Assembly (NCBI GenBank): GCA_013360465.1
Contig: JABWBO010000047.1
Coordinates: 1-58,383 of the forward strand
From: Anaerolineae bacterium
Lineage (GTDB): Bacteria > Chloroflexota > Anaerolineae > Aggregatilineales > Phototrophicaceae
Reading direction: 5' to 3'
Length of the DNA: 58,383 bases
Shown here: positions 1-58,383 of the stretch, in pieces
How positions within the stretch are numbered: position 1 is the stretch's first letter
Layout: each line of letters opens with the position of its first letter
Notes under the pieces: model-generated
Told to the model about the DNA's origin: nothing
The model's database searches: none
What the model saw: the letters and a program-made list of their open reading frames with translations, nothing else
Program-made: the position numbers and the translations under genes

Positions 1-150
1 GTAGGCATCGGCATCATGTACATGGGATCGAGCTGGCCGATCATCTCGGATTGGAAGCGCGACAATCCGAAAGCCGCCAATCAGGTCGTCATCGGTCTCC
101 TGTTCGTCGTCTTCGCCTCGTCCGTCACCGCGCTGATCTCCTTCACCTAA
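1..150 (+). CDS. Partial small membrane protein, VirB2/pilin-like (3' end only)
   Basis: The window opens inside a reading frame that ends with TAA at 148-150. The visible 49 residues hold a polar stretch (SDWKRDNPKAANQ) followed by a hydrophobic helix (VVIGLLFVVFASSVTALI) and a two-residue tail. The short upstream part is also hydrophobic (VGIGIMYMG). Two hydrophobic segments separated by a short charged loop, placed directly before PrgI-like and VirB4 genes, is the usual arrangement of a VirB2/TrbC-type pilin or a small T4SS membrane subunit. The start lies outside the window, so the family cannot be confirmed. It is probably the upstream member of the same operon, 66 bp before the next start. 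Confidence 0.5.
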   Translation, partial: VGIGIMYMGSSWPIISDWKRDNPKAANQVVIGLLFVVFASSVTALISFT

Positions 151-215
151 ATCGCCGTGTCCGCCAGCGCGGGGGTAGCTGTCTGCCTCCGCGCCGTTTT
201 GTATGGAGAGACTGC

Positions 216-704
216 ATGGCAGCAGACTTCAAATCGCACATCCTCAGCCGGGATGAGAAAGGCTTCGGCGGCATCCCGTTCAAGCGCCTGTTGTTCGGCG
301 GGATCGCGGGCGGGTTCACGTACACCGTGTGCCGCTTCGTCCTGCCGGACATCGCCATACCGGTCGGCATTGTCGTGGCGATCCTGCTAATTGCGCTGAC
401 CGCGCCGCGCGGCGGGCTGCCGCTGTGGATGCGCCTGTGGCTCAACCTGCGCGGCGCGATCCTGCTTGCGGCGGCTGAAAATCCTGTCGGGATGGCGGCG
501 GAAGTAGCGAAGCTGCTGTCCCTGCCAACCGATGCCGCCTTGCTGGATGGTCACCGTCTGTTCGCGCCGCCTGCCGGATTGGTCGAGGTCGATCTATCGG
601 AGTGGGTGACGTTCGCTCGTGCTCGTGACTTGGATCGGGGCGATGGGCTGGTGTTTGTCGGTTCGCCTTTACAAGGTTCACCACTGGAAGAGGAGGCGCT
701 GTGA
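216..704 (+). CDS. PrgI/VirB3-like T4SS inner-membrane protein
   Basis: A 162-aa protein. Start chosen at ATG 216 because GGAGAG lies 5 bp upstream; longer in-frame starts run into the preceding coding region. Residues about 5-20 (HILSRDEKGFGGIPFKRLLF) match the charged lead-in typical of PrgI-family proteins. Two adjoining hydrophobic segments at about 24-42 and 45-64 follow, then a soluble tail of about 95 residues. PrgI/VirB3-type proteins sit in the inner membrane and partner VirB4. Here the stop overlaps the GTG start of virB4 (GTGA, 701-704), which suggests translational coupling. The C-terminal extension is longer than in a minimal PrgI. The assignment rests on topology, lead-in motif and position. 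Confidence 0.65.
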   Translation: MAADFKSHILSRDEKGFGGIPFKRLLFGGIAGGFTYTVCRFVLPDIAIPVGIVVAILLIALTAPRGGLPLWMRLWLNLRGAILLAAAENPVGMAAEVAKLLSLPTDAALLDGHRLFAPPAGLVEVDLSEWVTFARARDLDRGDGLVFVGSPLQGSPLEEEAL

Positions 705-2815
705 CGAGTGTTCGCACGTTTCTGATCGAACCGTTCGACATCATGCTGCACGCGACTGAAGAGGGTGTCTCCGCACTGCAAGCCCGCTTTTCGACGTGGC
801 TGCGCACGCTGTCCGGTGAGGCGCGCTTCCTGTGCTGGCAGATGCCCGCCACGCTCGATGCCAAGATCGCGGCGCTCGATCAGGCAGAAATCCAGACTGA
901 CGACGAACAGCGGCGCGACCTGCTGATCGAATACCGCCGCGAGTACGAGCGCATGAACGCCGGCGCGGAGTATCAGCGCGCTTTGTGCGGAATGGTGCTG
1001 TGGAATGACCAGAATCCGCGTGCCATCGCGGGCGGGCTGTCGTCCGCCTTCGATACGCCCGTGACCGAGGGCGCGTTTCCGGCGCTGTTTGAGGGGCAGT
1101 ATGAACTGCGGGATCGCCCGTTCTGGCATCTCGCGCCGTCCGGTCGTCCCGGCGGTCGTCCCTATTGGGCGGTGCTGACCAGCTACGAATTCGCGCCGGC
1201 GACGTGGAATTTCTTCCGCCCGCTCCCGCCGCTGCTCCGGCTCAATTTCCCGCTGGCGCTGGCGGTGGACATTCCCAAGACGTATGACCGCAATGCCGCC
1301 ATCGACGCGATTGAAAGCATCATTCAGGCGTATCAGGTGCATCTGGCAGGCGTGCGCGGCGAAGACTCGCGGTCGGTGCAGCGCGTCGCCGACTGCCGCC
1401 GGGCTTTACAAGAGATCAACAACGGCGATGCCCTGCACTTGGTGCAGGTCGCGGTTGCCGTTGCAGCGGACGATCTGGAGACGCTGAAAGAGCGCGTTGC
1501 AGCCGTCATCAATGAGACGCGGGCATGGTTCAGCCTGCGTCAGGAAGTGGGTGAACTGCTGTCGCGGGCGGTCGAGTTCTTCACCGCGCACCGCACGAAG
1601 GACATCAACCTGCCGACCACGACATGGCCGGTCACCTCGCGCGAACTGGCACTGATGCTCGCGCCGCTCGGCTACCGCAAGCTCTCGACGACGGACGGGG
1701 TGCTGCGCGGCGAAGCGGTCGGCGGCGCGTATCCGGTCTTTCACAACTCATGGCGCGATAAACGCGCCACCCATGAAGTCTGGGTGGGGCAGTCGGGCTA
1801 CGGCAAAACGTTCGCGCTCAACTGCTATCTGACCCGCGAATACGCCGAAAACGGCATCTCATTCGACTTCTTGGAACCGATGGGACATGGGCGGCACATC
1901 GCCGATGCTTTCGGGCTGCCGTGGTATGTACTGAGCGCGAAGGCGACCAAGCTCAACCCGCAGGATGTGATGTTCCCGACGCTGCTGGAACAGGTCAGTC
2001 ACACCACGCGCCTCTATGAGACCGTGTTGGGGCGGCAGCTTTCGGGTGGGCAGCGTGAGAACCTCGAACGCGGGCTGCTCGGCGAAGCACTGGAGACGCT
2101 GTATCGCGGCTTCCCTGATCTCAGTCAGGTCACGCCTGATCTCGCACCGACGTGTGAGACGGTGTGCGATGTGCTGTCGAACTTGGGCGCTAAGCCCGCC
2201 ATGCAGGGGATTGCCCGTGACCTCGCTGACGAGATCGCCGGGCTGTGTACCGGATCGGGACCGTGGTCGGCATTTCTCAACGGGACGACCAACGTCGATC
2301 TGACGCGCGGGGGACGTGGCTGGATCAGTCCGCGTGTTTTCTCCTTCCACGAACTGGAAGGCGATCCGATCCTGCAAGCGCTGGCGTACACGCAGGTTTT
2401 GAGCGCGATCCGGCGCGACAGCCTGATCGATGAACAGCCCCGCATCATCGCCGTCGATGAGGTCTATCGGCTGATGCGCCATCCGTCGCTGTTGGATTTC
2501 CTGATCGAGGCGGCAAAGACGTTCCGAACACGCCGATCGAAATTAATCTCCGTCGATCAACAAATGTCTGTGTTCCTTGAGGGGAAAGCCCGCCTGATCT
2601 TCGAGAACTGCCCGATCCGCGTGATTTTCTCGCAGCGGCAGGGCATGAACGTGTTCCGTGACGATGCCGCTTTTGCCCACTTCAACCAGCAGCACCGCGA
2701 CATCATCGCGCAGCTGCCGCGCTTCCATTTCGTCCTTGATATACAGGAGGAAGGACTTTTTTACCTATTTGGAAAATCCAGCCCGGGCGAGCTGGCGCGT
2801 TTCCGCACGACGTGA
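701..2815 (+). CDS. virB4: VirB4-type conjugation ATPase
   Basis: A 704-aa protein starting at GTG 701, preceded by AGGAGG at 691-696. The Walker A motif GQSGYGKT is at residues 363-370 and the Walker B segment IIAVDEVY at about 582-589. The C-terminal region has the arrangement typical of VirB4/TraC/TrbE ATPases, including a Gln/Arg-rich segment (FSQRQGMN) before the end. The N-terminal about 300 residues correspond to the VirB4 N-domain that docks to the membrane subunits. The protein powers substrate transfer and pilus biogenesis at the inner membrane. It overlaps the PrgI-like gene by 4 bp. Length and motif order are normal for the family and I see no damage. Function is assigned with good confidence; the subfamily is not. 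Confidence 0.9.
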   Translation: MTSVRTFLIEPFDIMLHATEEGVSALQARFSTWLRTLSGEARFLCWQMPATLDAKIAALDQAEIQTDDEQRRDLLIEYRREYERMNAGAEYQRALCGMVLWNDQNPRAIAGGLSSAFDTPVTEGAFPALFEGQYELRDRPFWHLAPSGRPGGRPYWAVLTSYEFAPATWNFFRPLPPLLRLNFPLALAVDIPKTYDRNAAIDAIESIIQAYQVHLAGVRGEDSRSVQRVADCRRALQEINNGDALHLVQVAVAVAADDLETLKERVAAVINETRAWFSLRQEVGELLSRAVEFFTAHRTKDINLPTTTWPVTSRELALMLAPLGYRKLSTTDGVLRGEAVGGAYPVFHNSWRDKRATHEVWVGQSGYGKTFALNCYLTREYAENGISFDFLEPMGHGRHIADAFGLPWYVLSAKATKLNPQDVMFPTLLEQVSHTTRLYETVLGRQLSGGQRENLERGLLGEALETLYRGFPDLSQVTPDLAPTCETVCDVLSNLGAKPAMQGIARDLADEIAGLCTGSGPWSAFLNGTTNVDLTRGGRGWISPRVFSFHELEGDPILQALAYTQVLSAIRRDSLIDEQPRIIAVDEVYRLMRHPSLLDFLIEAAKTFRTRRSKLISVDQQMSVFLEGKARLIFENCPIRVIFSQRQGMNVFRDDAAFAHFNQQHRDIIAQLPRFHFVLDIQEEGLFYLFGKSSPGELARFRTT

Positions 2816-2841
2816 TCGCAAGTTGAGGGAGGAGAGATGAC

Positions 2842-3063
2842 ATGCCGGCGAAAAACGCGGCGAGTGCGCCGTGGCAAGACCTCGAAAAGCAGGCGTACCA
2901 CGCCTACCGCGAGTGGCCGATCTGGCTGGCACTGCGCGAGCGGGAACTTGCCGAACGTGGGGCTGCCGCGCGAGCGGACAAGCGCCCGCCGCAAACTGCG
3001 ACTGCTGCTGAAAGAACTGAACGCCCGCCGTCTGGCGCGGTTGGAAAGGAAACTGCTGAATGA
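2842..3063 (+). CDS. Small unknown protein in the transfer operon
   Basis: A 73-aa frame starting at ATG 2842 with GGGAGGAGAG upstream. Its stop overlaps the ATG of the next gene (ATGA, 3060-3063). The first about 40 residues (WQDLEKQAYHAYREWPIWLA and on) look like a real amphipathic helical protein, whereas the last about 30 are low-complexity Thr/Pro/Glu. A second ATG at 2837 opens another frame to 3109, whose later part is a convincing basic helix (KLRLLLKELNARRLARLERK). The natural product may therefore join the N-terminal half of one frame to the C-terminal half of the other, by a single-base error or a frameshift near 2970-3000. No family recognised. Confidence 0.4.
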   Translation: MPAKNAASAPWQDLEKQAYHAYREWPIWLALRERELAERGAAARADKRPPQTATAAERTERPPSGAVGKETAE

Positions 3064-4721
3064 AACTCGTGATCGTCGAAACGCCCGCGCAGGCGAAACG
3101 GTTGAGTGATGCGCTCGGTGAGGGTTGGCGCGTCGAACCGTGCTCCGGCATGGTGCGCGACCTGCCCGCTGACCAACTGGGTATCGATCTGGCGGCGGAT
3201 TTCCGCCCGTCCTTCGTCGTTGTGCCGGGCAAAGGCAATCTCATCCGCCGCTTGATGAAGGCGCTGCGCGACTGTGAAGCGGTCTACGCGGCGACGCCGC
3301 CCACCCGTGAGGGCGAAGCGCTGGCGTGGCATGTGCTGGCGCTTTCGCCAGATATGAAGGACAAGTCCGTTTATCGCGTGACGCTGACTGCGCTCACGCC
3401 CGACGCGATCCGCGCTGCTTTCGCTGCACCGCGTCCGCTGGATATGAAGCTGATTGAGGCATACGCGGCGGAACGTACCTTCTCGCGGTTGGTGGGATGG
3501 AGCATAAACGCATCAGCACGCCAAGCGCTTGATTTCAAGACCGCCTTGACGGTGGATGGGATGGTCGCGCTGCGCCTGCTTGCTGAGGGCGAAGCGCACA
3601 TCGGCGCGTTCACGTCCGAAACGCGCTGGAGGGCAAGTGTGTCGTTCATGTCCGATGGCATTCCATTCACTGCCAATGTGCTGAACGCCAAAGGCACGGC
3701 GTTGGCGATTCGCACGGCGGAACAGGTGGGTCAGCTTGAGGCACTGCTCAAGGGCGGGCATTTCTGGGTAGACAAAACCGGGCAGACGCTCAAAACGCAG
3801 CCTGCGCCCACTCCACTCACGCTGCACGGCTTGATCGAGATCACGGCGCGTGACCTTGCTCTCACCCCAGAACACACGCTGGCGCTGATCGCCACACTCT
3901 ATGACGCGGGTTGGATCAGTGACCCGGATGCCATCGCACCGCCCGCCCTGCACGAAGCGGCGCAGGCATACATTAGGCGCGAGTTCGGCACGGAATATTT
4001 GGCGGCAGAACCGAATATCACCGCCGGAATCGCGCCTGCTGACGTGAGCCGCCTCCCGGAAGCACTGCCGGGGGATGGCGCGGCGGTCTATGCGCTCATC
4101 TGGAAGCACTTCATCGCTGCGCACATGCCGCCCGCGCAGGACAAACTGATGGGCGCGCGGATTCTCGTTGGTGCAGCGAAGGACAAGCCCTATCCGCTCG
4201 AACTGCGGGCGATGGCGGCGCTGCTCTACTTCGATGGCTGGCGGCGCGTGCTGCTGTCCGATCGTCAAGACGCGGTACTGCCGGTTTTGCCACAGGGAAC
4301 AGCTTTGCTACCCACCAGCATCACGGTTGAAGCGGCGACGAGTGAACCGCCCATGCTCTTCAGCGAAGCGGCACTGATCGGCGCGCTGGTGGAGTGCGGT
4401 GTCAACGTGCCCGCTGCGGTCGCTGCGCTGAGTGGACTGCGTGCGGCAGGATATGTGGATGGCGAAATCTCACTGAGCCTGACCGAAGTGGGGCAGACGG
4501 TCGTGGCGTATCTGCTGGCGAACTTTGATGAACTGACTGCCCCCGCTTTTGCCCGTGAGTGGGCTGCCGATCTTGAGCACATCGCATCGGGTGAGCGTCA
4601 GCGGGTCGAGGTGCTGCACGCCTTCTGGTCGCGCTTCGGAGGGGTATTGCGTCCTGCGCGTGCCGTCCGTGCAGCGGCGGAGCACAAGCCCATCGTCCTG
4701 CGTCCAGCGGAGGAGGTCTAG
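3060..4721 (+). CDS. Topoisomerase IA-like protein lacking catalytic residues
   Basis: A 553-aa protein whose first about 170 residues follow the type IA topoisomerase pattern. It opens LVIVETPAQAK (TOPRIM Glu at residue 7), then MVRDLP, and then YAATPPTREGEALAWH at 76-91. In active enzymes this last segment reads ATDPDREGEAIAWH, so the DxD pair is replaced by P and T. The region expected to hold the catalytic tyrosine (GYITYPRTD in active enzymes) reads AGWISDPDA at 283-291, with Asp in place of Tyr and no Arg. The protein is therefore probably unable to cleave DNA and may act as a DNA-binding or structural factor in transfer. It overlaps the preceding small gene by 4 bp and lies 3 bp before the next gene. 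The C-terminal about 200 residues are unassigned. Confidence 0.7.
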   Translation: MKLVIVETPAQAKRLSDALGEGWRVEPCSGMVRDLPADQLGIDLAADFRPSFVVVPGKGNLIRRLMKALRDCEAVYAATPPTREGEALAWHVLALSPDMKDKSVYRVTLTALTPDAIRAAFAAPRPLDMKLIEAYAAERTFSRLVGWSINASARQALDFKTALTVDGMVALRLLAEGEAHIGAFTSETRWRASVSFMSDGIPFTANVLNAKGTALAIRTAEQVGQLEALLKGGHFWVDKTGQTLKTQPAPTPLTLHGLIEITARDLALTPEHTLALIATLYDAGWISDPDAIAPPALHEAAQAYIRREFGTEYLAAEPNITAGIAPADVSRLPEALPGDGAAVYALIWKHFIAAHMPPAQDKLMGARILVGAAKDKPYPLELRAMAALLYFDGWRRVLLSDRQDAVLPVLPQGTALLPTSITVEAATSEPPMLFSEAALIGALVECGVNVPAAVAALSGLRAAGYVDGEISLSLTEVGQTVVAYLLANFDELTAPAFAREWAADLEHIASGERQRVEVLHAFWSRFGGVLRPARAVRAAAEHKPIVLRPAEEV

Positions 4722-4724
4722 CTC

Positions 4725-5822
4725 ATGTCGAACCTGCCATCGCCGCACTGGGACGAACTGCCGCCCCCGCCCGATCTCGATTTCTCGATGCCGGACGATC
4801 CCTTTCCCGATGAATTGTTCGGCGGGGACACTTACGACTACCTGCCGGACGACGACCCGTTCGAACCATTTAGTCCGCCTGACTTGGAAGAAGTTGGCGC
4901 ACCGACTGCGGCGGCTGCGACTTTTGACAGTGACGACGGCTGGGGCTGGCACGACGCGGCACTCATCGCCGTCGGACGGGTGCTGCCGGATGGCGAAACC
5001 GAGCAGTACAGCATCGGCGCAGTTGATCTGTACGCCAATGCCCACACCGGCGATCTGGGCGGCAGCTATCTCGAAATTGGCACGTTCGATGACATCGACG
5101 AAGCCGCCGCCTACTACCACGAACTGAACGGGGACATCCACACGCAGGGGCTGCTCCCGTTTCAACTGGTCGATTACGCGACTGAGCGAGCGGCGGAGCG
5201 TGCCGCTGAACGCGGTGACCAAGCTCCGCAGTGGCGTGCTGCGGGTGATGTGGAGTACGCCGCCTACGAGGAAATGCAGTCGCTTGATGAACCGTCTGCG
5301 CCCGATCTGCCGCCGGACGATCTCGATCTGGAAGCGCTGTTCGTGAAACCGGAGCCTGTTCACGATGTGGCGAATAGCGCTGACGCGGCAACCTTCAGGG
5401 CGCTGCGCGACATCGGCATTGATGCCAATGGCTTCGACCCGGAAACTGATCCGCCGCCCTTCATCGATCCCGATACTGGCACGGCGTACTGGATCGGCGT
5501 GTTTCAGCCGGACAAGGGCGACCCCGACAACGCCGTGACCAGCATCCTCTCGCTTGGACGCGATCCGGACACGGGCGAAGTCGAGGCGCAGCTTGCACCG
5601 GTCGTGCCGGGCGATTGGAACAAGGCATACGGCGCGGCGGAATACCTGCTCGGCGTGGTTGAGAAAGGCGGCATTGAGCGGGCGTTTGAAGCGGCGGAAG
5701 GCATGGCGCTCGCCGCCGATCAGCGTGACCTGTGGGAACGCGAGCGCGGCATCCCACTCGAACCCGATGCAGCGCAGGACTTGGCGGAGTATACCCGTGA
5801 CCAGTGGGAGATTGACCTATGA
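4725..5822 (+). CDS. Acidic repeat-family protein of unknown function (short paralogue)
   Basis: A 365-aa, strongly acidic, Pro/Asp-rich protein with GGAGGAGG upstream of ATG 4725. The N-terminal about 55 residues are low complexity (many DDP, PPP, PDD). Two globular-looking segments of similar style follow at about 67-155 (GWGWHDAALIAVGRVLPDGE and on) and 215-310 (AYWIGVFQPDKGDPDNA and on). The segment EKGGIERAFEAAEGMALA near residue 310 matches a motif repeated twice in the larger protein at 6039-7904, so the two genes are related. There is no signal peptide or membrane helix. Its stop overlaps the start of the next gene (ATGA, 5819-5822). No known family recognised; it is probably a cytoplasmic accessory protein of the transfer module. 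Confidence 0.6.
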   Translation: MSNLPSPHWDELPPPPDLDFSMPDDPFPDELFGGDTYDYLPDDDPFEPFSPPDLEEVGAPTAAAATFDSDDGWGWHDAALIAVGRVLPDGETEQYSIGAVDLYANAHTGDLGGSYLEIGTFDDIDEAAAYYHELNGDIHTQGLLPFQLVDYATERAAERAAERGDQAPQWRAAGDVEYAAYEEMQSLDEPSAPDLPPDDLDLEALFVKPEPVHDVANSADAATFRALRDIGIDANGFDPETDPPPFIDPDTGTAYWIGVFQPDKGDPDNAVTSILSLGRDPDTGEVEAQLAPVVPGDWNKAYGAAEYLLGVVEKGGIERAFEAAEGMALAADQRDLWERERGIPLEPDAAQDLAEYTRDQWEIDL

Positions 5823-6052
5823 GCGACACCTCCAAGAGTTTCTCCCTGCGGTTGTCGCCAGAAGATCACCTCCGGCTCGAACAGGTGGCAGCACGCTTTG
5901 CGCTGGATCGCACCGGCGTGCTGCGCCTGCTCATCCGTCGGGCAGCGGTCGGGTTGGCAGCCGATGGACGCTTCACCACTGTCGAACGTGGGCGCGCCGG
6001 GCGTGAATTCCCGGTGCGCTTAATCGAAAGGGGAGTTGATGACCGACTCTAA
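5819..6052 (+). CDS. Ribbon-helix-helix (CopG/Arc-type) DNA-binding protein
   Basis: A 77-aa basic protein. The opening KSFSLRLSPEDHLRLEQVAA has the beta-strand-then-helix pattern of ribbon-helix-helix regulators (alternating residues in the strand, SPE helix cap), followed by RFALDRTGVLRLLIRRAAVG as second helix. Such proteins bind operator DNA as dimers and often autoregulate plasmid operons or act in relaxosomes. Start and stop are translationally coupled to neighbours: it overlaps the upstream gene by 4 bp and the following gene by 14 bp. The C-terminal 25 residues are unassigned. The location between two related acidic proteins suggests it regulates this operon, but no operator was identified. 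Confidence 0.65.
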   Translation: MSDTSKSFSLRLSPEDHLRLEQVAARFALDRTGVLRLLIRRAAVGLAADGRFTTVERGRAGREFPVRLIERGVDDRL

Positions 6053-7904
6053 TCGCGTGACCGAGCATCCCGATTGGGATGTGTATGACGATTTCACCGG
6101 CGCGGAGCCGCCGCACGCTCTGCGTGATCCGGCGCTGCCCGTGACGCTTTATGACACGCTCGTGCCGCTCGATCACGAGGAACAGTACGTCCCGAACCAT
6201 CTGGACGCGGAGGGAACGGTGCATTTCTTTGCGGCGGTCGATGTCTCGAACGAGCCAGACGGCGGCGATCTGGCGCACGAGCTGCGCTACTTCCGCGCCG
6301 CGCAGACCGACGATGGGCGGCTGGTGCATGACGCGCACCCCGTTATGCCGCTGGACAGCCGGGGCGACTATTCCTTTCCGCGTCAGACGCTCGAAACCAT
6401 GCTGATGGACGGTGATCTCGACAACGCGCAGGAACTCGCCTACCAGACGGCGCGGTCGCATGGGCTGGCGTTCCCCGAACCGGAGGTGCTGCCGCCGCTC
6501 AACACGGGCGTGGACTATGCCTTTGAGGTCGGCGTGGGCGATGACGGCGATCCGGCGCTCGAAGCGGTCAAGCGCTGGCGCGAAGGCGCGCAGGATCGTG
6601 AAGCCCGCCAGCCAATCGCGCAGTACGGCATGAGCGAAGAAGCGGCACGCGATCAGGCGGAACTGGACGATGTGCGTGAAACGCGCGGGTTGGAAGCGGC
6701 GATGAATCTCGCCGAAAGCATGGCGGTATCAAGCGGCGCGCTCCACGATGGGCGCGACGATCCGCGCTTCTTCACCGACGGTCCGCCCGACCCGTTCACC
6801 ACCAACGCCGAGCGGGATCGGTCGCTGGATGAAGATACCCAGCGGCTTACGCCTGTCGAACCAGAGGCGGCGGTTGCCGCCTTCGAGAAGCAGTTTGAAG
6901 ATTCAGCGTACCGGCTGCTCCAGCCAGTCGATCCAACAGTCAACTACTCATTCGAGGTCATGGCGGCTGATCCATGGACGCTGGAACTGACCGCCGACAA
7001 GTGGTGGCTGGAAACGAATGGGCACGTCGGTCACGAAGGGCAGACGCTCAAGACCTACTCAATGGAATCGTATGAGTGGGAACGCGAGATCGAGCGCGAA
7101 ATCGCGGCGATGGATCGCGAGAACCTGCACCGTACTTATCAGGACGAGGGCTTGGAAACTGCCATGCGGCGGGCGGAGGGGATCGCGGTGGCAAACGGGG
7201 AACTGAACGCGGATCGCGCTGACGGGCGGTTGTTCACCGACGGTCCGACCGACCGCTTCACGACGGCGCGTGAGGCGGAACTGATGGGCTTGGACGATAC
7301 ACAGATGGGCGAACCGCTCCGCGACATCACTAACGACGAAACGGCGGAGATGCCGGGCGTTCGCGTGCCTGATTCGGATTCACCCGAGCCGGGAAGTTGG
7401 GACGAGCTGGTCGCGCAGCAGCGGGATCGCGTTGAACCGGAGTCTGACCCGCACTACTGGCAGATGCACTATCGTCCGGTCGAAACGCCGGAGGGTGAGC
7501 CACTCGGTACGGCGTTGTTCGTGACCGAATTCCCGCAGCTTCCGCCCGACTTCGACGACTACATTGAAGCGAACGGGATGGATGATTCGGTCTATCCGAC
7601 CGAGGCGCGCACACTGGAGATGGCACATTTCGCCAATGCCGATGATGCGCGCAATTTCGAGGCGGAGTTTCGCTCGTATCTGGTGCCGGGGTTGCTCGAC
7701 GGACCCGAACTCGCGCCGGAGGTGGCGAAGCTCGAAGGGTTGTCCGGTGAGTGGGAGGACATGGACTATCGCGGCATCGTGGACTACATGAGTGGTAACC
7801 GCACGGTTGTGAGTGAGGAAAGCGATTGGCATCTGCACAATCCGAACGCAGAGCGGGACGCAGAGGAGCAGTTTGAGAACCCGCAAAATGATATCGAGAT
7901 ATGA
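6039..7904 (+). CDS. Large acidic repeat protein of unknown function
   Basis: A 621-aa, very acidic protein. ATG 6039 is preferred over TTG 6036 because AAAGGGGAG lies just upstream. It contains two copies of a module of about 40 residues, at about 214-255 and 370-409. Both run GLE[AT]AM..AE..AV..G.L...R.D.R.FTDGP.D.FTT. Spacer segments containing N[YT].[FY]EV precede them. A single degenerate copy of the same module occurs in the paralogue at 4725-5822. No signal peptide, membrane segment or enzymatic motif was seen. It is the last gene of the + strand transfer operon. Possible roles include a DNA-mimic or anti-restriction protein, given the charge and plasmid context, but that is speculation. 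Confidence 0.6.
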   Translation: MTDSNRVTEHPDWDVYDDFTGAEPPHALRDPALPVTLYDTLVPLDHEEQYVPNHLDAEGTVHFFAAVDVSNEPDGGDLAHELRYFRAAQTDDGRLVHDAHPVMPLDSRGDYSFPRQTLETMLMDGDLDNAQELAYQTARSHGLAFPEPEVLPPLNTGVDYAFEVGVGDDGDPALEAVKRWREGAQDREARQPIAQYGMSEEAARDQAELDDVRETRGLEAAMNLAESMAVSSGALHDGRDDPRFFTDGPPDPFTTNAERDRSLDEDTQRLTPVEPEAAVAAFEKQFEDSAYRLLQPVDPTVNYSFEVMAADPWTLELTADKWWLETNGHVGHEGQTLKTYSMESYEWEREIEREIAAMDRENLHRTYQDEGLETAMRRAEGIAVANGELNADRADGRLFTDGPTDRFTTAREAELMGLDDTQMGEPLRDITNDETAEMPGVRVPDSDSPEPGSWDELVAQQRDRVEPESDPHYWQMHYRPVETPEGEPLGTALFVTEFPQLPPDFDDYIEANGMDDSVYPTEARTLEMAHFANADDARNFEAEFRSYLVPGLLDGPELAPEVAKLEGLSGEWEDMDYRGIVDYMSGNRTVVSEESDWHLHNPNAERDAEEQFENPQNDIEI

Positions 7905-8027
7905 GAATGAGTGCCCGGGTTATGCCGGGCATCTCGATTATTGTGATGATAGTAAATATTGGGAGATTCGCGTTTCTCCCCTGTATATAGAAATGAGTTA
8001 CTTAGCGCCTTTTGGGAGAAGACCGAA

Positions 8028-8777
8028 ATGGATACGGTACTGGCCTTGGCTTGGCGTGTTCAAGCTTCTAGCTTAGAGCGGTTCAGACGAAACTATTCGC
8101 TTTTATCAGAATTGTATTGTGGTATTTCGATTTATACCCCGCCCAATTGCGATCCGAACTTATTGCAACAACTGTCTTCATTTCCTAACGTCAAACTGAC
8201 AGAAGGAAGGCTTCAAGTTGAAAATCGGCGCTACTTTGCCTTACGTCAGGCACTCGAATTCGCATGTGCCTCCTATATGCACTATTGTGATGGTGATCAT
8301 GCCTTTGCGCGTATTGAGCAAAATCCCCAAGATTGGAAAGTCTCGCTGGAAACGCTGCACCATGCCGATTGCCTGATTATCGAACGTTCACCACATGTGT
8401 TAGAGTCATATCCACAAGCTCTAAAAACTACAGAACGAATCATCAATCTGGTAGGAACTTATCTCTTGGGCCAGTCGGTAGATTTGGGATCAGGTTCAAG
8501 AGGATTTAGTCGACGCGCTGTCGAACACTTAATAGTTCATGCTTCACCAAACACGCATGGCGTAGCAACGGATATGGAATGGCCGGTTTTGCTATCGAAA
8601 GCCGGTTTCACGATTAGCACCTATGAATCGGATGGCGCGATTTACGAGATCGAAAACGAGGATCACCGCCATCAACTAGAGAATGCAAATCAATGGTCAA
8701 AGCGTGTAGAACTGGCTCGCCTCATCATAGACGCTGGAATTCGGGCAGCTAATCGAAGCGATCTTCCCCTTATATAA
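8028..8777 (+). CDS. GT-A-fold glycosyltransferase-like protein
   Basis: A 249-aa protein. ATG 8028 is chosen because GGGAGAA lies 8 bp upstream; a longer frame from TTG 7959 has no ribosome site. Residues 86-91 read YCDGDH, the DxD metal-binding signature of GT-A glycosyltransferases, at the expected depth (about 90 residues). SGSRGFSRRAVEHL near 165-178 resembles the acceptor-side segment of family-2-like enzymes. There are no membrane helices. The gene is clearly more AT-rich than its neighbours on both sides and is bounded by about 120 bp upstream and 75 bp downstream of non-coding DNA, which suggests recent insertion as cargo. The sugar donor and acceptor cannot be deduced. It could instead be a nucleotidyl-diphospho-sugar-binding protein without transferase activity. 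Confidence 0.55.
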   Translation: MDTVLALAWRVQASSLERFRRNYSLLSELYCGISIYTPPNCDPNLLQQLSSFPNVKLTEGRLQVENRRYFALRQALEFACASYMHYCDGDHAFARIEQNPQDWKVSLETLHHADCLIIERSPHVLESYPQALKTTERIINLVGTYLLGQSVDLGSGSRGFSRRAVEHLIVHASPNTHGVATDMEWPVLLSKAGFTISTYESDGAIYEIENEDHRHQLENANQWSKRVELARLIIDAGIRAANRSDLPLI

Positions 8778-8852
8778 GCTTGATAGCCGAACGCATCACC
8801 TGAGAATTGCTTGATAACGGAGCATTCAGGGCAAAGTAGATCCGTGGTGACC

Positions 8853-9404
8853 ATGAACGCGATTTGTCGAGGTTGCGATTTACTGCTACCCGTAAATGAT
8901 CTGGGTTTGTGCGACGATTGTTACGCGAGGCTGGAACGTGATCTGATCCGGATGCGCGATTGGGAGTATTCCGCAGATGCGTTCGGAGTACCTGACGCGC
9001 AGCTTGAAACCCTACGAGATCGCGTCATTCGTGACTACGGCGCTGCTTATGAACTCCTTGAGCAGCCGCACGAGTTCAAGCCCAAGAACAAGCGCAGCAA
9101 ATCCCGCGCCACTCAGCGCAAGCGTGAGATTGCCGCGCAAGCGATACGAGAATATAGCACCGATGACGTGTTGCAAGCGGCACACGATTTCATTCAGGCA
9201 CAGACTGAATCTTGGGTCAACTTCAGCCGGGTTTCGCAGCATCTCTATGAACGGTTCTATCACCTCAAACCGAAGCGATTAGGTGCGCCGGGGAAGAAGT
9301 ACAAAAGTCTGCTCAAATTCATTGCGGATTACCCGGATCGCTTCCAACTGCGCTCGGAACCCGATCAACGCGGTGTGTATTGGATCCGCCTGAGCGACGG
9401 CTAG
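8853..9404 (+). CDS. Zinc-ribbon protein with basic linker, unknown function
   Basis: A 183-aa protein from ATG 8853; upstream GTG and TTG starts are possible, and no strong ribosome site decides. Residues 4-26 hold CRGC and CDDC, a four-cysteine zinc ribbon. A basic linker (KPKNKRSKSRATQRKRE) follows near 80-97. The C-terminal about 70 residues (FIQAQTESWVNFSRVSQHLY and on) look like a winged-helix or OST-HTH-like nucleic-acid-binding unit ending VYWIRLSDG. The gene converges on the HU-like gene and their stops overlap by 4 bp. Zinc ribbon plus DNA-binding-like tail suggests a regulator or a component acting on nucleic acid. No named family recognised. Confidence 0.5.
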   Translation: MNAICRGCDLLLPVNDLGLCDDCYARLERDLIRMRDWEYSADAFGVPDAQLETLRDRVIRDYGAAYELLEQPHEFKPKNKRSKSRATQRKREIAAQAIREYSTDDVLQAAHDFIQAQTESWVNFSRVSQHLYERFYHLKPKRLGAPGKKYKSLLKFIADYPDRFQLRSEPDQRGVYWIRLSDG

Positions 9405-9670
9405 GATTGTTCGTTCAGCTTCTCACGCAATGCTTTGCTCGCTCGCAGCTTGACTTGGCGAAACCTCGTCCGCAGAAACGGATTGTCACGGTATCTTTCG
9501 ACAATCTGCATCTCCAGCACCATGAAATGCTCAATCTCGATGCGCCCGCCGCTGACCAATTCCTCCGTCCAGACCTCCACCAACGTCTCGATCACGCGCT
9601 CCACATCGCGGTTGCTCAGGCGCGTCCGGCGACCAATCTCACGCACCATCGTTTTCTTGTTCAGACTCAT
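9401..9670 (-). CDS. HU/IHF-like DNA-binding protein
   Basis: An 89-aa protein opening MSLNKKTMVREIGRRTRLSN, then a long helix (RDVERVIETLVEVWTEEL) and a beta arm beginning SGGRIEIEHFMVLEMQIV. This order (helix-helix-beta arm) and length fit the HU/IHF family, in which the dimer bends DNA. The usual GFGxF segment is altered to EHFMVLE, so it is a divergent member. Its start overlaps the stop of the VirD4 gene by 4 bp, so it is the last gene of the - strand mobilisation operon. There it may help shape the relaxosome, as IHF does for other plasmids. A second, more canonical HU gene lies at 29334-29597. Confidence 0.65.
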   Translation of the reverse strand: MSLNKKTMVREIGRRTRLSNRDVERVIETLVEVWTEELVSGGRIEIEHFMVLEMQIVERYRDNPFLRTRFRQVKLRASKALREKLNEQS

Positions 9671-11682
9671 CGCGTTCGCTCCTGACGATATCGCTGATAC
9701 TGCCCACGAAGTTGGCTCAACGGCACGGTTTTGACCTTGCCGTCCGTGGCTTTGATGACCTTGGCTTGCAGGGCGTTTTCAAAGGCGACGGCGATGGACG
9801 ATGGGCTGCCCGCAATCGGTTCGGCGGTGGGCGGCTCTGCCGTGTCGGGTTCAAACTCGTCGAAGTCGATGCCGCGTTCCAACAGCAGCGGTTCACTCCC
9901 CTTCGCTCCCGTCAAACGCCGTTTCCAGTCAGCGCGCTCATAGAAGCGGGTCAACCGAGCATTCAGGATCACCTGCGTGGCAAAACCCGTTTCGACATAC
10001 CGGGCGAAAATCGTGCAATTACCGACCTGCGGCGTGATCACTTCATCGACGGTCAGCAGTGGACGCTGGCGCAGGTGACTGTTGGGATCATCCTGATTGG
10101 CGTCCGTCGTCGCCGTGCCGCTCGCCTTGCTGTAGAACTCCGCTGTATCCGCGTCGCAGCCGCCGTAGATCACCTGCGTTGCCAACCCGGTGAACAGCGC
10201 CTGCGTTCCTTCTCGCCCGTACAACATCTCGAACTGTCCCTTCGTCTGCGCGCCAATTAAGATCGAGATGCGGCGTTTGCGGACGAGGTTCACATCGGCG
10301 ACGAGGCTGTCGAGCTTGCCCAACGTCGGGAACTCATCGAGGATCACGCCGACCGGGACGGGTAGCGGACCTCTGTTGCGTTCGCCGATGGTATCGAGGT
10401 CGAGCATGAGCTTGCGCAGCGTCGCGCCGAGATAGGAGGCATAAACCGCGCGCATTCGCCCCGGACAGGTCAGAACGACGACGGTGGGTTGCTCGACCAC
10501 CAGTTCGGCATCGAAGTCAGATGCAGAAGTGTTGGCGCGCACGTCGATGGATGCCCAACCCGTGAGGGCGGTCGCCAGCGTCGCAATCACGTTCGATGCG
10601 ACCTTGCCATCCGATCCGACTGATGCGATGAAGCTGTTCGCCAGCAGTGCCGCATCGTCCTTTTTCGACTTGAGCGCCTTCGCCAGCGCTTTCACGTCGT
10701 TCATGGCGTTGTAAATTGCGCCAAGATTATCGAAGCGGATCAGGCAGGCGGCGAGCAGCGCAGCGGCACTGTCCGTCCAGAAGCGGTTGTCACCTTGCGC
10801 CGAGGGCACCAGCACATCGGCAATCGCCCGCGCATCGGACACATTGTCGATGCCTTGCGCGAGGTTGTAACGCGGTCCGGCGGCGCTGGTCGGATCATGC
10901 ACGACGACCAAGTGACGGGTAACGGCGGCGTACTTGAGGATATGGGCGGTAATTTCACCCTGCGGATCAGCCACGACGAGCGAATGCCCGGAGAGCATCC
11001 GGTCGGCAATCGCCGGGAGAATGATCCCCTGCGTCTTACCCGAACCGGGACCGCCGAGCGTCAGGATGCCACGTGCTACGTCTTCTCCACCGAGGCAGAA
11101 TTGCCCCGTCCCTACATCGAGCCGCCGTTTCTGCTCACCCCAAAATGCACCGAGTAGGATCAGTCCTTCGGGATCGGGACGGCGGAAGCGGCGGTACTCG
11201 CGCAGGGTGCAGAAGTGGGACGACCCCAACGCCCCGCGTTTGATCATCGGCGCACGCAGACGGTCGATCTTCTCGCGCAGCCACCCACCGTTCCGCAGCA
11301 GGCTGTGCAGTCCGATAGTGGTCATCATCAAGACAAACGCCAAAAATATGCCGAACAGGAACAGACGCATTGTGTGGATGCCCGGCGGTGCGCCGACCAG
11401 CAGATCGATCACGTCGCTGGCATTTGAGGGTCCGCGTTTCACTGCTTGATCGCCAAGCAGCATCAAATAGCCTGTCGCTGCCGTCAGCAGCACGACCGCA
11501 TAGGTCATGGCGAGTAGAACGCGCTGCACCCATGAGGCATTCGCGCCTTCAGCGTTAGTTCGCCGTATGCTGGCTCCAAGCGAAGTCGCAGTAATCAGCA
11601 TCACCATTGGCGTGCAGCACAACAGCGGAAAGAGTAGTCCAGTGAGCGCGTCCCGCCCATCTGTAAACAGCCAGTAAATCAT
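9667..11682 (-). CDS. virD4: VirD4/TraG-type conjugative coupling protein
   Basis: A 671-aa protein. ATG 11682 is chosen because AAGGAG lies 6 bp upstream and the start overlaps the stop of the small gene before it. The N-terminal about 140 residues hold several hydrophobic segments (e.g. LFPLLCCTPMVMLITATSLG, LFLFGIFLAFVLMMTTIGL). The ATPase core follows, with Walker A GGPGSGKT at 210-217 and Walker B VGVILDEF at 444-451, followed by PTLGKL as in TraG/VirD4 proteins. ADPQGE and a late GCDADTAEFYSKASG segment also match that family. The protein links the relaxase-DNA complex to the T4SS channel. The C-terminal 80 residues are an acidic, Pro-rich extension. Confidence 0.92.
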   Translation of the reverse strand: MIYWLFTDGRDALTGLLFPLLCCTPMVMLITATSLGASIRRTNAEGANASWVQRVLLAMTYAVVLLTAATGYLMLLGDQAVKRGPSNASDVIDLLVGAPPGIHTMRLFLFGIFLAFVLMMTTIGLHSLLRNGGWLREKIDRLRAPMIKRGALGSSHFCTLREYRRFRRPDPEGLILLGAFWGEQKRRLDVGTGQFCLGGEDVARGILTLGGPGSGKTQGIILPAIADRMLSGHSLVVADPQGEITAHILKYAAVTRHLVVVHDPTSAAGPRYNLAQGIDNVSDARAIADVLVPSAQGDNRFWTDSAAALLAACLIRFDNLGAIYNAMNDVKALAKALKSKKDDAALLANSFIASVGSDGKVASNVIATLATALTGWASIDVRANTSASDFDAELVVEQPTVVVLTCPGRMRAVYASYLGATLRKLMLDLDTIGERNRGPLPVPVGVILDEFPTLGKLDSLVADVNLVRKRRISILIGAQTKGQFEMLYGREGTQALFTGLATQVIYGGCDADTAEFYSKASGTATTDANQDDPNSHLRQRPLLTVDEVITPQVGNCTIFARYVETGFATQVILNARLTRFYERADWKRRLTGAKGSEPLLLERGIDFDEFEPDTAEPPTAEPIAGSPSSIAVAFENALQAKVIKATDGKVKTVPLSQLRGQYQRYRQERTR

Positions 11683-11858
11683 GAGCGCTCCTTCTGGCGG
11701 CGGCTGCGTCGTCCAATCCACCAACCGATCAGTGCTGTGATGAGTACAGTTAGGTAGATGCCTTCGCCGTTGGGTAACTTAAAGATGCGTCCGATGGCTG
11801 CTCCTGCCAGCACGAGCGTGACCAGCGTGAACAATCCAAGCCAGTGATAGTTCTGCAT
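11679..11858 (-). CDS. Small membrane protein, 59 aa
   Basis: Translating 11858 to 11679 gives 59 residues beginning MQNYHWLGLFTLVTLVL. It has two hydrophobic helices (about 6-22 and 34-49) joined by a short loop (GRIFKLPNGEG) and a strongly basic tail (GRRSRRQKERS). AGGAGG lies a few bases upstream of the ATG and the stop overlaps the VirD4 start (ATGA), so it is very likely translated and coupled to VirD4. A two-helix protein directly before a coupling protein may be a small partner that stabilises it at the membrane. No family recognised. Confidence 0.65.
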   Translation of the reverse strand: MQNYHWLGLFTLVTLVLAGAAIGRIFKLPNGEGIYLTVLITALIGWWIGRRSRRQKERS

Positions 11859-11866
11859 TGCGCCTC

Positions 11867-12532
11867 CTAAAGGGAGAAAAAGTCGTCCAAATCGATCTCA
11901 TCGTTACGCTGCATGTCTGCTTGGGGTTCTTCGCGCAGCGGTCGCCAATCGATACCACGCTCGTCGAGTATGTCGGCAAAGTGCTGCGCAGCGATATCAC
12001 GGAATAGACGGTCATGACCTTTCGTCGTGTTGTTGTAGACGGGGATGCGATCAGCCGTTGAGGGTGCTGTGCCGGGCAGAATTACATGCGTGTGCAAATG
12101 CTCCTGCGGCGGCTCACCGTCTTTGCCCTTTGTTTTCGCGTTGTGCATAAGGAAGCTGTATTCGGGAACATCGAAGCCGCGCTCGGTGTAGTAGTCCTCA
12201 ACGACGCGCTCGGTCAGTTCGTAGAGTAGCGCTCGACGCTCACTCTGCGGGACAAGTTCCATCAAGTCGGGAGCGGGGGAGATCACCCATGTCCATGCAA
12301 GGACATGCTTGCTTTGCAATGCATCGCAATTCTTGAAGATTTCGCCGTAAGACACACCCATGCCGTGATCTTGCCAGCGCTCGTAGGCGTGGTTTTGTGC
12401 AAGGTGGTTGTTCTTTTTATCCCGATACTGCAAATATTTGAGCGTGGCTTTCAAGCCCTGCCGCCCCGTGCCGCGTCCGGCGCGTTTGTGTCCCTTGTAC
12501 GCCCAATCCGGAATGATGATCGGTTTGCTCAT
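11867..12532 (-). CDS. Relaxase (mobilisation endonuclease)
   Basis: A 221-aa protein. Residues 145-149 read HLHTH followed by VILPG, the histidine triad that coordinates the metal in relaxases (motif III). A preceding strand-rich region contains HVLAWTWVISPAPDL and candidate catalytic tyrosines near the N terminus (LKYLQYRDKK, about 33-36). The ORF ends shortly after the nuclease domain with an acidic tail (DEIDLDDFFSL), so there is no helicase or primase domain. This gives a compact MobA-like enzyme that would nick at oriT and stay linked to the transferred strand. It overlaps the RHH accessory gene by 4 bp and lies 8 bp before the small membrane protein. The catalytic tyrosine was not proven. 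Confidence 0.72.
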   Translation of the reverse strand: MSKPIIIPDWAYKGHKRAGRGTGRQGLKATLKYLQYRDKKNNHLAQNHAYERWQDHGMGVSYGEIFKNCDALQSKHVLAWTWVISPAPDLMELVPQSERRALLYELTERVVEDYYTERGFDVPEYSFLMHNAKTKGKDGEPPQEHLHTHVILPGTAPSTADRIPVYNNTTKGHDRLFRDIAAQHFADILDERGIDWRPLREEPQADMQRNDEIDLDDFFSL

Positions 12533-12903
12533 GCGTCACCGTTCGGTGGGCGGAGCGCCGCAATCTGTTTGAGCAGTGCCTCGCCATCGCGCGCTGCGGC
12601 TGCCATCGCTTCGTCGATGGCTTCGCCGCTCTCGTCCCCTAGCACGGTTGCCAGTAGGAACGTCAGCATCAGCATCTGAAACGTCAGCGTGCTTTCCAGC
12701 CGATCAAGCCGGGCTTGCAGCGAACGCTGGAAGTGCCGGCGGCTCCCAACCACATCCGACTGCTGATCGAGGTAGTGACGGATGGCATCACGAATCAGGT
12801 CGTTCTCTGAGACGTCGCGCCCATGTTTAGCGGCAATCTGCGCCAGCAGATCGCGCATTTCCGGGGTCATACTGATGCTGCGGCGGACGGTCTTGGTCGC
12901 CAT
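12529..12903 (-). CDS. Ribbon-helix-helix relaxosome accessory protein with membrane segment
   Basis: A 124-aa protein. The start KTVRRSISMTPEMRDLLAQI has ribbon-helix-helix character, followed by GRDVSENDLIRDAIRHYL as second helix. A central basic helix (RHFQRSLQARLDRLEST) leads to a hydrophobic segment (LTFQMLMLTFLLATVL, about residues 73-88) and a helical C terminus. MobC/TraY-like accessory proteins with this fold bind oriT and recruit the relaxase, and a membrane anchor near the coupling protein would fit. It is the first gene of the - strand mobilisation operon, with the hairpin-dense candidate oriT immediately upstream (12.98-13.43 kb). Confidence 0.65.
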   Translation of the reverse strand: MATKTVRRSISMTPEMRDLLAQIAAKHGRDVSENDLIRDAIRHYLDQQSDVVGSRRHFQRSLQARLDRLESTLTFQMLMLTFLLATVLGDESGEAIDEAMAAAARDGEALLKQIAALRPPNGDA

Positions 12904-13028
12904 TGAAACTGCTCCACACTTTGCGCTGTTCCCATTGTGGCAAAGTGCGACTGATGAAAGGCTGTACGATTCCGGCTGTGGGTTGGGAATCGTACAGAGT
13001 CAGGATGGAGGATTCCGGGTCGTGTGTT

Positions 13029-13428
13029 TGCAATGCAGTTGAGGGTGTGGTGTTATGCTTTTCGGACGCAGCCCGAAGGGGTGTGTCCGGTGGGCGGGCA
13101 TGTGCCTGCCCACGTTCCACGCTGCACCGCATGGTGCGGCGTGGGTGCGCCACGTAGAGGCGCACATTAGCCTCCACCGGCGGATGAGGTGGCGAGTTTT
13201 TAACTCGCGGGCTAACCTAAGGTGGTGAGCGAAGCTCATCAACCGGTGGGCACAAGGGAGCAGACGGACGGTCACGCCGCCGTGCCCCTGCCACCTTAGG
13301 TTAGCCGGGCTCCCGTCAACGGGAGCGCAGGTGACTGCGCGGTCACCTGCATTGCGCTTCCTCACACGCGTGTGCCGGGTGGGTGAACAACTGGCATACT
13401 TGTTCATCCGCCACCTGCATTGCCAGAA
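13029..13428. other. Hairpin-dense intergenic region, candidate oriT / structured element A
   Basis: No convincing gene lies between 12904 and 13583. The first about 430 bp hold a run of perfect or near-perfect inverted repeats: GTGCGCC/GGCGCAC near 13144-13172, GCGAGTT/AACTCGC near 13192-13208, GGCTAACCTAAGGTGG/CCACCTTAGGTTAGCC (16 bp, near 13210-13306), GCTCCCGT/ACGGGAGC near 13309-13326, GCAGGTGAC/GTCACCTGC near 13327-13350 and CACACGCGTGTG near 13362-13373. The outer arms CAATGCAG (about 13030) and CTGCATTG (about 13415) could close the whole region. Position directly upstream of the relaxosome genes is typical for oriT. The nick site was not identified. Confidence 0.6.
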
Positions 13429-13429
13429 C

Positions 13430-13583
13430 CCTTAGCTTGCCGTCCCGTGAGGACCCGTGGCGAGTGTTCGCCAATGCCGGGCATTTCTACGCCGTCGTAA
13501 ACCTGTTGCGCTGCGAGCGCCCTAGCCTGCACAAGGGCGTAGCGATGTGGCGATGTTCGTTCCCATGAGTCAGGAGGTCTCTC
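13430..13583 (+). ncRNA. Candidate IS110 bridge-RNA region upstream of the transposase
   Basis: IS110-group elements are known to express a structured bridge RNA from a non-coding end next to the recombinase gene. Here the 150 bp before the ATG hold GGCGAGTGTTCGCC (stem GGCGA/TCGCC, about 13459-13472) and CGCCCT/AGGGCG (about 13519-13540), followed by the ribosome site AGGAGG at 13572-13577. Internal loops that would pair with donor and target could not be assigned without a second copy. Inference from family only. Confidence 0.3.
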
Positions 13584-14799
13584 ATGTATTTTCTGGGCAT
13601 TGACTGGGCGAATGACAAGCACGACCTGTGCCTGTTGGACGCCGATGGTAAAGTCGTCAAAGAGATGACTATTCAGCAGTCGCTCAGCGGTTTTCAGCAG
13701 CTCGAACGCCTGGTCCTGCGTTATGGCGTCGACAACGTGAAGCTGAACATCGAACGCTCGGATGGACTGCTCGTCGATTGGATCATGGCACAGGGGTGGG
13801 CACTGCATATCACGCCGACCATCGTTGTCGCTCGCCGCCGTCCGCGCCGCTCTAAATCCGACCCCACGGATGCGTATTTGCTGGCCTACTTGCTTCGGCT
13901 GCAAGACCCCGACTGCCGGTTGCTCAGCCGTTCCAGCGCCATCGTCCTGCATCTGCGTGAACTCGTCCGCGCACTGGATCATGCCGTCGAGGAACTGCGC
14001 CGTCTCGCCAACCGCCTGCGCTACATCGTGCTGCAATACTTCCCCAACGCTACCAAGCTCTTCACCCGCATCGACCACCTTATCACGCTGGCGTTTCTCG
14101 AACACTACCCCACGCCTGAAGCCGCCCGTAAACTCACCCCCCACCACGCTCAAGCGCTTCCTCAAGCAGCATCACTACTACCGCTACGACCGTATCCCGC
14201 AACTGCTCGAGATTCTCAATCTGCCTACGCCGGCCGCCACCGTACCCGAAGGCTATATCGCGCAGGTGAACGTGCTGGTGCCCATCGTGCGCCAGTTCGT
14301 CCGCACCATCGAGCAGCTCGAAAAACAAGTCGTCGCTGTTTTCCAGACGCATCCCGAAGCCGCCTGGTGGAAAGCCTTTCCCGGTGGACGCGGACCGCTC
14401 ACGCCCGCACGGATGCTGGCATGGGTCGGTGATGACCGCAGTCGCTTTCCGACTGCCGAAGTGATGCAAGCGATTGCCGGTACCGTCCCCATCACCCGCC
14501 GCAGCGGCAAGTCGCACATGGTCGAGTTCCGCCGTGCCTGCTCGCATCCCATGCGCAAAGCCGCAGACGATTTCGCCCGCCAGAGCTGCCGCTACTGTCC
14601 GTGGGCGCGTGACTACCGTGATGCCCAGATCGCCCGTGGGCACAGCAAGTCGCGGGCGTATCGCGCTCTGGCGAACCGCTGGCTCAAGATTGTCTGGACG
14701 CTCTGGCAACGGCGCGAGTGGTACTGTGAAGCCACTCACGTTGCCAACCGCACTCAGCGTGCGCTGCCCAAGCCGCCTGCACTCAAGCGCGCTGGTTAG
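13584..14799 (+). pseudogene. IS110-family transposase, interrupted by one-base frameshift
   Basis: The N-terminal part (from ATG 13584, frame 1) reads FLGIDWANDKHDLCLLD and later NIERSDGLLVDWI and KSDPTDAYLLAYLL, the acidic residues of the IS110 DEDD domain. The C-terminal part (frame +1 relative) reads AIAGTVPITRRSGKS and on, the transposase_20-type domain with its serine region. The two halves join if one C is removed from the six-C run at 14137-14142: the frame then continues RKLTPTTLKRFLKQHHY. The total would be about 400 aa, normal for the family. It may be a dead copy, an assembly error in a homopolymer, or programmed frameshifting. Confidence 0.8.
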
Positions 14800-15100
14800 C
14801 GGCTGACGCACGGCATCCCTGCTTTTCCCCTGCGCTTGGAAGGTCTCTCTTCGAGCGGATAGTTTGTGCTGCCTCCTGCTCGCTTTCATGGCATCCCCTC
14901 CCATTGCTTCCCTGAAATTGACTTCCCCTCTTGACAGATTAAACCTGTCGCCCAACTCCGCCGATGATTCAGCTACACTGAATACCCTGTCGGCAGCCTC
15001 CAATGCGCCCGTCTGCGACGGCTGCATTGCGGCGGGGTTGGTCGGCATCGCGAACGCGATGCGGCGCTGCTGCGAGGCAGCGCCAACGGACAATGATACC
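14800..15100. other. Intergenic region with one perfect hairpin
   Basis: No convincing gene is present; a + strand open frame here lacks a ribosome site and overlaps the helicase end. A perfect 8-bp stem GGCGCTGC/GCAGCGCC with a 6-nt loop occupies 15063-15084, 17 bp beyond the helicase stop on the - strand. It could terminate that transcript, but no T-run follows. Confidence 0.35.
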
Positions 15101-17842
15101 CTAGCTACCCATGAGCGCCATACTGCACAGGACTTGGACTTCATCATCGAGATAGCCGTATTGTTGACACCACGTCGTTCGCGCTACATCGATCCATGCA
15201 TCAAAGGCATCATCATCTGGCATGTGCGGTGACAACAGCGTGTTCGGCGTACAGCGTATTCTCGCCATGATTTGATCGCGCTGTTCGGCATCAAGGACGA
15301 TGTTGCCATCTTTGTTAAACAACAATGCGTATAACCGCCGACGATAACGTACAAGCAGGAAGAGATTTGTGCCGTTGACAGCCCGTTGTGCGCTCCGAAA
15401 TCCGGGCGGCAGTGCCATGATACGTTCACGGTCTTCGGGCTTGATTTGGAGCAAATCGGTGAAAAAGGAACTGGTGCCGAAAGACTCTGTTTTCTCGATA
15501 AAGGTCAGTACTTCGTCAAGGTTGAGTGAAGACTCGGGTTCGGCTTGGAGGTGCTGCGCCAGCGCCGCCATGTCGTATCCGTCGTCCTCATCGGGATTAC
15601 CAAAGTGCATGACGGGAATATCAGCGAGCGCCCGGTGCTGCGCGCTGCGCTCCCGCAAACGGCTGTACCAGCGCATCGCAATCTGAATCTTCGGATTGAG
15701 CATGGCTTCCGGCACGAAGTTATAGATGGTGATTTCACGCGGCTCATGCCAAGGACGCAACACACGCCCCATACGCTGTGCCAACATGAGTACCGTCCAA
15801 GGCAAATCATAATTTACAAGCATGGCGGCATCTTGAAGGTTATACCCTTCAGCGAGGGAAGATGTCACGACTAGAACTTGAATGCTTTCATCGACCGTCT
15901 CCGCGTCGATTACTTCGTTGGCAATCGGAGCAAAGCGGCGCAGCAGCGTGTCGATTTGTTCGCCCTTATGCCCTTCGGTGGTTTCCGCTTTGATTCCTAT
16001 CGCCTTGAGCTGTTCTGAGACATTACGCGCCGTTCGGCGATAGTAGCAAAACACAACGACCTTGTGATGGGCTGCCTTGATGATCTCGACGAGATGCCTA
16101 AATTTGGTATCCGCGCCGCTGTGACGCTCAATGGCTTTTGCATGACGTTGTACAAATCGTGTGAGTTCGGCTTGATTCGCAAAACGAGTTTTCTCGAAAC
16201 CGCCCTCTTTGGCGAGTTTGGTAAACAAATCCTTGATCTGCGCCGGAGATGAGCAGAACTGCTTCACGATTTCAGCTTTGCGGAGTCCCGCGCCGCGCCC
16301 GGATGCAGGTGCTTGCCAATCCGCGCCGCCAAACGCAAGCTGAGCATTTGTTACGGTATTCTCATCGGCAATATTGAGCAAATCGCCAGACAACAGCTCG
16401 ATCAACACGGTGTCAAGCGCATTTGGGAAGACGACCGTCTTGAGATGAATGTGATGGGGGAAGTAGCGCCTACCACCTTTGGCAAAAGTCACGTACCGAT
16501 ACCCATGATCGTCGGTTTCACTGAACTGATGGACAACTGTTGGCGTGGTCAGCGTGGGACACGGAGGCAGTTCGGGCAGTTCGGCAGCGTGCTGCACCGA
16601 CCAATGCGCCTTGTGCGGGATGAGCGCCCCTCTCGTCGCGTGTTCTGACTTCGGGAGCAGGCGCAGCTGTGCATTCACATCGTTGATGCCGCGACTAAAT
16701 GGAGTCGCAGTGAGCAGCAAGGCATAGGCACCGCGTTTGTGGATCGCATCGAAAACACGTTGGTAGCGCTCTTTTTGGCGCTTAGCGGCGAATTTAGGGT
16801 TGCGAAGATGGTGGCTTTCGTCAATCAGCACCAGCGTCTTTTCATCCGTTGCGGTGAGTTCGTACTCAAGCTGACGCAAACTGAAGAACTTCTGCGCGTC
16901 CTTGAGCGAAAATGTCGAATAGGAAAACTCCACGCTCGATACGCGCGCCATGCCCATATGCCGCCGCCAGTTCTCTTTCAGTCCAGCGGGACAGATCACG
17001 AGAACCCGATCAATATCACCCTGCATCCGCAGGTAGGCGGTGATGTGCGCCGCCATGACCGTCTTGCCTAACCCGGTTGAGGCGACCATCATCGCGCCGC
17101 CGTAATCATGCATCGCGTCGAGCGTGCGTGACACTACCGGACGCTGATAGCCCGACAAGGGCGGAAGCTGCGCGGGAACTTCATCCTCTGGCAGATCATA
17201 CAGTTCGAGCAGCGCCCGCGCGTAAACATCATAGGGGCGATATGCGGCAAGGAGTTGAAGCAGCCGGTCAATCAGCGCATCGGTGATCGAGTCGGCGCGG
17301 GCAAAGTATTCGTCAAACCTTGCGACAAAGTAGCAGACATCGACCGGATCAGTCACACGAATGCCCGCTTCGATACTCTTGACCAAGCCGTGATAGGAGC
17401 AGTTGGCGGAGGTCACAACGACGGCTGTTTCGTCTGCGATATAGAGTTTGGCGTGTTGATATAGATAGCGTGCATCCAGCAGCGCACCGGAATCGAAGTC
17501 TGAAGTATTCCCGACAGCGATCAGCAGTTGATTATTCTGCAAAGCGCTGAGCATCTGCCGCATGGCATGAGTTCGTCGATTAAGCGGTCGGGCAAGAAAG
17601 CGCTCGACAAATTCATCCAGCACCGCTTCCAGTCGATCACGCCCGCCTTCTTCGCGTCCGATGAGCAGCAGAACTTGTTTTCCAGCAAGCGCATCCTGCA
17701 AAACCTGATAACCTGACGGTTCAAAGTAGGCGGTGGCGATGCGAATCACCTGAGCAGGATGCAGAGTCTCCTGAACAAGCGCTGCTGCGGAATGGCTGGC
17801 GAAAAAGGGAGCAGATGTCAACATTTGGAAAGCGAATCCCAT
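15101..17842 (-). CDS. Phospholipase-D-like nuclease domain fused to SNF2-type helicase (913 aa)
   Basis: The N-terminal domain carries one PLD half-motif, H130-x-K132 (QHAKLYIADETAVVVTSANCS), the signature of PLD-family nucleases, which usually need two such motifs and so act as dimers. A superfamily 2 helicase core follows: STGLGKT at 255-261, DESHH at 341-345, LLLTATPFSRG, and C-terminal motifs SLAEGYNLQDAAMLVNYDLP and QRMGRVLRP. PLD-helicase fusions are frequent in phage-defence islands (DISARM uses separate SNF2 and PLD proteins). The gene is divergent from the Eco57I-like gene with 63 bp between starts. No ribosome site lies close to the ATG. A related 1079-aa protein lies at 25951. Confidence 0.82.
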   Translation of the reverse strand: MGFAFQMLTSAPFFASHSAAALVQETLHPAQVIRIATAYFEPSGYQVLQDALAGKQVLLLIGREEGGRDRLEAVLDEFVERFLARPLNRRTHAMRQMLSALQNNQLLIAVGNTSDFDSGALLDARYLYQHAKLYIADETAVVVTSANCSYHGLVKSIEAGIRVTDPVDVCYFVARFDEYFARADSITDALIDRLLQLLAAYRPYDVYARALLELYDLPEDEVPAQLPPLSGYQRPVVSRTLDAMHDYGGAMMVASTGLGKTVMAAHITAYLRMQGDIDRVLVICPAGLKENWRRHMGMARVSSVEFSYSTFSLKDAQKFFSLRQLEYELTATDEKTLVLIDESHHLRNPKFAAKRQKERYQRVFDAIHKRGAYALLLTATPFSRGINDVNAQLRLLPKSEHATRGALIPHKAHWSVQHAAELPELPPCPTLTTPTVVHQFSETDDHGYRYVTFAKGGRRYFPHHIHLKTVVFPNALDTVLIELLSGDLLNIADENTVTNAQLAFGGADWQAPASGRGAGLRKAEIVKQFCSSPAQIKDLFTKLAKEGGFEKTRFANQAELTRFVQRHAKAIERHSGADTKFRHLVEIIKAAHHKVVVFCYYRRTARNVSEQLKAIGIKAETTEGHKGEQIDTLLRRFAPIANEVIDAETVDESIQVLVVTSSLAEGYNLQDAAMLVNYDLPWTVLMLAQRMGRVLRPWHEPREITIYNFVPEAMLNPKIQIAMRWYSRLRERSAQHRALADIPVMHFGNPDEDDGYDMAALAQHLQAEPESSLNLDEVLTFIEKTESFGTSSFFTDLLQIKPEDRERIMALPPGFRSAQRAVNGTNLFLLVRYRRRLYALLFNKDGNIVLDAEQRDQIMARIRCTPNTLLSPHMPDDDAFDAWIDVARTTWCQQYGYLDDEVQVLCSMALMGS

Positions 17843-17905
17843 GTTTTGGATTAAGAGTTCCTGTTAGAATAATACAATGCGAGCTGCCCCTTCAATAGGT
17901 TAAGA

Positions 17906-20900
17906 ATGTCGATTCAATCAATCGCGCTGCTGCACCTCAATGCCCTCCACACTGCCGCTGATGTTCATGAACTCTTCCAGCGGTTGGGTTATACCGTATT
18001 TGATCCTGAACCTTTCGAGGGCGACGATCTCGATGCGCTCGACCTCGATCTGGTGGATCGTGCGAACATCGCGCGGGCGTATATTGTGGCACGGCTGAAC
18101 AGCCACACCATTTACCTGTATGAAGTGGCGGATGTGCGTGCGGCGCGGCTGCGATCACTGGCTTGGCATGTGCTTCAGCGCGGCACCGGGCTGCTGATCG
18201 TGACCACACCCGATTACCGTGAAATCCTGTTTGTCGATCCGCGCTTTGCTGGCAGAGCCATCAAAAGCGCCGTGCGGGTGAACAAGCTCAAGATCGTCAC
18301 CGCCGAGCCGACACGCCATGACCTCGACACGCTGAACGCGATCCACGCCTACCGCCGCACCGGACAGCAGATCTACGATGCACAGGGCGCGGCGTTCAAT
18401 GTGACGACTGTGACCCGGCGGTTCTATGACGATTACCACGCCCATTATGAACGAGCGAAAGCGGCGATCAAGGCGGCGAACGCGGGCGTGCGTGACTTTT
18501 ACGACGCGGACAAACTGCACGCCTTCACGCAGCGGTTGCTAGGGCGGTTGATGTTCCTATACTTCTTGCAGCGCAAAGGCTGGCTCGGTGAGCGTCCGCG
18601 CTTCCTGACCGAACGTTACACCACGACCCAACGCCGCCATGCCGGTGAGTCGCACAGCGGAGAAACGTACTTCTACTATAGTGAAGTACTGGAGCCGCTG
18701 TTCTTCGACACGCTAAACAACAAGCGCCCCGGCAATATCACGATCTGGGAAGGGATACGCATCCCGTATCTGAACGGCGGCTTGTTCGATGACGGGCGTG
18801 ATCCACAGGAGATGATCGGCGGAAAATCGTCGCGTATCCGCATCCTGATCCCCGATTCGCTGTTCGATCCCAATGATGCGAACGGTCTGCTCGGCTTCTT
18901 CAACCGCTACAACTTCACGATTGCGAACGATACACCGCTGGAACAGGATGTCGCGGTCGATCCCGAAATGTTGGGCAAGGTGTTTGAAAACCTGCTCGAA
19001 GAACGTGATCGCGGGCAAAGCGGGAGCTTCTACACGCCGCGCCCGATTGTGGCGTACATGTGTCAGGAGGCGCTGGCGGGCTATCTGGAGGAAAGCGCGG
19101 ACATTTCCCGTGAGACAACCCGTGCCGTATTCGATCCTGATGTGGAATCGTCGCTGACCGCCGATCAAGCGGAACGGGTCAATGCCGCGCTGGATACGCT
19201 GACTGTGCTGGATCCCGCCGTCGGCAGCGGATCATTCCTGATCGGCATGATGACTGAAATTCTGCGGCTGCGGCAGGCAGCGCATCGAGCGATTCATGGC
19301 AGTGCCGAACCGGACGCGACCACCCTCTCCAACTGGAAAGAAGCGATCATCCGCGACACGTTGTACGGCGTCGATATTAAGCCCGAAGCCATCGAGATCG
19401 CGCAGCTTCGCTTATGGCTGGCACTGGTGGTCGATCAGACGTTGGAGCAGGCGCGACCGCTGCCCAACCTTGATTACAAGCTGATGGCGGGCAACAGCCT
19501 GATCGAAACCATCGACGGCGAACCCGTGTTAGGGACGCTGGCGGCGCAAATTCTGAACCCTGCCGACTCTTCCGGCGTGGAGTGGGAACACGTCCGCGAT
19601 CAACTGCAACTGTTTGACCCGAACCCGACACAGGGGCGAATGCTGCTGTTTGACGAGGAAAAAGAGGCGCATCAGGAACGAATCAAGCTGGACGAGATGC
19701 GCCGCGAATACTTCAGCGCATCACCGGAGCGGCGCAAGCAGTTGAAACCGGAGATCATGGCGCAGGAGTGGCAGATCGTGGCGGCGAGTTTGCGCGAACG
19801 CGCCGACAAGTATCAGCAGCAGGTGGACGAGTACGGGCGCAAAGCGGCGCTGGCAAACGGAGTCCTGAAAGCCGCCGATCAGCGCAAGCTAACCGCCGCC
19901 GTTGACCACCTGAAGCGCTTGAGCGATATCCAAATGGCGATGGGCAAGCCGGATACCGCGCTGCCGTTCTTCCTGTACCGGATGCACTTCAGCGAAGTAT
20001 TTGAGCGCAAAGGCGGCTTTGATATTGTCGTCGCCAACCCACCTTACGTTCGCCATGAGTCAATTGTTGAGCAAAAACCTGAACTCAAGCTGACTTTTCC
20101 TGATGTATATGATGGAATGGCTGACCTCTACACCTATTTTTATGTTCGAGGGCTTCAGCTTGCGGGGACGAAAGGAATTATTGCCTACATCAGCTCAAAC
20201 AAATTTTTCAAGGTCGGATATGGAAAGAAGCTTCGTGATCTTTTGTTAAAAACTGTTGATATTGAAAATGTAGTGGATTTTGGAGAGTTGCCAGTATTTC
20301 GTGAAGCGGCAACATTTCCTGCTATCGTGATTGGCAAAAAATCCCCGCAACCCCAATCAATGCGATACACAATCGTAAAAGAGTGGGATGACCAACTGGA
20401 TGTGCGGGCAGTTGTACGTAATAACTCTCAGCCGTTTGAATATGCATCCTTAAGTAGCGATGGGTGGGTGTTTTCGGATCAACATATAACACGAATCATG
20501 ACAAAGATGAAAACTAACAGCACTACTTTGTCAGACTACACCCAAGGACACTTTTATTCAGGTGTGAAATCAGGGTTTCGCGCAGCTTTTGAGATTGATG
20601 AAGCAACCAAAGAGGAACTTATTCGTCTCGATCCCAAAAGCGAACAGATCATTAAACCTTATGCTGTTGGCGATGATATTCGTACATGGAGAGTTCAACA
20701 GCGTAAGGTCTGGCTTATTTACTCACCATGGGAACTGGACATCGAAGCTTATCCAGCCATAAAAGAACATCTATTACGTTGGAAGGATCATCTCACCGAA
20801 AGACCTGAGTGCAAAGCAGGACGCTATAACTGGTGGTGTTTAGCACGTTACGCTGCCGGTTACATCAGCGAATTTAGTAAACCCAAAATTGTATATCCAG

Positions 20901-21349
20901 AAATGGCAATGTATCCCCGATTTGCTTTTGATACAGAAGGCATTGTAACTAACAATAAAGGGTTTATTATCCCGTCCGATGATAAATTCCTGTTAGGTGT
21001 TCTAAATTCTGCTGCTGCTTGGAGATTTCTTAAAAGTGTATGTTCAGTGATAGGCGATCCAGATGCAGGCGGACGTTTGGAATTGCGTTCTGCCTATTTA
21101 GCACAACTCCCCATCCCCAACCCACCCGCCGAACTGCGCGACCGGATCGCGGCGGCGGCGCGGGCGTGTCTCGATGCCGCGCAGTCGTTCCCGGATCGGC
21201 TCCCCGCGCTGGAAGCGGCGTTGAATGCGCTCGTGTATCAGGCGTATGGACTGGATGAGGAAGATGTGCGAGTGATCGAGGCTGCGGTGGGCGGGAAATC
21301 AGTGTCGGCAGAAGCAGATGAGTTTAGGGGAGATGACGATGCCTCCTGA
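17906..21349 (+). CDS. Eco57I-like type IIG/ISP-style restriction-modification protein (1147 aa)
   Basis: The SAM-binding motif I DPAVGSGSF lies at 436-444 and the catalytic motif IV NPPY at 711-714, in the N6-adenine (gamma) methyltransferase order. The about 430 residues before motif I include LYEVADVRAARLRSLAW and REILFVDPR and could hold a nuclease or regulatory domain, but a PD-(D/E)xK site was not certain. The region from about 720 onward resembles a TaqI-type target-recognition domain (YISSNKFFKVGYGKKLRDLL is typical). DNA for this part (about 20040-21110) is markedly AT-richer than the rest, suggesting exchange of the specificity segment. It overlaps the next gene by 11 bp. Methylation of host DNA is the safest function; cleavage is possible. 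Confidence 0.85.
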   Translation: MSIQSIALLHLNALHTAADVHELFQRLGYTVFDPEPFEGDDLDALDLDLVDRANIARAYIVARLNSHTIYLYEVADVRAARLRSLAWHVLQRGTGLLIVTTPDYREILFVDPRFAGRAIKSAVRVNKLKIVTAEPTRHDLDTLNAIHAYRRTGQQIYDAQGAAFNVTTVTRRFYDDYHAHYERAKAAIKAANAGVRDFYDADKLHAFTQRLLGRLMFLYFLQRKGWLGERPRFLTERYTTTQRRHAGESHSGETYFYYSEVLEPLFFDTLNNKRPGNITIWEGIRIPYLNGGLFDDGRDPQEMIGGKSSRIRILIPDSLFDPNDANGLLGFFNRYNFTIANDTPLEQDVAVDPEMLGKVFENLLEERDRGQSGSFYTPRPIVAYMCQEALAGYLEESADISRETTRAVFDPDVESSLTADQAERVNAALDTLTVLDPAVGSGSFLIGMMTEILRLRQAAHRAIHGSAEPDATTLSNWKEAIIRDTLYGVDIKPEAIEIAQLRLWLALVVDQTLEQARPLPNLDYKLMAGNSLIETIDGEPVLGTLAAQILNPADSSGVEWEHVRDQLQLFDPNPTQGRMLLFDEEKEAHQERIKLDEMRREYFSASPERRKQLKPEIMAQEWQIVAASLRERADKYQQQVDEYGRKAALANGVLKAADQRKLTAAVDHLKRLSDIQMAMGKPDTALPFFLYRMHFSEVFERKGGFDIVVANPPYVRHESIVEQKPELKLTFPDVYDGMADLYTYFYVRGLQLAGTKGIIAYISSNKFFKVGYGKKLRDLLLKTVDIENVVDFGELPVFREAATFPAIVIGKKSPQPQSMRYTIVKEWDDQLDVRAVVRNNSQPFEYASLSSDGWVFSDQHITRIMTKMKTNSTTLSDYTQGHFYSGVKSGFRAAFEIDEATKEELIRLDPKSEQIIKPYAVGDDIRTWRVQQRKVWLIYSPWELDIEAYPAIKEHLLRWKDHLTERPECKAGRYNWWCLARYAAGYISEFSKPKIVYPEMAMYPRFAFDTEGIVTNNKGFIIPSDDKFLLGVLNSAAAWRFLKSVCSVIGDPDAGGRLELRSAYLAQLPIPNPPAELRDRIAAAARACLDAAQSFPDRLPALEAALNALVYQAYGLDEEDVRVIEAAVGGKSVSAEADEFRGDDDAS

Positions 21350-22172
21350 TATTGATTTGACCAGAGGCGGTTACGGCGGTGACATCGTTGAAGAGATGTT
21401 CAAACCTTTCACTGCACAATACATGGATTATTGGTGGCACTTTCGTGAAGTACTCCGTCCAGGGCAAGAGAGAGGTAACCCGCACTGGCATCGCATCGAT
21501 GGTAATTCGCTCACGGATGATGACTGGAAACCACTGATTGCCTTAAGCATGACCAATTATGCTGTATACACGGGACTCGCTGAGGCGCTCGGCTTCTTCG
21601 AACAGATGCGAAACGAACTCTACCGCACTACTTTCACTGGTTGGCGTGTATTCGAGGTTAGGCGTGCTTGGAAAGCGATGTACTCCAGCCTTTACAGCAG
21701 TTTTACCGCGCTAAGCAATGTTATCTGCATGGTTGTCGGCAAGAAACCGATTTTTAAGAACGCCGCAGGTAATCGGAACTATGATCCGGGAGATGCAAAG
21801 GGAGTCGTGCAGACGATTCCTGCAATTTTGACTCCGTTTGGAGATTGTCAACAAAGGCTTGAAATTCGCAATCAGCTCGATCACTACTGGTTAATTTGGC
21901 ATGGCATTGAACAGGGGCAGTTTTTTATTGACCGTAATTTCAGCCAAAAAGCTCATCTGGTCATTGATCCCGCAAACGATGCTCAAGTTGATTTGGATGC
22001 CTATAAAAAAGCACAAGATGACCTAATAAATTGTGCGTCCAACTTCAATCTAATCTACAAAGAAATGGCGATCACAGGCGGATATCTCGATGCGTATTTT
22101 GCCCACAATGGGTGGTACGTTGAGTATTCAGACTATGGAAAGCCCCACAATCAGATGCGTCCAAAACCGTAA
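21339..22172 (+). CDS. Unknown protein with HEPN-like RxxxxH motif (277 aa)
   Basis: ATG 21339 is chosen because AGGGGAG lies 6 bp upstream; ATG 21318 and 21333 also exist in frame. The protein is helical and aromatic-rich. Residues 176-182 read IRNQLDH, followed by YWLIWHGI. R177-x4-H182 with Asn after Arg is the active-site pattern of HEPN-family RNases, in which two protomers pair. Other parts (YAVYTGLAEALGFFEQM, SLYSSFTALSNVICMVV) would form the four-helix bundle. The gene overlaps the methylase stop by 11 bp, so the two are probably co-translated. HEPN proteins are common effectors in defence islands. The motif is short, so this is an inference; the protein has no recognised family. Confidence 0.4.
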   Translation: MPPDIDLTRGGYGGDIVEEMFKPFTAQYMDYWWHFREVLRPGQERGNPHWHRIDGNSLTDDDWKPLIALSMTNYAVYTGLAEALGFFEQMRNELYRTTFTGWRVFEVRRAWKAMYSSLYSSFTALSNVICMVVGKKPIFKNAAGNRNYDPGDAKGVVQTIPAILTPFGDCQQRLEIRNQLDHYWLIWHGIEQGQFFIDRNFSQKAHLVIDPANDAQVDLDAYKKAQDDLINCASNFNLIYKEMAITGGYLDAYFAHNGWYVEYSDYGKPHNQMRPKP

Positions 22173-22225
22173 GTCAAATACATGTGAGCATCGAGCGTCC
22201 TACATGCAACTCAAGGAAGGAAAGT

Positions 22226-23671
22226 ATGACTGATTCTTCTCAACAAAGCATTGTTCCGGCAGGAAACAACCAAGTCGATATTCAGCGGTTCGAAAGCACT
22301 TTACTCGCGCATATCGACAGTCTTGGACTGCCAACTGACTCGGTGTTTGTCCCTGTTGCCGAACGTATGGATGTGTTTCAAAATGTTCCCAATGTAGTTG
22401 GTCGCATACCTAACGAACTGCTCCCACAGTCTATCTATGTATCTAAATTTCTTGCCGCCGCTGCAGCGGGGCTTTTCGATGCTGCGCTTAACTATATGTG
22501 GGATCAAACCATTGTCGAGTTACGTCGACGTGTTGCTCAATATGATCTGTCTTACTTTTTCGATTTGGTAGTTCCTGACCCAAACCGCCGCAAAAAACTT
22601 TCTACCGAAGCCGATCTTGAGAAGATTGAGGATAGCGAGCTGATTAAGGGTGCCTTTGACATCGAACTCATTTCAGAGTTTGGTTTCAAGCATCTGGATT
22701 TCATTCGCTATATGCGTAATCGGGCAAGCGCTGCTCATCCTAACCAAAATGAGATCACAGGGTTACAGCTTATCGGTTGGCTCCAAACCTGTATTGTTCA
22801 TGTGATCAATTTGCCACTATCAAACGTAGTGGTAAAGATCAAAGAGCTTTTAACGAACATCAAAACTAATCGTCTAACCGAACCTGATGCTCGGCAGATC
22901 GCAGTCTTCTTCACTGATTTGACTCAAGACCGTGTAAATGTACTGTGTTCCGGTTTCTTTGGGATTTATACGGACTCAGATACCACTACTCAAACCCAAC
23001 AAAACATTCGGTTACTTTTGCCCCATCTTTGGGATCGTGTAGATGAAGCCACACGGTTTCAATTTGGCATTAAATACGCGCAATTCTTGGCTCGAAACGA
23101 GCAGCAACGTCAACTATTGGCTCGGCAATTCCTAGAGACAGTCTCAGCGTTTTCGTATGTCCCTGACGATATTCTAGCAGCCGAAATCGAAGATGCTGTT
23201 CAGAATCTACTGAACGCCCATCGCAACTTGAATAACTTTTATAATGAACCTGCATTTGCGCGCCAACTTCAGCGTCTAGTAGGTCAAACTGGCAAAATTC
23301 CAGCGAAAGTGATCCAACCCTATGTCTTGGGGGTCGTAGAAGTGTATTTGACGAATGGAAATGGAATCGCTTGGAATGCTGAACCAACATATGTAGCTCT
23401 AATGCAGCAATTTGATCCGAGGCAGTCATTGATTGCGGCAGTCGCCTTTCGAAGCCCTACGATTGCCAGTAAGCTCCAATTCCCGCTTTGCCAAAAGAAA
23501 TACCTTGAACTCCTTGAACTCATGGTGACGCAAGTTGCGAACCCGGCTGTCAAGGAATTGATCCAAGATGTTCAAAAAGCCTTAGCAAATAAAACTTCGC
23601 CGGAAAGATTACGAGAAGATCGGGGACTCAGCCAGAAAATCGACAATCTACGAAAAATCTTGGATGTGTGA
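22226..23671 (+). CDS. Unknown large helical protein with HEPN-like motif (481 aa)
   Basis: ATG 22226 has AAGGAAGGAAAG directly upstream and is preferred over GTG 22184. Residues 161-171 read RYMRNRASAAH. Both R164-x6-H171 and R166-x4-H171 fit the HEPN RNase signature, and NR within it matches the common RNxxxxH form. The preceding 60 residues are charged helices (RRRVAQYDLSYFFDLV, LSTEADLEKIEDSEL). The C-terminal about 300 residues are all helical without recognised motifs and resemble a repeat-type scaffold. It follows the first HEPN-like gene by 53 bp on the same strand as the methylase. It may be a sensor/effector of the same defence module. Base composition is AT-richer than the plasmid backbone. 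Confidence 0.4.
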   Translation: MTDSSQQSIVPAGNNQVDIQRFESTLLAHIDSLGLPTDSVFVPVAERMDVFQNVPNVVGRIPNELLPQSIYVSKFLAAAAAGLFDAALNYMWDQTIVELRRRVAQYDLSYFFDLVVPDPNRRKKLSTEADLEKIEDSELIKGAFDIELISEFGFKHLDFIRYMRNRASAAHPNQNEITGLQLIGWLQTCIVHVINLPLSNVVVKIKELLTNIKTNRLTEPDARQIAVFFTDLTQDRVNVLCSGFFGIYTDSDTTTQTQQNIRLLLPHLWDRVDEATRFQFGIKYAQFLARNEQQRQLLARQFLETVSAFSYVPDDILAAEIEDAVQNLLNAHRNLNNFYNEPAFARQLQRLVGQTGKIPAKVIQPYVLGVVEVYLTNGNGIAWNAEPTYVALMQQFDPRQSLIAAVAFRSPTIASKLQFPLCQKKYLELLELMVTQVANPAVKELIQDVQKALANKTSPERLREDRGLSQKIDNLRKILDV

Positions 23672-23680
23672 TCCTTTCTG

Positions 23681-23711
23681 AAGAAGTTGGAATACTTCTT
23701 GAATTTTCTTC
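23681..23711 (+). terminator. Possible intrinsic terminator after the HEPN-like gene
   Basis: Stem AAGAAGT (23681-23687) / ACTTCTT (23694-23700) with 6-nt loop, followed by GAATTTTCTTC. It lies 10 bp after the stop of the 481-aa gene. The stem is short and the T-run only four, so strength is doubtful. Confidence 0.35.
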
Positions 23712-23772
23712 ATCTGGACGGACGTGGTGTTTGATATCGAGGCATCCATAGAAACAAGAAGGGTTAGCGCCA

Positions 23773-24210
23773 ATGCCTGTGCCACACGCTGATGTGCTTA
23801 GCCAACTCAATGCGCTCAATGAGTGGCTTGAGGATGTATTCGGTGAGGATACCCGCTTCAGCACCATTCTCAGCGAAGGCGGGATAAGCGAAGCCGATAT
23901 CCTTTTGATCAAACAGCAGCATTTGGCTGAATTTCTTCAGCAGGCGGTTGACTGCATCGTCGAAACCGTCGATAAACACGATGGTGAACGACGAAATGAT
24001 GTGATGGTGCGTCACTACGGGCTGCTCACCGGAAAGCCTGAAACGCTGCAAGCTATTGGCGACAGTCTCAATCTCAGCCGGGAACGTATTCGGCAGTTGG
24101 TGAAGAAGCGTACACAGGTTTATCGATACCCAAAGCGAAAGCAGCAGTTTCGAGAAAGCGTTGTCGTTATTGGCAAGACAATCTTGGAGAAACCGTGCGA
24201 ATCAACTTGA
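23773..24210 (+). CDS. Sigma-70 region-4-like DNA-binding protein
   Basis: A 145-aa protein from ATG 23773. Residues about 72-115 read RRNDVMVRHYGLLTGKPETL followed by QAIGDSLNLSRERIRQLVKK. This closely follows region 4 of sigma-70 factors (ERERxVLxLRYGL..GExxTLEEIGExLGLSRERVRQIExK), which binds the -35 element through a helix-turn-helix. There is no region 2, so it cannot be a full sigma factor. It is more likely a transcription regulator of the defence island or an anti-activator that competes for promoters. About 100 bp of non-coding DNA separates it from the preceding gene and 108 bp from the PIN-domain gene. Confidence 0.55.
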   Translation: MPVPHADVLSQLNALNEWLEDVFGEDTRFSTILSEGGISEADILLIKQQHLAEFLQQAVDCIVETVDKHDGERRNDVMVRHYGLLTGKPETLQAIGDSLNLSRERIRQLVKKRTQVYRYPKRKQQFRESVVVIGKTILEKPCEST

Positions 24211-24275
24211 ATCTCTGGACTCTGTGATGGGAAAGTAAATCCAATTAAACCCCGCTGTATAGAACGCATTTTCGC

Positions 24276-24281
24276 TATAAT
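24276..24281 (+). promoter_or_regulatory. Possible -10 element TATAAT
   Basis: A perfect TATAAT lies 37 bp before the ATG of the PIN-domain gene in otherwise non-coding DNA. No good -35 was found at 16-18 bp, so it would need an activator, or the match is by chance. Confidence 0.3.
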
Positions 24282-24318
24282 AGTATGGGGATGTTCAAGA
24301 AGCTGAGATAGGCAATCA

Positions 24319-24963
24319 ATGAAACAAGTCGGTAAATTTCTGCTCGACACAAATACCATCAACTATATCGTTCGTGCTGCATCAGGAGATGATCCCGCTT
24401 TTCAGTATGTCGAGCGTCATTTTCGACTGCACCGTGATCAATGCGCCATTGCAGCCACGACTAAGCAGGAGCTTGTGGCGTGGATGGAAGGTGAGAGAAT
24501 TTCGCCAAGTGAACGCGCTGAATTGATACGCATTCTGGCTCACTTTGAAGAACGAATGATCCCGATGGGTGATGCTGTGAGTGATCGGGCAGGCAAACTC
24601 TCGGCTGTACTGAAACGGCGCTTCAACAAGAATTTGAAAACAGCGGACACTCAGATTGCAGCAACCGCTCTTGTTCACAGATGCATCCTGATTAGTCACG
24701 ACCAAGACTTCGACTCTGTCCCCGGTTTGGTGCGTCTTGACTGGTATCTGATGGCTATCTCTGAAAAAAAGCTTCTGAGGGTATTGAAACTTCGAGTGGG
24801 ATATGTTGGTATCGCAGCATTTTTCACTTACAGTGCGCTTGCTCTGATGACAACCTCGACCATTCAACAAATGCTGCTTGCGTTGGGTGTGCTGGTAGAA
24901 ATGTTCACCCTAACAGGTTATGGTTTGATTCAATGGAAACTTGCGCGTGAAGATCGTTCATGA
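24319..24963 (+). CDS. PIN-domain nuclease with C-terminal membrane segments
   Basis: A 214-aa protein. The N-terminal 140 residues have the PIN acidic set: D10 (FLLDTN), E51 (TTKQELVAWM), D110 (KTADTQIAATAL) and D128/D130 (ISHDQDFD). This is the VapC/toxin fold that cuts RNA. The C-terminal about 60 residues hold two hydrophobic helices (VGYVGIAAFFTYSALALM and MLLALGVLVEMFTLTGYGL), an unusual addition that would anchor the nuclease at the membrane. No antitoxin lies immediately upstream; the following gene pair is a separate VapBC-like unit. It could be a toxin whose antitoxin was lost or a membrane-linked defence effector. Confidence 0.65.
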   Translation: MKQVGKFLLDTNTINYIVRAASGDDPAFQYVERHFRLHRDQCAIAATTKQELVAWMEGERISPSERAELIRILAHFEERMIPMGDAVSDRAGKLSAVLKRRFNKNLKTADTQIAATALVHRCILISHDQDFDSVPGLVRLDWYLMAISEKKLLRVLKLRVGYVGIAAFFTYSALALMTTSTIQQMLLALGVLVEMFTLTGYGLIQWKLAREDRS

Positions 24964-24982
24964 GCAGGAGGGAAGGTGTGCA

Positions 24983-25231
24983 ATGGCAACTCTCGAACAG
25001 GAAATCATCGAGAAGTTTCACCAACTGGATAAAATGGCTCAACGGCGAGTACGTGCGCTGATTGAGCGGGAAACTGAAGAACCCGTCGATAACGAAGCAC
25101 TGAGTTCAACCCAAAAACGCGAGTCATGGATTGACTTCATCAACGCGACCTATGGTTCCCTTGCCGATGATCCGCTGGAAGAAATCGACAATTCGCACCT
25201 GCCGCCGCCCGTGCGTGATGAGGTTGAATGA
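24983..25231 (+). CDS. VapB-like antitoxin
   Basis: An 82-aa protein from ATG 24983, with GGAGGGAAGG just upstream; a longer frame starts at 24941 inside the previous gene. It opens MATLEQEIIEKFHQLDKMAQ with helices followed by a disordered acidic tail (DDPLEEIDNSHLPPPVRDEV) of the type that wraps a PIN toxin. The stop overlaps the toxin start (ATGA, 25228-25231), the usual toxin-antitoxin coupling. No clear AbrB or RHH DNA-binding motif was recognised, so autoregulation is uncertain. Assigned mainly from position and size. Confidence 0.6.
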   Translation: MATLEQEIIEKFHQLDKMAQRRVRALIERETEEPVDNEALSSTQKRESWIDFINATYGSLADDPLEEIDNSHLPPPVRDEVE

Positions 25232-25629
25232 AATACCTGCTGGACACCAATGTGTGCATTCGTTATCTGAACGGACGTGTGCCGAAGATCCGCGAACGAC
25301 TGCTTGCGCTCGATGAGGACGAAATTGCCGTCTCCATCATCAGCAAAGCCGAAATGTTCTATGGTTCCGCCAAAAGCCAAACCCCTCAGCGGTCGCGTGA
25401 AAAACAAGAGGCATTTCTGGCAGGCGTCCGAGTACTTCCTTTCGATGACGCGGCGGTCGATCAGTATGCGCTGCTGCGCGTCGCGCTCGAACGTCAGGGT
25501 AAGCCAATCAGCCATCCCGATATGCAGATTGCCGCGATTGCGCTTGCCAATCAGCTTGTGCTGGTGACTCACAACACCGGCGAATTCAGCCGCATTAAGG
25601 GGCTGGCTCTGGAAGATTGGGAGGTCTAA
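25228..25629 (+). CDS. vapC: VapC-type PIN-domain toxin
   Basis: A 133-aa protein with the full VapC pattern: D6 (MKYLLDTNVCIRYL), E42 (SKAEMFYG), D98 (KPISHPDMQIAAIAL) and THNTGEF near the C terminus, ending GLALEDWEV as most VapC proteins do. VapC toxins cleave specific tRNAs or rRNA until bound by their antitoxin. Coupled to the small gene upstream by a 4-bp overlap. Base composition is like the plasmid backbone. Such a pair may stabilise the plasmid by post-segregational killing or act in the defence island. Confidence 0.85.
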   Translation: MKYLLDTNVCIRYLNGRVPKIRERLLALDEDEIAVSIISKAEMFYGSAKSQTPQRSREKQEAFLAGVRVLPFDDAAVDQYALLRVALERQGKPISHPDMQIAAIALANQLVLVTHNTGEFSRIKGLALEDWEV

Positions 25630-25668
25630 TTGCGGTTTATGTAGCGGCATTTCTGGTCTCGATGGTAC

Positions 25669-25950
25669 TTGATCATTGTGAGTAACCCGCCGCTTTCGTA
25701 TCGTGGTAGACAAAGGAATAGTACGGTGGGACGTGTTTTTGCCGCGATTGCAGCCGCATGGTGCTGCGCGGTTTTCTATTTTGGCTTCGGCATTGTTCAC
25801 CAACTTATGACAGTTGATGGTATTTCTCCACTCAACACTGCCAGTGGGCTTACCATTACTTTCGTAGCAATATGGCTCGTGAGCAGCACCTTGTTGTCGT
25901 TTATCGGCGTCATTTGTGTTTTGGCACTTTATCGCATGATTGAGGGATAA
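25669..25950 (+). CDS. Small two-helix membrane protein
   Basis: A 93-aa frame (start TTG 25669 or GTG 25678; neither has a clear ribosome site) with two hydrophobic segments, about 22-45 (VFAAIAAAWCCAVFYFGFGI) and 61-88 (LTITFVAIWLVSSTLLSFIG). Its TAA is immediately followed by the ATG of the large PLD-helicase gene, suggesting coupling. It could tie the helicase to the membrane or be a sensor. No family recognised, and the start is uncertain. Confidence 0.4.
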   Translation: MIIVSNPPLSYRGRQRNSTVGRVFAAIAAAWCCAVFYFGFGIVHQLMTVDGISPLNTASGLTITFVAIWLVSSTLLSFIGVICVLALYRMIEG

Positions 25951-28900
25951 ATGTATCACCCACCCGATTACATCGACAACATCACCAATGACCGTCAACT
26001 GCGCGAAGTGCTGCGCTGTCTACTGATTGAGTGGGGCGAAAAAGAACTGGACATCGCCAGCGGTTTCTTTGAGCCGCAGGTGTGGTCCATGCTTGGGGAC
26101 GCGCTCAAGCCGCTGTCGGCGTTCCGACTGCTGCTCGGTCGCCCACCGGAGATCGTCAACCCGAATGAGGATGCCGGGCTGGTCGATCTCACCCGATTGT
26201 ATCGGGATAAACTGCGTACCGACCTCGAAGACCTGCCACTCACCCGCGACTATGCCCACCTGATTGATGATCTGATCGCCTTTCTTCGCCGCGAGTCAGT
26301 AGCGGTGCGCTTCTACCGGGGTGACTTTTTGCACGCGAAGGCATATCTCACGCCGAATGCCGCCATCGTCGGCAGCAGCAATTTCACGCCGTCAGGGATG
26401 ACCCGCAAAGCCGAACTCAACCTTGTCCAACAGACCAAAGCGGTAATCCGCGATTTGCGTGACAACTGGTTCGAGAGCATGTGGGCAGATTCGACCGATC
26501 AAAAAGACGCGCTGATCGATACCCTAGCCGAGAGCAAGTTCGGCGGCGCACGCTGGACACCACATGATGTGTTCATCAAGGTATTGTACGAGTATTTCAA
26601 GGATCGCCTGCTGCCCGATGCGCCGGAAGCCCGTTTAGGCGTGGAACTGGCGAGCTTTCAACAGGAAGGCTTGCGCGAAGCCATTCGCCTGATCGACCGG
26701 CACGGCGGGGTGATCGTCAGCGATGCGGTGGGGTTGGGCAAAACCTATATTGGCATGGGGTTGCTGGAACATTACGTCTTGGGCAAGCGGCGCAAAGGCT
26801 TCATCCCGCGCGGATTGGTCATCTGCCCGGCACAGCTTCGTGATCTCGTGTGGGAACCGAAACTAAACGAATATGGTATCAAGTCTGATGTGATCTCTCA
26901 GGAAGCCCTCGGTCGTGCTGATTTCGACTGGAAAAGCCTCAACGCCTATGATGTCGTGCTGATCGACGAGAGCCACAATTTCCGCAATCCCGGCACCGGG
27001 CGCTACCAAAACCTGATGAAGCTGCTGGGGACGGGCAACCCCAACAAGCTCGTCGTACTGATGACGGCAACGCCGATCAATAATTCGATCTGGGACTTAT
27101 ACCATCAGGTCGCTTTTCTCACACGTGGGCAAGACAGCTTTTTCCGTGAGTACGGTATCCGCAATCTCAAGGGATTCTTCAAAGCGATTCAGGACGGCAG
27201 CACTGACATTTTCACCCTACTGGAACAGGTAATGGTGCGCCGCAGTCGCCAGGATGTCAAGCAGCGCATTGAGGCGGGCGAAGAGATCCGTCTGCCCGGC
27301 AAAGGCGTCATCCGTTTCCCCGAACGGCGCTTGCACGCCATCGCTTATGACCTCGATACGACCTATGACGGCTTTTATCAGAAGATCGTCGCCCTGATCG
27401 AAACCCTCGAATTGTGCAGCTTCGATATTGAACGCTTCCGAAAAGGGAAAGAAACTGGTGAAGTCAAAACCGCACGCCAGCGGTCAGAGGCATTGATCGG
27501 CATCCTCAAGACACTGTATCTCAAGCGTCTGGAAAGTTCTCTCACTGCATTCCGCATCAGTATTGAACGCCAGCGCGCCTTTCAATCACGCTTCTACGAT
27601 TTGCTGCTTCAAGAGCGCTTGCTCGATCCGGCAAGCAATCGTAAGCTGATCGCGCTCGAAGCCCAGGAAGATGTGAACGGCACAAACGGAACGAACGCCG
27701 ATGAAATCGAAGCCATTGTCGGCGCGCTCGACGAGATTGACATTCTTGAATATGACCTCCGCGCCGTTCGCCGCGCCGTCGATACCGACATCAAGACGCT
27801 GGATCGGATGCTGGAGATGGTCGAAACCGTGCAGCGGCTATCGGATGCGTCTCAGCAGGATGCGAAGCTGCTTGAAGTTAAGCAGGTACTGGGGGAACAG
27901 CTTCCCGGCGGCAAACGTAAAGTGCTGGTCTTCAGTTACTATCACGATACAGCGGAATATGTGTATCAGCAGTTGGTCAGCGACGTGAGTTGGGCGGTTG
28001 GATGGGAACATCCGCCGGTGATTGCTTTAATCAACGGCAGCACGCGCCCCGACCAGCGTGAGTTGATTGTGCGGCGTTTTGCGCCGAAAGCGAACACACC
28101 GCCGGGCGAACCCGATCCCATCAGTGAAAAGACCCCGGAAATCGACATCCTCATCTCGACCGATGTCCTCAGTGAAGGACAAAACCTGCAAGATGCAGGG
28201 GTCATTCTCAACTACGATCTGCATTGGACACCCATCCGCATGATTCAGCGCGCGGGACGCATCGACCGTTTGGGATCAGACCATCAGGAACTTGCCATCT
28301 ATAACTGCTTCCCTCAGCAGGGTTTAGAGAATTTACTGCGTTTGGTGCAGCGCTTACAGGATCGCATCCGCGACATTGATCGTACGGTTGGCTTGGATGC
28401 CAGTGTGCTAGGCGAAGTGATCGGCACGCGCTCTCTTGAACAACTGCGGAAGCTGCGCATCGGGGATGCATCCGTGATCGACGAACTGGAACGCGAAGGA
28501 GAACTTGTTTCAACCGATGAAATGAAGTTCCCGCTCACACTCTATTTGCAGCAGGTCGGCATGGATCGTATCCGTGCCATACCACGTGGAATCGGCTCAG
28601 GAATGGGTAAAACCACACCTCCTCATCCATCAGGGGTATTTTTCGCATTTCAAGCTGGAGACCGGCATTTCTGGCGGCTCTACACGGCGGATGGAGAAGT
28701 GATACAGGACAAACGCCGTTTGTTCCGCTATCTGCAAACTTCTCCCGATGAACCGCGCGTAATGCCTGCTGGGTTTGAGGTTTTCGACTTGTTGGATAAG
28801 GCGACACAAAGCGTGCTGCAAGAAATCAACAGTGCTATTCGCGCACAGCGAGTCCCGCCACCCATGAGCAGCCTCAATCTGGAATTGAGTACGTCGCTTA

Positions 28901-29190
28901 CGCAGTCCACGCTGTTCAGCGGCGAAGAAAACGAGGCGCTGCGCGCATTACGGGAGCGCGTGCAGCAAGTTGTTGTCAATGTGCCGCTGGATGCTTTCAA
29001 GCGAGACAAGGCACTCAAGCGCATCCGTGATGCTTTCAAAGAAACGACGGATCAGGCGGCGCTCATTCAAGCGCTTGATGAGTTTTTCATCGAGAACGAA
29101 CTCTATCGGGATGTGCCCCAGTCCAGATCGACACTTGAGCAGATCCGCGCTGAAGAGCTTCAACTTATTGCTTATGAGGTATTCGCATAA
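25951..29190 (+). CDS. Phospholipase-D-like domain fused to SNF2/RapA-type helicase (1079 aa)
   Basis: The N-terminal PLD domain has H128-x-K130 within FLHAKAYLTPNAAIVGSSNF. The helicase core has SDAVGLGKTYIG (GLGKT 261-265), LIDESHNFRNPG (DESH 339-342), LMTATPINNSIWDL, and C-terminal motifs STDVLSEGQNLQDAGVILN and QRAGRIDRLGS, all typical of SNF2/RapA-like translocases. The C-terminal about 250 residues are helical and unassigned. Same architecture as the protein at 15101-17842, but about 165 residues longer and clearly diverged. The ATG follows the stop of the small membrane protein directly. Likely a DNA translocase-nuclease in phage defence; substrate unknown. Confidence 0.85.
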   Translation: MYHPPDYIDNITNDRQLREVLRCLLIEWGEKELDIASGFFEPQVWSMLGDALKPLSAFRLLLGRPPEIVNPNEDAGLVDLTRLYRDKLRTDLEDLPLTRDYAHLIDDLIAFLRRESVAVRFYRGDFLHAKAYLTPNAAIVGSSNFTPSGMTRKAELNLVQQTKAVIRDLRDNWFESMWADSTDQKDALIDTLAESKFGGARWTPHDVFIKVLYEYFKDRLLPDAPEARLGVELASFQQEGLREAIRLIDRHGGVIVSDAVGLGKTYIGMGLLEHYVLGKRRKGFIPRGLVICPAQLRDLVWEPKLNEYGIKSDVISQEALGRADFDWKSLNAYDVVLIDESHNFRNPGTGRYQNLMKLLGTGNPNKLVVLMTATPINNSIWDLYHQVAFLTRGQDSFFREYGIRNLKGFFKAIQDGSTDIFTLLEQVMVRRSRQDVKQRIEAGEEIRLPGKGVIRFPERRLHAIAYDLDTTYDGFYQKIVALIETLELCSFDIERFRKGKETGEVKTARQRSEALIGILKTLYLKRLESSLTAFRISIERQRAFQSRFYDLLLQERLLDPASNRKLIALEAQEDVNGTNGTNADEIEAIVGALDEIDILEYDLRAVRRAVDTDIKTLDRMLEMVETVQRLSDASQQDAKLLEVKQVLGEQLPGGKRKVLVFSYYHDTAEYVYQQLVSDVSWAVGWEHPPVIALINGSTRPDQRELIVRRFAPKANTPPGEPDPISEKTPEIDILISTDVLSEGQNLQDAGVILNYDLHWTPIRMIQRAGRIDRLGSDHQELAIYNCFPQQGLENLLRLVQRLQDRIRDIDRTVGLDASVLGEVIGTRSLEQLRKLRIGDASVIDELEREGELVSTDEMKFPLTLYLQQVGMDRIRAIPRGIGSGMGKTTPPHPSGVFFAFQAGDRHFWRLYTADGEVIQDKRRLFRYLQTSPDEPRVMPAGFEVFDLLDKATQSVLQEINSAIRAQRVPPPMSSLNLELSTSLTQSTLFSGEENEALRALRERVQQVVVNVPLDAFKRDKALKRIRDAFKETTDQAALIQALDEFFIENELYRDVPQSRSTLEQIRAEELQLIAYEVFA

Positions 29191-29333
29191 GATTGGGAGT
29201 GCAGTTAATCGATGTGCGCTCCCAGTTTCAGTCTAGAACGGGAACGATGCATCGGCGTCAACGTATGCCATCTCGATGTGGTTGTCACCGCCGCCGCAGA
29301 AGACATGCGTACAGCGTATGAGGAGTAAACAGC

Positions 29334-29597
29334 ATGGGTGACACTATCGACAAAAAAGAATTGGTCACGCGCATCGCTAAGCGGCTGTCAAAAGACTCTG
29401 CCGAGATTTCTCCGATGATCGATGCTGCATTCGAGGAAATTTACGCCGCGTTGAAGCACGAAGAAAGTGTGTCGATTCGAAATTTCGGAACGTTCTACAT
29501 CGATATACGGCATACAGGAACCGTCTTCAAGTTCAATCCTAGTCAGCGCCTCAAAGCGCTGTTTGGGTGGTCATCTACCTACAAAGGCGAATTGTAG
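29334..29597 (+). CDS. HU/IHF-family DNA-bending protein
   Basis: An 87-aa protein with GAGGAGT upstream of ATG 29334. It follows the HU pattern: DKKELVTRIAKRLSKDSAEI, MIDAAFEEIYAALKHEESVS, then IRNFGTFYIDIRHTGTVFKF, where the GFGxF hinge reads NFGTF. The tip of the DNA-binding arm is short and the end (RLKALFGWSSTYKGEL) diverges from chromosomal HU. Such proteins bend DNA and can help at oriV, oriT or recombination sites. It is preceded by 143 bp of non-coding DNA and followed by 82 bp. Confidence 0.8.
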   Translation: MGDTIDKKELVTRIAKRLSKDSAEISPMIDAAFEEIYAALKHEESVSIRNFGTFYIDIRHTGTVFKFNPSQRLKALFGWSSTYKGEL

Positions 29598-29679
29598 TTG
29601 GTAGGCAACGAGCGATGTGGCTCAACTCGCTGCCAAGTGATGTCAGGGTGCCATCCCTACAAATACAATAGAGGGAACT

Positions 29680-30369
29680 TTGAAAATTACATGGACGTTC
29701 ACCGAACACGAAGTCGCAGATGTCCGGGACGTTGTGAACACGCAGATTGCGCGTAATCGACCCACTGTTCAGCAGCGTCAAAGTAGAAATATCGATCTTC
29801 CGTGGACATCTAACATCACGCAAGAGTCGCTTTGGCATGCTTTAGTATTAGGGTTTGTAACCACACAGCAAGCATCTGGCACAGGCAGCAACGTCTCCCA
29901 GTTCATGGAAGCTAAGCCTTTTACACTTACATATGCTGCTTGCAAAGAAGTTGAAGCACTTGGTGGAATATCGAGTCTGGAAAGTTTTGTCAACGACACG
30001 CTATTAAGAGTTAAAGTTGGGCGAAGAAAGAAGGTTGTTCCGGCGGTCATCGATGCCATCAAGCGCCTTGAAGCAGGCGAGTGGGTTGCTTACAAGCGAT
30101 ACGCCGATCAACTACTTAGCCAAAGGCTACAATCCTGTACCACTACTCATTATCAGCTTGAGCGAGAAGCCGCAGAATATTTGCTCGTCTTCAAGGAAAT
30201 TGGACCCAAACAATCACGAAACATCTGGCAATATTTAGGGCTTACACGCTATGCTGGCGTGTTCGACAGTCGAGTCACCCAATGGTTACGCAGCCAATTA
30301 TCATCTGATTTGGTTGTCCTGAATGCAAGTGTTCTAATGGAGAATAGGTTTAGACCTGGCGGGATGTAG
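29680..30369 (+). CDS. HhH-GPD-like DNA glycosylase (OGG/AGOG-type), putative
   Basis: A 229-aa protein from TTG 29680, preceded by AGAGGGAAC. The segment EIGPKQSRNIWQYLGLTRY followed by AGVFDSRVTQWLR (residues about 173-204) resembles the helix-hairpin-helix plus catalytic loop of OGG-type glycosylase/lyases. Lys177 and Asp196 are 19 residues apart, as are the catalytic Lys and Asp of OGG1. Such enzymes remove damaged bases, and plasmid-borne versions may act in base-modification defence. The N-terminal half has no recognised motif. The stop lies inside the palindromic repeat that follows, so the repeat may have inserted at the gene end. Confidence 0.45.
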   Translation: MKITWTFTEHEVADVRDVVNTQIARNRPTVQQRQSRNIDLPWTSNITQESLWHALVLGFVTTQQASGTGSNVSQFMEAKPFTLTYAACKEVEALGGISSLESFVNDTLLRVKVGRRKKVVPAVIDAIKRLEAGEWVAYKRYADQLLSQRLQSCTTTHYQLEREAAEYLLVFKEIGPKQSRNIWQYLGLTRYAGVFDSRVTQWLRSQLSSDLVVLNASVLMENRFRPGGM

Positions 30370-30421
30370 GGACGCGATTAATCGCGTCCGACACGGCGGA
30401 CGGCAAGAATGCCGTCCCTAC
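30366..30421. repeat. Palindromic repeat with GTAGGGACG arms
   Basis: GTAGGGACG (30366-30374) pairs with CGTCCCTAC (30413-30421). Inside it, GGACGCGATT/AATCGCGTCC (30370-30389) is a perfect 20-bp palindrome, and GGCGGACGGCA/TGCCGTC forms another stem. Dispersed GTAGGGACG palindromes of this kind are known to me from environmental bacterial genomes, including Chloroflexota. They behave like small non-autonomous mobile repeats or terminators. Only one copy is present here. Confidence 0.6.
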
Positions 30422-30736
30422 GAATTGCGCCAACGCATTCATTGAGGCTATGATCATGGATTTGTGTAGCCAAGCCGGGGTTTTACCCTGCATGTTTGAT
30501 GCAGCAGTATTCGATCGTGTGGACGACCGGTGAAAGCACGGAAATACCGTTTCCGAGATTACTCAGAAACGGTCAAAACAACTCCCAATTGCAGATCAGA
30601 CCAAGTGATAGCCGGGAGATCACAACTCAAGATAGAGGTATTGCGAATTCCAGCGTAACTTGAAGACGAATCCAATATAACTTGAGAAAAGCGGTGCTGT
30701 CAGTCACCCAACAGCACTGCTGCGAACTGCGCTAAA
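30422..30736. other. Intergenic region with iteron-like copies
   Basis: No gene supported. TTCCAGCGTAACTTGA starts at 30648 and AATCCAATATAACTTGAGAA at 30669; these two match the repeats in the candidate origin at 32.95-33.22 kb. A hairpin ACCGTTTC/GAAACGGT lies at 30546-30573, and CGGTGCTGT/ACAGCACTG near 30691-30719 is a stem that could end the ssb transcript on the - strand. Confidence 0.45.
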
Positions 30737-31102
30737 TCAAAACGGGATATCGGATTCTTCGCTGTGACCATTGTCGCCGTTCTCGGCGCGATCCAGCAGG
30801 ACGAGGCGGTTGGCATCGATGTCGAGGCTCGGCTGCGGCGTGCCGCCCTGATCCGTCCATGCGCTCAGACGCATCCAATCGCTGGAGGCTTGGATCAGGC
30901 TGCCCTTCTTGACATACCGCTGGGCGATCTCTGCCAGGCGGTTCCAACAGTTGACGCGCACCCATACGGTTTGTTTTTCGCCCGCACGGTTCTTGCGGCT
31001 GACCGCCACCGAGAACGACGCGACCGTCTGCTCACCCACCTGCCGCACCTGCGGATCACTGCCAACGTACCCGGTCACCTGCATATTCAACGAGCTGCCC
31101 AT
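30737..31102 (-). CDS. ssb: Single-stranded DNA-binding protein
   Basis: A 121-aa protein with GAGGAG upstream of its ATG. It has the OB-fold pattern of bacterial SSB: MQVTGYVGSDPQVRQVGEQT, then ASFSVAVSRKNR, VWVRVNCWNRLAEIAQRYVK and KGSLIQASSDWMRLSAWTD. It ends in the acidic tip SEESDIPF that recruits partner proteins. At 121 residues it is shorter than chromosomal SSB because the flexible linker is short. Plasmid SSBs protect the incoming strand during conjugation and support primases. The structured element at 31147-31332 lies 44 bp upstream, which matters for the regulation discussed in the findings. Confidence 0.93.
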   Translation of the reverse strand: MGSSLNMQVTGYVGSDPQVRQVGEQTVASFSVAVSRKNRAGEKQTVWVRVNCWNRLAEIAQRYVKKGSLIQASSDWMRLSAWTDQGGTPQPSLDIDANRLVLLDRAENGDNGHSEESDIPF

Positions 31103-31146
31103 TGTGAACTCCTCGCGCTTGTGCGCTTTCGCTGTTCATCGACCCT

Positions 31147-31332
31147 GTGTCGATTTCTGACCGGACAAAAGCAGGCGATCACGCCAACCATCACCCAAGG
31201 GGCGCTACCCGATTGCGGTGAAGGCTCAGCGAAGCTGAGCATGGCGCAAGCCCGGAGCAATCGGGTTAAGCGAAGTCCGCAGGACTTTGATGGGGGGCGC
31301 GCCTGCTAGGATGGTCAGCGACAAATCGACAC
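31147..31332. other. Structured intergenic element B (186 nt)
   Basis: Closing arms GTGTCGATTTCTGACC (31147-31162) and GGTCAGCGACAAATCGACAC (31313-31332) pair with a single 4-nt bulge on the right side. Further in, GCAGGCG pairs with CGCCTGC and CCATCA with TGATGG. At the tip there are two hairpins, CCCGATTGC/GCAATCGGG and AGTCC/GGACT. The first encloses CTCAGCGAAGCTGAG and GGCGCAAGCC. Element C at 45123-45307 has the same layout. It lies directly upstream of ssb on the - strand. Confidence 0.6.
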
Positions 31333-31658
31333 GTTTTCAGGTCGGATGGACGAATCGCCGCGCCGAAGGAGACGGTTGGGCGCGACGGGCGAATGTGTGA
31401 CCGCACAAAGGCAGAACTGTGTGCCAGTGGTGAGGAATTGCGGCTCTTGGCAGATCGACGCGATGCGGGGGGAAATGAAGGATGGGTTGCGGCGCTGGAA
31501 CAGCGGAGTCAGCGGCATGTCCACAAAAGCTGGAGCAGACGGCGGTTTGCGTCTGTACGGACGGAACTGCACGCCAATCGAGCCAGATCGATGCAACTCG
31601 GACTGCACATGCCAGAGAACGGTTTGGTCAGCGAGGGGAACGATCCGGCGGATGAGGC
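31333..31658. other. Intergenic region, no feature recognised
   Basis: About 326 bp between element B and the - strand gene at 31659. Short open frames on both strands lack ribosome sites and protein-like composition. No repeat or promoter stood out. Confidence 0.3.
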
Positions 31659-32276
31659 TCAGCGGTCGCGCTCGTCGGGGAAGTACGTGCTTTTGAAGTT
31701 GTAGAGGCTAGGCTGATCGCTGTGGCGAACGCCTTCGTACAGCGCGCCGGTGATACGGTTCAAGCCCTTGTGCAGCTTCTCGCGAGCGTAGCTTTCGTCG
31801 CCATGTGCGAGCATCTGGATGGCGGTCTGGGTCAGGTAATCGACGGCGGCGAGGAGTTCATATGCCATCCGCCCCTGCCATGAATGCACGCCGTTGGCAT
31901 GTGCCGTCGCCGTCTTGAGATCGTCGAGTCCGCTGTAAGCACGCAGCATCCCTTTGGCGGTTGCTTCAAAGTCATCGATGCGAACATCGTCCGGGGCGAA
32001 GCGACGCAGAAAATCGCGCATCGCATCGACCGTGTGAAACGACAGGAAATTTTGTCCGCACTGCGCCGCCAGCGGATGCCATGCCGTGGCGAAATCGGGA
32101 TGGTCACAGAGACCGAACGCCGTATTCTGTAAGGCGACAAGGATGTCCACAACGCGCGATTCATCGCGATCGGCGTTCAGGTTGGAGGCGAGAAACTCGC
32201 CGATGGCGTTGTACTGCGCCGCGTCGAAACGGTCATGATACCGCTGCATGGCGGTAGCTTTCGGATCGTGAATCAT
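31659..32276 (-). CDS. Unknown protein, 205 aa
   Basis: ATG 32276 is preceded by AAGGACAAG. The protein opens HDPKATAMQRYHDRFDAAQY and is helical throughout, with MAYELLAAVDYLTQTAIQML as a hydrophobic helix and LHKGLNRITGALYEGVRHSD near the end. There are no cysteine clusters, P-loop or signal peptide. It lies 14 bp after the next - strand gene (stop at 32291) and is probably in one operon with the two following small genes. Function not recognised. It does not look like the JAB-type PRTRC A protein. Confidence 0.55.
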   Translation of the reverse strand: MIHDPKATAMQRYHDRFDAAQYNAIGEFLASNLNADRDESRVVDILVALQNTAFGLCDHPDFATAWHPLAAQCGQNFLSFHTVDAMRDFLRRFAPDDVRIDDFEATAKGMLRAYSGLDDLKTATAHANGVHSWQGRMAYELLAAVDYLTQTAIQMLAHGDESYAREKLHKGLNRITGALYEGVRHSDQPSLYNFKSTYFPDERDR

Positions 32277-32290
32277 GAGCTTGTCCTTGT

Positions 32291-32698
32291 TTAGAGAGAT
32301 TCAGTGAGACGAATGAGGGTGGTAATGGTATTCGGATCAGTCGGTTGTTGGTCGATCTGAGCGAGGAGACGCGCGAGAACCGCGCTTGCAGAACTGTAAA
32401 GTGTGTACAGGCTGTCCTTGTACGGCAGCACCCATGTTCCGCTCGGAACACGTTTTGCGCCGTCTCCGTGCAAAAGGAATGGCAGCATCGGCATGGATGT
32501 GAATGTCCACCCGGTGGCAAAGACTAGCGGCTCCGCACGCTCGGCGGCATCGAGTGTCCAATCCGCATAGAGCACACGCCCATTATCGTGCGCGAGATAA
32601 GCGCATTTCAGGGAGAGTCCGCCGAGATCACTGAATGGCAGACGAACGACTTTGAGTAGTATGACGGGCTGCCAGTTGAGGTGGGTGAGCGTATTCAT
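32291..32698 (-). CDS. Unknown protein, 135 aa
   Basis: A beta-rich protein opening MNTLTHLNWQPVILLKVVRL and ending TDPNTITTLIRLTESL. A segment around FATGWTFTSMPMLPFLLHGD has the composition of a small beta-barrel. Its start overlaps the stop of the 78-aa gene upstream (TGA within ATGA, 32695-32698), and it is followed after 14 bp by the 205-aa gene. No known domain. It could be a regulator or partner of the PRTRC block that precedes this operon. Confidence 0.5.
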   Translation of the reverse strand: MNTLTHLNWQPVILLKVVRLPFSDLGGLSLKCAYLAHDNGRVLYADWTLDAAERAEPLVFATGWTFTSMPMLPFLLHGDGAKRVPSGTWVLPYKDSLYTLYSSASAVLARLLAQIDQQPTDPNTITTLIRLTESL

Positions 32699-32931
32699 GG
32701 CAGATCCTCGAACCAGATGCCGCTGAAGCGCGCAAACTCACCGTTGTCGAGGAAGCGCACCCAGACCGTGTGAATACCGATGCTGTAGGGCAGCACGTTG
32801 TCGCAGAGTGGATAGTGACTGACAATGCACTTGCGGCGGGGATTGACCGTACTCAACCCAACGATATGACCGATCGCGCCCGGTTTTGGCAGCTTTGATC
32901 GGTGAATATTCTGTCTACGGCAGTCGAGCAC
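32695..32931 (-). CDS. Small unknown protein, 78 aa
   Basis: GTG 32931 is chosen because AAGGGGA lies about 8 bp upstream; an open frame continues to 33102 but runs through the iteron-like region and looks non-coding there. The protein reads GAIGHIVGLSTVNPRRKCIV, then a beta-rich tail (IGIHTVWVRFLDNGEFARFS). It resembles a small SH3-like barrel. It starts 20 bp from the candidate origin, so a Rep-associated role is possible, but no initiator family is recognised. Confidence 0.4.
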   Translation of the reverse strand: MLDCRRQNIHRSKLPKPGAIGHIVGLSTVNPRRKCIVSHYPLCDNVLPYSIGIHTVWVRFLDNGEFARFSGIWFEDLP

Positions 32932-32950
32932 GGCTAATTTCCCCTTGTGG

Positions 32951-33223
32951 ATTCCAACGTAACTGTGGAATAGAAAAACGGTGAATACGAGAGACTTGCT
33001 GTTTTTTGCATCCTTTCCTCCGTAGAAAAATCCAACGCAACTTGAGAAAAGCGCCGACTTTCCAGCGTAACTTGAGAAAAAGTCGAGATCATGGTGGAGC
33101 AAGCACTGTGAGACAGATAGAGCAGCGACTTTGAGATGACGAGCGAAACAAACGCCCGTTTTGTATCACACATTTTCTACACTTATGGTGGAAAAACCGG
33201 CTTTTCCACAGTTACGTTGGAAT
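32951..33223. other. Candidate replication origin (oriV) with iteron-like repeats
   Basis: ATTCCAACGTAACTGTGGAA at 32951-32970 returns as a perfect inverted copy at 33204-33223. Two direct copies of a related repeat lie between them: TCCAACGCAACTTGAGAAAA at 33030-33049 and TCCAGCGTAACTTGAGAAAA at 33061-33080. TTTTCCACA (33202-33210) matches the DnaA-box consensus TTWTNCACA. The intervening DNA is AT-richer than its surroundings. These are features of iteron-type plasmid origins. The stop codon of the ThiF gene abuts the right arm. Confidence 0.6.
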
Positions 33224-34003
33224 TCACACCCTTACCAAGTAGGCAGAAAGCTCATCTTTTGTAATAGGGATGCTCCGAATCCCAATCCCATCGCTGCTGA
33301 TGTAGCTGAGGAAGGACGTTATGGGGGATCTGTGCATGAGCTTGTAGAGATACTGAGCAGCGACGACGGCAACCCAATCATTCACAAGCAGGTGCTGGCT
33401 GCCTTCCTCGACGAGTGCGGCGCATGAGACAGGCGGAGTCGGCTGTGGCGCTGCGGGTTCCGGTTCGAGCAGCTGCGGAAACACAAGCGCGGCATTCGGG
33501 AGATAGGCATACTTGCCGTCTTTCCCTTCGAGATGCCGCAGCATCAGGTCACGATCTGACACGTTACCGCATACTACCTGTGCCGTGTCGTAGGTATTTC
33601 CGCAGTCGATCCATAGCGCGCCCTTTACGCGGCTCAATTCCTGCCGTGCAAGATGATTATCTACCGCACCGATCACGATCACGCCGCCCTGCCGCTCGAA
33701 GTGCTTTTCAGCGTTCAGCGGTTCGGCAATGCCCACCGCATTCAGCCCCAACGCGCAGTTGAAGCGCCGCATCAGCACGTGCGCTTTCGGCTGTCCGACA
33801 TCCCCGGCGGTATAAAGCTGCCGTCCGACGTTCTTCATCTCGACGCTATCCGGATCGATCAGCACGAGCTGCGGGGTGTGCATCCGCCGCGCTTTCATGT
33901 CGTACAGAATGCGGGCAGCACTGCGAGCGATCTGCGCCCCGGTGCCGCCCAAACCAACAATCGTCACCGTTTTGATGTACAGATTCGGATCGAACACGTT
34001 CAT
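33224..34003 (-). CDS. PRTRC system ThiF-family protein
   Basis: A 259-aa protein from ATG 34003, with GGGAGAGG upstream; a longer frame to 34186 overlaps the PRTRC B gene and is rejected. It has the E1/ThiF nucleotide-binding start TVTIVGLGGTGAQIARSAAR (GLGGTG 17-22), then LVLIDPDSVEMKNVGRQLYT and VIVIGAVDNHLAR. ThiF-type proteins adenylate a small partner's C-terminal glycine. In PRTRC plasmids the gene is the last of the block, as here. It overlaps the PRTRC B gene by 4 bp and ends beside the candidate origin. Confidence 0.85.
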   Translation of the reverse strand: MNVFDPNLYIKTVTIVGLGGTGAQIARSAARILYDMKARRMHTPQLVLIDPDSVEMKNVGRQLYTAGDVGQPKAHVLMRRFNCALGLNAVGIAEPLNAEKHFERQGGVIVIGAVDNHLARQELSRVKGALWIDCGNTYDTAQVVCGNVSDRDLMLRHLEGKDGKYAYLPNAALVFPQLLEPEPAAPQPTPPVSCAALVEEGSQHLLVNDWVAVVAAQYLYKLMHRSPITSFLSYISSDGIGIRSIPITKDELSAYLVRV

Positions 34004-34704
34004 GATGCTGCCTCTCCCAAGACTTGTCCGAGTGTCTTTTTCACCGGGATCAGGTCGCGCTTCGGATAGACACGCGCCTTTTTCCCTTCCAGTTCGATCA
34101 ACTGCTTGCGGATGTCGGACGGATGCGTTTTCGACTTGCCCGAACAGGCGTGATCGCCGAATGGCGAACCGAGCAGCATCGTCCAATCCTCCTTGAGCGT
34201 CGCTTCTGCCAATGCCGTGTCCGACACGCGTTTGACGCTGCCCCAGCAGATCGCGCCGCTGGAGAACACATTCGGCAGCGGGGCATGAAACAGCGGTTCA
34301 TCCATATCCGACGGACGCTTTTTGACCGCATACAGCCCGTACTGCGGCGCGCCGTCCGTCGTCACGCGGATGAGGATGAGCGGCGGCAGCGGGATACGCA
34401 GCGCCGCCTCTGAACCTTCCAGAAAAATGCCCGTCTTCCCCGGTGGACGGTACTCCACCACCGTCCGCTTCACGCCTTCCTGCCGGACGATCAGCGTGTT
34501 TCCATCCAGCAATCCTGTGTCAAAGCGCGTTTTGGAGGCGAGCGCTGCCGCGACGTGCGCGGCATCGACCGGGTATTCGGAGACTGCCGCGCCCTCCTGT
34601 TTACGCAGCATCACGCCGAAGCTGTAGAAACTCAGGATCAGCGACGGCTGCTCCGCCATCGCCGTCGCCAACAGGTGTCCATTCCAATCGGATGCGAGGG
34701 TCAT
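34000..34704 (-). CDS. PRTRC system protein B
   Basis: A 234-aa protein with the features I recall for PRTRC protein B: a middle VRQEGVKRTVVEYRPPGKTG segment, then LRIPLPPLILIRVTTDG, YGLYAVKKRPSDMDEPLFHA and LPNVFSSGAICWGSVKRVSD, followed by WTMLLGSPFGDHACSG. The order (P-P-L hydrophobic strand, Ala/Tyr strand, P-L-F/Y-H-A-P-L-P-N-V, C.G) is diagnostic. Function in the system is unknown; it acts with ThiF and the small proteins. The start is uncertain: ATG 34704 or ATG 34659. The first overlaps the PRTRC F gene by 104 bp, so the shorter start is possible. Confidence 0.8.
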   Translation of the reverse strand: MTLASDWNGHLLATAMAEQPSLILSFYSFGVMLRKQEGAAVSEYPVDAAHVAAALASKTRFDTGLLDGNTLIVRQEGVKRTVVEYRPPGKTGIFLEGSEAALRIPLPPLILIRVTTDGAPQYGLYAVKKRPSDMDEPLFHAPLPNVFSSGAICWGSVKRVSDTALAEATLKEDWTMLLGSPFGDHACSGKSKTHPSDIRKQLIELEGKKARVYPKRDLIPVKKTLGQVLGEAAS

Positions 34705-35491
34705 CGCCTGCTTTGCCTTTCATCGTTTTCATCTTCTGAAAAATGCGGCGTACGTTGTGTGCCAACAGATCAAATGCGGCAGGTGTGGTCTGAAGCCATT
34801 TCAAACCCGCGCTGACATCCGCCATGATGCCGTTCGCCTCTTCGATCAGTTCGATGGCGAAGGCGACATCCTCCGCCTCCCACGAGAGCGGCGGGATTTC
34901 GGACATATTTTCATAATCCAAGTCCACAACCGAATTGCCCGAACAACTAAACAGCCATGCCAGCGCCCAACCGACCTGCCGCCAGCGTTCATCCGGCTGC
35001 TTCAACAGGCTGTCCGCTACCGCACGTCCCACTTGGTACGCCGCGTCGGGAACTTCAACGGTGTACATTTCTCGTTCGGGATCGATGCCAAAGAGCGCAA
35101 GGATGGGCAGGACATCCGGGTGCTGCGCGTAGAAATCCGGGTCTTCGAGCAAAATACCTGCCGCGTCGAGTGGGATGCCGTAAGACATGCTTTCGAGATT
35201 ATCGAGGGGGATGCCACGCCGCGTGATCTCGCCACAGATGAAGCGATCGAGTACTGCTTCCGACTCGCCAGCGCGAATGCGTTCGACCGCACCGGCGTAG
35301 ATATCGGGGAATGCCCGGCGAGTGACAACCAACGCGATCCCCAAGCCGTCCTCCTCAAGCCCCATGTCGTCGGCATCGAGCGTCCACAGCGGGTCGAGCC
35401 ACGCGACGGCATTGGCAAGCAGGAGAAACGGATCATCTCGCACCACGCCCGCTAGAAAAGTGTAGGTATCGAGCAGCGGGTTCGCCTTCAT
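34601..35491 (-). CDS. PRTRC system protein F-like
   Basis: A 296-aa acidic protein. The segment LFSCSGNSVVDLDYENMSEI followed by PPLSWEAEDVAFAIELIEEA matches the pattern I recall for PRTRC protein F (CSGNS, D.D.E.M..IPPLSW, FA...I.EA). The N-terminal part (LLDTYTFLAGVVRDDPFLLL and on) is unassigned. It sits between the 87-aa gene and protein B in the typical order C-F-B-ThiF. The last 35 codons overlap the start of the B gene, which suggests coupling or a later B start. Molecular role unknown. Confidence 0.72.
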   Translation of the reverse strand: MKANPLLDTYTFLAGVVRDDPFLLLANAVAWLDPLWTLDADDMGLEEDGLGIALVVTRRAFPDIYAGAVERIRAGESEAVLDRFICGEITRRGIPLDNLESMSYGIPLDAAGILLEDPDFYAQHPDVLPILALFGIDPEREMYTVEVPDAAYQVGRAVADSLLKQPDERWRQVGWALAWLFSCSGNSVVDLDYENMSEIPPLSWEAEDVAFAIELIEEANGIMADVSAGLKWLQTTPAAFDLLAHNVRRIFQKMKTMKGKAGDDPRIRLEWTPVGDGDGGAAVADPEFLQLRRDAA

Positions 35492-35751
35492 AAGCCGTAC
35501 TCCAACACGGGCTGAGTTAGCAGCGGGATCGGCGCGAGATTTGCCAGCGCCTCACCCATCCGGCGGGCGCGTTCGGTATAGGCGGTGATTTCGGTGATGG
35601 CTTCTACCATCGTCGCGCGTGGGATGTCTGCCGGAAAGAATCCATCCGCTGGACGACGCTCCCGGAGGATCGCCATCCCTTTCAGTTCGAGCGGCGGAAG
35701 CGCCAGCAGGCAGTCGCGCAGGTCTTCGACTGTCCAAATGGCGAGGGTCAT
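35488..35751 (-). CDS. Small unknown protein in the PRTRC block
   Basis: An 87-aa protein, MTLAIWTVEDLRDCLLALPP then LELKGMAILRERRPADGFFP, helical with short strands. It overlaps the F gene by 4 bp (ATGA at 35488-35491) and starts 5 bp after protein C, so it is in the operon. It is not one of the PRTRC proteins I recognise; in particular it lacks the JAB metalloprotease residues of PRTRC A. Function unknown. Confidence 0.55.
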   Translation of the reverse strand: MTLAIWTVEDLRDCLLALPPLELKGMAILRERRPADGFFPADIPRATMVEAITEITAYTERARRMGEALANLAPIPLLTQPVLEYGL

Positions 35752-35756
35752 GGGAT

Positions 35757-35975
35757 TTATCCCTTGCGCCCGGGTTGGCTGATGTACTCCAAGAGCTGCG
35801 TGCCATCCTCCAGTGTGGTTTCGCGGAGGGTCGCGTGCGTGATTTCGGGATAGCTGATCTTCAGCAGCGTGCGAATCTGCTCCGGGTCGAGCGCCATCAT
35901 CGATGCATCAGCGACGATCCGGGTCGCGCCGATCTTGAATACGCGGGACGGTTGGGTCGGGTTCTGGTCGGTCAT
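35757..35975 (-). CDS. PRTRC system protein C
   Basis: A 72-aa protein: RVFKIGATRIVADASMMALD, then PEQIRTLLKISYPEITHATL and a C-terminal strand LEDGTQLLEYISQPGRKG. The features that mark PRTRC protein C are a start RVF(K/R) with short strands, the P.M.P..[IV]R......YPE[IL]..A..... helix segment and a basic, glycine-containing tail. The C-terminal GRKG resembles a ubiquitin-like end, which could be the substrate of the ThiF-type enzyme, but that is inference. It starts the block, 45 bp from the divergent gene at 36021. Confidence 0.8.
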   Translation of the reverse strand: MTDQNPTQPSRVFKIGATRIVADASMMALDPEQIRTLLKISYPEITHATLRETTLEDGTQLLEYISQPGRKG

Positions 35976-36020
35976 GATCTATACTCCTGATAGATAAACT
36001 TCTGGCTACTTGGGGATAAC

Positions 36021-36755
36021 ATGGCGGAACTGAGCGAGATCGATCCACTATTCCTTTCGCAGTACATCAATGGATTCTTCGGGTATGGGAACTACGGCGG
36101 ACGCTGGTGGTTCGTCGGCATGGAGGAGGGAGGTGGCAAAACCATTCATGAAATCCAACGTCGCCTTTCGATTTGGAGCGACCGGGGCAAGCATGAGCTT
36201 GAGGATGTTGCTGCCTATCACCTCCAATTAGGTGAACAGCAGTTGTTTACCGATCCGGTGAAATCGCAGCCAACATGGAACAAGTTGATTCGAATTGCCC
36301 TAAGTGCCAGTGGCGTGCCGTTCGATCTGGAAGTGGTCAAGGCATATCAGCGGGATCGCTTTGGAAGATGGAATGGGGACACCTGCTTGATGGAACTCCT
36401 GCCGCTGCCCTCGCGTTCCACCGGAGATTGGCTCTACAGCAACCTGTCGGCAGTTCCTCACCTGACCACGCGAGAAGTGTATCGGGAGAAATATGCGGCG
36501 AAGCGGCTGGCTCACATCCGCCAGCAGATCGCGGAACACCGTCCCGCTGCTGTTGTGTTCTACACCGTGAATACTTGGTACAAGCAGTGGTGGGAGCAGA
36601 TCGCGGGGCGGTCGTTTGCAACAGGCGAAATTGACGGACAGCCGTATCACACGACCGCCGATGCCCATACGCGGTATTTCATCGTCAAGCATCCGGTGAG
36701 TCACGGCGTGTCAGTCGAGTACTTCCATCACATCGGGCAACGCCTCCGCATCTGA
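36021..36755 (+). CDS. Unknown 244-aa protein, possibly uracil-DNA-glycosylase fold
   Basis: The gene is divergent from PRTRC C, unlike all its neighbours. It opens LSQYINGFFGYGNYGGRWWF then VGMEEGGG, which resembles the start of UDG-superfamily motif A (GMEPGG-like). NGDTCLMELLPLPSR and PAAVVFYTVNTWYKQWW follow. The last segment YFIVKHPVSHGVSVEYFHHI has histidines where UDGs carry motif B. The resemblance is weak and the active-site residues could not be matched with certainty. It converges with the 196-aa gene, overlapping it by 45 bp. Probably an independently acquired gene. Confidence 0.4.
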   Translation: MAELSEIDPLFLSQYINGFFGYGNYGGRWWFVGMEEGGGKTIHEIQRRLSIWSDRGKHELEDVAAYHLQLGEQQLFTDPVKSQPTWNKLIRIALSASGVPFDLEVVKAYQRDRFGRWNGDTCLMELLPLPSRSTGDWLYSNLSAVPHLTTREVYREKYAAKRLAHIRQQIAEHRPAAVVFYTVNTWYKQWWEQIAGRSFATGEIDGQPYHTTADAHTRYFIVKHPVSHGVSVEYFHHIGQRLRI

Positions 36756-37301
36756 GGCAGACGCATCACCTACTCGTACAAAATCCGTCAGCGCGAACAG
36801 CGACAGATCACGCTCGGTCAGGTGCTTCATCTTCTTCGCCAGCGCATACACGTCATCGATACGGATGGGACTGTCGCCATCCCATAGCTTGCCGTCGATC
36901 AGCTTCCCAGCGATCATCACGGCTTGGCGATAGGCTGCGGCATCGGTTTCGCCGCCCGTGATCTTAAGATGGCTGATCTTGACTGCCTTATTCCCTTTCT
37001 TGAGCGGAATATCGACGGTCGGTTCGCTCGGCGGCGCTGGCTGTTCTGCCTGCTTGCGCGACTGCGGTTTGGGCGGAGTCTGATCGGGGATGATGGGCGG
37101 ATCGGCTTCGACGGCGGCGAAGGCGATGAGCGCATCGGCGATGACTTCGGTCAGGTCAGCGATGCGCTCGTAGGTGAACTGATGCACACGGGCGAGGTCA
37201 CCGCGCTGCACCAGCAAGGTGCCGGACTTGCTTTCGCTGTCTGCTTCGGGCAGGGTCAGCGTGAGCACGGTCGGCTTGGGCGTGGACGATTTCGAACTCA
37301 T
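36711..37301 (-). CDS. Unknown 196-aa protein at the position of PRTRC E
   Basis: ATG 37301 has AAAGGA upstream. The N-terminal about 60 residues (VLTLTLPEADSESKSGTLLV then QRGDLARVHQFTYERIADLT) resemble the short strand-rich start of PRTRC E. A Pro/Gln/Lys-rich linker (about residues 70-95) joins it to a C-terminal half containing NKAVKISHLKITGGETDAAA and IRIDDVYALAKKMKHLTERD. The C-terminal half has no family match. The position near protein C suggests E, but I could not confirm it by motif. Confidence 0.4.
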   Translation of the reverse strand: MSSKSSTPKPTVLTLTLPEADSESKSGTLLVQRGDLARVHQFTYERIADLTEVIADALIAFAAVEADPPIIPDQTPPKPQSRKQAEQPAPPSEPTVDIPLKKGNKAVKISHLKITGGETDAAAYRQAVMIAGKLIDGKLWDGDSPIRIDDVYALAKKMKHLTERDLSLFALTDFVRVGDASASDAEALPDVMEVLD

Positions 37302-37326
37302 GGAACAATCCTTTCTCTCACAGAAC

Positions 37327-38226
37327 TTAGGAAATACCGAGGGTCGGACACAGGTCTTTGAGCAGCAGCGTGCCGCAGACGTGGCAATAGCCGTATCCGG
37401 TTTTGGTATTGAAGCCGAACGAAGGATGGCGGTCGGCGTGCTTATGGCGCTCCGGGAACGGGCACGCGCCGTTCAGCCAATCGCCGCGTGGTTTGCACCC
37501 GGACGCAAGCAGTGCATCGGCGACACACGAGATCGTGTCGGCATTGAGCGCGCTCGGTGTACGAGCGGCAGGAGTGATTGCTGTTGATGATCGGTGAACC
37601 GATGGGCGATCTGACCGCAGATATGCCTTGAACCTATCCAATGCATACCGGTGATCGTGAAGTTCCAGTACCCGGCAGAGGGCATTGCCACGCATCGGCT
37701 TGCTGTTATGGCTGAGGGGAACACGTAGACTTTGTGCGACGCTGAGGTGGTCACCATGCAGCGCAACTGCCAAGCCACGCAGCAGATCACGCGCGGTTCG
37801 CAGATCGGCAGTTGGTTCATCGAGCCACCAGTAGGCATGATATCCACCGCCGCTGGCGACGATGCATGATGGGGATGGATCGGCGCGTTGCAATCGGATG
37901 AAGGCTTCCGTCGAGGGATCATCGACATCGACGAACAATGCCGGGAGCGCGACGACATCTGCTGCACCACCGCGCTGCCAGCGATTCAGCCCCGAACGAC
38001 GCAATCCAACCGCGAAGTACACGCCCCAACCGAGCGCATTCGCCCGTTCAAGGTCTGTCAGCGCATCGCGTAATGCAGTCGTATCATGCAGTGGAATGTG
38101 ACGAGAGGGTGTGGAGTGCTTGCCGTCTGGATGAATGGCGGTGAACGTGAGGTGGGCATCAGCGTTCCCTGTGCAGCGGGCGAATAGCGCGTCGAAGAAG
38201 ACTTGACGCTGATCCATGTCGTGCAT
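37327..38226 (-). CDS. Archaeo-eukaryotic-type (RepB/PriCT-like) primase with zinc finger
   Basis: A 299-aa protein from ATG 38226; ATG 38217 is also possible. FVDVDD at 98-103 is the metal-binding acidic pair of archaeo-eukaryotic primases, and SGGGYHAYWWLDEP at 125-138 is the matching GGGxH strand. RVPLSHNSK near 168 is the third basic motif. The C-terminal end has a CHC2-like zinc site (C255, H261, C281, C284: ACPFPERHKHADRHPSF and YGYCHVCG). The protein would prime replication of the plasmid or the incoming strand. It begins about 5 bp after the large methyltransferase-helicase gene, so they are likely co-transcribed. Confidence 0.72.
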   Translation of the reverse strand: MHDMDQRQVFFDALFARCTGNADAHLTFTAIHPDGKHSTPSRHIPLHDTTALRDALTDLERANALGWGVYFAVGLRRSGLNRWQRGGAADVVALPALFVDVDDPSTEAFIRLQRADPSPSCIVASGGGYHAYWWLDEPTADLRTARDLLRGLAVALHGDHLSVAQSLRVPLSHNSKPMRGNALCRVLELHDHRYALDRFKAYLRSDRPSVHRSSTAITPAARTPSALNADTISCVADALLASGCKPRGDWLNGACPFPERHKHADRHPSFGFNTKTGYGYCHVCGTLLLKDLCPTLGIS

Positions 38227-38230
38227 GGCA

Positions 38231-41200
38231 TCAGAAGAGCGCCATTTGCTGAGTGAAGGCTTCGTCGGGGACGGTTTCATGTCGGGGAAACACCAGCGGT
38301 TCACGCACGGGTTTGCGCTCCCGTTTCGGCGCTGCCGTCGCACGAGTTGGTATGATGAGGTGCAGTGCAGGCGTGGAGTCGGGCTGATCGCTCGCCAAAG
38401 CGACGAGTTTCCCCGCGACTTCCCGCTCAAAGCCCGGAAAGACGATGCGCTGTTCGCTCAACCATGCCGCGATCTCGTCTGCTGTCCCACCATCGAGCAG
38501 CGTCAGCAGTTCCCCACGTCGTTGTGTCCACAGCGTTTCGTCGGTGATGATGTGAACCATCTCCAGATACGTCGTAATCGCTTCGACCGGACGTAACGCG
38601 CCGTCAGCCGTTCGCTGTTCGACAATCTCAATCGGCGTGATCGTCGCGCCCATCTCCAGCGCAGCAGCGATGAGCGCATCGGGTTCATCAGCGACCATAT
38701 CTTCGGCGGCGAGGGTTACTTCCTCGACGTTCCAGTACGCCGCGTCTTCCTGATCGATCTCACCCGTTTTTGCTTCCGCCTTGAATAACTCAGTCGGATC
38801 GAGCAGCGTCTCGTCGCGCCCAATAGCTTCAAGCAATGCCTCCTCGAAACCCGATTCCCCTTCAGTGAGCGCATCCAGTCCGGTCAAGCCAATATCGCCG
38901 GTGAGCAGTTTCGCGGCACGCTGTTTGCGGCTCATGAGCTGAACGGCGGTCTGTTCCATCGTCCCTTCAGCGAACAGGTAGTACACCTTGCAGTGTGCGT
39001 GGGTCTGGTTGAGGCGGTACGAGCGGGCTGCTGCCTGCATCATCGTCGATAGGTTGAACACGATCTCGAAGAAAATCAGCGTCGGGAAGTGGATGAGGTC
39101 GAGACCCGTTTTGACCAACTCAGGATTGCACAGCACCACGTTTGTGCCTTTAGCAATCTCACGTTCGATGACCGCCTCGCGTCGCTCGGCATCGACCGTG
39201 TTGGCAAGAATGAAGGTTTGTGCCAGCGGGATATGCTCGCGGAGCAGTTTCTCCAGCCGAGGCTGTATATCGCGCGTGGCCGTCTGACGGAAGTAGATCA
39301 CGCAGGGACGATCCGCCGCGAGTTCGTCGCGCACGAGGTCGATGAGTGCCTGTTCTTTGGCGAAGATGCGGTCTTCACCGTAGGACGGGATCGACGCGAC
39401 GGTGTACGGCTCTTTCGCGCCGGTGACCGGATGCTTGAGATTGTGAATGACTTCATAGGGGCGAAACGGCGCATTCACCCAGCCCATCGACCATTGAAGA
39501 TATGACCCGCGAAACGTGGTGTCGCCCTCCCATCGGCGCTGGATCAGGTAATCCTTGAGGCGCTGGCGGGTGCGGTCATATTCGGCGTACACATCGGCAT
39601 CGAGTTCAACTGGGAGCGCGATCTCCTCATACTGTGGGAGCGCCTTACCGAGATCGCCGAGGCTGAAAAAGATTGCGTGATCCAGCACTTCAGTCACCAG
39701 CAGCGGCGAAATTCCGGGAGCCTCCTCGTAAGGTCGTTCGTACGTCGATGTTCCCGTGTATGCGCCCGTATCGCGGTCATACGAGGGGCGTTCTTCGACA
39801 ACCTGTTCCCTCACGCCCATATCGGCAACCCACCGTGATTCGGCGCGTCCGCGTTGATTGGTGCTCTCGCTGACGACTTCCTGAAATGTGCGTGTGCCGC
39901 GCTGCTTGCGTGCATACCGTTTGCCACCGCCCCAGTTGTAGCGTTCGCGCACACGCGGATTCAGCGCATACTCAAGGTTAAAGATCGACGAGGCGCGTCC
40001 GTTGAACGGTGTGCCGGTCATCGCCAAGACCTTTTTCGCTAAACCTGCCATGCGTGAAAATGCCTCGCCGTTGCCGGTGTCGCCATGCTGCGCTTCATGC
40101 ACCTCATCCCAGATGAGCAGATACACGCGATCCGGGAACATGCGCTTGAGGTATTCATCAAGGCGGTAGCGCGGGTTTTTGGTCGCGTATTTCTCGCCGG
40201 GTTTCGGCTGCGAACCGCGATCTCGGCTTTCGCGCCAGAGTGGTGCATTGCAAACCGCACATGACCGTTTGCCGCCTTCCAGCCACGACAGCGATGCGGG
40301 TGCGCTCACCCCCTTCTTCTCCTGCATGACGGTGTTTCCGCAGTGTGGACATTTCGGTACACGCTCCCGCCGGATACGCTGGTTGGGCAAATACCCATCC
40401 GGGACGGGCGCACCGTGCCGCCAGAGCGCAACCGCTTCCGTCCGCCAGACAACCGATGGTTCCCACGCACAGCCGAGCTTGGTCAGATCACGCTTGATCA
40501 GACCGATCTTCGGCACATGCGCGGGCAAGGTTTCGGCGCGCTGGAGGAATGACTTGACCGATTCATGGCGATCCAGCCGTTCAATGACTGCTTTCGGCGC
40601 AATGCTGGCGAGTTCCCGTTTCCACTTCTCGATCAGGTGCGGCGGCGCGACGATCAGTACCACCTGATCCGGGCGCATGTCGTTCGCCATAGCCTTCACA
40701 ATGCCGGACGCGATGCTGACAGCGGCTGACCCGCCCATCAGCGTCTTTCCCGTACCCATCGAACCAATGAGCACGATGCTGTTGCGCGATTGGAAACCGC
40801 GTGCGACTGCGCCAACCACATGTTTCTGCGCGGTGTACATCGGGTATTTGCCCTTGAGTCGGATGCGATCCAGCCAGTGACCAATTCCCGCGAAGTCGAA
40901 GCGGTACATCGGTTTGAACTTCGCATTCAAATATCCGGCTAAGGCTCGCTTGTTGGCGGTGATGAAACCGAGCAGCGCTTCATCGCCTTCCATCTCAACC
41001 GTCGTGCCGTCCCCGCTCAAGAGCGAGAGCGTGGTCGAGGGCTTCAGGCGGAGCGTCGTTTTCTTAACCTGCCGTTCCGGGTCGTTCGGATCGGCTTCGA
41101 CCTCGACACGGGCGATTTGCTCGACATGGCGCGTCTTGCCGCGCAAGGCGACCCGTCCGTATTCTGTCGTCTCGATGACCGCGCCATCCGCTACACCTGC

Positions 41201-42034
41201 CGCCAACACCAGTGCGAGGTGTCCCGGACGCGGCGCGACGACGGGTTCGATTTCGGTGGGCAGCGGTGGGACTTCTAGGAGCGATTGAAACCCGCCCGTC
41301 TTCCACGCACCCTGCTCCTCGATCAGCTTCAGCCCGGCGGTTTCATCGAGCATATCCGGCGCGAACACAAATCGCTGAATTGGGCGCGGTGCGGGCAAAC
41401 GGTAGAGCGGCTCCGCTTGGACGGTGAGCGGCAGCGGATTATCACGGTCGCGGATAATCTGTTCATACAAGGCGGTTGGGTCGAGCGGCACGCCCTTGAT
41501 CGCGGTAACGACCATTTGGTCGTACTCACCGAGATGCTTCCCCGGCAGCGCCCACACTTCAACACGGCTGCTGTGCTTGGCGAAAAATGCCGCCGCTTCG
41601 CTGGTGATGTGCTGGCGGTAGATGCACCACAACGCCAGCCCGCCGTCCTGCACCCACTTCCACGCATGACGCAGATAGCGGAACTCGACCCGCTTGCTAC
41701 CCGACGCGCCCGCATCGTGGTCATAGGGCGGGTTAAGCCACGCCGCACCGAAAGCGTTATTGGAAGCAACCAACCGCTCCACATCGCAGCGCACCGCCTG
41801 CGTCGCGCCGAAACGGGCGATACACGCCGCGGCCCGCTCCCCGTCGAGTTCGTTGGCGTAGGGCGTGACATTCCATGCCTTCGCCGCCGCTTCGAGGAAA
41901 GCACCTTCCCCGGCAAACGGATCGAGCAACCGCACGGCAGGTGTCGCGGGCGTGACTAACGAAAGGAGCGCCGGATAGTGACGCTCCTCTAAAGGGAAAA
42001 ATCCCATGACTGCACGGTTTGATAGACGAGACAT
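38231..42034 (-). CDS. DNA adenine methyltransferase-like domain fused to zinc-ribbon SF2 helicase (1267 aa)
   Basis: The N-terminal 180 residues have methyltransferase motif I DPFAGEG at 38-44 and motif IV NPPYD at 101-105, with Asp following the usual NPPY of N6-adenine enzymes. The helicase core has GSMGTGKT at 424-431, a zinc ribbon formed by C562/C565 and C592/C595 (CPHCG and CAVC), DEVHE at 643-647 and MTGTPFNGR near 672. C-terminal motifs are CNPELVKTGLDLIHFPTLIF and AARSYRLNQTH. Fusion of a small methylase to an SF2 helicase is known for plasmid and phage proteins. It may protect the plasmid from restriction or mark replication. The RBS is GGAG, 7 bp upstream. Confidence 0.75.
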   Translation of the reverse strand: MSRLSNRAVMGFFPLEERHYPALLSLVTPATPAVRLLDPFAGEGAFLEAAAKAWNVTPYANELDGERAAACIARFGATQAVRCDVERLVASNNAFGAAWLNPPYDHDAGASGSKRVEFRYLRHAWKWVQDGGLALWCIYRQHITSEAAAFFAKHSSRVEVWALPGKHLGEYDQMVVTAIKGVPLDPTALYEQIIRDRDNPLPLTVQAEPLYRLPAPRPIQRFVFAPDMLDETAGLKLIEEQGAWKTGGFQSLLEVPPLPTEIEPVVAPRPGHLALVLAAGVADGAVIETTEYGRVALRGKTRHVEQIARVEVEADPNDPERQVKKTTLRLKPSTTLSLLSGDGTTVEMEGDEALLGFITANKRALAGYLNAKFKPMYRFDFAGIGHWLDRIRLKGKYPMYTAQKHVVGAVARGFQSRNSIVLIGSMGTGKTLMGGSAAVSIASGIVKAMANDMRPDQVVLIVAPPHLIEKWKRELASIAPKAVIERLDRHESVKSFLQRAETLPAHVPKIGLIKRDLTKLGCAWEPSVVWRTEAVALWRHGAPVPDGYLPNQRIRRERVPKCPHCGNTVMQEKKGVSAPASLSWLEGGKRSCAVCNAPLWRESRDRGSQPKPGEKYATKNPRYRLDEYLKRMFPDRVYLLIWDEVHEAQHGDTGNGEAFSRMAGLAKKVLAMTGTPFNGRASSIFNLEYALNPRVRERYNWGGGKRYARKQRGTRTFQEVVSESTNQRGRAESRWVADMGVREQVVEERPSYDRDTGAYTGTSTYERPYEEAPGISPLLVTEVLDHAIFFSLGDLGKALPQYEEIALPVELDADVYAEYDRTRQRLKDYLIQRRWEGDTTFRGSYLQWSMGWVNAPFRPYEVIHNLKHPVTGAKEPYTVASIPSYGEDRIFAKEQALIDLVRDELAADRPCVIYFRQTATRDIQPRLEKLLREHIPLAQTFILANTVDAERREAVIEREIAKGTNVVLCNPELVKTGLDLIHFPTLIFFEIVFNLSTMMQAAARSYRLNQTHAHCKVYYLFAEGTMEQTAVQLMSRKQRAAKLLTGDIGLTGLDALTEGESGFEEALLEAIGRDETLLDPTELFKAEAKTGEIDQEDAAYWNVEEVTLAAEDMVADEPDALIAAALEMGATITPIEIVEQRTADGALRPVEAITTYLEMVHIITDETLWTQRRGELLTLLDGGTADEIAAWLSEQRIVFPGFEREVAGKLVALASDQPDSTPALHLIIPTRATAAPKRERKPVREPLVFPRHETVPDEAFTQQMALF

Positions 42035-42051
42035 CGCAGCGCTCCAAACGC

Positions 42052-42075
42052 AAAAGCCCCGTCTTGCGCGGGGCT
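42052..42075 (-). terminator. Intrinsic terminator
   Basis: Stem AGCCCCG (42055-42061) / CGGGGCT (42069-42075) with a 7-nt loop. On the - strand it is followed by TTTT (AAAA at 42052-42055 on +). It lies 28 bp after the 720-aa gene and 18 bp before the start of the helicase gene, so it could attenuate transcription between them. Confidence 0.6.
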
Positions 42076-42102
42076 GCTGATTTTGATTGTTTCCATTTCA
42101 GA

Positions 42103-44265
42103 TTAGGGTAGACTGATGATGCCTTGTTCTAGCCCGCCGGTGATCACGTGTGTCCACGAATCCAGATCTAAATCTAGGCTCACGAGATCGATCCCTCCCG
42201 CTGATCGCGTTTTGCGGACGAGCATCGCCCGCTGCCCCGCTTCATACAGGTACGCTGACCAGGCATCGAACACGGGGATATTCACGAGCTGCATGACGTG
42301 GTGTTTGAGCTTGGCAATCGCCTGTGCTTCACTCGTGCGGAAGATGAACGTGGTCGCCTTGCCGCCGTAGTTCGGTGTGGCCGCCCAGTCATGCACGAGG
42401 ATGAGCGAGGCGAATCGCGCTTCAGGGAGGTAGTGCAGGTACGGGTGATACATGCCTGAATTGCCCTCCCCGGCGGTGAGTTCAACAGCTGGCGCGTCCG
42501 GCGGCACGACCGAGACCTGATCGCCCTTCGACAGCTTTGCGCGGATCGCTTCCACACCCATTCTGGGACCCGCCATATTGACGTAGATACAGATGCCTTC
42601 GTGAACGGCAAATCCATAGCAGAAGACCTGCCCGGTGATGCTGCCCGTCAGTTCTCCAACATACGCCTGATCGATGCGTGCCGTGCGTCCGTTCGTGAGC
42701 GATGCACCCTGCACTGCGGCGATAGGCTGCGCCTTGACTGAGCGGATCGCAGTTTGCACTGCATCGAGTGGTTCACCGTCGGCAGGTATGGAAACGGGCT
42801 TGAGGATGCGGATCGCTGGTGGTTGCACTTCCTCAGGCGTGGAAATTAGCTCACGCTCCGGTTCAACATCGGTGCTGATTTCCTCAGCGGGCAGCTGCTG
42901 ACCGTATTCAATCATCGTCCGCTTGATCTCGGCATCGGTGGGCGGCAGCACTGCGCCGGGTGGCACAATCGCGCCGCGCACGATCTTGATGCCGGGGATC
43001 GGTTCGTGCGGCGTAAGTTCACGCTCGAATGACCAGCAGATGCCGATCTGCTCGAAGTCCACGTCATAGCTCCAGCCGTGTTTGACATTGTGATGGTAGA
43101 GCTTAACGACTTTCCCGCGTGTCCCCGTTGGGATCGGTTTGCTGTCCGCCGTTTCGAGTTCGTGGCGGGCATAAGCGGTGTCATGCAATGCGAACAGTCG
43201 CGGTGGTGGTTCGACGATAGGAGCAGACTTGATCTGCATCCCCAGAATCGCAGCCGCTTCATCGACCGTGCAGGGTTCGTCATCGGTGAGCGGGACGCTT
43301 TCAACGAGCGCATCGACGGCGGCGACCCGCTCCGCTTCTTCAAACCGCCACTGCTGGTTATAGATCGCGTAGACGGCTCCGTTGTGCTGCAATGCAGTGA
43401 GGAGCGCAGGGAGTGGATTACCGACACGCGACTGCGGTGGGAAGTCGAACACCCAGAGGACTTTCGTCTCTCCGAAGCGGTTGTCCATCGTCGTGCGCGT
43501 GGCGAAGATGCCATTCTCGCCCTTCACGATCACATCGCCGTTCGCCGCGCGCTCTTTGCCGATGATCCGCCCGCCAAAGATTGATAGAAGCGGCGACTCG
43601 TGTTTCTCGTCGGAGGCTTCAGCATCGGACTGCATTTCGCTTGTCACCAGCGCCCGAATCGCGGCGGGCAACTCCGCGCCGATGAAATACCACTGCTTGC
43701 GGCGCGAACTGAAGCGTGCGCCATGCCGCTTGAGCAGTTCCCGATGCGGGTAGGTCTCGCCACTTAACCACCACCACGGTTTCTCGGAGGCACTTCGTTG
43801 GCTTCTCTCTGCTGTAATGCCAGTGACCGCTGTCTCGCGTTCACCCGTCGAAGGCGACGGCGGACGAAAGCCCGTCGGGTCGAAGTTCGGACCGACACGG
43901 TAGCCGGGTTCGGCGTAGTCGGGATGGCTGCTGTCGGGAAACGCCCACCACGTTTTGTCACGCCACAGAAACACGCCGGCGCGATGGCTTTGGCGCGTGA
44001 ATTGTTCCGCCTTTGCCAATTCATCTGCGGTAAGCGTGAGCAAAATATGCCCATGCCGCACGACAACTTCGCTGTCGATCTGCACGTAGCGGTACGATGC
44101 CTGTTTGGGCGATACATCACGCGCCTTCTCACCGTACAGTGCCAGCAGCACGGCGGTGACGGCTGTCGTATACCCAAGCTTGTACGCGCTGACCTGCTTG
44201 CCTGTCTGTGGTGCGGTGACTCTCATTGAGCCGTAAGTGTCCACTGCGACGATATGAGCGTTCAT
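42103..44265 (-). CDS. Unknown 720-aa protein with a DUF5710-like segment
   Basis: The N-terminal region (MNAHIVAVDTYGSMRVTAPQ and on) looks like a repeated beta-domain. At about 167-200, PWWWLSGETYPHRELLKRHG then ARFSSRRKQWYFIG matches the short DUF5710-type element (W.L.G.T......LK..GARW...R.WYF). The C-terminal half has many beta-strand segments and a helical linker. No catalytic motif was recognised. Translation is coupled to the SLOG gene (ATGA, 44262-44265) with GGAG upstream. It is likely a nucleic-acid-handling or anti-defence protein of the plasmid, judged only from context. Confidence 0.5.
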   Translation of the reverse strand: MNAHIVAVDTYGSMRVTAPQTGKQVSAYKLGYTTAVTAVLLALYGEKARDVSPKQASYRYVQIDSEVVVRHGHILLTLTADELAKAEQFTRQSHRAGVFLWRDKTWWAFPDSSHPDYAEPGYRVGPNFDPTGFRPPSPSTGERETAVTGITAERSQRSASEKPWWWLSGETYPHRELLKRHGARFSSRRKQWYFIGAELPAAIRALVTSEMQSDAEASDEKHESPLLSIFGGRIIGKERAANGDVIVKGENGIFATRTTMDNRFGETKVLWVFDFPPQSRVGNPLPALLTALQHNGAVYAIYNQQWRFEEAERVAAVDALVESVPLTDDEPCTVDEAAAILGMQIKSAPIVEPPPRLFALHDTAYARHELETADSKPIPTGTRGKVVKLYHHNVKHGWSYDVDFEQIGICWSFERELTPHEPIPGIKIVRGAIVPPGAVLPPTDAEIKRTMIEYGQQLPAEEISTDVEPERELISTPEEVQPPAIRILKPVSIPADGEPLDAVQTAIRSVKAQPIAAVQGASLTNGRTARIDQAYVGELTGSITGQVFCYGFAVHEGICIYVNMAGPRMGVEAIRAKLSKGDQVSVVPPDAPAVELTAGEGNSGMYHPYLHYLPEARFASLILVHDWAATPNYGGKATTFIFRTSEAQAIAKLKHHVMQLVNIPVFDAWSAYLYEAGQRAMLVRKTRSAGGIDLVSLDLDLDSWTHVITGGLEQGIISLP

Positions 44266-44717
44266 GGCTGTGGACTCCGGTCGAAGTTGATGAGATGTGC
44301 TTCTTTGCCGCGCTGCACCGCGTACTCGTATCCTTGCTTTGTGCCGGGACTGTCACCATTCCACACGAACAGACAGTGCTGCGCGTTGTCCACCATCCAG
44401 CGATCACGTGCCGTGTAGCCGCCGAGCAGATCGCCGCCTGCACTGCGATACAGATCGCGCGTGACCTTGATATAGCTCCCATGCTTGCAGCCGTAGTTGC
44501 GCGGGAAGTTGGCGATTCCGGCAACGATTACCTTCGCCTTGAGACGGCGGCATTCCTGCACCACCGCCATATCCACGCCTTTGGGATTGTCGCCCACGAG
44601 GATTGTCCAGCCGAGCTGGTGGGCGCGCTGGACCGCGCGTCGCGCGTAAACAAGCATCTCGCGAGTCGCATTGCGACTGCCTGCGATCATCAAGTGCGTA
44701 GTCGTCTGAACATGCAT
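44262..44717 (-). CDS. SLOG-superfamily (YspA/DUF2493-like) nucleotide-binding protein
   Basis: A 151-aa protein from ATG 44717, preceded by GAGGAGGTG; an open frame to 44936 extends upstream without a ribosome site and through a terminator-like leader. It opens THLMIAGSRNATREMLVYAR, followed by LGWTILVGDNPKGVDMAVVQ (G-D-N-P-x-G-V-D typical of the SLOG ligand loop), then ECRRLKAKVIVAGIANFPRN and a late GTKQGYEYAVQRGK. SLOG proteins bind nucleotide-derived ligands and act as sensors or effectors. It is the first gene of the - strand operon at 37.3-44.7 kb. Confidence 0.7.
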   Translation of the reverse strand: MHVQTTTHLMIAGSRNATREMLVYARRAVQRAHQLGWTILVGDNPKGVDMAVVQECRRLKAKVIVAGIANFPRNYGCKHGSYIKVTRDLYRSAGGDLLGGYTARDRWMVDNAQHCLFVWNGDSPGTKQGYEYAVQRGKEAHLINFDRSPQP

Positions 44718-44754
44718 AAGCACCTCCTCGAGAAGTGCACCAGGTCGGGAAATG

Positions 44755-44797
44755 AAAAACGCGCCACCTCTCAGCCTGTGAAGCTGAGAAGCAGCGC
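44755..44797 (-). terminator. Possible attenuator/terminator in the leader of the SLOG operon
   Basis: On the - strand a stem built from GCTTCTCAGC (complement of 44783-44792) and GCTGAGA (complement of 44769-44775), closed by GCGC pairs, is followed by GTTTTTC. It precedes the SLOG gene start (44717) by about 40 bp. The arrangement is that of a conditional terminator, but no competing structure was worked out. Confidence 0.4.
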
Positions 44798-45122
44798 GGA
44801 GAAAAATCCGTCGTATACGCCCATCACCATAGATTGCCGCCTGGATGCGCTCCATCCTGCCGTGTAGCAGAGACAAAACGTTGACCTTTCCGGTGGCACA
44901 GCTTCTTGTGTGCGCCGAAGGCGCTCGCTGTCCCATCCACGACGGTGTACGGGTTCCGAACCGAATTATTCGGGGACGTTTGATACAGTCAGTGCAGCGC
45001 GAGCAGCTGTAGGAGTTCGTCGGCGTTATACGCCGGGCAGTTTTACAGCGCCGTCCTTTCGATCCGGCGCAGCCTAAGCACGAAACATCCGTCTGCTCGA
45101 TACACCGCTGTATTTTTGGTAA

Positions 45123-45307
45123 GGTGCGACTTTCGCAAACGCCTGTAGCACATCTGGGCGCTTACCAGCACCCGAAGGGCGACCGGAGGGCGGTTGAGCG
45201 AAGCGGCACAAGCCCAAACCGCCCTCCGAGTCGAAGCCGCAGCGATGCACAGCATCGACCGGCTTTGCTGGTGGGCTGATGTGCCACATTGCGAATGAAG
45301 TCGCACC
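45123..45307. other. Structured intergenic element C (185 nt)
   Basis: Closing arms GGTGCGACTTTCGCAA (45123-45138) and TTGCGAATGAAGTCGCACC (45289-45307) pair with one 3-nt bulge on the right side. Further in, TGTAGCACATC pairs with GATGTGCCACA (one mismatch) and ACCAGC with GCTGGT. At the tip are two hairpins, GGAGGGCGGTT/AACCGCCCTCC and CGATGC/GCATCG. The first encloses GAGCGAAGC and GGCACAAGCC. The surrounding 44718-45515 has no other supported gene. Confidence 0.6.
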
Positions 45308-45515
45308 TCAAAAATCAGTGACGAAGCAGGCTGGTATCGTTGTGATGCCCTAATGGAGAAACCATTTCAAGTTGTCGTCATCAGTCGTGAATATTGAACT
45401 CGTTCATCGGCTCGAAAAGCGACAAATTTGGTTCATTTCTTCATAAGGAAGACGCATACAGACAGGCGCTCATCCTTGGGAAATGATATAGTTGGTTCTG
45501 TGGTTGAAGCATAAG

Positions 45516-46463
45516 ATGAGGAATTGGTTACGGAACTTGCAATATAGATCTGTCCATAGAATAGCCAACCCCATTAGCAGAATTGCCATTGGAACTTGGT
45601 TTTTTGGCGATAGAGTCGCCAAGAACGATGCCTTAGATTGCTTGGCGTGTGCAGTTGACAGTGGTATCAATCATATTGACACCGCAGATGTGTACGCCCG
45701 GGGAGAAGCACAGAGCATTGTTGGAGAATTTCTGAAAAGTCAATCGAGATCTAGTCTTTTCGTAAGCTCTAAGTGTTACTTTCCGACTGGCGGTGCTCAA
45801 CACGAAAGAGGTTTATCACGTGAACATATACTGGCCTCAGTCAACGAATCTTTAAGGAGATTGAATACCGACTACCTCGATATATTATACTGCCACCGTT
45901 TTGATGTAGAAACACCTTTGGAAGAGACTATACAAGTTTTGAATGAACTGACCGACCAAGGGAAAATTCGATATTGGGGTACCAGCATGTGGAAACCCAG
46001 TAATATCAGCGCGGCGCTTGAAATTTGTGGATCCAATCGCCCGTTGTTTGAGCAGTCATTGTACAATCTTCTCGAACGCCAGGTCGTTGAACCCGTTTTA
46101 TACAATTTCCTACTGCGTGAGAAAATCGGTTTAGTTGCTTGGAGCCCATTGTGTGGTGGGATTCTATCCGGGAAGTACTTGAACCATATTCCAGCTAACA
46201 GTCGTGTCACCTATATGCCGCAACTACTCGATCAGATTGAAAGAACTCGAACAATTGTTGATCGACTCAATGTTCTAGCCCATCAAATCGGATATGAGGC
46301 AAATCATCTCAGCTTGGCTTGGTTGCTCAACAAGCCACACCTAGCGGGATTAGTAATTGGATGCTCCAGCAAAGAACAGCTTGTAAGCAACTTGCATGCT
46401 GTTGAGTTGCCCTATACAGACTCGCTCGATGAGAAAGTATCGCAGATCATCACTCCGGACTGA
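45516..46463 (+). CDS. Aldo/keto reductase
   Basis: A 315-aa protein from ATG 45516. The AKR catalytic tetrad is complete: D55 and Y60 (HIDTADVYARGEAQ), K86 (FVSSKCYFP) and H127 (ILYCHRFD). Strand and helix order of the TIM barrel is present (GLSREHILASVNESLRRLNT, VLNELTDQGKIRYWGTSMWK, LAWLLNKPHLAGLVIGCSSK). Family members use NADPH to reduce aldehydes or ketones, and the KCNAB-like type is closest. It is convergent with the oxygenase gene, and their 3' ends overlap by 14 bp. Low GC places it with the adjacent peptide cluster, where it could reduce a modified residue or a carbonyl precursor; the substrate is unknown. Confidence 0.85.
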   Translation: MRNWLRNLQYRSVHRIANPISRIAIGTWFFGDRVAKNDALDCLACAVDSGINHIDTADVYARGEAQSIVGEFLKSQSRSSLFVSSKCYFPTGGAQHERGLSREHILASVNESLRRLNTDYLDILYCHRFDVETPLEETIQVLNELTDQGKIRYWGTSMWKPSNISAALEICGSNRPLFEQSLYNLLERQVVEPVLYNFLLREKIGLVAWSPLCGGILSGKYLNHIPANSRVTYMPQLLDQIERTRTIVDRLNVLAHQIGYEANHLSLAWLLNKPHLAGLVIGCSSKEQLVSNLHAVELPYTDSLDEKVSQIITPD

Positions 46464-47649
46464 TAACGCCAGCATTTATCAAAGTAGTAATGAAATACAG
46501 TTGGTCTTCCCAGGTGAGATGAGGTAGAACATGGATAGGAAATGCTTCGTCACAACTCAACAAGAAGGCTGCGGCAGCGGCAAAACGTTCGTCAAAGGTT
46601 ATCTTCAACCCTCCATTTGAAATGAGAACACCTTCTTCTGTCTGAATAACGTCAAGCGGGTTATTCAACCGTTTTCGTATCAAGGTTTCCGGCTTTAGAC
46701 TGGGAACGGATTCGAGATTTAGCAGAACACCTTCGAACTGCGCTCTTCTGCTTGCGATATGGCGTCCACTGATATTTTCCAAAATAGCTGATGAATCTCG
46801 CGCAATTGCAATGAACTGTTCGGCGAGAGTTTCGAAAAGTAACTCTGAAACTTCGTTCATTTTTCGGGTTTTGAGATCGCTCAATGTTATTGACTGACGA
46901 AAGCGACTATCTTCCCGACATATTCGAAGAGTTTCTTGGAAGAAGTCGAACCAAGTATAAGTATAGATTCCGAGTGTAACATGCAACGACGTTTCGTCCG
47001 ATGTGGACGCTTCGTGAACCATTCCCCTAGGAATATATAGAAAGTCTCCAGATTCCAGCACCACCGAGGTAGTTGGAGAACTCATGTGACCAGTGCCAAC
47101 TCTTTGGTGATAGGGGGTGGATTCATCTGGAACACCAACCGGAGTATCAAAAAGGTGCCAACATTTCTTACCATAGATTTGCAAGACAAATACATCATGC
47201 GTATCGTAATGTCGGGAAAAACCCTGTGCATTACGGGGGGTAAGGTATACATTCGCTTGTACACGGGCAAATAGTTCTTGTTCTAGTGACCCGCAGAGTA
47301 CCGATAGGTGCTTATTTCGTCTGTTGAGAGCCTCAATAACTATAGTGGCTCCTTCACTATAATATTTTATAGCCTTTCGAACATCAATCACACGCGAACT
47401 AGTTCTGTTGCCCCAAGTAATGGAAGATGTGTAATCTTTTGGTTCAAGTTGTTCCCCATCTTTGACAATACGGAAATGCCCCTCCAGTGGTTCTGTGGTA
47501 GTAAGTAGGGTATCAATATCGGTAAGCGTCAAAAGATCGCGATAATAGTCTACGGCATTACGCTTAACGATTAATTCCTGTTGCTGCCAATATGTATCTA
47601 GGAAGACATCAATGGAGTTAGGTTGAATTAAATCACGCAAGTTGAGCAT
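46450..47649 (-). CDS. JmjC/cupin-type 2-oxoglutarate/Fe(II) oxygenase (ROXA-like)
   Basis: A 399-aa protein. ATG 47649 is preferred over TTG 47670. The metal site H147-x-D149 lies in SRHYDTHDVFVLQIYGKKCW and the third ligand H212 in YIPRGMVHEA, the pattern of cupin_4/JmjC oxygenases. The C-terminal about 150 residues (FERFAAAAAFLLSCDEAF-type winged-helix region) match the dimerisation and wing domains of ribosomal oxygenase ROXA. Such enzymes hydroxylate Arg or His of peptides. It is the last gene of the - strand operon after the two precursor peptides, which suggests that it hydroxylates the core residues. Confidence 0.82.
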   Translation of the reverse strand: MLNLRDLIQPNSIDVFLDTYWQQQELIVKRNAVDYYRDLLTLTDIDTLLTTTEPLEGHFRIVKDGEQLEPKDYTSSITWGNRTSSRVIDVRKAIKYYSEGATIVIEALNRRNKHLSVLCGSLEQELFARVQANVYLTPRNAQGFSRHYDTHDVFVLQIYGKKCWHLFDTPVGVPDESTPYHQRVGTGHMSSPTTSVVLESGDFLYIPRGMVHEASTSDETSLHVTLGIYTYTWFDFFQETLRICREDSRFRQSITLSDLKTRKMNEVSELLFETLAEQFIAIARDSSAILENISGRHIASRRAQFEGVLLNLESVPSLKPETLIRKRLNNPLDVIQTEEGVLISNGGLKITFDERFAAAAAFLLSCDEAFPIHVLPHLTWEDQLYFITTLINAGVISPE

Positions 47650-47765
47650 GGGCTTCCGCAGTCTTTTCAAACTTCTAGTACGAACAATTACAAGATGAGA
47701 TCTCCTGTTCAGGCAACCTCATCTTGTAATGGTCATGCCTAAGTTAGATTGCTCCGATTGAATAC

Positions 47766-47933
47766 CTAGTTAGTATCGATGTAAGAGGTGTTGTCCGTTG
47801 TGTATGAATGCTCCGCCTGCACTTCGGCACCCTCAGCGTCGATGGATGCAATCATCTTGAGCTTTTTAAGTGTTTCGGCGTAAGTGTCCTTTGTTTGACT
47901 GTTGTCACTAACGGGCAAATTGTTAGTCTGCAT
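47766..47933 (-). CDS. Precursor-like peptide A (55 aa), candidate RiPP substrate
   Basis: The small gene from ATG 47933 to TAG 47766 has AAAGGAG about 10 bp upstream. The peptide begins MQTNNLPVSDNSQTKDTYAE and continues TLKKLKMIASIDAEGAEVQA, then EHSYTTDNTSYIDTN. The segment SQxxDxYAxTLxxxKxxAxID is shared with peptide B, which otherwise differs. The C-terminal 15 residues are rich in Tyr, Thr, Ser, Asp and Asn and hold one HxYT unit, as expected for a core peptide. Position between peptide B and the oxygenase gene, downstream of the radical SAM gene, fits a substrate. No homologue recognised. Confidence 0.7.
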   Translation of the reverse strand: MQTNNLPVSDNSQTKDTYAETLKKLKMIASIDAEGAEVQAEHSYTTDNTSYIDTN

Positions 47934-48015
47934 GTGTGCTACTCCTTTAGATTATCATTGGCCCCGAATGAGCACAATGTACATGCCTTCAATCATATGC
48001 AGTGGCGTGCGAAGG

Positions 48016-48219
48016 TTAGTTGGAAGTATAGGAATGTGAAGGGCTATAAGCGTGTGGATCGTCTGCATAGGGACTATCATTGTACGTGTAGTCGTGATCC
48101 GCCGGCATTCTTTCGTTCTTGTCATCGATAAACGCAAGTGATTTGAACCATTCAAGCGTTTTAGCGTAGGGGTCACGTCTTTGACTCCTGATAGGGGCAA
48201 GCAGTATGTTGTTGTTCAC
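48016..48219 (-). CDS. Precursor-like peptide B (67 aa), candidate RiPP substrate
   Basis: GTG 48219 has AAAGGAAT 7 bp upstream. The peptide runs MNNNILLAPIRSQRRDPYAK then TLEWFKSLAFIDDKNERMPA and DHDYTYNDSPYADDPHAYSP, ending SHSYTSN. The leader-like DxYAxTLxxxKxxAxID segment matches peptide A residue by residue. The C-terminal part has three H-x-Y units (HDYT, HAYS, HSYT). The aligned pair DHDYTYNDSPYAD / EHSYTTDNTSYID is also conserved, so core chemistry is probably shared. It lies 41 bp after the radical SAM gene, in the same operon. Confidence 0.72.
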   Translation of the reverse strand: MNNNILLAPIRSQRRDPYAKTLEWFKSLAFIDDKNERMPADHDYTYNDSPYADDPHAYSPSHSYTSN

Positions 48220-48259
48220 CTACTATTCCTTTCCTCTCACCATTGGTTCGCCAAGCTTT

Positions 48260-49396
48260 CTAAATGGAGAGCAATTGCCATTCATTCGTAAGGTTATTCG
48301 CCTCGATGTAGGAACCTAGACTCTCGTATGCATGGGCGAAGAGCATCTGACGCGCTTCACATTGACTCTCTTTGGAACCGTTATCCCCTAGTACTATATA
48401 GGCAGGACATCCACCATGACAGATAGAATACCACTTGCACTCTCGGCAATTGACGCGATATCTCTCTAGCTCATCAGTATGATTTTGCGCTTGGGATCCC
48501 TGAATGATTCTGTCGTAGTTTTCACTCAGGACATTGCCAAATTTCTTGCCAGTTTGACCAACATAGCGACCACACGGATAAATGCTACCGTCAAAATCCA
48601 GAGCGACAATCTGATGACAGGCACCGGCATACTGGCAAACGGACAGTCGGCGACGCAACAACCCAGCATGTACGATATCAAACGTTCTTATGGACACGTC
48701 GTATTTGCCTGAACGCCACACATCATATGATTTGACGAGAAACTTTCCATACGACGTATCAGATACGGACGGGGGTAATAAGTGATTGCGATCCTCTGAA
48801 ACTACGGTGCATGGAAGAAAATCAATGCGCTTGATACCTAGTGAGGCAAAGTTGGCAATTATCTCTTCTTCATGTCCAACTGAGTCTTCAGTGACGACAG
48901 CGAGCGCACTAATGTCTACTTCATGTTCCAGTAGGAGTTCTATACCTTTCATTACACGTCTTGATGATCCTCGTCCAGAAATTGACTGACGATGTTTATC
49001 TTGAAGCCATTCCGGACCATCCAAGGACACACCGACACGGAAATCGTTGGATTTAAAGAACTCTATCCACTGAGCGTTGATTAGCGTAGCATTTGTTTGA
49101 ATAACATTGGAAATGCGCTGTCCTGGTCGAACGTGCTCTCTCTGCAATTGAATAGCGTGCTGGTAGAAGTCAATACCGGCAAGAAGTGGTTCGCCACCAT
49201 GCCAGTCAAAACGCGCAAAAGAACCACTATATTCAAGAAATTCTGGCACAAATCGATCCAGAACTTCCGCAGAGAGTATCTGCAATGCACCAACATCAAA
49301 TGGACGTGAATGATTAATATAGCAATAATTACAACGCAAGTTACATGCTTTAACCGTCTCAACTATTACTTCGTGTGGATAATTGACTTTAATCAT
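48260..49396 (-). CDS. Radical SAM/SPASM peptide maturase
   Basis: A 378-aa protein. The radical SAM cluster site is C18-x3-C22-x2-C25 (KACNLRCNYCYINHS). WHGGEPLLAG at about 65-74 binds SAM, and VSLDGPE near 123 follows. The C-terminal SPASM domain has C254, C260, C275, C317, C320, C326, C330 and C346 (ACHQIVALDFDGSIYPCGR, NCRECKWYSICHGGCPAY), enough for two auxiliary Fe-S clusters. SPASM enzymes install C-C, C-S or C-O crosslinks or epimerise residues in ribosomal peptides. It overlaps the kinase-like gene by 8 bp and directly precedes the two precursor genes, the standard RiPP arrangement. Confidence 0.92.
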   Translation of the reverse strand: MIKVNYPHEVIVETVKACNLRCNYCYINHSRPFDVGALQILSAEVLDRFVPEFLEYSGSFARFDWHGGEPLLAGIDFYQHAIQLQREHVRPGQRISNVIQTNATLINAQWIEFFKSNDFRVGVSLDGPEWLQDKHRQSISGRGSSRRVMKGIELLLEHEVDISALAVVTEDSVGHEEEIIANFASLGIKRIDFLPCTVVSEDRNHLLPPSVSDTSYGKFLVKSYDVWRSGKYDVSIRTFDIVHAGLLRRRLSVCQYAGACHQIVALDFDGSIYPCGRYVGQTGKKFGNVLSENYDRIIQGSQAQNHTDELERYRVNCRECKWYSICHGGCPAYIVLGDNGSKESQCEARQMLFAHAYESLGSYIEANNLTNEWQLLSI

Positions 49397-50261
49397 TCAC
49401 ATACCCCAATTGATTTCTAACAATCCGTTCAATATGTGCAGCTGCTGTGCGAACGACTTCGTCCGGCATAGCGGAACCATCTAGTACGACAATTCTACTG
49501 TCGTTCTTACATAGGATTTCATACACTCGAGCAACCTGCTGTAGCTTAGAGAGATTCTTGAAGACATTTGGTCTTTCTACATTGCGGCGACCATTTGCAG
49601 TTTCGAGCGATACATCAATTACGATTGGCAGATCAGGAAATCTAACTAAAGTATTTGCAGTGAATACATTGTAGAAATACAGAAGATCGTCTACATCGTT
49701 TTGAAGATCAAACAGTCTCGCGCCTGCACTTGTGATTGGTGAGAGTAAATACCTATCAAAGACAACCACGGGATAGTCTTCAGGGACGAACGTTGTGTGG
49801 AGTAGCGCAAGCTCGGAAAGACAGATTATCAACTCTACCAGTACGTGTTGTTGATGTGTCGTAAAGATGCGTTCAAATAATTCTGAAAATACAAGGAAAC
49901 GCCTGTGTTTCCGTAGTTCTGCTGCTAAACACACTTTATAAGGCAAGCTTTTAGGCAACTTGGAAATGCAGCTAGATTTCCCTGCTCCGTTAATTCCATC
50001 AAAAGACACAAACACCGCGTCATGAATAGACTTAACAGAAGACGGCAAGCTAACTGTCTTTAAAAAAGCCAAGCATTCAGAAAGAGTTATAGCTTGTTTG
50101 GCATCTTGTTGATAAAAGTGTTCAGCTAGGAGGAGAAGTTCATAGGCGTGACGATGTCGTGAACGGATTAAGTCTAGTTGGGTACTAAAAATCTCACTTT
50201 CATAACTTGGGCACAAATCTTGCAGAAGCTTCAAAGTATTGTCCAAGGAGTCTGAATACAC
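49389..50261 (-). CDS. P-loop kinase-like protein (thymidylate-kinase-like)
   Basis: A 290-aa protein from GTG 50261. Walker A GINGAGKS lies at residues 89-96 within FVSFDGINGAGKSSCIS, very like thymidylate kinase (FIxxEGxxGAGKST). VVVFDRYLLSPITSAG is the DRY-type segment of that family, and IVIDVSLETANGRR continues the fold. The 85-residue N-terminal extension is unassigned. dTMP-kinase-like proteins in peptide clusters may phosphorylate other substrates, such as hydroxylated residues or a nucleotide cofactor. It overlaps the radical SAM gene by 8 bp. The true substrate is not deducible. Confidence 0.7.
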   Translation of the reverse strand: MYSDSLDNTLKLLQDLCPSYESEIFSTQLDLIRSRHRHAYELLLLAEHFYQQDAKQAITLSECLAFLKTVSLPSSVKSIHDAVFVSFDGINGAGKSSCISKLPKSLPYKVCLAAELRKHRRFLVFSELFERIFTTHQQHVLVELIICLSELALLHTTFVPEDYPVVVFDRYLLSPITSAGARLFDLQNDVDDLLYFYNVFTANTLVRFPDLPIVIDVSLETANGRRNVERPNVFKNLSKLQQVARVYEILCKNDSRIVVLDGSAMPDEVVRTAAAHIERIVRNQLGYVND

Positions 50262-50306
50262 TGATCAAGATAGCGCATTTAATACATACATGAAAAGTGA
50301 CAAATA

Positions 50307-51056
50307 TCATGGGTTTCTGTCAGGGGTAGCTTCTGCTTTCACCGATGTTGGGAACATTGACTTTGCTAGGTTATATAGATAGTAATCATATATATTCCTG
50401 TCTTGAATCGTTTGTCGTACTTGAGAAGGCAGGTCTTTAGCTGAAGGATGATCTTGGTTCGTGTTCAGATGTTGAACCGATACATCATTGCACCATCCTA
50501 AGAGTGTGCAAAGTGTTTCAACTGAACTTTCTAGAATTTCCGTAAATCCGACAAAGAACAATTCTGATAGGCGAGTCGTTATCAGATCGACGATTTGTGA
50601 ATGAGAATAAACGTCAATATTTTGACGAGGTGTTGAGATTAACGTGGATACTTGGCAATTTGATGTAAGGAAGTACAGTTCCTTGCTACTGGCAAATTCC
50701 TCAAGCGAAAGGCTCGTAGCCACACGCACATGTTCAGGTACGCGATTTCGGGGCAGGCGTGCACTTTCCCGCCTGAGATAGTAATAGTATGAGATTATGC
50801 GCTCTATAGGATCTCTGAGAATTGTAATGGTTTTGGTGTTTTTGGGGAGAAGCATTCGATACTTATAGCCAAAATGTCCCCTCAACAAACGATATTTCTC
50901 GATTTCCCCCTGAGGGATCAATACAAGTTGTTCAGGCAGCATAGCAGGTGCAATTTCATCTGCACTATAATGGCGATCAAGAAAGTCAATGACTGAAGTT
51001 CCAGCAGTCTTTGGTATATGAATAAAAAACAGACAATCTTGCGTCGATTGATCCAT
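50307..51056 (-). CDS. PAPS-dependent sulfotransferase
   Basis: A 249-aa protein. FIHIPKTAGTSVIDFL at about 11-26 is the 5'-phosphosulfate-binding loop (KTAGTS), and TITILRDPIERIISYYYYLR at 76-95 is the 3'-phosphate loop (R-D-P...S). Both are typical of the sulfotransferase_2 family. The remaining protein, EHVRVATSLSLEEFASSKEL and on, fits its length. The enzyme would transfer sulfate from PAPS to a hydroxyl. The neighbouring precursor peptides are Tyr-, Ser- and Thr-rich, so tyrosine or hydroxyl sulfation is a natural hypothesis. It is the first gene of the - strand peptide operon, 45 bp before the kinase gene. Confidence 0.82.
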   Translation of the reverse strand: MDQSTQDCLFFIHIPKTAGTSVIDFLDRHYSADEIAPAMLPEQLVLIPQGEIEKYRLLRGHFGYKYRMLLPKNTKTITILRDPIERIISYYYYLRRESARLPRNRVPEHVRVATSLSLEEFASSKELYFLTSNCQVSTLISTPRQNIDVYSHSQIVDLITTRLSELFFVGFTEILESSVETLCTLLGWCNDVSVQHLNTNQDHPSAKDLPSQVRQTIQDRNIYDYYLYNLAKSMFPTSVKAEATPDRNP

Positions 51057-51078
51057 TGAGATTTCCCTTTAGGATTGA

Positions 51079-51570
51079 ATGATGAACAACGAATGGAAGC
51101 CATCACATCTGAAGCAAATATATATCGATGCACGCGGAACGCAATGGGACATATCAGAATTATTGGCATCACACTTGCCACATCAGATTGAGTGCCGATC
51201 TGTAGATGACTTATGGGACAAATACAAAGATCGACATTGGTGGTCGTACAACTATACAGGCACTATACATTCACTCGCGGAATTCATTGATACTCCACAT
51301 TTACGGGAACTCTTGAGCATGTCATGTACACAGCTCAGAGCAAAGATTGTTTTCAAAAATACAGAAGCAGACCATATCTATCGAATAGCGGCAATGATTG
51401 TAGCGATTCGGGATATGGATTGGCAGGTTCCGCCTATTGTAATTGGACCTGACGGGGAAATTTGGGATGGTGGACATCGGCTTTGTGCTCTGAAATGGCT
51501 ACAGATCCCGTTTGTAACTGCGATTATAGTAAGAAACGTTTCATTGTCGGGAGAAGCGCAAGCGGAATAA
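51079..51570 (+). CDS. ParB/sulfiredoxin-fold protein (SbnI-like), unknown role
   Basis: A 163-aa protein from ATG 51079, divergent from the sulfotransferase with 22 bp between starts. PPIVIGPDGEIWDGGHRLCA then LKWLQIPFVTAIIV (residues about 117-150) is the G-x-x-x-x-GGHRL core of the ParB/Srx fold, which binds nucleotides. In SbnI a similar fold phosphorylates free serine using ADP. It is not a segregation protein, as it lacks a ParB helix-turn-helix. It may be a kinase or nucleotide-binding enzyme of the peptide cluster, or a stand-alone regulator. Low GC groups it with this cluster. Confidence 0.6.
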   Translation: MMNNEWKPSHLKQIYIDARGTQWDISELLASHLPHQIECRSVDDLWDKYKDRHWWSYNYTGTIHSLAEFIDTPHLRELLSMSCTQLRAKIVFKNTEADHIYRIAAMIVAIRDMDWQVPPIVIGPDGEIWDGGHRLCALKWLQIPFVTAIIVRNVSLSGEAQAE

Positions 51571-51575
51571 TGTTT

Positions 51576-51818
51576 TTAATCAAAAATTTTGCAATGTAGC
51601 AATTTACCAAGTTCAACTTCGTCATCAATGCCCTCTTCTGGCGCTTGAAGCTGATCGGTGTTCAATTTCGCCTTTTGGCGTTCTTCCCGTTTCATGGCAC
51701 TTTCACAGTCTTTGCAGATATGGCGGGCATGTCCCCGCCCGCCAAACTTCTCGTTTGCACGATGACGACCACAGATACGGCAGTAATGCCCTGCGACCTT
51801 CTTCTTACCTCTTGTCAT
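51576..51818 (-). CDS. Small zinc-finger protein
   Basis: An 80-aa protein from ATG 51818; the frame remains open to GTG 51842. YCRICGRHRANEKFGGRGHA followed by RHICKDCESAMKREERQKAK gives CxxC and HxxCxxC, a treble-clef-like zinc finger of the kind seen in small plasmid and phage nucleic-acid-binding proteins. An acidic tail (EEGIDDEVELGKLL) follows. It converges with the ParB-fold gene, 5 bp apart. Likely binds DNA or RNA; partner unknown. Confidence 0.6.
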   Translation of the reverse strand: MTRGKKKVAGHYCRICGRHRANEKFGGRGHARHICKDCESAMKREERQKAKLNTDQLQAPEEGIDDEVELGKLLHCKIFD

Positions 51819-51906
51819 TTCGTTCTCTGCTCGCTCAACCACTACAGTTCTCTATCCGCTTACAACGGATCACCGTCAGGAGCAGATAGAATTCGTGTGC
51901 ATTCGT

Positions 51907-52320
51907 CTAAGGGACGGCATTCTGCAAATTGATCAACGCCCCACGCAGATCATCCCGTTCACGTCGAACTGCGTCAAGTTCTGTTTGAAACGAGTGGCGC
52001 AGGCGCTCAATTTGTGCCTTCAACCGTCGAATTTCTTGTGCCGCTGTGTCGCCGCTGGTAAGTGGATCGAGTTTTTGGGCGGCATTGACAGCTTCATAGC
52101 CTTTTTCGGTTAATCGCGTAGTGCGAGACCGACGGTTCGTTGCTGCCAGATAGCCCAGTTCTGTCAAGCGCGTCAAATGGTATTGGACGACCGAGGTAGA
52201 AGTTATGCTCACCCCGGTGCCAATCTCACGGATGGTTGGATAGAAACCATGCTGCTCAGAGTATTCATTCAGGAAGATCAGGATTGATCGCTGGCGTTTG
52301 CTTAACACGTTTTTCCTCAT
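51907..52320 (-). CDS. LexA-type winged-helix repressor without peptidase domain
   Basis: A 137-aa protein. The first 80 residues read LSKRQRSILIFLNEYSEQHG then FYPTIREIGTGVSITSTSVV and QYHLTRLTELGYLAATNRRS, a LexA DNA-binding domain. Instead of the LexA serine peptidase, the C terminus is a coiled coil (AAQEIRRLKAQIERLRHSFQ and on), which should dimerise the protein. It cannot be cleaved in an SOS response. It may bind the 230-bp upstream region or regulate the adjacent operon. Confidence 0.75.
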   Translation of the reverse strand: MRKNVLSKRQRSILIFLNEYSEQHGFYPTIREIGTGVSITSTSVVQYHLTRLTELGYLAATNRRSRTTRLTEKGYEAVNAAQKLDPLTSGDTAAQEIRRLKAQIERLRHSFQTELDAVRRERDDLRGALINLQNAVP

Positions 52321-52504
52321 CGCTTCAGCCTATTCCATCATTATTGCAGGATTCAAACTTAGCACAAGCGTTCTCTGGCAAATGTCAGATAACTCGTATG
52401 AGACTCTATCGATCTACATACCGTATCCAGCGGTTTGACCGCATAGGTAGACCCTTCCATATGATGTATGCTTCAAATTAAACGCACAGGCTTTGCAGAT
52501 ATAT

Positions 52505-52529
52505 CGAAGTCCCTCATATAGGGACTTCG
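52505..52529. terminator. Perfect hairpin CGAAGTCCCT/AGGGACTTCG
   Basis: Ten-bp perfect stem (52505-52514 and 52520-52529) with a 5-nt loop CATAT, between the divergent genes at 52320 and 52555. There is no T-run on either side, so it may be an operator (for instance for the LexA-type repressor) rather than a terminator. Confidence 0.4.
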
Positions 52530-52554
52530 AGGGTCTGGCACCAGCACGGCTGAC

Positions 52555-53022
52555 TTATCGACTCAACTCGAGGGCAACGGGGATCCCTTCCGCATGAAAG
52601 AACAGTGTGAGCCGTTCAATCTCCGCTTTCCCGATGACACTTTTCGAGACGCGTATACCCCGTTCATCGATATACTCGAAGCTGAGCCGCTTGATCCCGC
52701 CCTGCCGTCCGACGACTTTGACCACCTGCGTGGCGCTTTTCAGCGGCGCGAGTGCCGCCTCCGCGTAAGCACGGTACTGTCCCACCGTGAATTGAAAAAA
52801 GTCGCTGTGCATTGTCCCGCGCCACTGCCCCATCACTGACGTTTCATCCGGTAACGACAGTAGGTCGTGCGCATGGTCGAGCAGTCGTACTTGTACGGCA
52901 TCCTCAGTCGCGATGAACACGAGTAGCGGCGTGTGATTGAGCCGTTCCGCTGTGAAAACATCGCTCAGTTTGAAAAACTCGTCCACGTCCTTGCGTCCTG
53001 CGGTCACGATTTGAATTGTCAT
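52555..53022 (-). CDS. Unknown 155-aa protein
   Basis: It opens MTIQIVTAGRKDVDEFFKLS and holds TEDAVQVRLLDHAHDLLSLP and QYRAYAEAALAPLKSATQVV, a mixed alpha/beta protein without recognised motifs. Its start overlaps the stop of the primase gene (ATGA, 53019-53022), so the two are translationally coupled. It may be an accessory of the primase or a single-strand-binding factor. Function unknown. Confidence 0.55.
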   Translation of the reverse strand: MTIQIVTAGRKDVDEFFKLSDVFTAERLNHTPLLVFIATEDAVQVRLLDHAHDLLSLPDETSVMGQWRGTMHSDFFQFTVGQYRAYAEAALAPLKSATQVVKVVGRQGGIKRLSFEYIDERGIRVSKSVIGKAEIERLTLFFHAEGIPVALELSR

Positions 53023-54026
53023 GATCTCACTCCTTCACTAATCACGTTTTGCAGCCATGCTTTCACCACGTTTTCGCCTGTCTGCTGGTAGAACTCATTC
53101 AGGTCTTTGCCGTTCGGCACCTGCACGCACTTGACTGCCCCGGAGAGCGCCGCCAACTGTGCCGCTGCCCCTGTCCCCGCTGCATCCGCATCCATGCAGG
53201 CAATTACGCGCGGTACGCCAAGCAGCGCCCCGTACCAATGGCGGTCGATGCGGGCATGGCTGGCACTGCCGATGGCTGCTGCTCGTGCGAAGTCCCCACT
53301 GACCTGCATGGCGATCAGCGCGTCGAATTCGCCTTCCGTGATGATGAGCGGCGTTCGCGGCAAAATACGATCCGCCAGATACAGGCAACCGCGTATGTTG
53401 CCACCGCTCACCTGCTGATAACGCTGCTCACCCGCCGCCCGGCGCACCTTGATCCCCCAAACGGTATCGTTAACGATCCACGGGATGAGAATGCCGCACG
53501 GCACGTTCAGCCCCTCGATCTCCCGCCATGCGGTTGGTGCGCCGGGGAGATATCCCAGTTGAGCGAGTTCGATGATTTTTTCGCTCAAACCGCGCTCCCA
53601 GACCAGATAACCCCACGCGCGCTGCCCTTCTGGCGACCACAAGCGTTCACGCGCCTTGTCGATGATACGCCGCGCCTTCGTCTGCCACTTCGCATCTGGT
53701 GGCTGTGCCATCGGTTCGGGTGCGCGGTGTGCAGTGTTCACGGTTTCGATATGCGGCAGATCGCCGTTTGTCAGTCGTTCGCACGCCTCATGAAAGGTGA
53801 GCTGGTGGTAGTGCTGCACCCACGCGATGGCATCACCGCCCGCGTGGCACTTGCCAAAACAGCGCCAGTGGTGGGCGTAGACCACCAGTGAATAGCCTTT
53901 GTGTTCGCTGTGCAGCGGACACTTGAATGCGGCATAGTCGCGTCCGCGAAAGCGCGGCTTGCCGAGGTCACGCTCGACGAGATGGCGCAGGTCGAGCTGC
54001 GCTTTGAGTTTCTCTACATCAATCAT
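53019..54026 (-). CDS. DnaG-like primase (CHC2 zinc finger plus TOPRIM)
   Basis: A 335-aa protein from ATG 54026, with GGGGGAA upstream. The N-terminal zinc site is C36, H39, C56, C60 (KCPLHSEHKGYSLVVYAHHW and RCFGKC), the CHC2 type. The TOPRIM part has E231 (IITEGEFDALIA) and D279/D281 (ACMDADAAG), the metal-binding triad for primer synthesis. The linker helix region is short and there is no DnaB-binding domain, so it is a compact plasmid or satellite-type primase. It is coupled to the 155-aa gene. It complements the other, archaeo-eukaryotic-type primase at 37327. Confidence 0.8.
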   Translation of the reverse strand: MIDVEKLKAQLDLRHLVERDLGKPRFRGRDYAAFKCPLHSEHKGYSLVVYAHHWRCFGKCHAGGDAIAWVQHYHQLTFHEACERLTNGDLPHIETVNTAHRAPEPMAQPPDAKWQTKARRIIDKARERLWSPEGQRAWGYLVWERGLSEKIIELAQLGYLPGAPTAWREIEGLNVPCGILIPWIVNDTVWGIKVRRAAGEQRYQQVSGGNIRGCLYLADRILPRTPLIITEGEFDALIAMQVSGDFARAAAIGSASHARIDRHWYGALLGVPRVIACMDADAAGTGAAAQLAALSGAVKCVQVPNGKDLNEFYQQTGENVVKAWLQNVISEGVRS

Positions 54027-54233
54027 GTTGCTGACTTCCCCCAAATGAATTTCGTCAGTGCTGTGACGAAATGCCAAAATTCGGAATTCTGTCATTTCGT
54101 CATTTCGTCATCGCGGTGTCGAAATTGCTGTGCAGGGCAGTTTTCCCCTCAGCCTAGCGGCGAGTTTTCGTCACACACCCTCGAAAATCGTGTCATAGTC
54201 CTCGTTTTGAGGCGGGGAATTATGGCAAAGCCG

Positions 54234-55862
54234 CTATGACGAAATGATCGGGGTCGGTCGATAGCCTTTCGATGGACGACCCGCGCCTGTACCTTTGCGC
54301 TCGACCACCTCAATCACCCCATCCTCGACCAATGCCGCCAGTGTCGCGTCGATTTCTTTGCGCGACTTCACACCCGCACCACGCAGAATGTCCCGCGCTG
54401 ACGGCGGACGTTCGCCATGGCGTGCGATGAAGTCCAACACCTTCTTCTCGTTCTTCACGTCCACACCAATGCTCAGTTCGTCGAGCAGCCGATGCACCGA
54501 CGCACGGTACTCCTCAGCGAGCATCTGTCCGCGTACCCAGTGTGCTGTGGTGATGCGCGGCGCGTTGGGCATCCCCTCATCCGTCCAATCCATAATCGCC
54601 AAAATCAGCGCCAGCTTGAGTGCCATCGTTGAGAAGCGTCCGTAGTTGCCGCGCAGGCGGTCATCGAGGTTGCGGCGCGGATCGGTCATATCGTGCAGCG
54701 CAGCGTAATAGGCGTTGAAGTGGTCAAAGACTGCTGCTTCCATCGTCGCGCCGATGGCGGGATGCTTGACCGGTTCGTCCAGATCGTGGAGCGCGAACTC
54801 GTCCGGCGGCATCGGGAAGGCGTTGTACACCCGCAGCAATCGCGTTTTCAGGTCGGATGGAAACTCATGCGTGTCGAGATTGTGTCCATTCAGCACGCAC
54901 TTGATTTCACGTTCCGTCGGGGTCAGGCACAGGAAGCGCGCCATCAAGCCGTCCTCCCACTCACCGTCGGTGATGTAACGTCCCAACCGTGCGGGCGTGG
55001 TCGCGCCGATCATCGCCAGTGCAGGGTTGTAGACGATCAGCTTGCCATCGCCACGCAATTCGCGTTCCAAGCGACGCGGCGCATCGAACATTTCCATCAT
55101 CGTTTCGGTGTGTCCCTCCATGTACTTCTTCGGGATGAGCATCTTGCTCGCCTCATCGATCAGGATGCCGCGCTGACCGGCGAAGCGTGCCGCGAGGTCT
55201 TCGTTCTTGCGCTCGAACGGGAGCAGCTTGTCGTAGTTGGCAGGTTTTTCGCCCGCGAGCTTGGCGACCAGCATCTCCGGTGAAGTCGTCGCGGGTAGAA
55301 GCAGATGAGGCATCGTGTCGCGCACCATGTCGGTGATCGCGTTCAACCCGGTCGATTTGTGATAGTAGGTGGTCGGGGCGACCCACAGGTAGTACAGGTT
55401 CGGGTAGATGTCACCGAAGCCCAAGCGCAGCACGCAGCGCCGCGCTACCGCCAACCCGACCGCCCACAGCGGACCCGACTCCAGAAAGATACGCGGCGTC
55501 ATTGGCGAGCGCTGGCTCAACCACGCGAGGCAGTCATGATGAAATGCGCCGACGGTTTCAGCAGAAGCACGCAGTTTGTCGGTGAGTTGCGCCGACTTGG
55601 GCAGCGGCGGTACATAGGCGTCCTCTGATGAATGACTCGAAGTCGGCACCGGGACGTTGGGATCGACGCGCAAGACCTGCGCGCTCAGTTCAGGATCACG
55701 GGTCAAAATCTGCTGCAAGATTGACCAGTGGGTGCGGTCGTGCTGCCAATCGAGGGACGCCAGCAGCGACTCCACCAGCGGACTGAGGATCAATCCGGCG
55801 GGAATATCCAGCATCGATACGGCACGCCGCAGTGCATACGCATCGTGTTCGGTCAGGTTCAT
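54234..55862 (-). CDS. DUF3987-like P-loop protein with degenerate Walker A
   Basis: A 542-aa protein from ATG 55862, preceded by GGGAG. The N-terminal 150 residues include a Ser/Pro-rich linker. YPNLYYLWVAPTTYYHKSTG at about residues 168-187 occupies the P-loop position of the DUF3987 family but lacks the G-x-x-x-x-G-K pattern (KST is present). ILIDEASKM near 230 is the Walker B. The tail has a winged-helix-like region (KKVLDFIARHGERPPSARDI). DUF3987 proteins often partner primases on plasmids and phages as helicase-like factors. 207 bp of non-coding DNA separates it from the primase. Confidence 0.6.
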   Translation of the reverse strand: MNLTEHDAYALRRAVSMLDIPAGLILSPLVESLLASLDWQHDRTHWSILQQILTRDPELSAQVLRVDPNVPVPTSSHSSEDAYVPPLPKSAQLTDKLRASAETVGAFHHDCLAWLSQRSPMTPRIFLESGPLWAVGLAVARRCVLRLGFGDIYPNLYYLWVAPTTYYHKSTGLNAITDMVRDTMPHLLLPATTSPEMLVAKLAGEKPANYDKLLPFERKNEDLAARFAGQRGILIDEASKMLIPKKYMEGHTETMMEMFDAPRRLERELRGDGKLIVYNPALAMIGATTPARLGRYITDGEWEDGLMARFLCLTPTEREIKCVLNGHNLDTHEFPSDLKTRLLRVYNAFPMPPDEFALHDLDEPVKHPAIGATMEAAVFDHFNAYYAALHDMTDPRRNLDDRLRGNYGRFSTMALKLALILAIMDWTDEGMPNAPRITTAHWVRGQMLAEEYRASVHRLLDELSIGVDVKNEKKVLDFIARHGERPPSARDILRGAGVKSRKEIDATLAALVEDGVIEVVERKGTGAGRPSKGYRPTPIISS

Positions 55863-56074
55863 GATGACAAGCTCCCAGGCAATACTGAATAGAACTCGTG
55901 CCAAAAAACACGGTTTAAGGTGGTAAATTCAGTTGCACATGGGGGCAGGCTGTGATACATTGTGAGTGTCGAGTTCACAACTGTATCCCATGCCGCCGCC
56001 CACGCGCCTCACCAGCAGTGGGCATTTCCTTTTCTAGGGCGGTGCTCGTGTGCGCTTCATCTCAAGTCCCTCCA

Positions 56075-56098
56075 AATTGTTGCCGCGCGGCAACAATT
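56075..56098. other. 24-bp perfect palindrome, candidate parS
   Basis: The half-site AATTGTTGCCGC is followed directly by its inverse, centred at 56086/56087. It touches the parB stop codon (56097-56099). Centromere sites bound by ParB are often inverted repeats next to parAB, and location after parB is common. A terminator function is also possible, but no T-run follows on the - strand. Confidence 0.5.
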
Positions 56099-57299
56099 AT
56101 TCATTCTTCAGATACCGCTCGGCTTCGCCAAGCAACTTTTGCATTGCCTGCAACCGTGCCCGCGCAATGCTGGCATCCCCTTCTTGACGCATCAGTGCCC
56201 GCGCTAACTCCTGCGGTGTCGTCGCGCTGATCGTCTGTGTCACCTTTGCCATTTTCGCAGCGGAAGGCGAAACGTCATCCATATTCTTTTCCTGATGTGC
56301 GGTGTCACCTTCACAGATTTCCTTGACCTGTTTGGCGGATAAGTTGAAGTCGATGATCTGGCGCACGATTTCCGCGTGATACTCCTGCGGTGTTGCAATC
56401 ACGCAGCGCAGTTTGAATTCATCGATGGCGTGACGATCCGCGAGTTCAAGCGCTTCATCTGACAGGCGTAGTAGGTTCTTGATTCGGCTGAACTGGGTTC
56501 GTTCCATGCCGCCCATTGCACTGAGAATCACATCGGTGTACTCACGGCGGGCGCGTAGGTTGAGGTCGAGCGCCTGCCGGAAGAAGTCGTTGCCGACCGC
56601 GTATGCTGGAATCTCGTACCCATGCACCGTGAGCAGCAACAGAGCCGCCTGCCGCGCCAGTGCCACCGCTGTCAGACCAGAACGTGCGGTGTTCTCCTTT
56701 GCCTGACGAAAAACGGATGAGCGGTTTGCAGGAATGATGATGCATGGGATCATGCCGTCACCCGTGTAGCCGGGGATAAAGTCGCGCAGTAGCCACGTCG
56801 CCCAATAACGGCGTTCTCCCGTCTCGATACGGAATAAGCGCGTCACGCCCTGAGACACATCCACGACTGTGAGCGGATTCACCTGACCGTCATCCCGAAT
56901 AGTCATCGCAAGATTAACCAGATCGCGCAGCAGTGTTTCTTCGGGAGATAGGTTGACTGCTGGTTCATCCTCACGCTCATCGTCGCCGTTCGGCAGCAAT
57001 TCGAGCACGTTGTTAAACGGTCGTCCACGCTGACGAGCGGCAATCTGCACGATCTGCACCAGTTCGCGCAGCGCTTGCGTTGGGGTCACGCGGTTGTTGT
57101 GGAAATTCAGATGAATGCTCTCTGGTAGCACGCGACGCGGCTGCACCGGATCGGGGCGTACCATCTCCAGCAGGATACGCTCGACGCGAATCGAATTGTC
57201 CGTGAACGTCTGCGGCATATCACCCAGCAGGTCACCTGTCACCGATGCGAGCAGATCATCAATGCGCGATGTATTGTCATTATTCGCCCGTGCCATCAT
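56097..57299 (-). CDS. parB: ParB-family protein (PRTRC-type partition)
   Basis: A 400-aa protein. The ParB N-domain has RIETGERRYWATWLL at about 157-171 (GERR box 161-164) and KENTARSGLTAVALARQAAL, and the helix-turn-helix region follows (FSRIKNLLRLSDEALELADR). The extension between residues 60 and 130 is longer than in chromosomal ParB, as I recall for PRTRC ParB. It would bind a centromere site and, with ParA, segregate the plasmid. It overlaps parA by 4 bp (ATGA, 57296-57299). A palindrome lies at its end. Confidence 0.9.
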   Translation of the reverse strand: MMARANNDNTSRIDDLLASVTGDLLGDMPQTFTDNSIRVERILLEMVRPDPVQPRRVLPESIHLNFHNNRVTPTQALRELVQIVQIAARQRGRPFNNVLELLPNGDDEREDEPAVNLSPEETLLRDLVNLAMTIRDDGQVNPLTVVDVSQGVTRLFRIETGERRYWATWLLRDFIPGYTGDGMIPCIIIPANRSSVFRQAKENTARSGLTAVALARQAALLLLTVHGYEIPAYAVGNDFFRQALDLNLRARREYTDVILSAMGGMERTQFSRIKNLLRLSDEALELADRHAIDEFKLRCVIATPQEYHAEIVRQIIDFNLSAKQVKEICEGDTAHQEKNMDDVSPSAAKMAKVTQTISATTPQELARALMRQEGDASIARARLQAMQKLLGEAERYLKNE

Positions 57300-58120
57300 T
57301 CGCCGCCTTTGGATAGATAGCGGACGAGCGACGCGACGACCTGCATATACGCTTTGCTGGCTGACGAGCGTGGATCGTAGGTGAATAAGCTCTGATGATT
57401 CCGATGTGCGTAGGACACCGCTTCGTTTGACGGGATCACGCCAAGCAGCAACTTGCCCAAGACGGCGTGCCCTTTAAGCTCCGCCAGTAGGTGATTGTGA
57501 CCACGCACACGGGTATCCATCTTCGTCACCAACAGACCGCTCACACGGAGATTGGGATGTCGCCAACCTTCACGAATGTCGTTGATCTTCTGAATGACGC
57601 TGGTGAGACCGACTGTTTCCAGATAGCGTGGCTCAACCGGGATGATCGCGTCCGTTGCGGCGATCAAGCCCATCTCGGTGAGCAGTGAGAACGAGGGACG
57701 AGTGTCGATAACGATTGCGCCATACTGGTTCGCGATCTTGCTCAACGGATCAGCGAGGCGATAGGGTGCACCTGCCACACCCATCAACTCGCGTTCTGCG
57801 CCTTCGAGCATAGGGGAAGCAGGGAGAACATGTAGGTTTTCATCCCACGTTGATTGCACGATGCAGTTCATCAACGTCTGCGGTGCATTCTGGCGTTCTG
57901 CCATCAGCACCGTGTACAGACTGTCATCCGCGCCGTAGTCCTTGCGACCGGTCGTGACCAGTGAGGCATGTCCCTGTGAATCGGTATCGACGATCAGCAC
58001 GCGCGGATTGGGGGCATCAGCGCGGCGCAGCAGATTGACGATGCCAAACGCGATGTTGGTGGCGGATGTCGATTTACCGACACCCCCTTTGTGGTTGGTG
58101 AATACGAACGAACGAGTCAT
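57296..58120 (-). CDS. parA: ParA-family partition ATPase
   Basis: A 274-aa protein from ATG 58120, with GGGAGGAAAAGG upstream; an open frame to 58222 has no such site. NHKGGVGKSTSATNIAFGIV at about 9-28 is the deviant Walker A (KGGVGKST), followed by RVLIVDTDSQGHASL and GAIVIDTRPSFSLLTEMG (Walker A' and B). There is no N-terminal helix-turn-helix, so it is a type Ib-like or ParA-only form. It moves ParB-bound DNA over the nucleoid. It is the first gene of the partition operon, with a possible promoter region at 58121-58330. Confidence 0.93.
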   Translation of the reverse strand: MTRSFVFTNHKGGVGKSTSATNIAFGIVNLLRRADAPNPRVLIVDTDSQGHASLVTTGRKDYGADDSLYTVLMAERQNAPQTLMNCIVQSTWDENLHVLPASPMLEGAERELMGVAGAPYRLADPLSKIANQYGAIVIDTRPSFSLLTEMGLIAATDAIIPVEPRYLETVGLTSVIQKINDIREGWRHPNLRVSGLLVTKMDTRVRGHNHLLAELKGHAVLGKLLLGVIPSNEAVSYAHRNHQSLFTYDPRSSASKAYMQVVASLVRYLSKGGE

Positions 58121-58335
58121 TGCCTTTTCCTCCCAGTAACCCAACAAACTGTCGAATTCGCTGTGGCTGGCAAGGACTTCTCGGAGGTGTGCTATAGTGA
58201 CATCCGGGAGCCCCGCTGGCACGGGCAGCGAGCTTCAAGGGGAGTGGGGGAGGCGGCGACCTCTCCCTCTCACCGCAAAAGCCGATCTAGCTAAGGGTTG
58301 AGAGGCGCACGAGATGTGCGTGATAGGGGAATTGA

Positions 58336-58383
58336 ATGCGTTGGATAAAAGTTGAGCGATTTAAGCTAGGGGATTGTTCGGAT
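58336..58383 (+). CDS. Possible partial gene start, + strand
   Basis: AGGGGA (58325-58330) lies 5 bp before ATG 58336, and the frame stays open for 16 codons to the window end (MRWIKVERFKLGDCSD). The region before it (58121-58335) holds only a CTATAG stretch near 58192 and short inverted repeats such as GAGG/CCTC. No family can be assigned from 16 residues. Confidence 0.35.
   Translation, partial: MRWIKVERFKLGDCSD

Follow-up and report, generated by a model that had tools for sequence, protein, structure and literature searches.

The AT-rich island at 45516-51570 of the window, which is the whole 58,383-nucleotide stretch of Anaerolineae bacterium DNA that was analysed, is best read as a RiPP cluster that makes a new combination of known modules. 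It is probably a horizontally acquired operon with two paralogous precursor peptides, a predicted SPASM cross-linking enzyme and a JmjC oxygenase that carries an RRE-like domain, as judged from sequence and from a structural model. The paralogous leader-core peptides, a SPASM enzyme outside the sulfatase-maturase clade and a RiPP-associated JmjC family with an RRE-like domain all favour the proposal of an earlier note on this DNA, that of a RiPP cluster with two precursors.

The island contains a minus-strand run of six genes, which encode a sulfotransferase, a thymidylate-kinase-like protein, a radical SAM/SPASM enzyme, two short peptides and a JmjC oxygenase. The co-directional order, tight spacing, AT-richness and enzyme family labels given in the earlier note were all recovered. 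All six ORFs are present on the minus strand, each enzyme scores over its Pfam cut-off, and the genes are separated by 45 nt (sulfotransferase to kinase-like), 40 nt (radical SAM to precursor B), 82 nt (B to A) and 116 nt (A to JmjC), while the kinase-like gene and the radical SAM gene share 8 nt. The G+C content of the island is 0.432 compared with 0.569 in bases 1-45400, and none of 195 segments of 6.2 kb starting within bases 1-39000 is as G+C-poor (minimum 0.475). The contig that hosts the island is conjugative plasmid- or ICE-like. A tRNA scan found no tRNA, and the promoter and terminator scan gave counts no different from shuffles. A long hairpin (47684..47733, minus strand; 24-nt arms, 83% complementary) lies between precursor A and the JmjC gene. 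The RNA fold of 47650-47770 has a z-score of -3.64, with equal stability in 0 of 200 shuffles; the hairpin was not picked up by the terminator scan and is possibly an attenuator, processing or stability element.

Precursor peptide A (47766..47933, minus strand; 55 aa, core region ...EHSYTTDNTSYIDTN) and precursor peptide B (48016..48219, minus strand; 67 aa, GTG start, core region ...ADHDYTYNDSPYADDPHAYSPSHSYTSN) are sited between the SPASM and JmjC genes. A is preceded by the Shine-Dalgarno sequence AAAGGAG (47942-47948) and B by the Shine-Dalgarno-like AGAGGAAAGGA (48227-48237). Sequence comparison makes the two peptides clear paralogues: their Smith-Waterman score is 93, where the top of 5000 shuffles is 52, the leaders alone score 59 against a shuffle maximum of 38, and the 1326 pairs drawn from 52 further small ORFs in the island reach 41 at most. 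The shared leader spans approximately residues 1-40, with conservation known from these two copies only, and is followed by the C-terminal core. Neither peptide matched a family in Pfam or NCBIfam. H-x-Y and Y-x-D motifs mark both C-termini, with two in A and five in B; a total of seven is reached in a fraction of 0.00012 of 50000 composition shuffles, the motifs having been picked after inspection of the sequences. Y-x-D singly is at shuffle level in both cores (0.23 and 0.20), as is H-x-Y in core A (0.12), such that only H-x-Y in core B (0.0027) and the motif sums exceed the shuffles. No second locus with the whole cluster turned up. Genome mining with the precursor profile, akin to a check proposed in the earlier note, yielded none: in 301 genomes the profile recovered itself twice, and the best other match among the 300 other genomes of the phylum had an E of 0.012. 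Against plasmids, precursor B gave weak Acinetobacter frames only (E 6), and tblastn against 165 other loci at E 0.01 matched neither precursor.

The radical SAM/SPASM enzyme (48260..49396, minus strand) is over the cut-off for both PF04055 (59.6 bits) and PF13186 (28.5 bits), and retains the CNLRCNYC motif and all eight SPASM cysteines. Its CxxxCxxC begins at residue 18, with no N-terminal extension ahead of it. The best NCBIfam model among the matches listed (25 of 69 families) is that of the sulfatase maturases, TIGR03942, and the nearest solved structure is anSMEcpe (4k36, E 1.7e-50), as would be the case if this were an anaerobic sulfatase maturase of divergent sequence, with unrelated small proteins encoded by the short ORFs. 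We consider this very improbable. The TIGR03942 score of 294.7 bits is below the curated cut-off of 349.45, which six of ten scanned relatives exceed with 393-504 bits. Beside the third SPASM cysteine the enzyme has Gly at the position of Asp277 of anSMEcpe, which we take to be a functional (catalytic-position) residue of sulfatase maturases; of 52 relatives aligned for this position 45 keep all eight SPASM cysteines, and all 45 have Asp. In the tree the enzyme falls outside the 47-row sulfatase-maturase clade with support of 98/99, and the tree was used for this exclusion only, since its branches are long (2.0 for the enzyme itself) and its bootstrap is unsettled. In addition, the island has no sulfatase gene, the two genes with a sulfatase fold that were found in the genome have Thr in the active-site stretch, with no C/S-x-P-x-R motif seen in either, and paralogous leader peptides adjoin the radical SAM gene. 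Residue, clade and score led us to reject the sulfatase-maturase reading, and having failed these three tests the enzyme is read, from its sequence, as a predicted peptide cross-linker.

No cyclophane-maturase model reached its cut-off among the matches listed (25 of 69 families), with scores and cut-offs of 174/310 for GrrM, 140.6/445 for YhhB, 153/425 for AmcB, 134/370 for FxsB and 92.6/450 for XyeB. The DynA model NF041298 gave 225.6 bits, below its cut-off of 450. Relatives over the sulfatase-maturase cut-off score 210-240 with this model, the same range, and the DynA score was therefore dropped as evidence of dynobactin specificity. In the scan of genome contigs 79 pattern matches to the radical SAM protein gave 0 confirmed. 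Plasmids provided 243 records, each below 60% identity, and the three of five plasmid neighbourhoods with annotation (L025, L026 and L139) contain sulfatase or sugar genes. The 58 radical SAM loci, with a median length of approximately 4 kb, give a narrow view of the neighbourhood.

The JmjC_2 oxygenase (46450..47649, minus strand) scores 98.7 bits with PF08007 (cut-off 22) and is a predicted 2-oxoglutarate-dependent peptide hydroxylase. The metal triad, His147, Asp149 and His212, is kept in 70 of 70 aligned rows. The AlphaFold2 model (pLDDT 94.2) superposes on NO66 with Z 33.1 across 380 residues, at approximately 24% sequence identity, and on MINA53 with Z 30.5 over the whole chain. For the C-terminal domain, the rows behind MINA53 and NO66 include RRE domains or RRE-bearing enzymes, namely PbtF (Z 7.9), McbBCD (7.8), MccB (7.7), TbiB1 (7.2), PqqD (7.2) and LasB1 (6.3). 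Non-RRE rows score similarly (BmdB, an NRPS module, with BmdC, an oxidase, 7.5; a winged-helix domain 6.2), and Z 6-8 is a range where a mere common arrangement is possible. In the model the domain resembles an RRE, and leader binding is putative. Precursor-binding RREs are common, though not universal, in RiPP clusters. PMC12710340 describes JmjC proteins of PF08007 that carry fused RRE-like folds and whose bacterial homologues occur in RiPP-like settings, and PMC12707348 describes BipG, a JmjC that hydroxylates ornithine in a RiPP.

In several bacterial phyla these PF08007 oxygenases, kin of the human NO66 and MINA53, adjoin an Asp-rich small ORF. Of 79 loci of relatives, 31 have one beside the JmjC gene on its own strand; on the opposite strand the count is 0 of 79, and at displaced positions 20 of 1538. 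The loci are the best 80 of at least 487 confirmed relatives, which the counts describe, together with three plasmids, less four of the 83 with 900 nt or less upstream, and the Asp-rich rule and distances were set after inspecting the peptides. The final 40 residues of A and B contain 4 and 7 Asp, respectively, where the Asp-rich threshold is 8. This pattern leads us to read the JmjC as a predicted RiPP hydroxylase, and from genomic context its substrate is presumably a peptide rather than a ribosomal protein. As the nearest folds are histidyl hydroxylases (Z 30-33) and the cores contain H-x-Y, it might hydroxylate His, like NO66 and MINA53, rather than Asp or Asn; we think this rather unlikely, as relatives on the RiPP side adjoin Asp-rich peptides, several of which have no His in the inspected stretch. 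A search of 395 further genomes from the same class did not find the JmjC, and among 150 relatives of the genome G777 matches were found in four, one of them new. A motif scan of the 83 JmjC loci found one SPASM match (L036, beside a Nif11-type peptide) and three loose sulfotransferase matches (L035, L049 and L053); it undercounts, since it missed the locus L038 (Proteobacteria bacterium NC_groundwater_912).

The family 2 sulfotransferase (50307..51056, minus strand; PF03567 40.4 bits, cut-off 22) contains KTAGTS and RDPIERIISYYY, presumably its PAPS-binding motifs, of which RDPIERIISYYY aligns weakly with heparan sulfate 2-O-sulfotransferase (E 0.017). PAPS could be supplied through an APS kinase domain, of which the genome has one. 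The thymidylate-kinase-like P-loop protein (49389..50261, minus strand) has approximately 80 extra N-terminal residues and is over the cut-off for PF02223 (34.5 bits, residues 87-271), while with the dTMP kinase equivalog TIGR00041 it scores 35.2 bits, under the cut-off of 83.25. Peptide-directed roles for these two proteins and for the flanking genes, and hence sulfation or phosphorylation of the peptides, we only infer. It is a substantial possibility, somewhat short of an even chance, that radical SAM and JmjC alone modify the peptides and that both proteins are island passengers acting on a glycan or nucleotide. The thymidylate kinase fold usually acts on nucleotides, the top plasmid hit to the sulfotransferase (the sole one inspected) is in a glycan locus among glycosyltransferases, and neither protein has a tblastn homologue (E up to 0.01) in the best 80 JmjC loci. 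The 8-nt overlap of the kinase-like and radical SAM genes and the short gaps of the six co-directional genes speak for a joint pathway, as does L038, where the JmjC and SPASM genes are also flanked by a sulfotransferase, albeit of another family and on the opposite strand. Elsewhere, a search of 399 other genomes gave the kinase-like protein two matches, both weak (E 8e-6 and 4e-5), and neither it nor the radical SAM protein has a confirmed match in viral contigs. When eight proteins were compared with 165 other loci by tblastn, the kinase-like protein was found in L142 and L143 only and the sulfotransferase in L171 only, a locus chosen for its sulfotransferase match.

Of the two border genes named in the earlier note, the aldo/keto reductase stands (45516..46463, plus strand, with an open-frame ATG at 45516; PF00248 223.5 bits at residues 13-294, tested on 45543-46463), while the ParB/Srx-fold gene (51079..51570, plus strand) found no match in family searches. 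The latter encodes a 163-aa protein, is divergent from the sulfotransferase gene at a distance of 22 nt, and has no Pfam, NCBIfam, PHROG, PDB or plasmid match at the limits used, nor a tblastn match (E 0.01) in the 165 other loci; a DGGHR-like motif, which we take as the sole sign of a ParB/sulfiredoxin fold, makes that fold possible. The reductase gene lies inside the AT-rich island and converges on the JmjC gene, the 3' ends overlapping by 14 nt, and its role in the pathway is uncertain. PQQ and mycofactocin are examples of peptide-derived cofactors, and the operon might likewise make a redox cofactor or metal ligand used by the reductase instead of a bioactive peptide that is secreted. In favour of this, the island ORFs include no recognised gene for a protease, exporter or immunity function, the neighbour is of dehydrogenase type, and cores rich in Asp, His and Tyr could coordinate metal. 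This is nevertheless improbable, as two unlike cores of unequal length better suit a family of products, and the convergent reductase gene is outside the operon.

In the RiPP pathway that we propose, the RRE-like domain of the JmjC would hold the leader; no extension precedes the CxxxCxxC of the radical SAM enzyme. The radical SAM enzyme would cross-link side chains, aromatic to i+2 residue, at the two H-x-Y and Y-x-D sites of A and the five of B, and the JmjC would hydroxylate one core residue, with Asp or Asn as the likeliest target and His as the next. Sulfate and phosphate would follow, added by the sulfotransferase and the kinase-like protein, with Tyr, Ser, Thr or the newly made hydroxyl as the most plausible sites. 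Release of the product would be left to host genes, since the island has no recognised protease, exporter or immunity gene. If this chemistry is true, one operon would unite a radical SAM cross-linker of a new lineage with a JmjC that hydroxylates peptides, and perhaps with peptide sulfation and phosphorylation as well, and the two short cores make it open to simple co-expression. The Asp-rich ORF pattern suggests a testable second role for ribosomal-oxygenase relatives and provides a handle for genome mining. A bolder, doubtful reading is that of a new RiPP class, with H-x-Y/Y-x-D cross-links made by a SPASM enzyme of undescribed lineage, hydroxylation by an RRE-bearing ribosomal-oxygenase-type JmjC, and then sulfation and phosphorylation, the kinase being a thymidylate-kinase-fold enzyme turned peptide kinase. 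On this reading a widespread and largely unnamed RiPP family would also exist, made up of PF08007 oxygenases and their Asp-rich repeat precursors.

The earlier note knew of no described family with this combination of enzymes. No description of radical SAM, JmjC and sulfotransferase together was found among the matches listed in open-access full text, but part of the combination recurs in L038, which has a PF08007 oxygenase, a SPASM enzyme and a sulfotransferase within approximately 5 kb. Its SPASM enzyme is of another subfamily (GrrM/OscB, 376 bits, over its cut-off), its Sulfotransfer_3 gene is on the opposite strand, and homologues of the kinase-like protein and precursors are absent. Like NO66, MINA53 and YcfD (PF08007), the island JmjC has the full-length fold, metal triad and C-terminal winged-helix domain, but it is distant from NO66 in sequence and is encoded beside precursor peptides. 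The biphenomycin-type RiPPs (BipG/BpmG) likewise pair a JmjC hydroxylase with a radical SAM cross-linker (PMC12707348, PMC12257519); their radical SAM enzyme is B12-dependent and accompanied by an MNIO and an arginase, all absent here, and their precursors differ. The triceptides (YxdB, HaaB, YhhB and GrrM/OscB) are similar in that a SPASM radical SAM enzyme adjoins a precursor with aromatic-x-X motifs, which the island cores contain as H-x-Y and Y-x-D, the latter by itself at shuffle level. In PMC11002830, YxD is the motif of YxdB and the bond runs from Tyr C3 to Asp C-beta. Unlike the triceptides, the island has an enzyme below all listed cyclophane-maturase cut-offs, adds JmjC, sulfotransferase and kinase-like genes, and has cross-links that are predicted. 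With dynobactin (DynA/DynE) the island shares a His/Tyr i,i+2 pair, as HSY, the motif of dynobactin, is present in both precursors. PMC11002830 gives a Tyr-His C-N link for dynobactin. The island differs from that system in that its enzyme is under the DynA cut-off (225.6/450), no transporter genes were recognised among its ORFs, and its cores are without Trp.

The AT-rich island at positions 45516-51570 of the window very likely encodes a RiPP cluster; this and the other likelihoods worded below are our own judgement, the cluster being known here from sequences and models. Six co-directional, tightly spaced genes had been described, and all six ORFs were found on the minus strand, encoding a sulfotransferase (50307-51056), a thymidylate-kinase-like protein (49389-50261), a radical SAM/SPASM enzyme (48260-49396), the short putative precursor peptides B (48016-48219) and A (47766-47933), and a JmjC enzyme (46450-47649). 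Neighbouring genes are 40-116 nt apart, except that the kinase-like gene shares 8 nt with the radical SAM gene. An aldo/keto reductase gene (ATG at 45516) is convergent with the JmjC gene and a gene encoding 163 amino acids is divergent from the sulfotransferase gene. The labels of the earlier note for the enzyme families also held, as these families exceed their Pfam cut-offs, and so did the compositional difference from the backbone (G+C 43.2% in the island versus 56.9% in bases 1-45400).

Genes for a type IV coupling protein, ParA, a topoisomerase, a DNA primase and a ParB-like protein, the last of which is under the Pfam cut-off, suggest that the contig is a conjugative plasmid or integrative element, with the island as its apparent cargo. 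These genes, with the coupling protein of the TraG/TrwB type, lie within positions 1-12000 and 53000-58383. Positions 15101-31000 contain an Eco57I-type methylase, a ResIII/PLD helicase and further possible defence genes, with higher AT from about 20 kb.

Peptides A and B match no Pfam or NCBIfam family. That they are two related precursors, as first proposed from the sequence, is borne out by their alignment, which scores 93 compared with a mean of 23 and a maximum of 52 in 5000 shuffles. The leaders alone score 59 (shuffle maximum, 38), and the top score in a control of 1326 pairs among 52 other small ORFs of the island was 41. The leader positions common to both include D-x-Y-A-x-T-L, both starts have ribosome-binding-site sequences, and the GTG start of B aligns in register with the ATG of A. 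The cores contain H-x-Y (one in A, three in B) and Y-x-D (one in A, two in B); the total of seven is reached in a fraction of 0.00012 of 50000 composition shuffles, a value to be read knowing that the motifs were chosen after inspecting the sequence. Taken singly, H-x-Y in B exceeds the shuffles (0.0027), while H-x-Y in A (0.12) and Y-x-D in A (0.23) and B (0.20) do not. A hairpin with 24-nt arms (47684-47733; z -3.64) and no clear T-run is located between peptide A and the JmjC gene, where it may determine how much peptide is made relative to the enzyme encoded downstream.

The JmjC enzyme matches PF08007 with 98.7 bits. His147, Asp149 and His212 are invariant in 70/70 aligned rows and were taken as the metal ligands. 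The AlphaFold2 model (pLDDT 94.2, 67 rows) superposes on NO66 with Z 33.1 (rmsd 3.7 over 380 residues) and on MINA53 with Z 30.5. The last 100 residues, modelled separately (pLDDT 86.4), most closely resemble MINA53 (Z 12.3) and NO66 (Z about 10), followed by RREs and RRE-bearing enzymes (PbtF, 7.9; McbBCD, 7.8; MccB, 7.7; TbiB1, 7.2; PqqD, 7.2; LasB1, 6.3), interspersed with non-RRE structures (BmdB/BmdC, 7.5; a plain winged helix, 6.2). These matches are consistent with the RRE-like folds of PF08007 proteins, with bacterial homologues in RiPP-like contexts, stated in PMC12710340. JmjC proteins of the biphenomycin clusters hydroxylate ornithine in the precursor, according to PMC12707348 and PMC12257519. 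Hydroxylation by the window enzyme is predicted with reasonable confidence.

The strongest support for a peptide as the substrate comes from the gene neighbourhoods of relatives. Scanning genomes with a profile built from four sequences yielded at least 487 confirmed JmjC relatives, of which the best 80 were retained; together with three plasmid loci these made 83 loci, and the 79 with more than 900 nt upstream were counted. A small ORF with at least eight Asp in its last 40 residues adjoins the JmjC gene on the same strand in 31/79 loci, compared with 0/79 on the opposite strand and 20/1538 at displaced positions. Examples are L029:7628-7867, L034:7799-7945, L061:7600-7857 and L055:7630-7962. 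Sequence types among such ORFs include DNDPSDPVI-like repeats (L034, L072, L078), DGTDGTD repeats (L028, L029, L086), SDxDPxDP repeats (L059, L061) and Tyr/Asp-rich cores (L055, L067, L075, L090); the further locus L169 has a DPGG-repeat peptide, and other JmjC loci have Nif11 leader peptides or, by eye, NHLP-type leader peptides. PF08007 oxygenases and Asp-rich small ORFs apparently form a widespread RiPP family. Peptides A and B, with 4 and 7 Asp in their last 40 residues, fall below the Asp-rich rule. The Asp-rich neighbours favour Asp as the target, while the fold relatives favour His. Beside the DGTD-repeat peptide of L028, a sucrase/ferredoxin-like gene (PF06999; L028:9190-10107) overlaps the JmjC 3' end, and L029 has a similar neighbour (L029:9181-10101).

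For the radical SAM enzyme, identity as an anaerobic sulfatase maturase was considered, this being its closest curated model (294.7 bits; cut-off, 349.45), and the sulfatase maturase anSMEcpe its closest solved structure. Residue, score and clade all argue against it. Among 52 aligned relatives, the 45 retaining all eight of its SPASM cysteines have Asp directly after the third, where the window enzyme has Gly; 6/10 scanned relatives pass the cut-off (393-504 bits); and a 62-row maximum-likelihood tree places the window enzyme outside the 47-row sulfatase-maturase group (support 98/99), 46 members of which were so labelled in this analysis. The genome's two sulfatase-fold genes have, read by eye, Thr-x-Pro stretches in place of C/S-x-P-x-R. 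The genome has twenty FGE-sulfatase domain matches and only two sulfatase-fold matches.

Peptide cross-linking by the radical SAM enzyme is the reading we lean towards, if narrowly, from its SPASM type, the adjoining precursors and their motifs. None of the cyclophane-maturase models displayed exceeds its own cut-off for this enzyme, and its score against the dynobactin maturase model DynA is no higher than those of the six relatives that pass the sulfatase-maturase model. The dynobactin motif may be His-Ser-Tyr, which differs in order from Tyr i, His i+2. The review PMC11002830 gives the latter order for the Tyr-His C-N link of dynobactin, describes the joining of Tyr C3 to Asp C-beta by YxdB, and names His as a substrate residue for HaaB and YhhB.

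The nucleotide motifs of the sulfotransferase and the kinase-like protein appear intact by eye. The genome contains one APS kinase domain, so the host is probably able to make PAPS. The top plasmid match of the sulfotransferase sits in a glycan locus. At 35.2 bits (cut-off, 83.25) the kinase-like protein falls short of the dTMP kinase equivalog model, and a search of 399 further genomes sampled from the phylum gave it two weak matches. The operon structure by itself suggests that both act on the peptides; sulfation is a tentative prediction, and phosphorylation a rather doubtful one.

Searches by tblastn of eight proteins against the JmjC loci L022-L106 revealed no relative of the whole cluster, with matches besides JmjC for the radical SAM enzyme and the reductase only, and the precursors had no match in 165 loci. 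Scans with radical SAM, kinase-like, JmjC and precursor queries gave no second copy, the radical SAM loci from two of them spanning only about 4 kb of neighbourhood each. The cluster is read here as a RiPP cluster of new composition. The earlier note knew of no described family with this combination; among the papers listed from open-access full text, none brings together radical SAM, JmjC and sulfotransferase, but part of the combination recurs elsewhere. In a Proteobacteria bacterium (NC_groundwater_912), L038:4999-10189 encodes a GrrM/OscB-type SPASM enzyme, a TPR protein, a PF08007 oxygenase and a Sulfotransfer_3 protein, and this co-location of oxygenase, SPASM enzyme and sulfotransferase partly echoes the window cluster.
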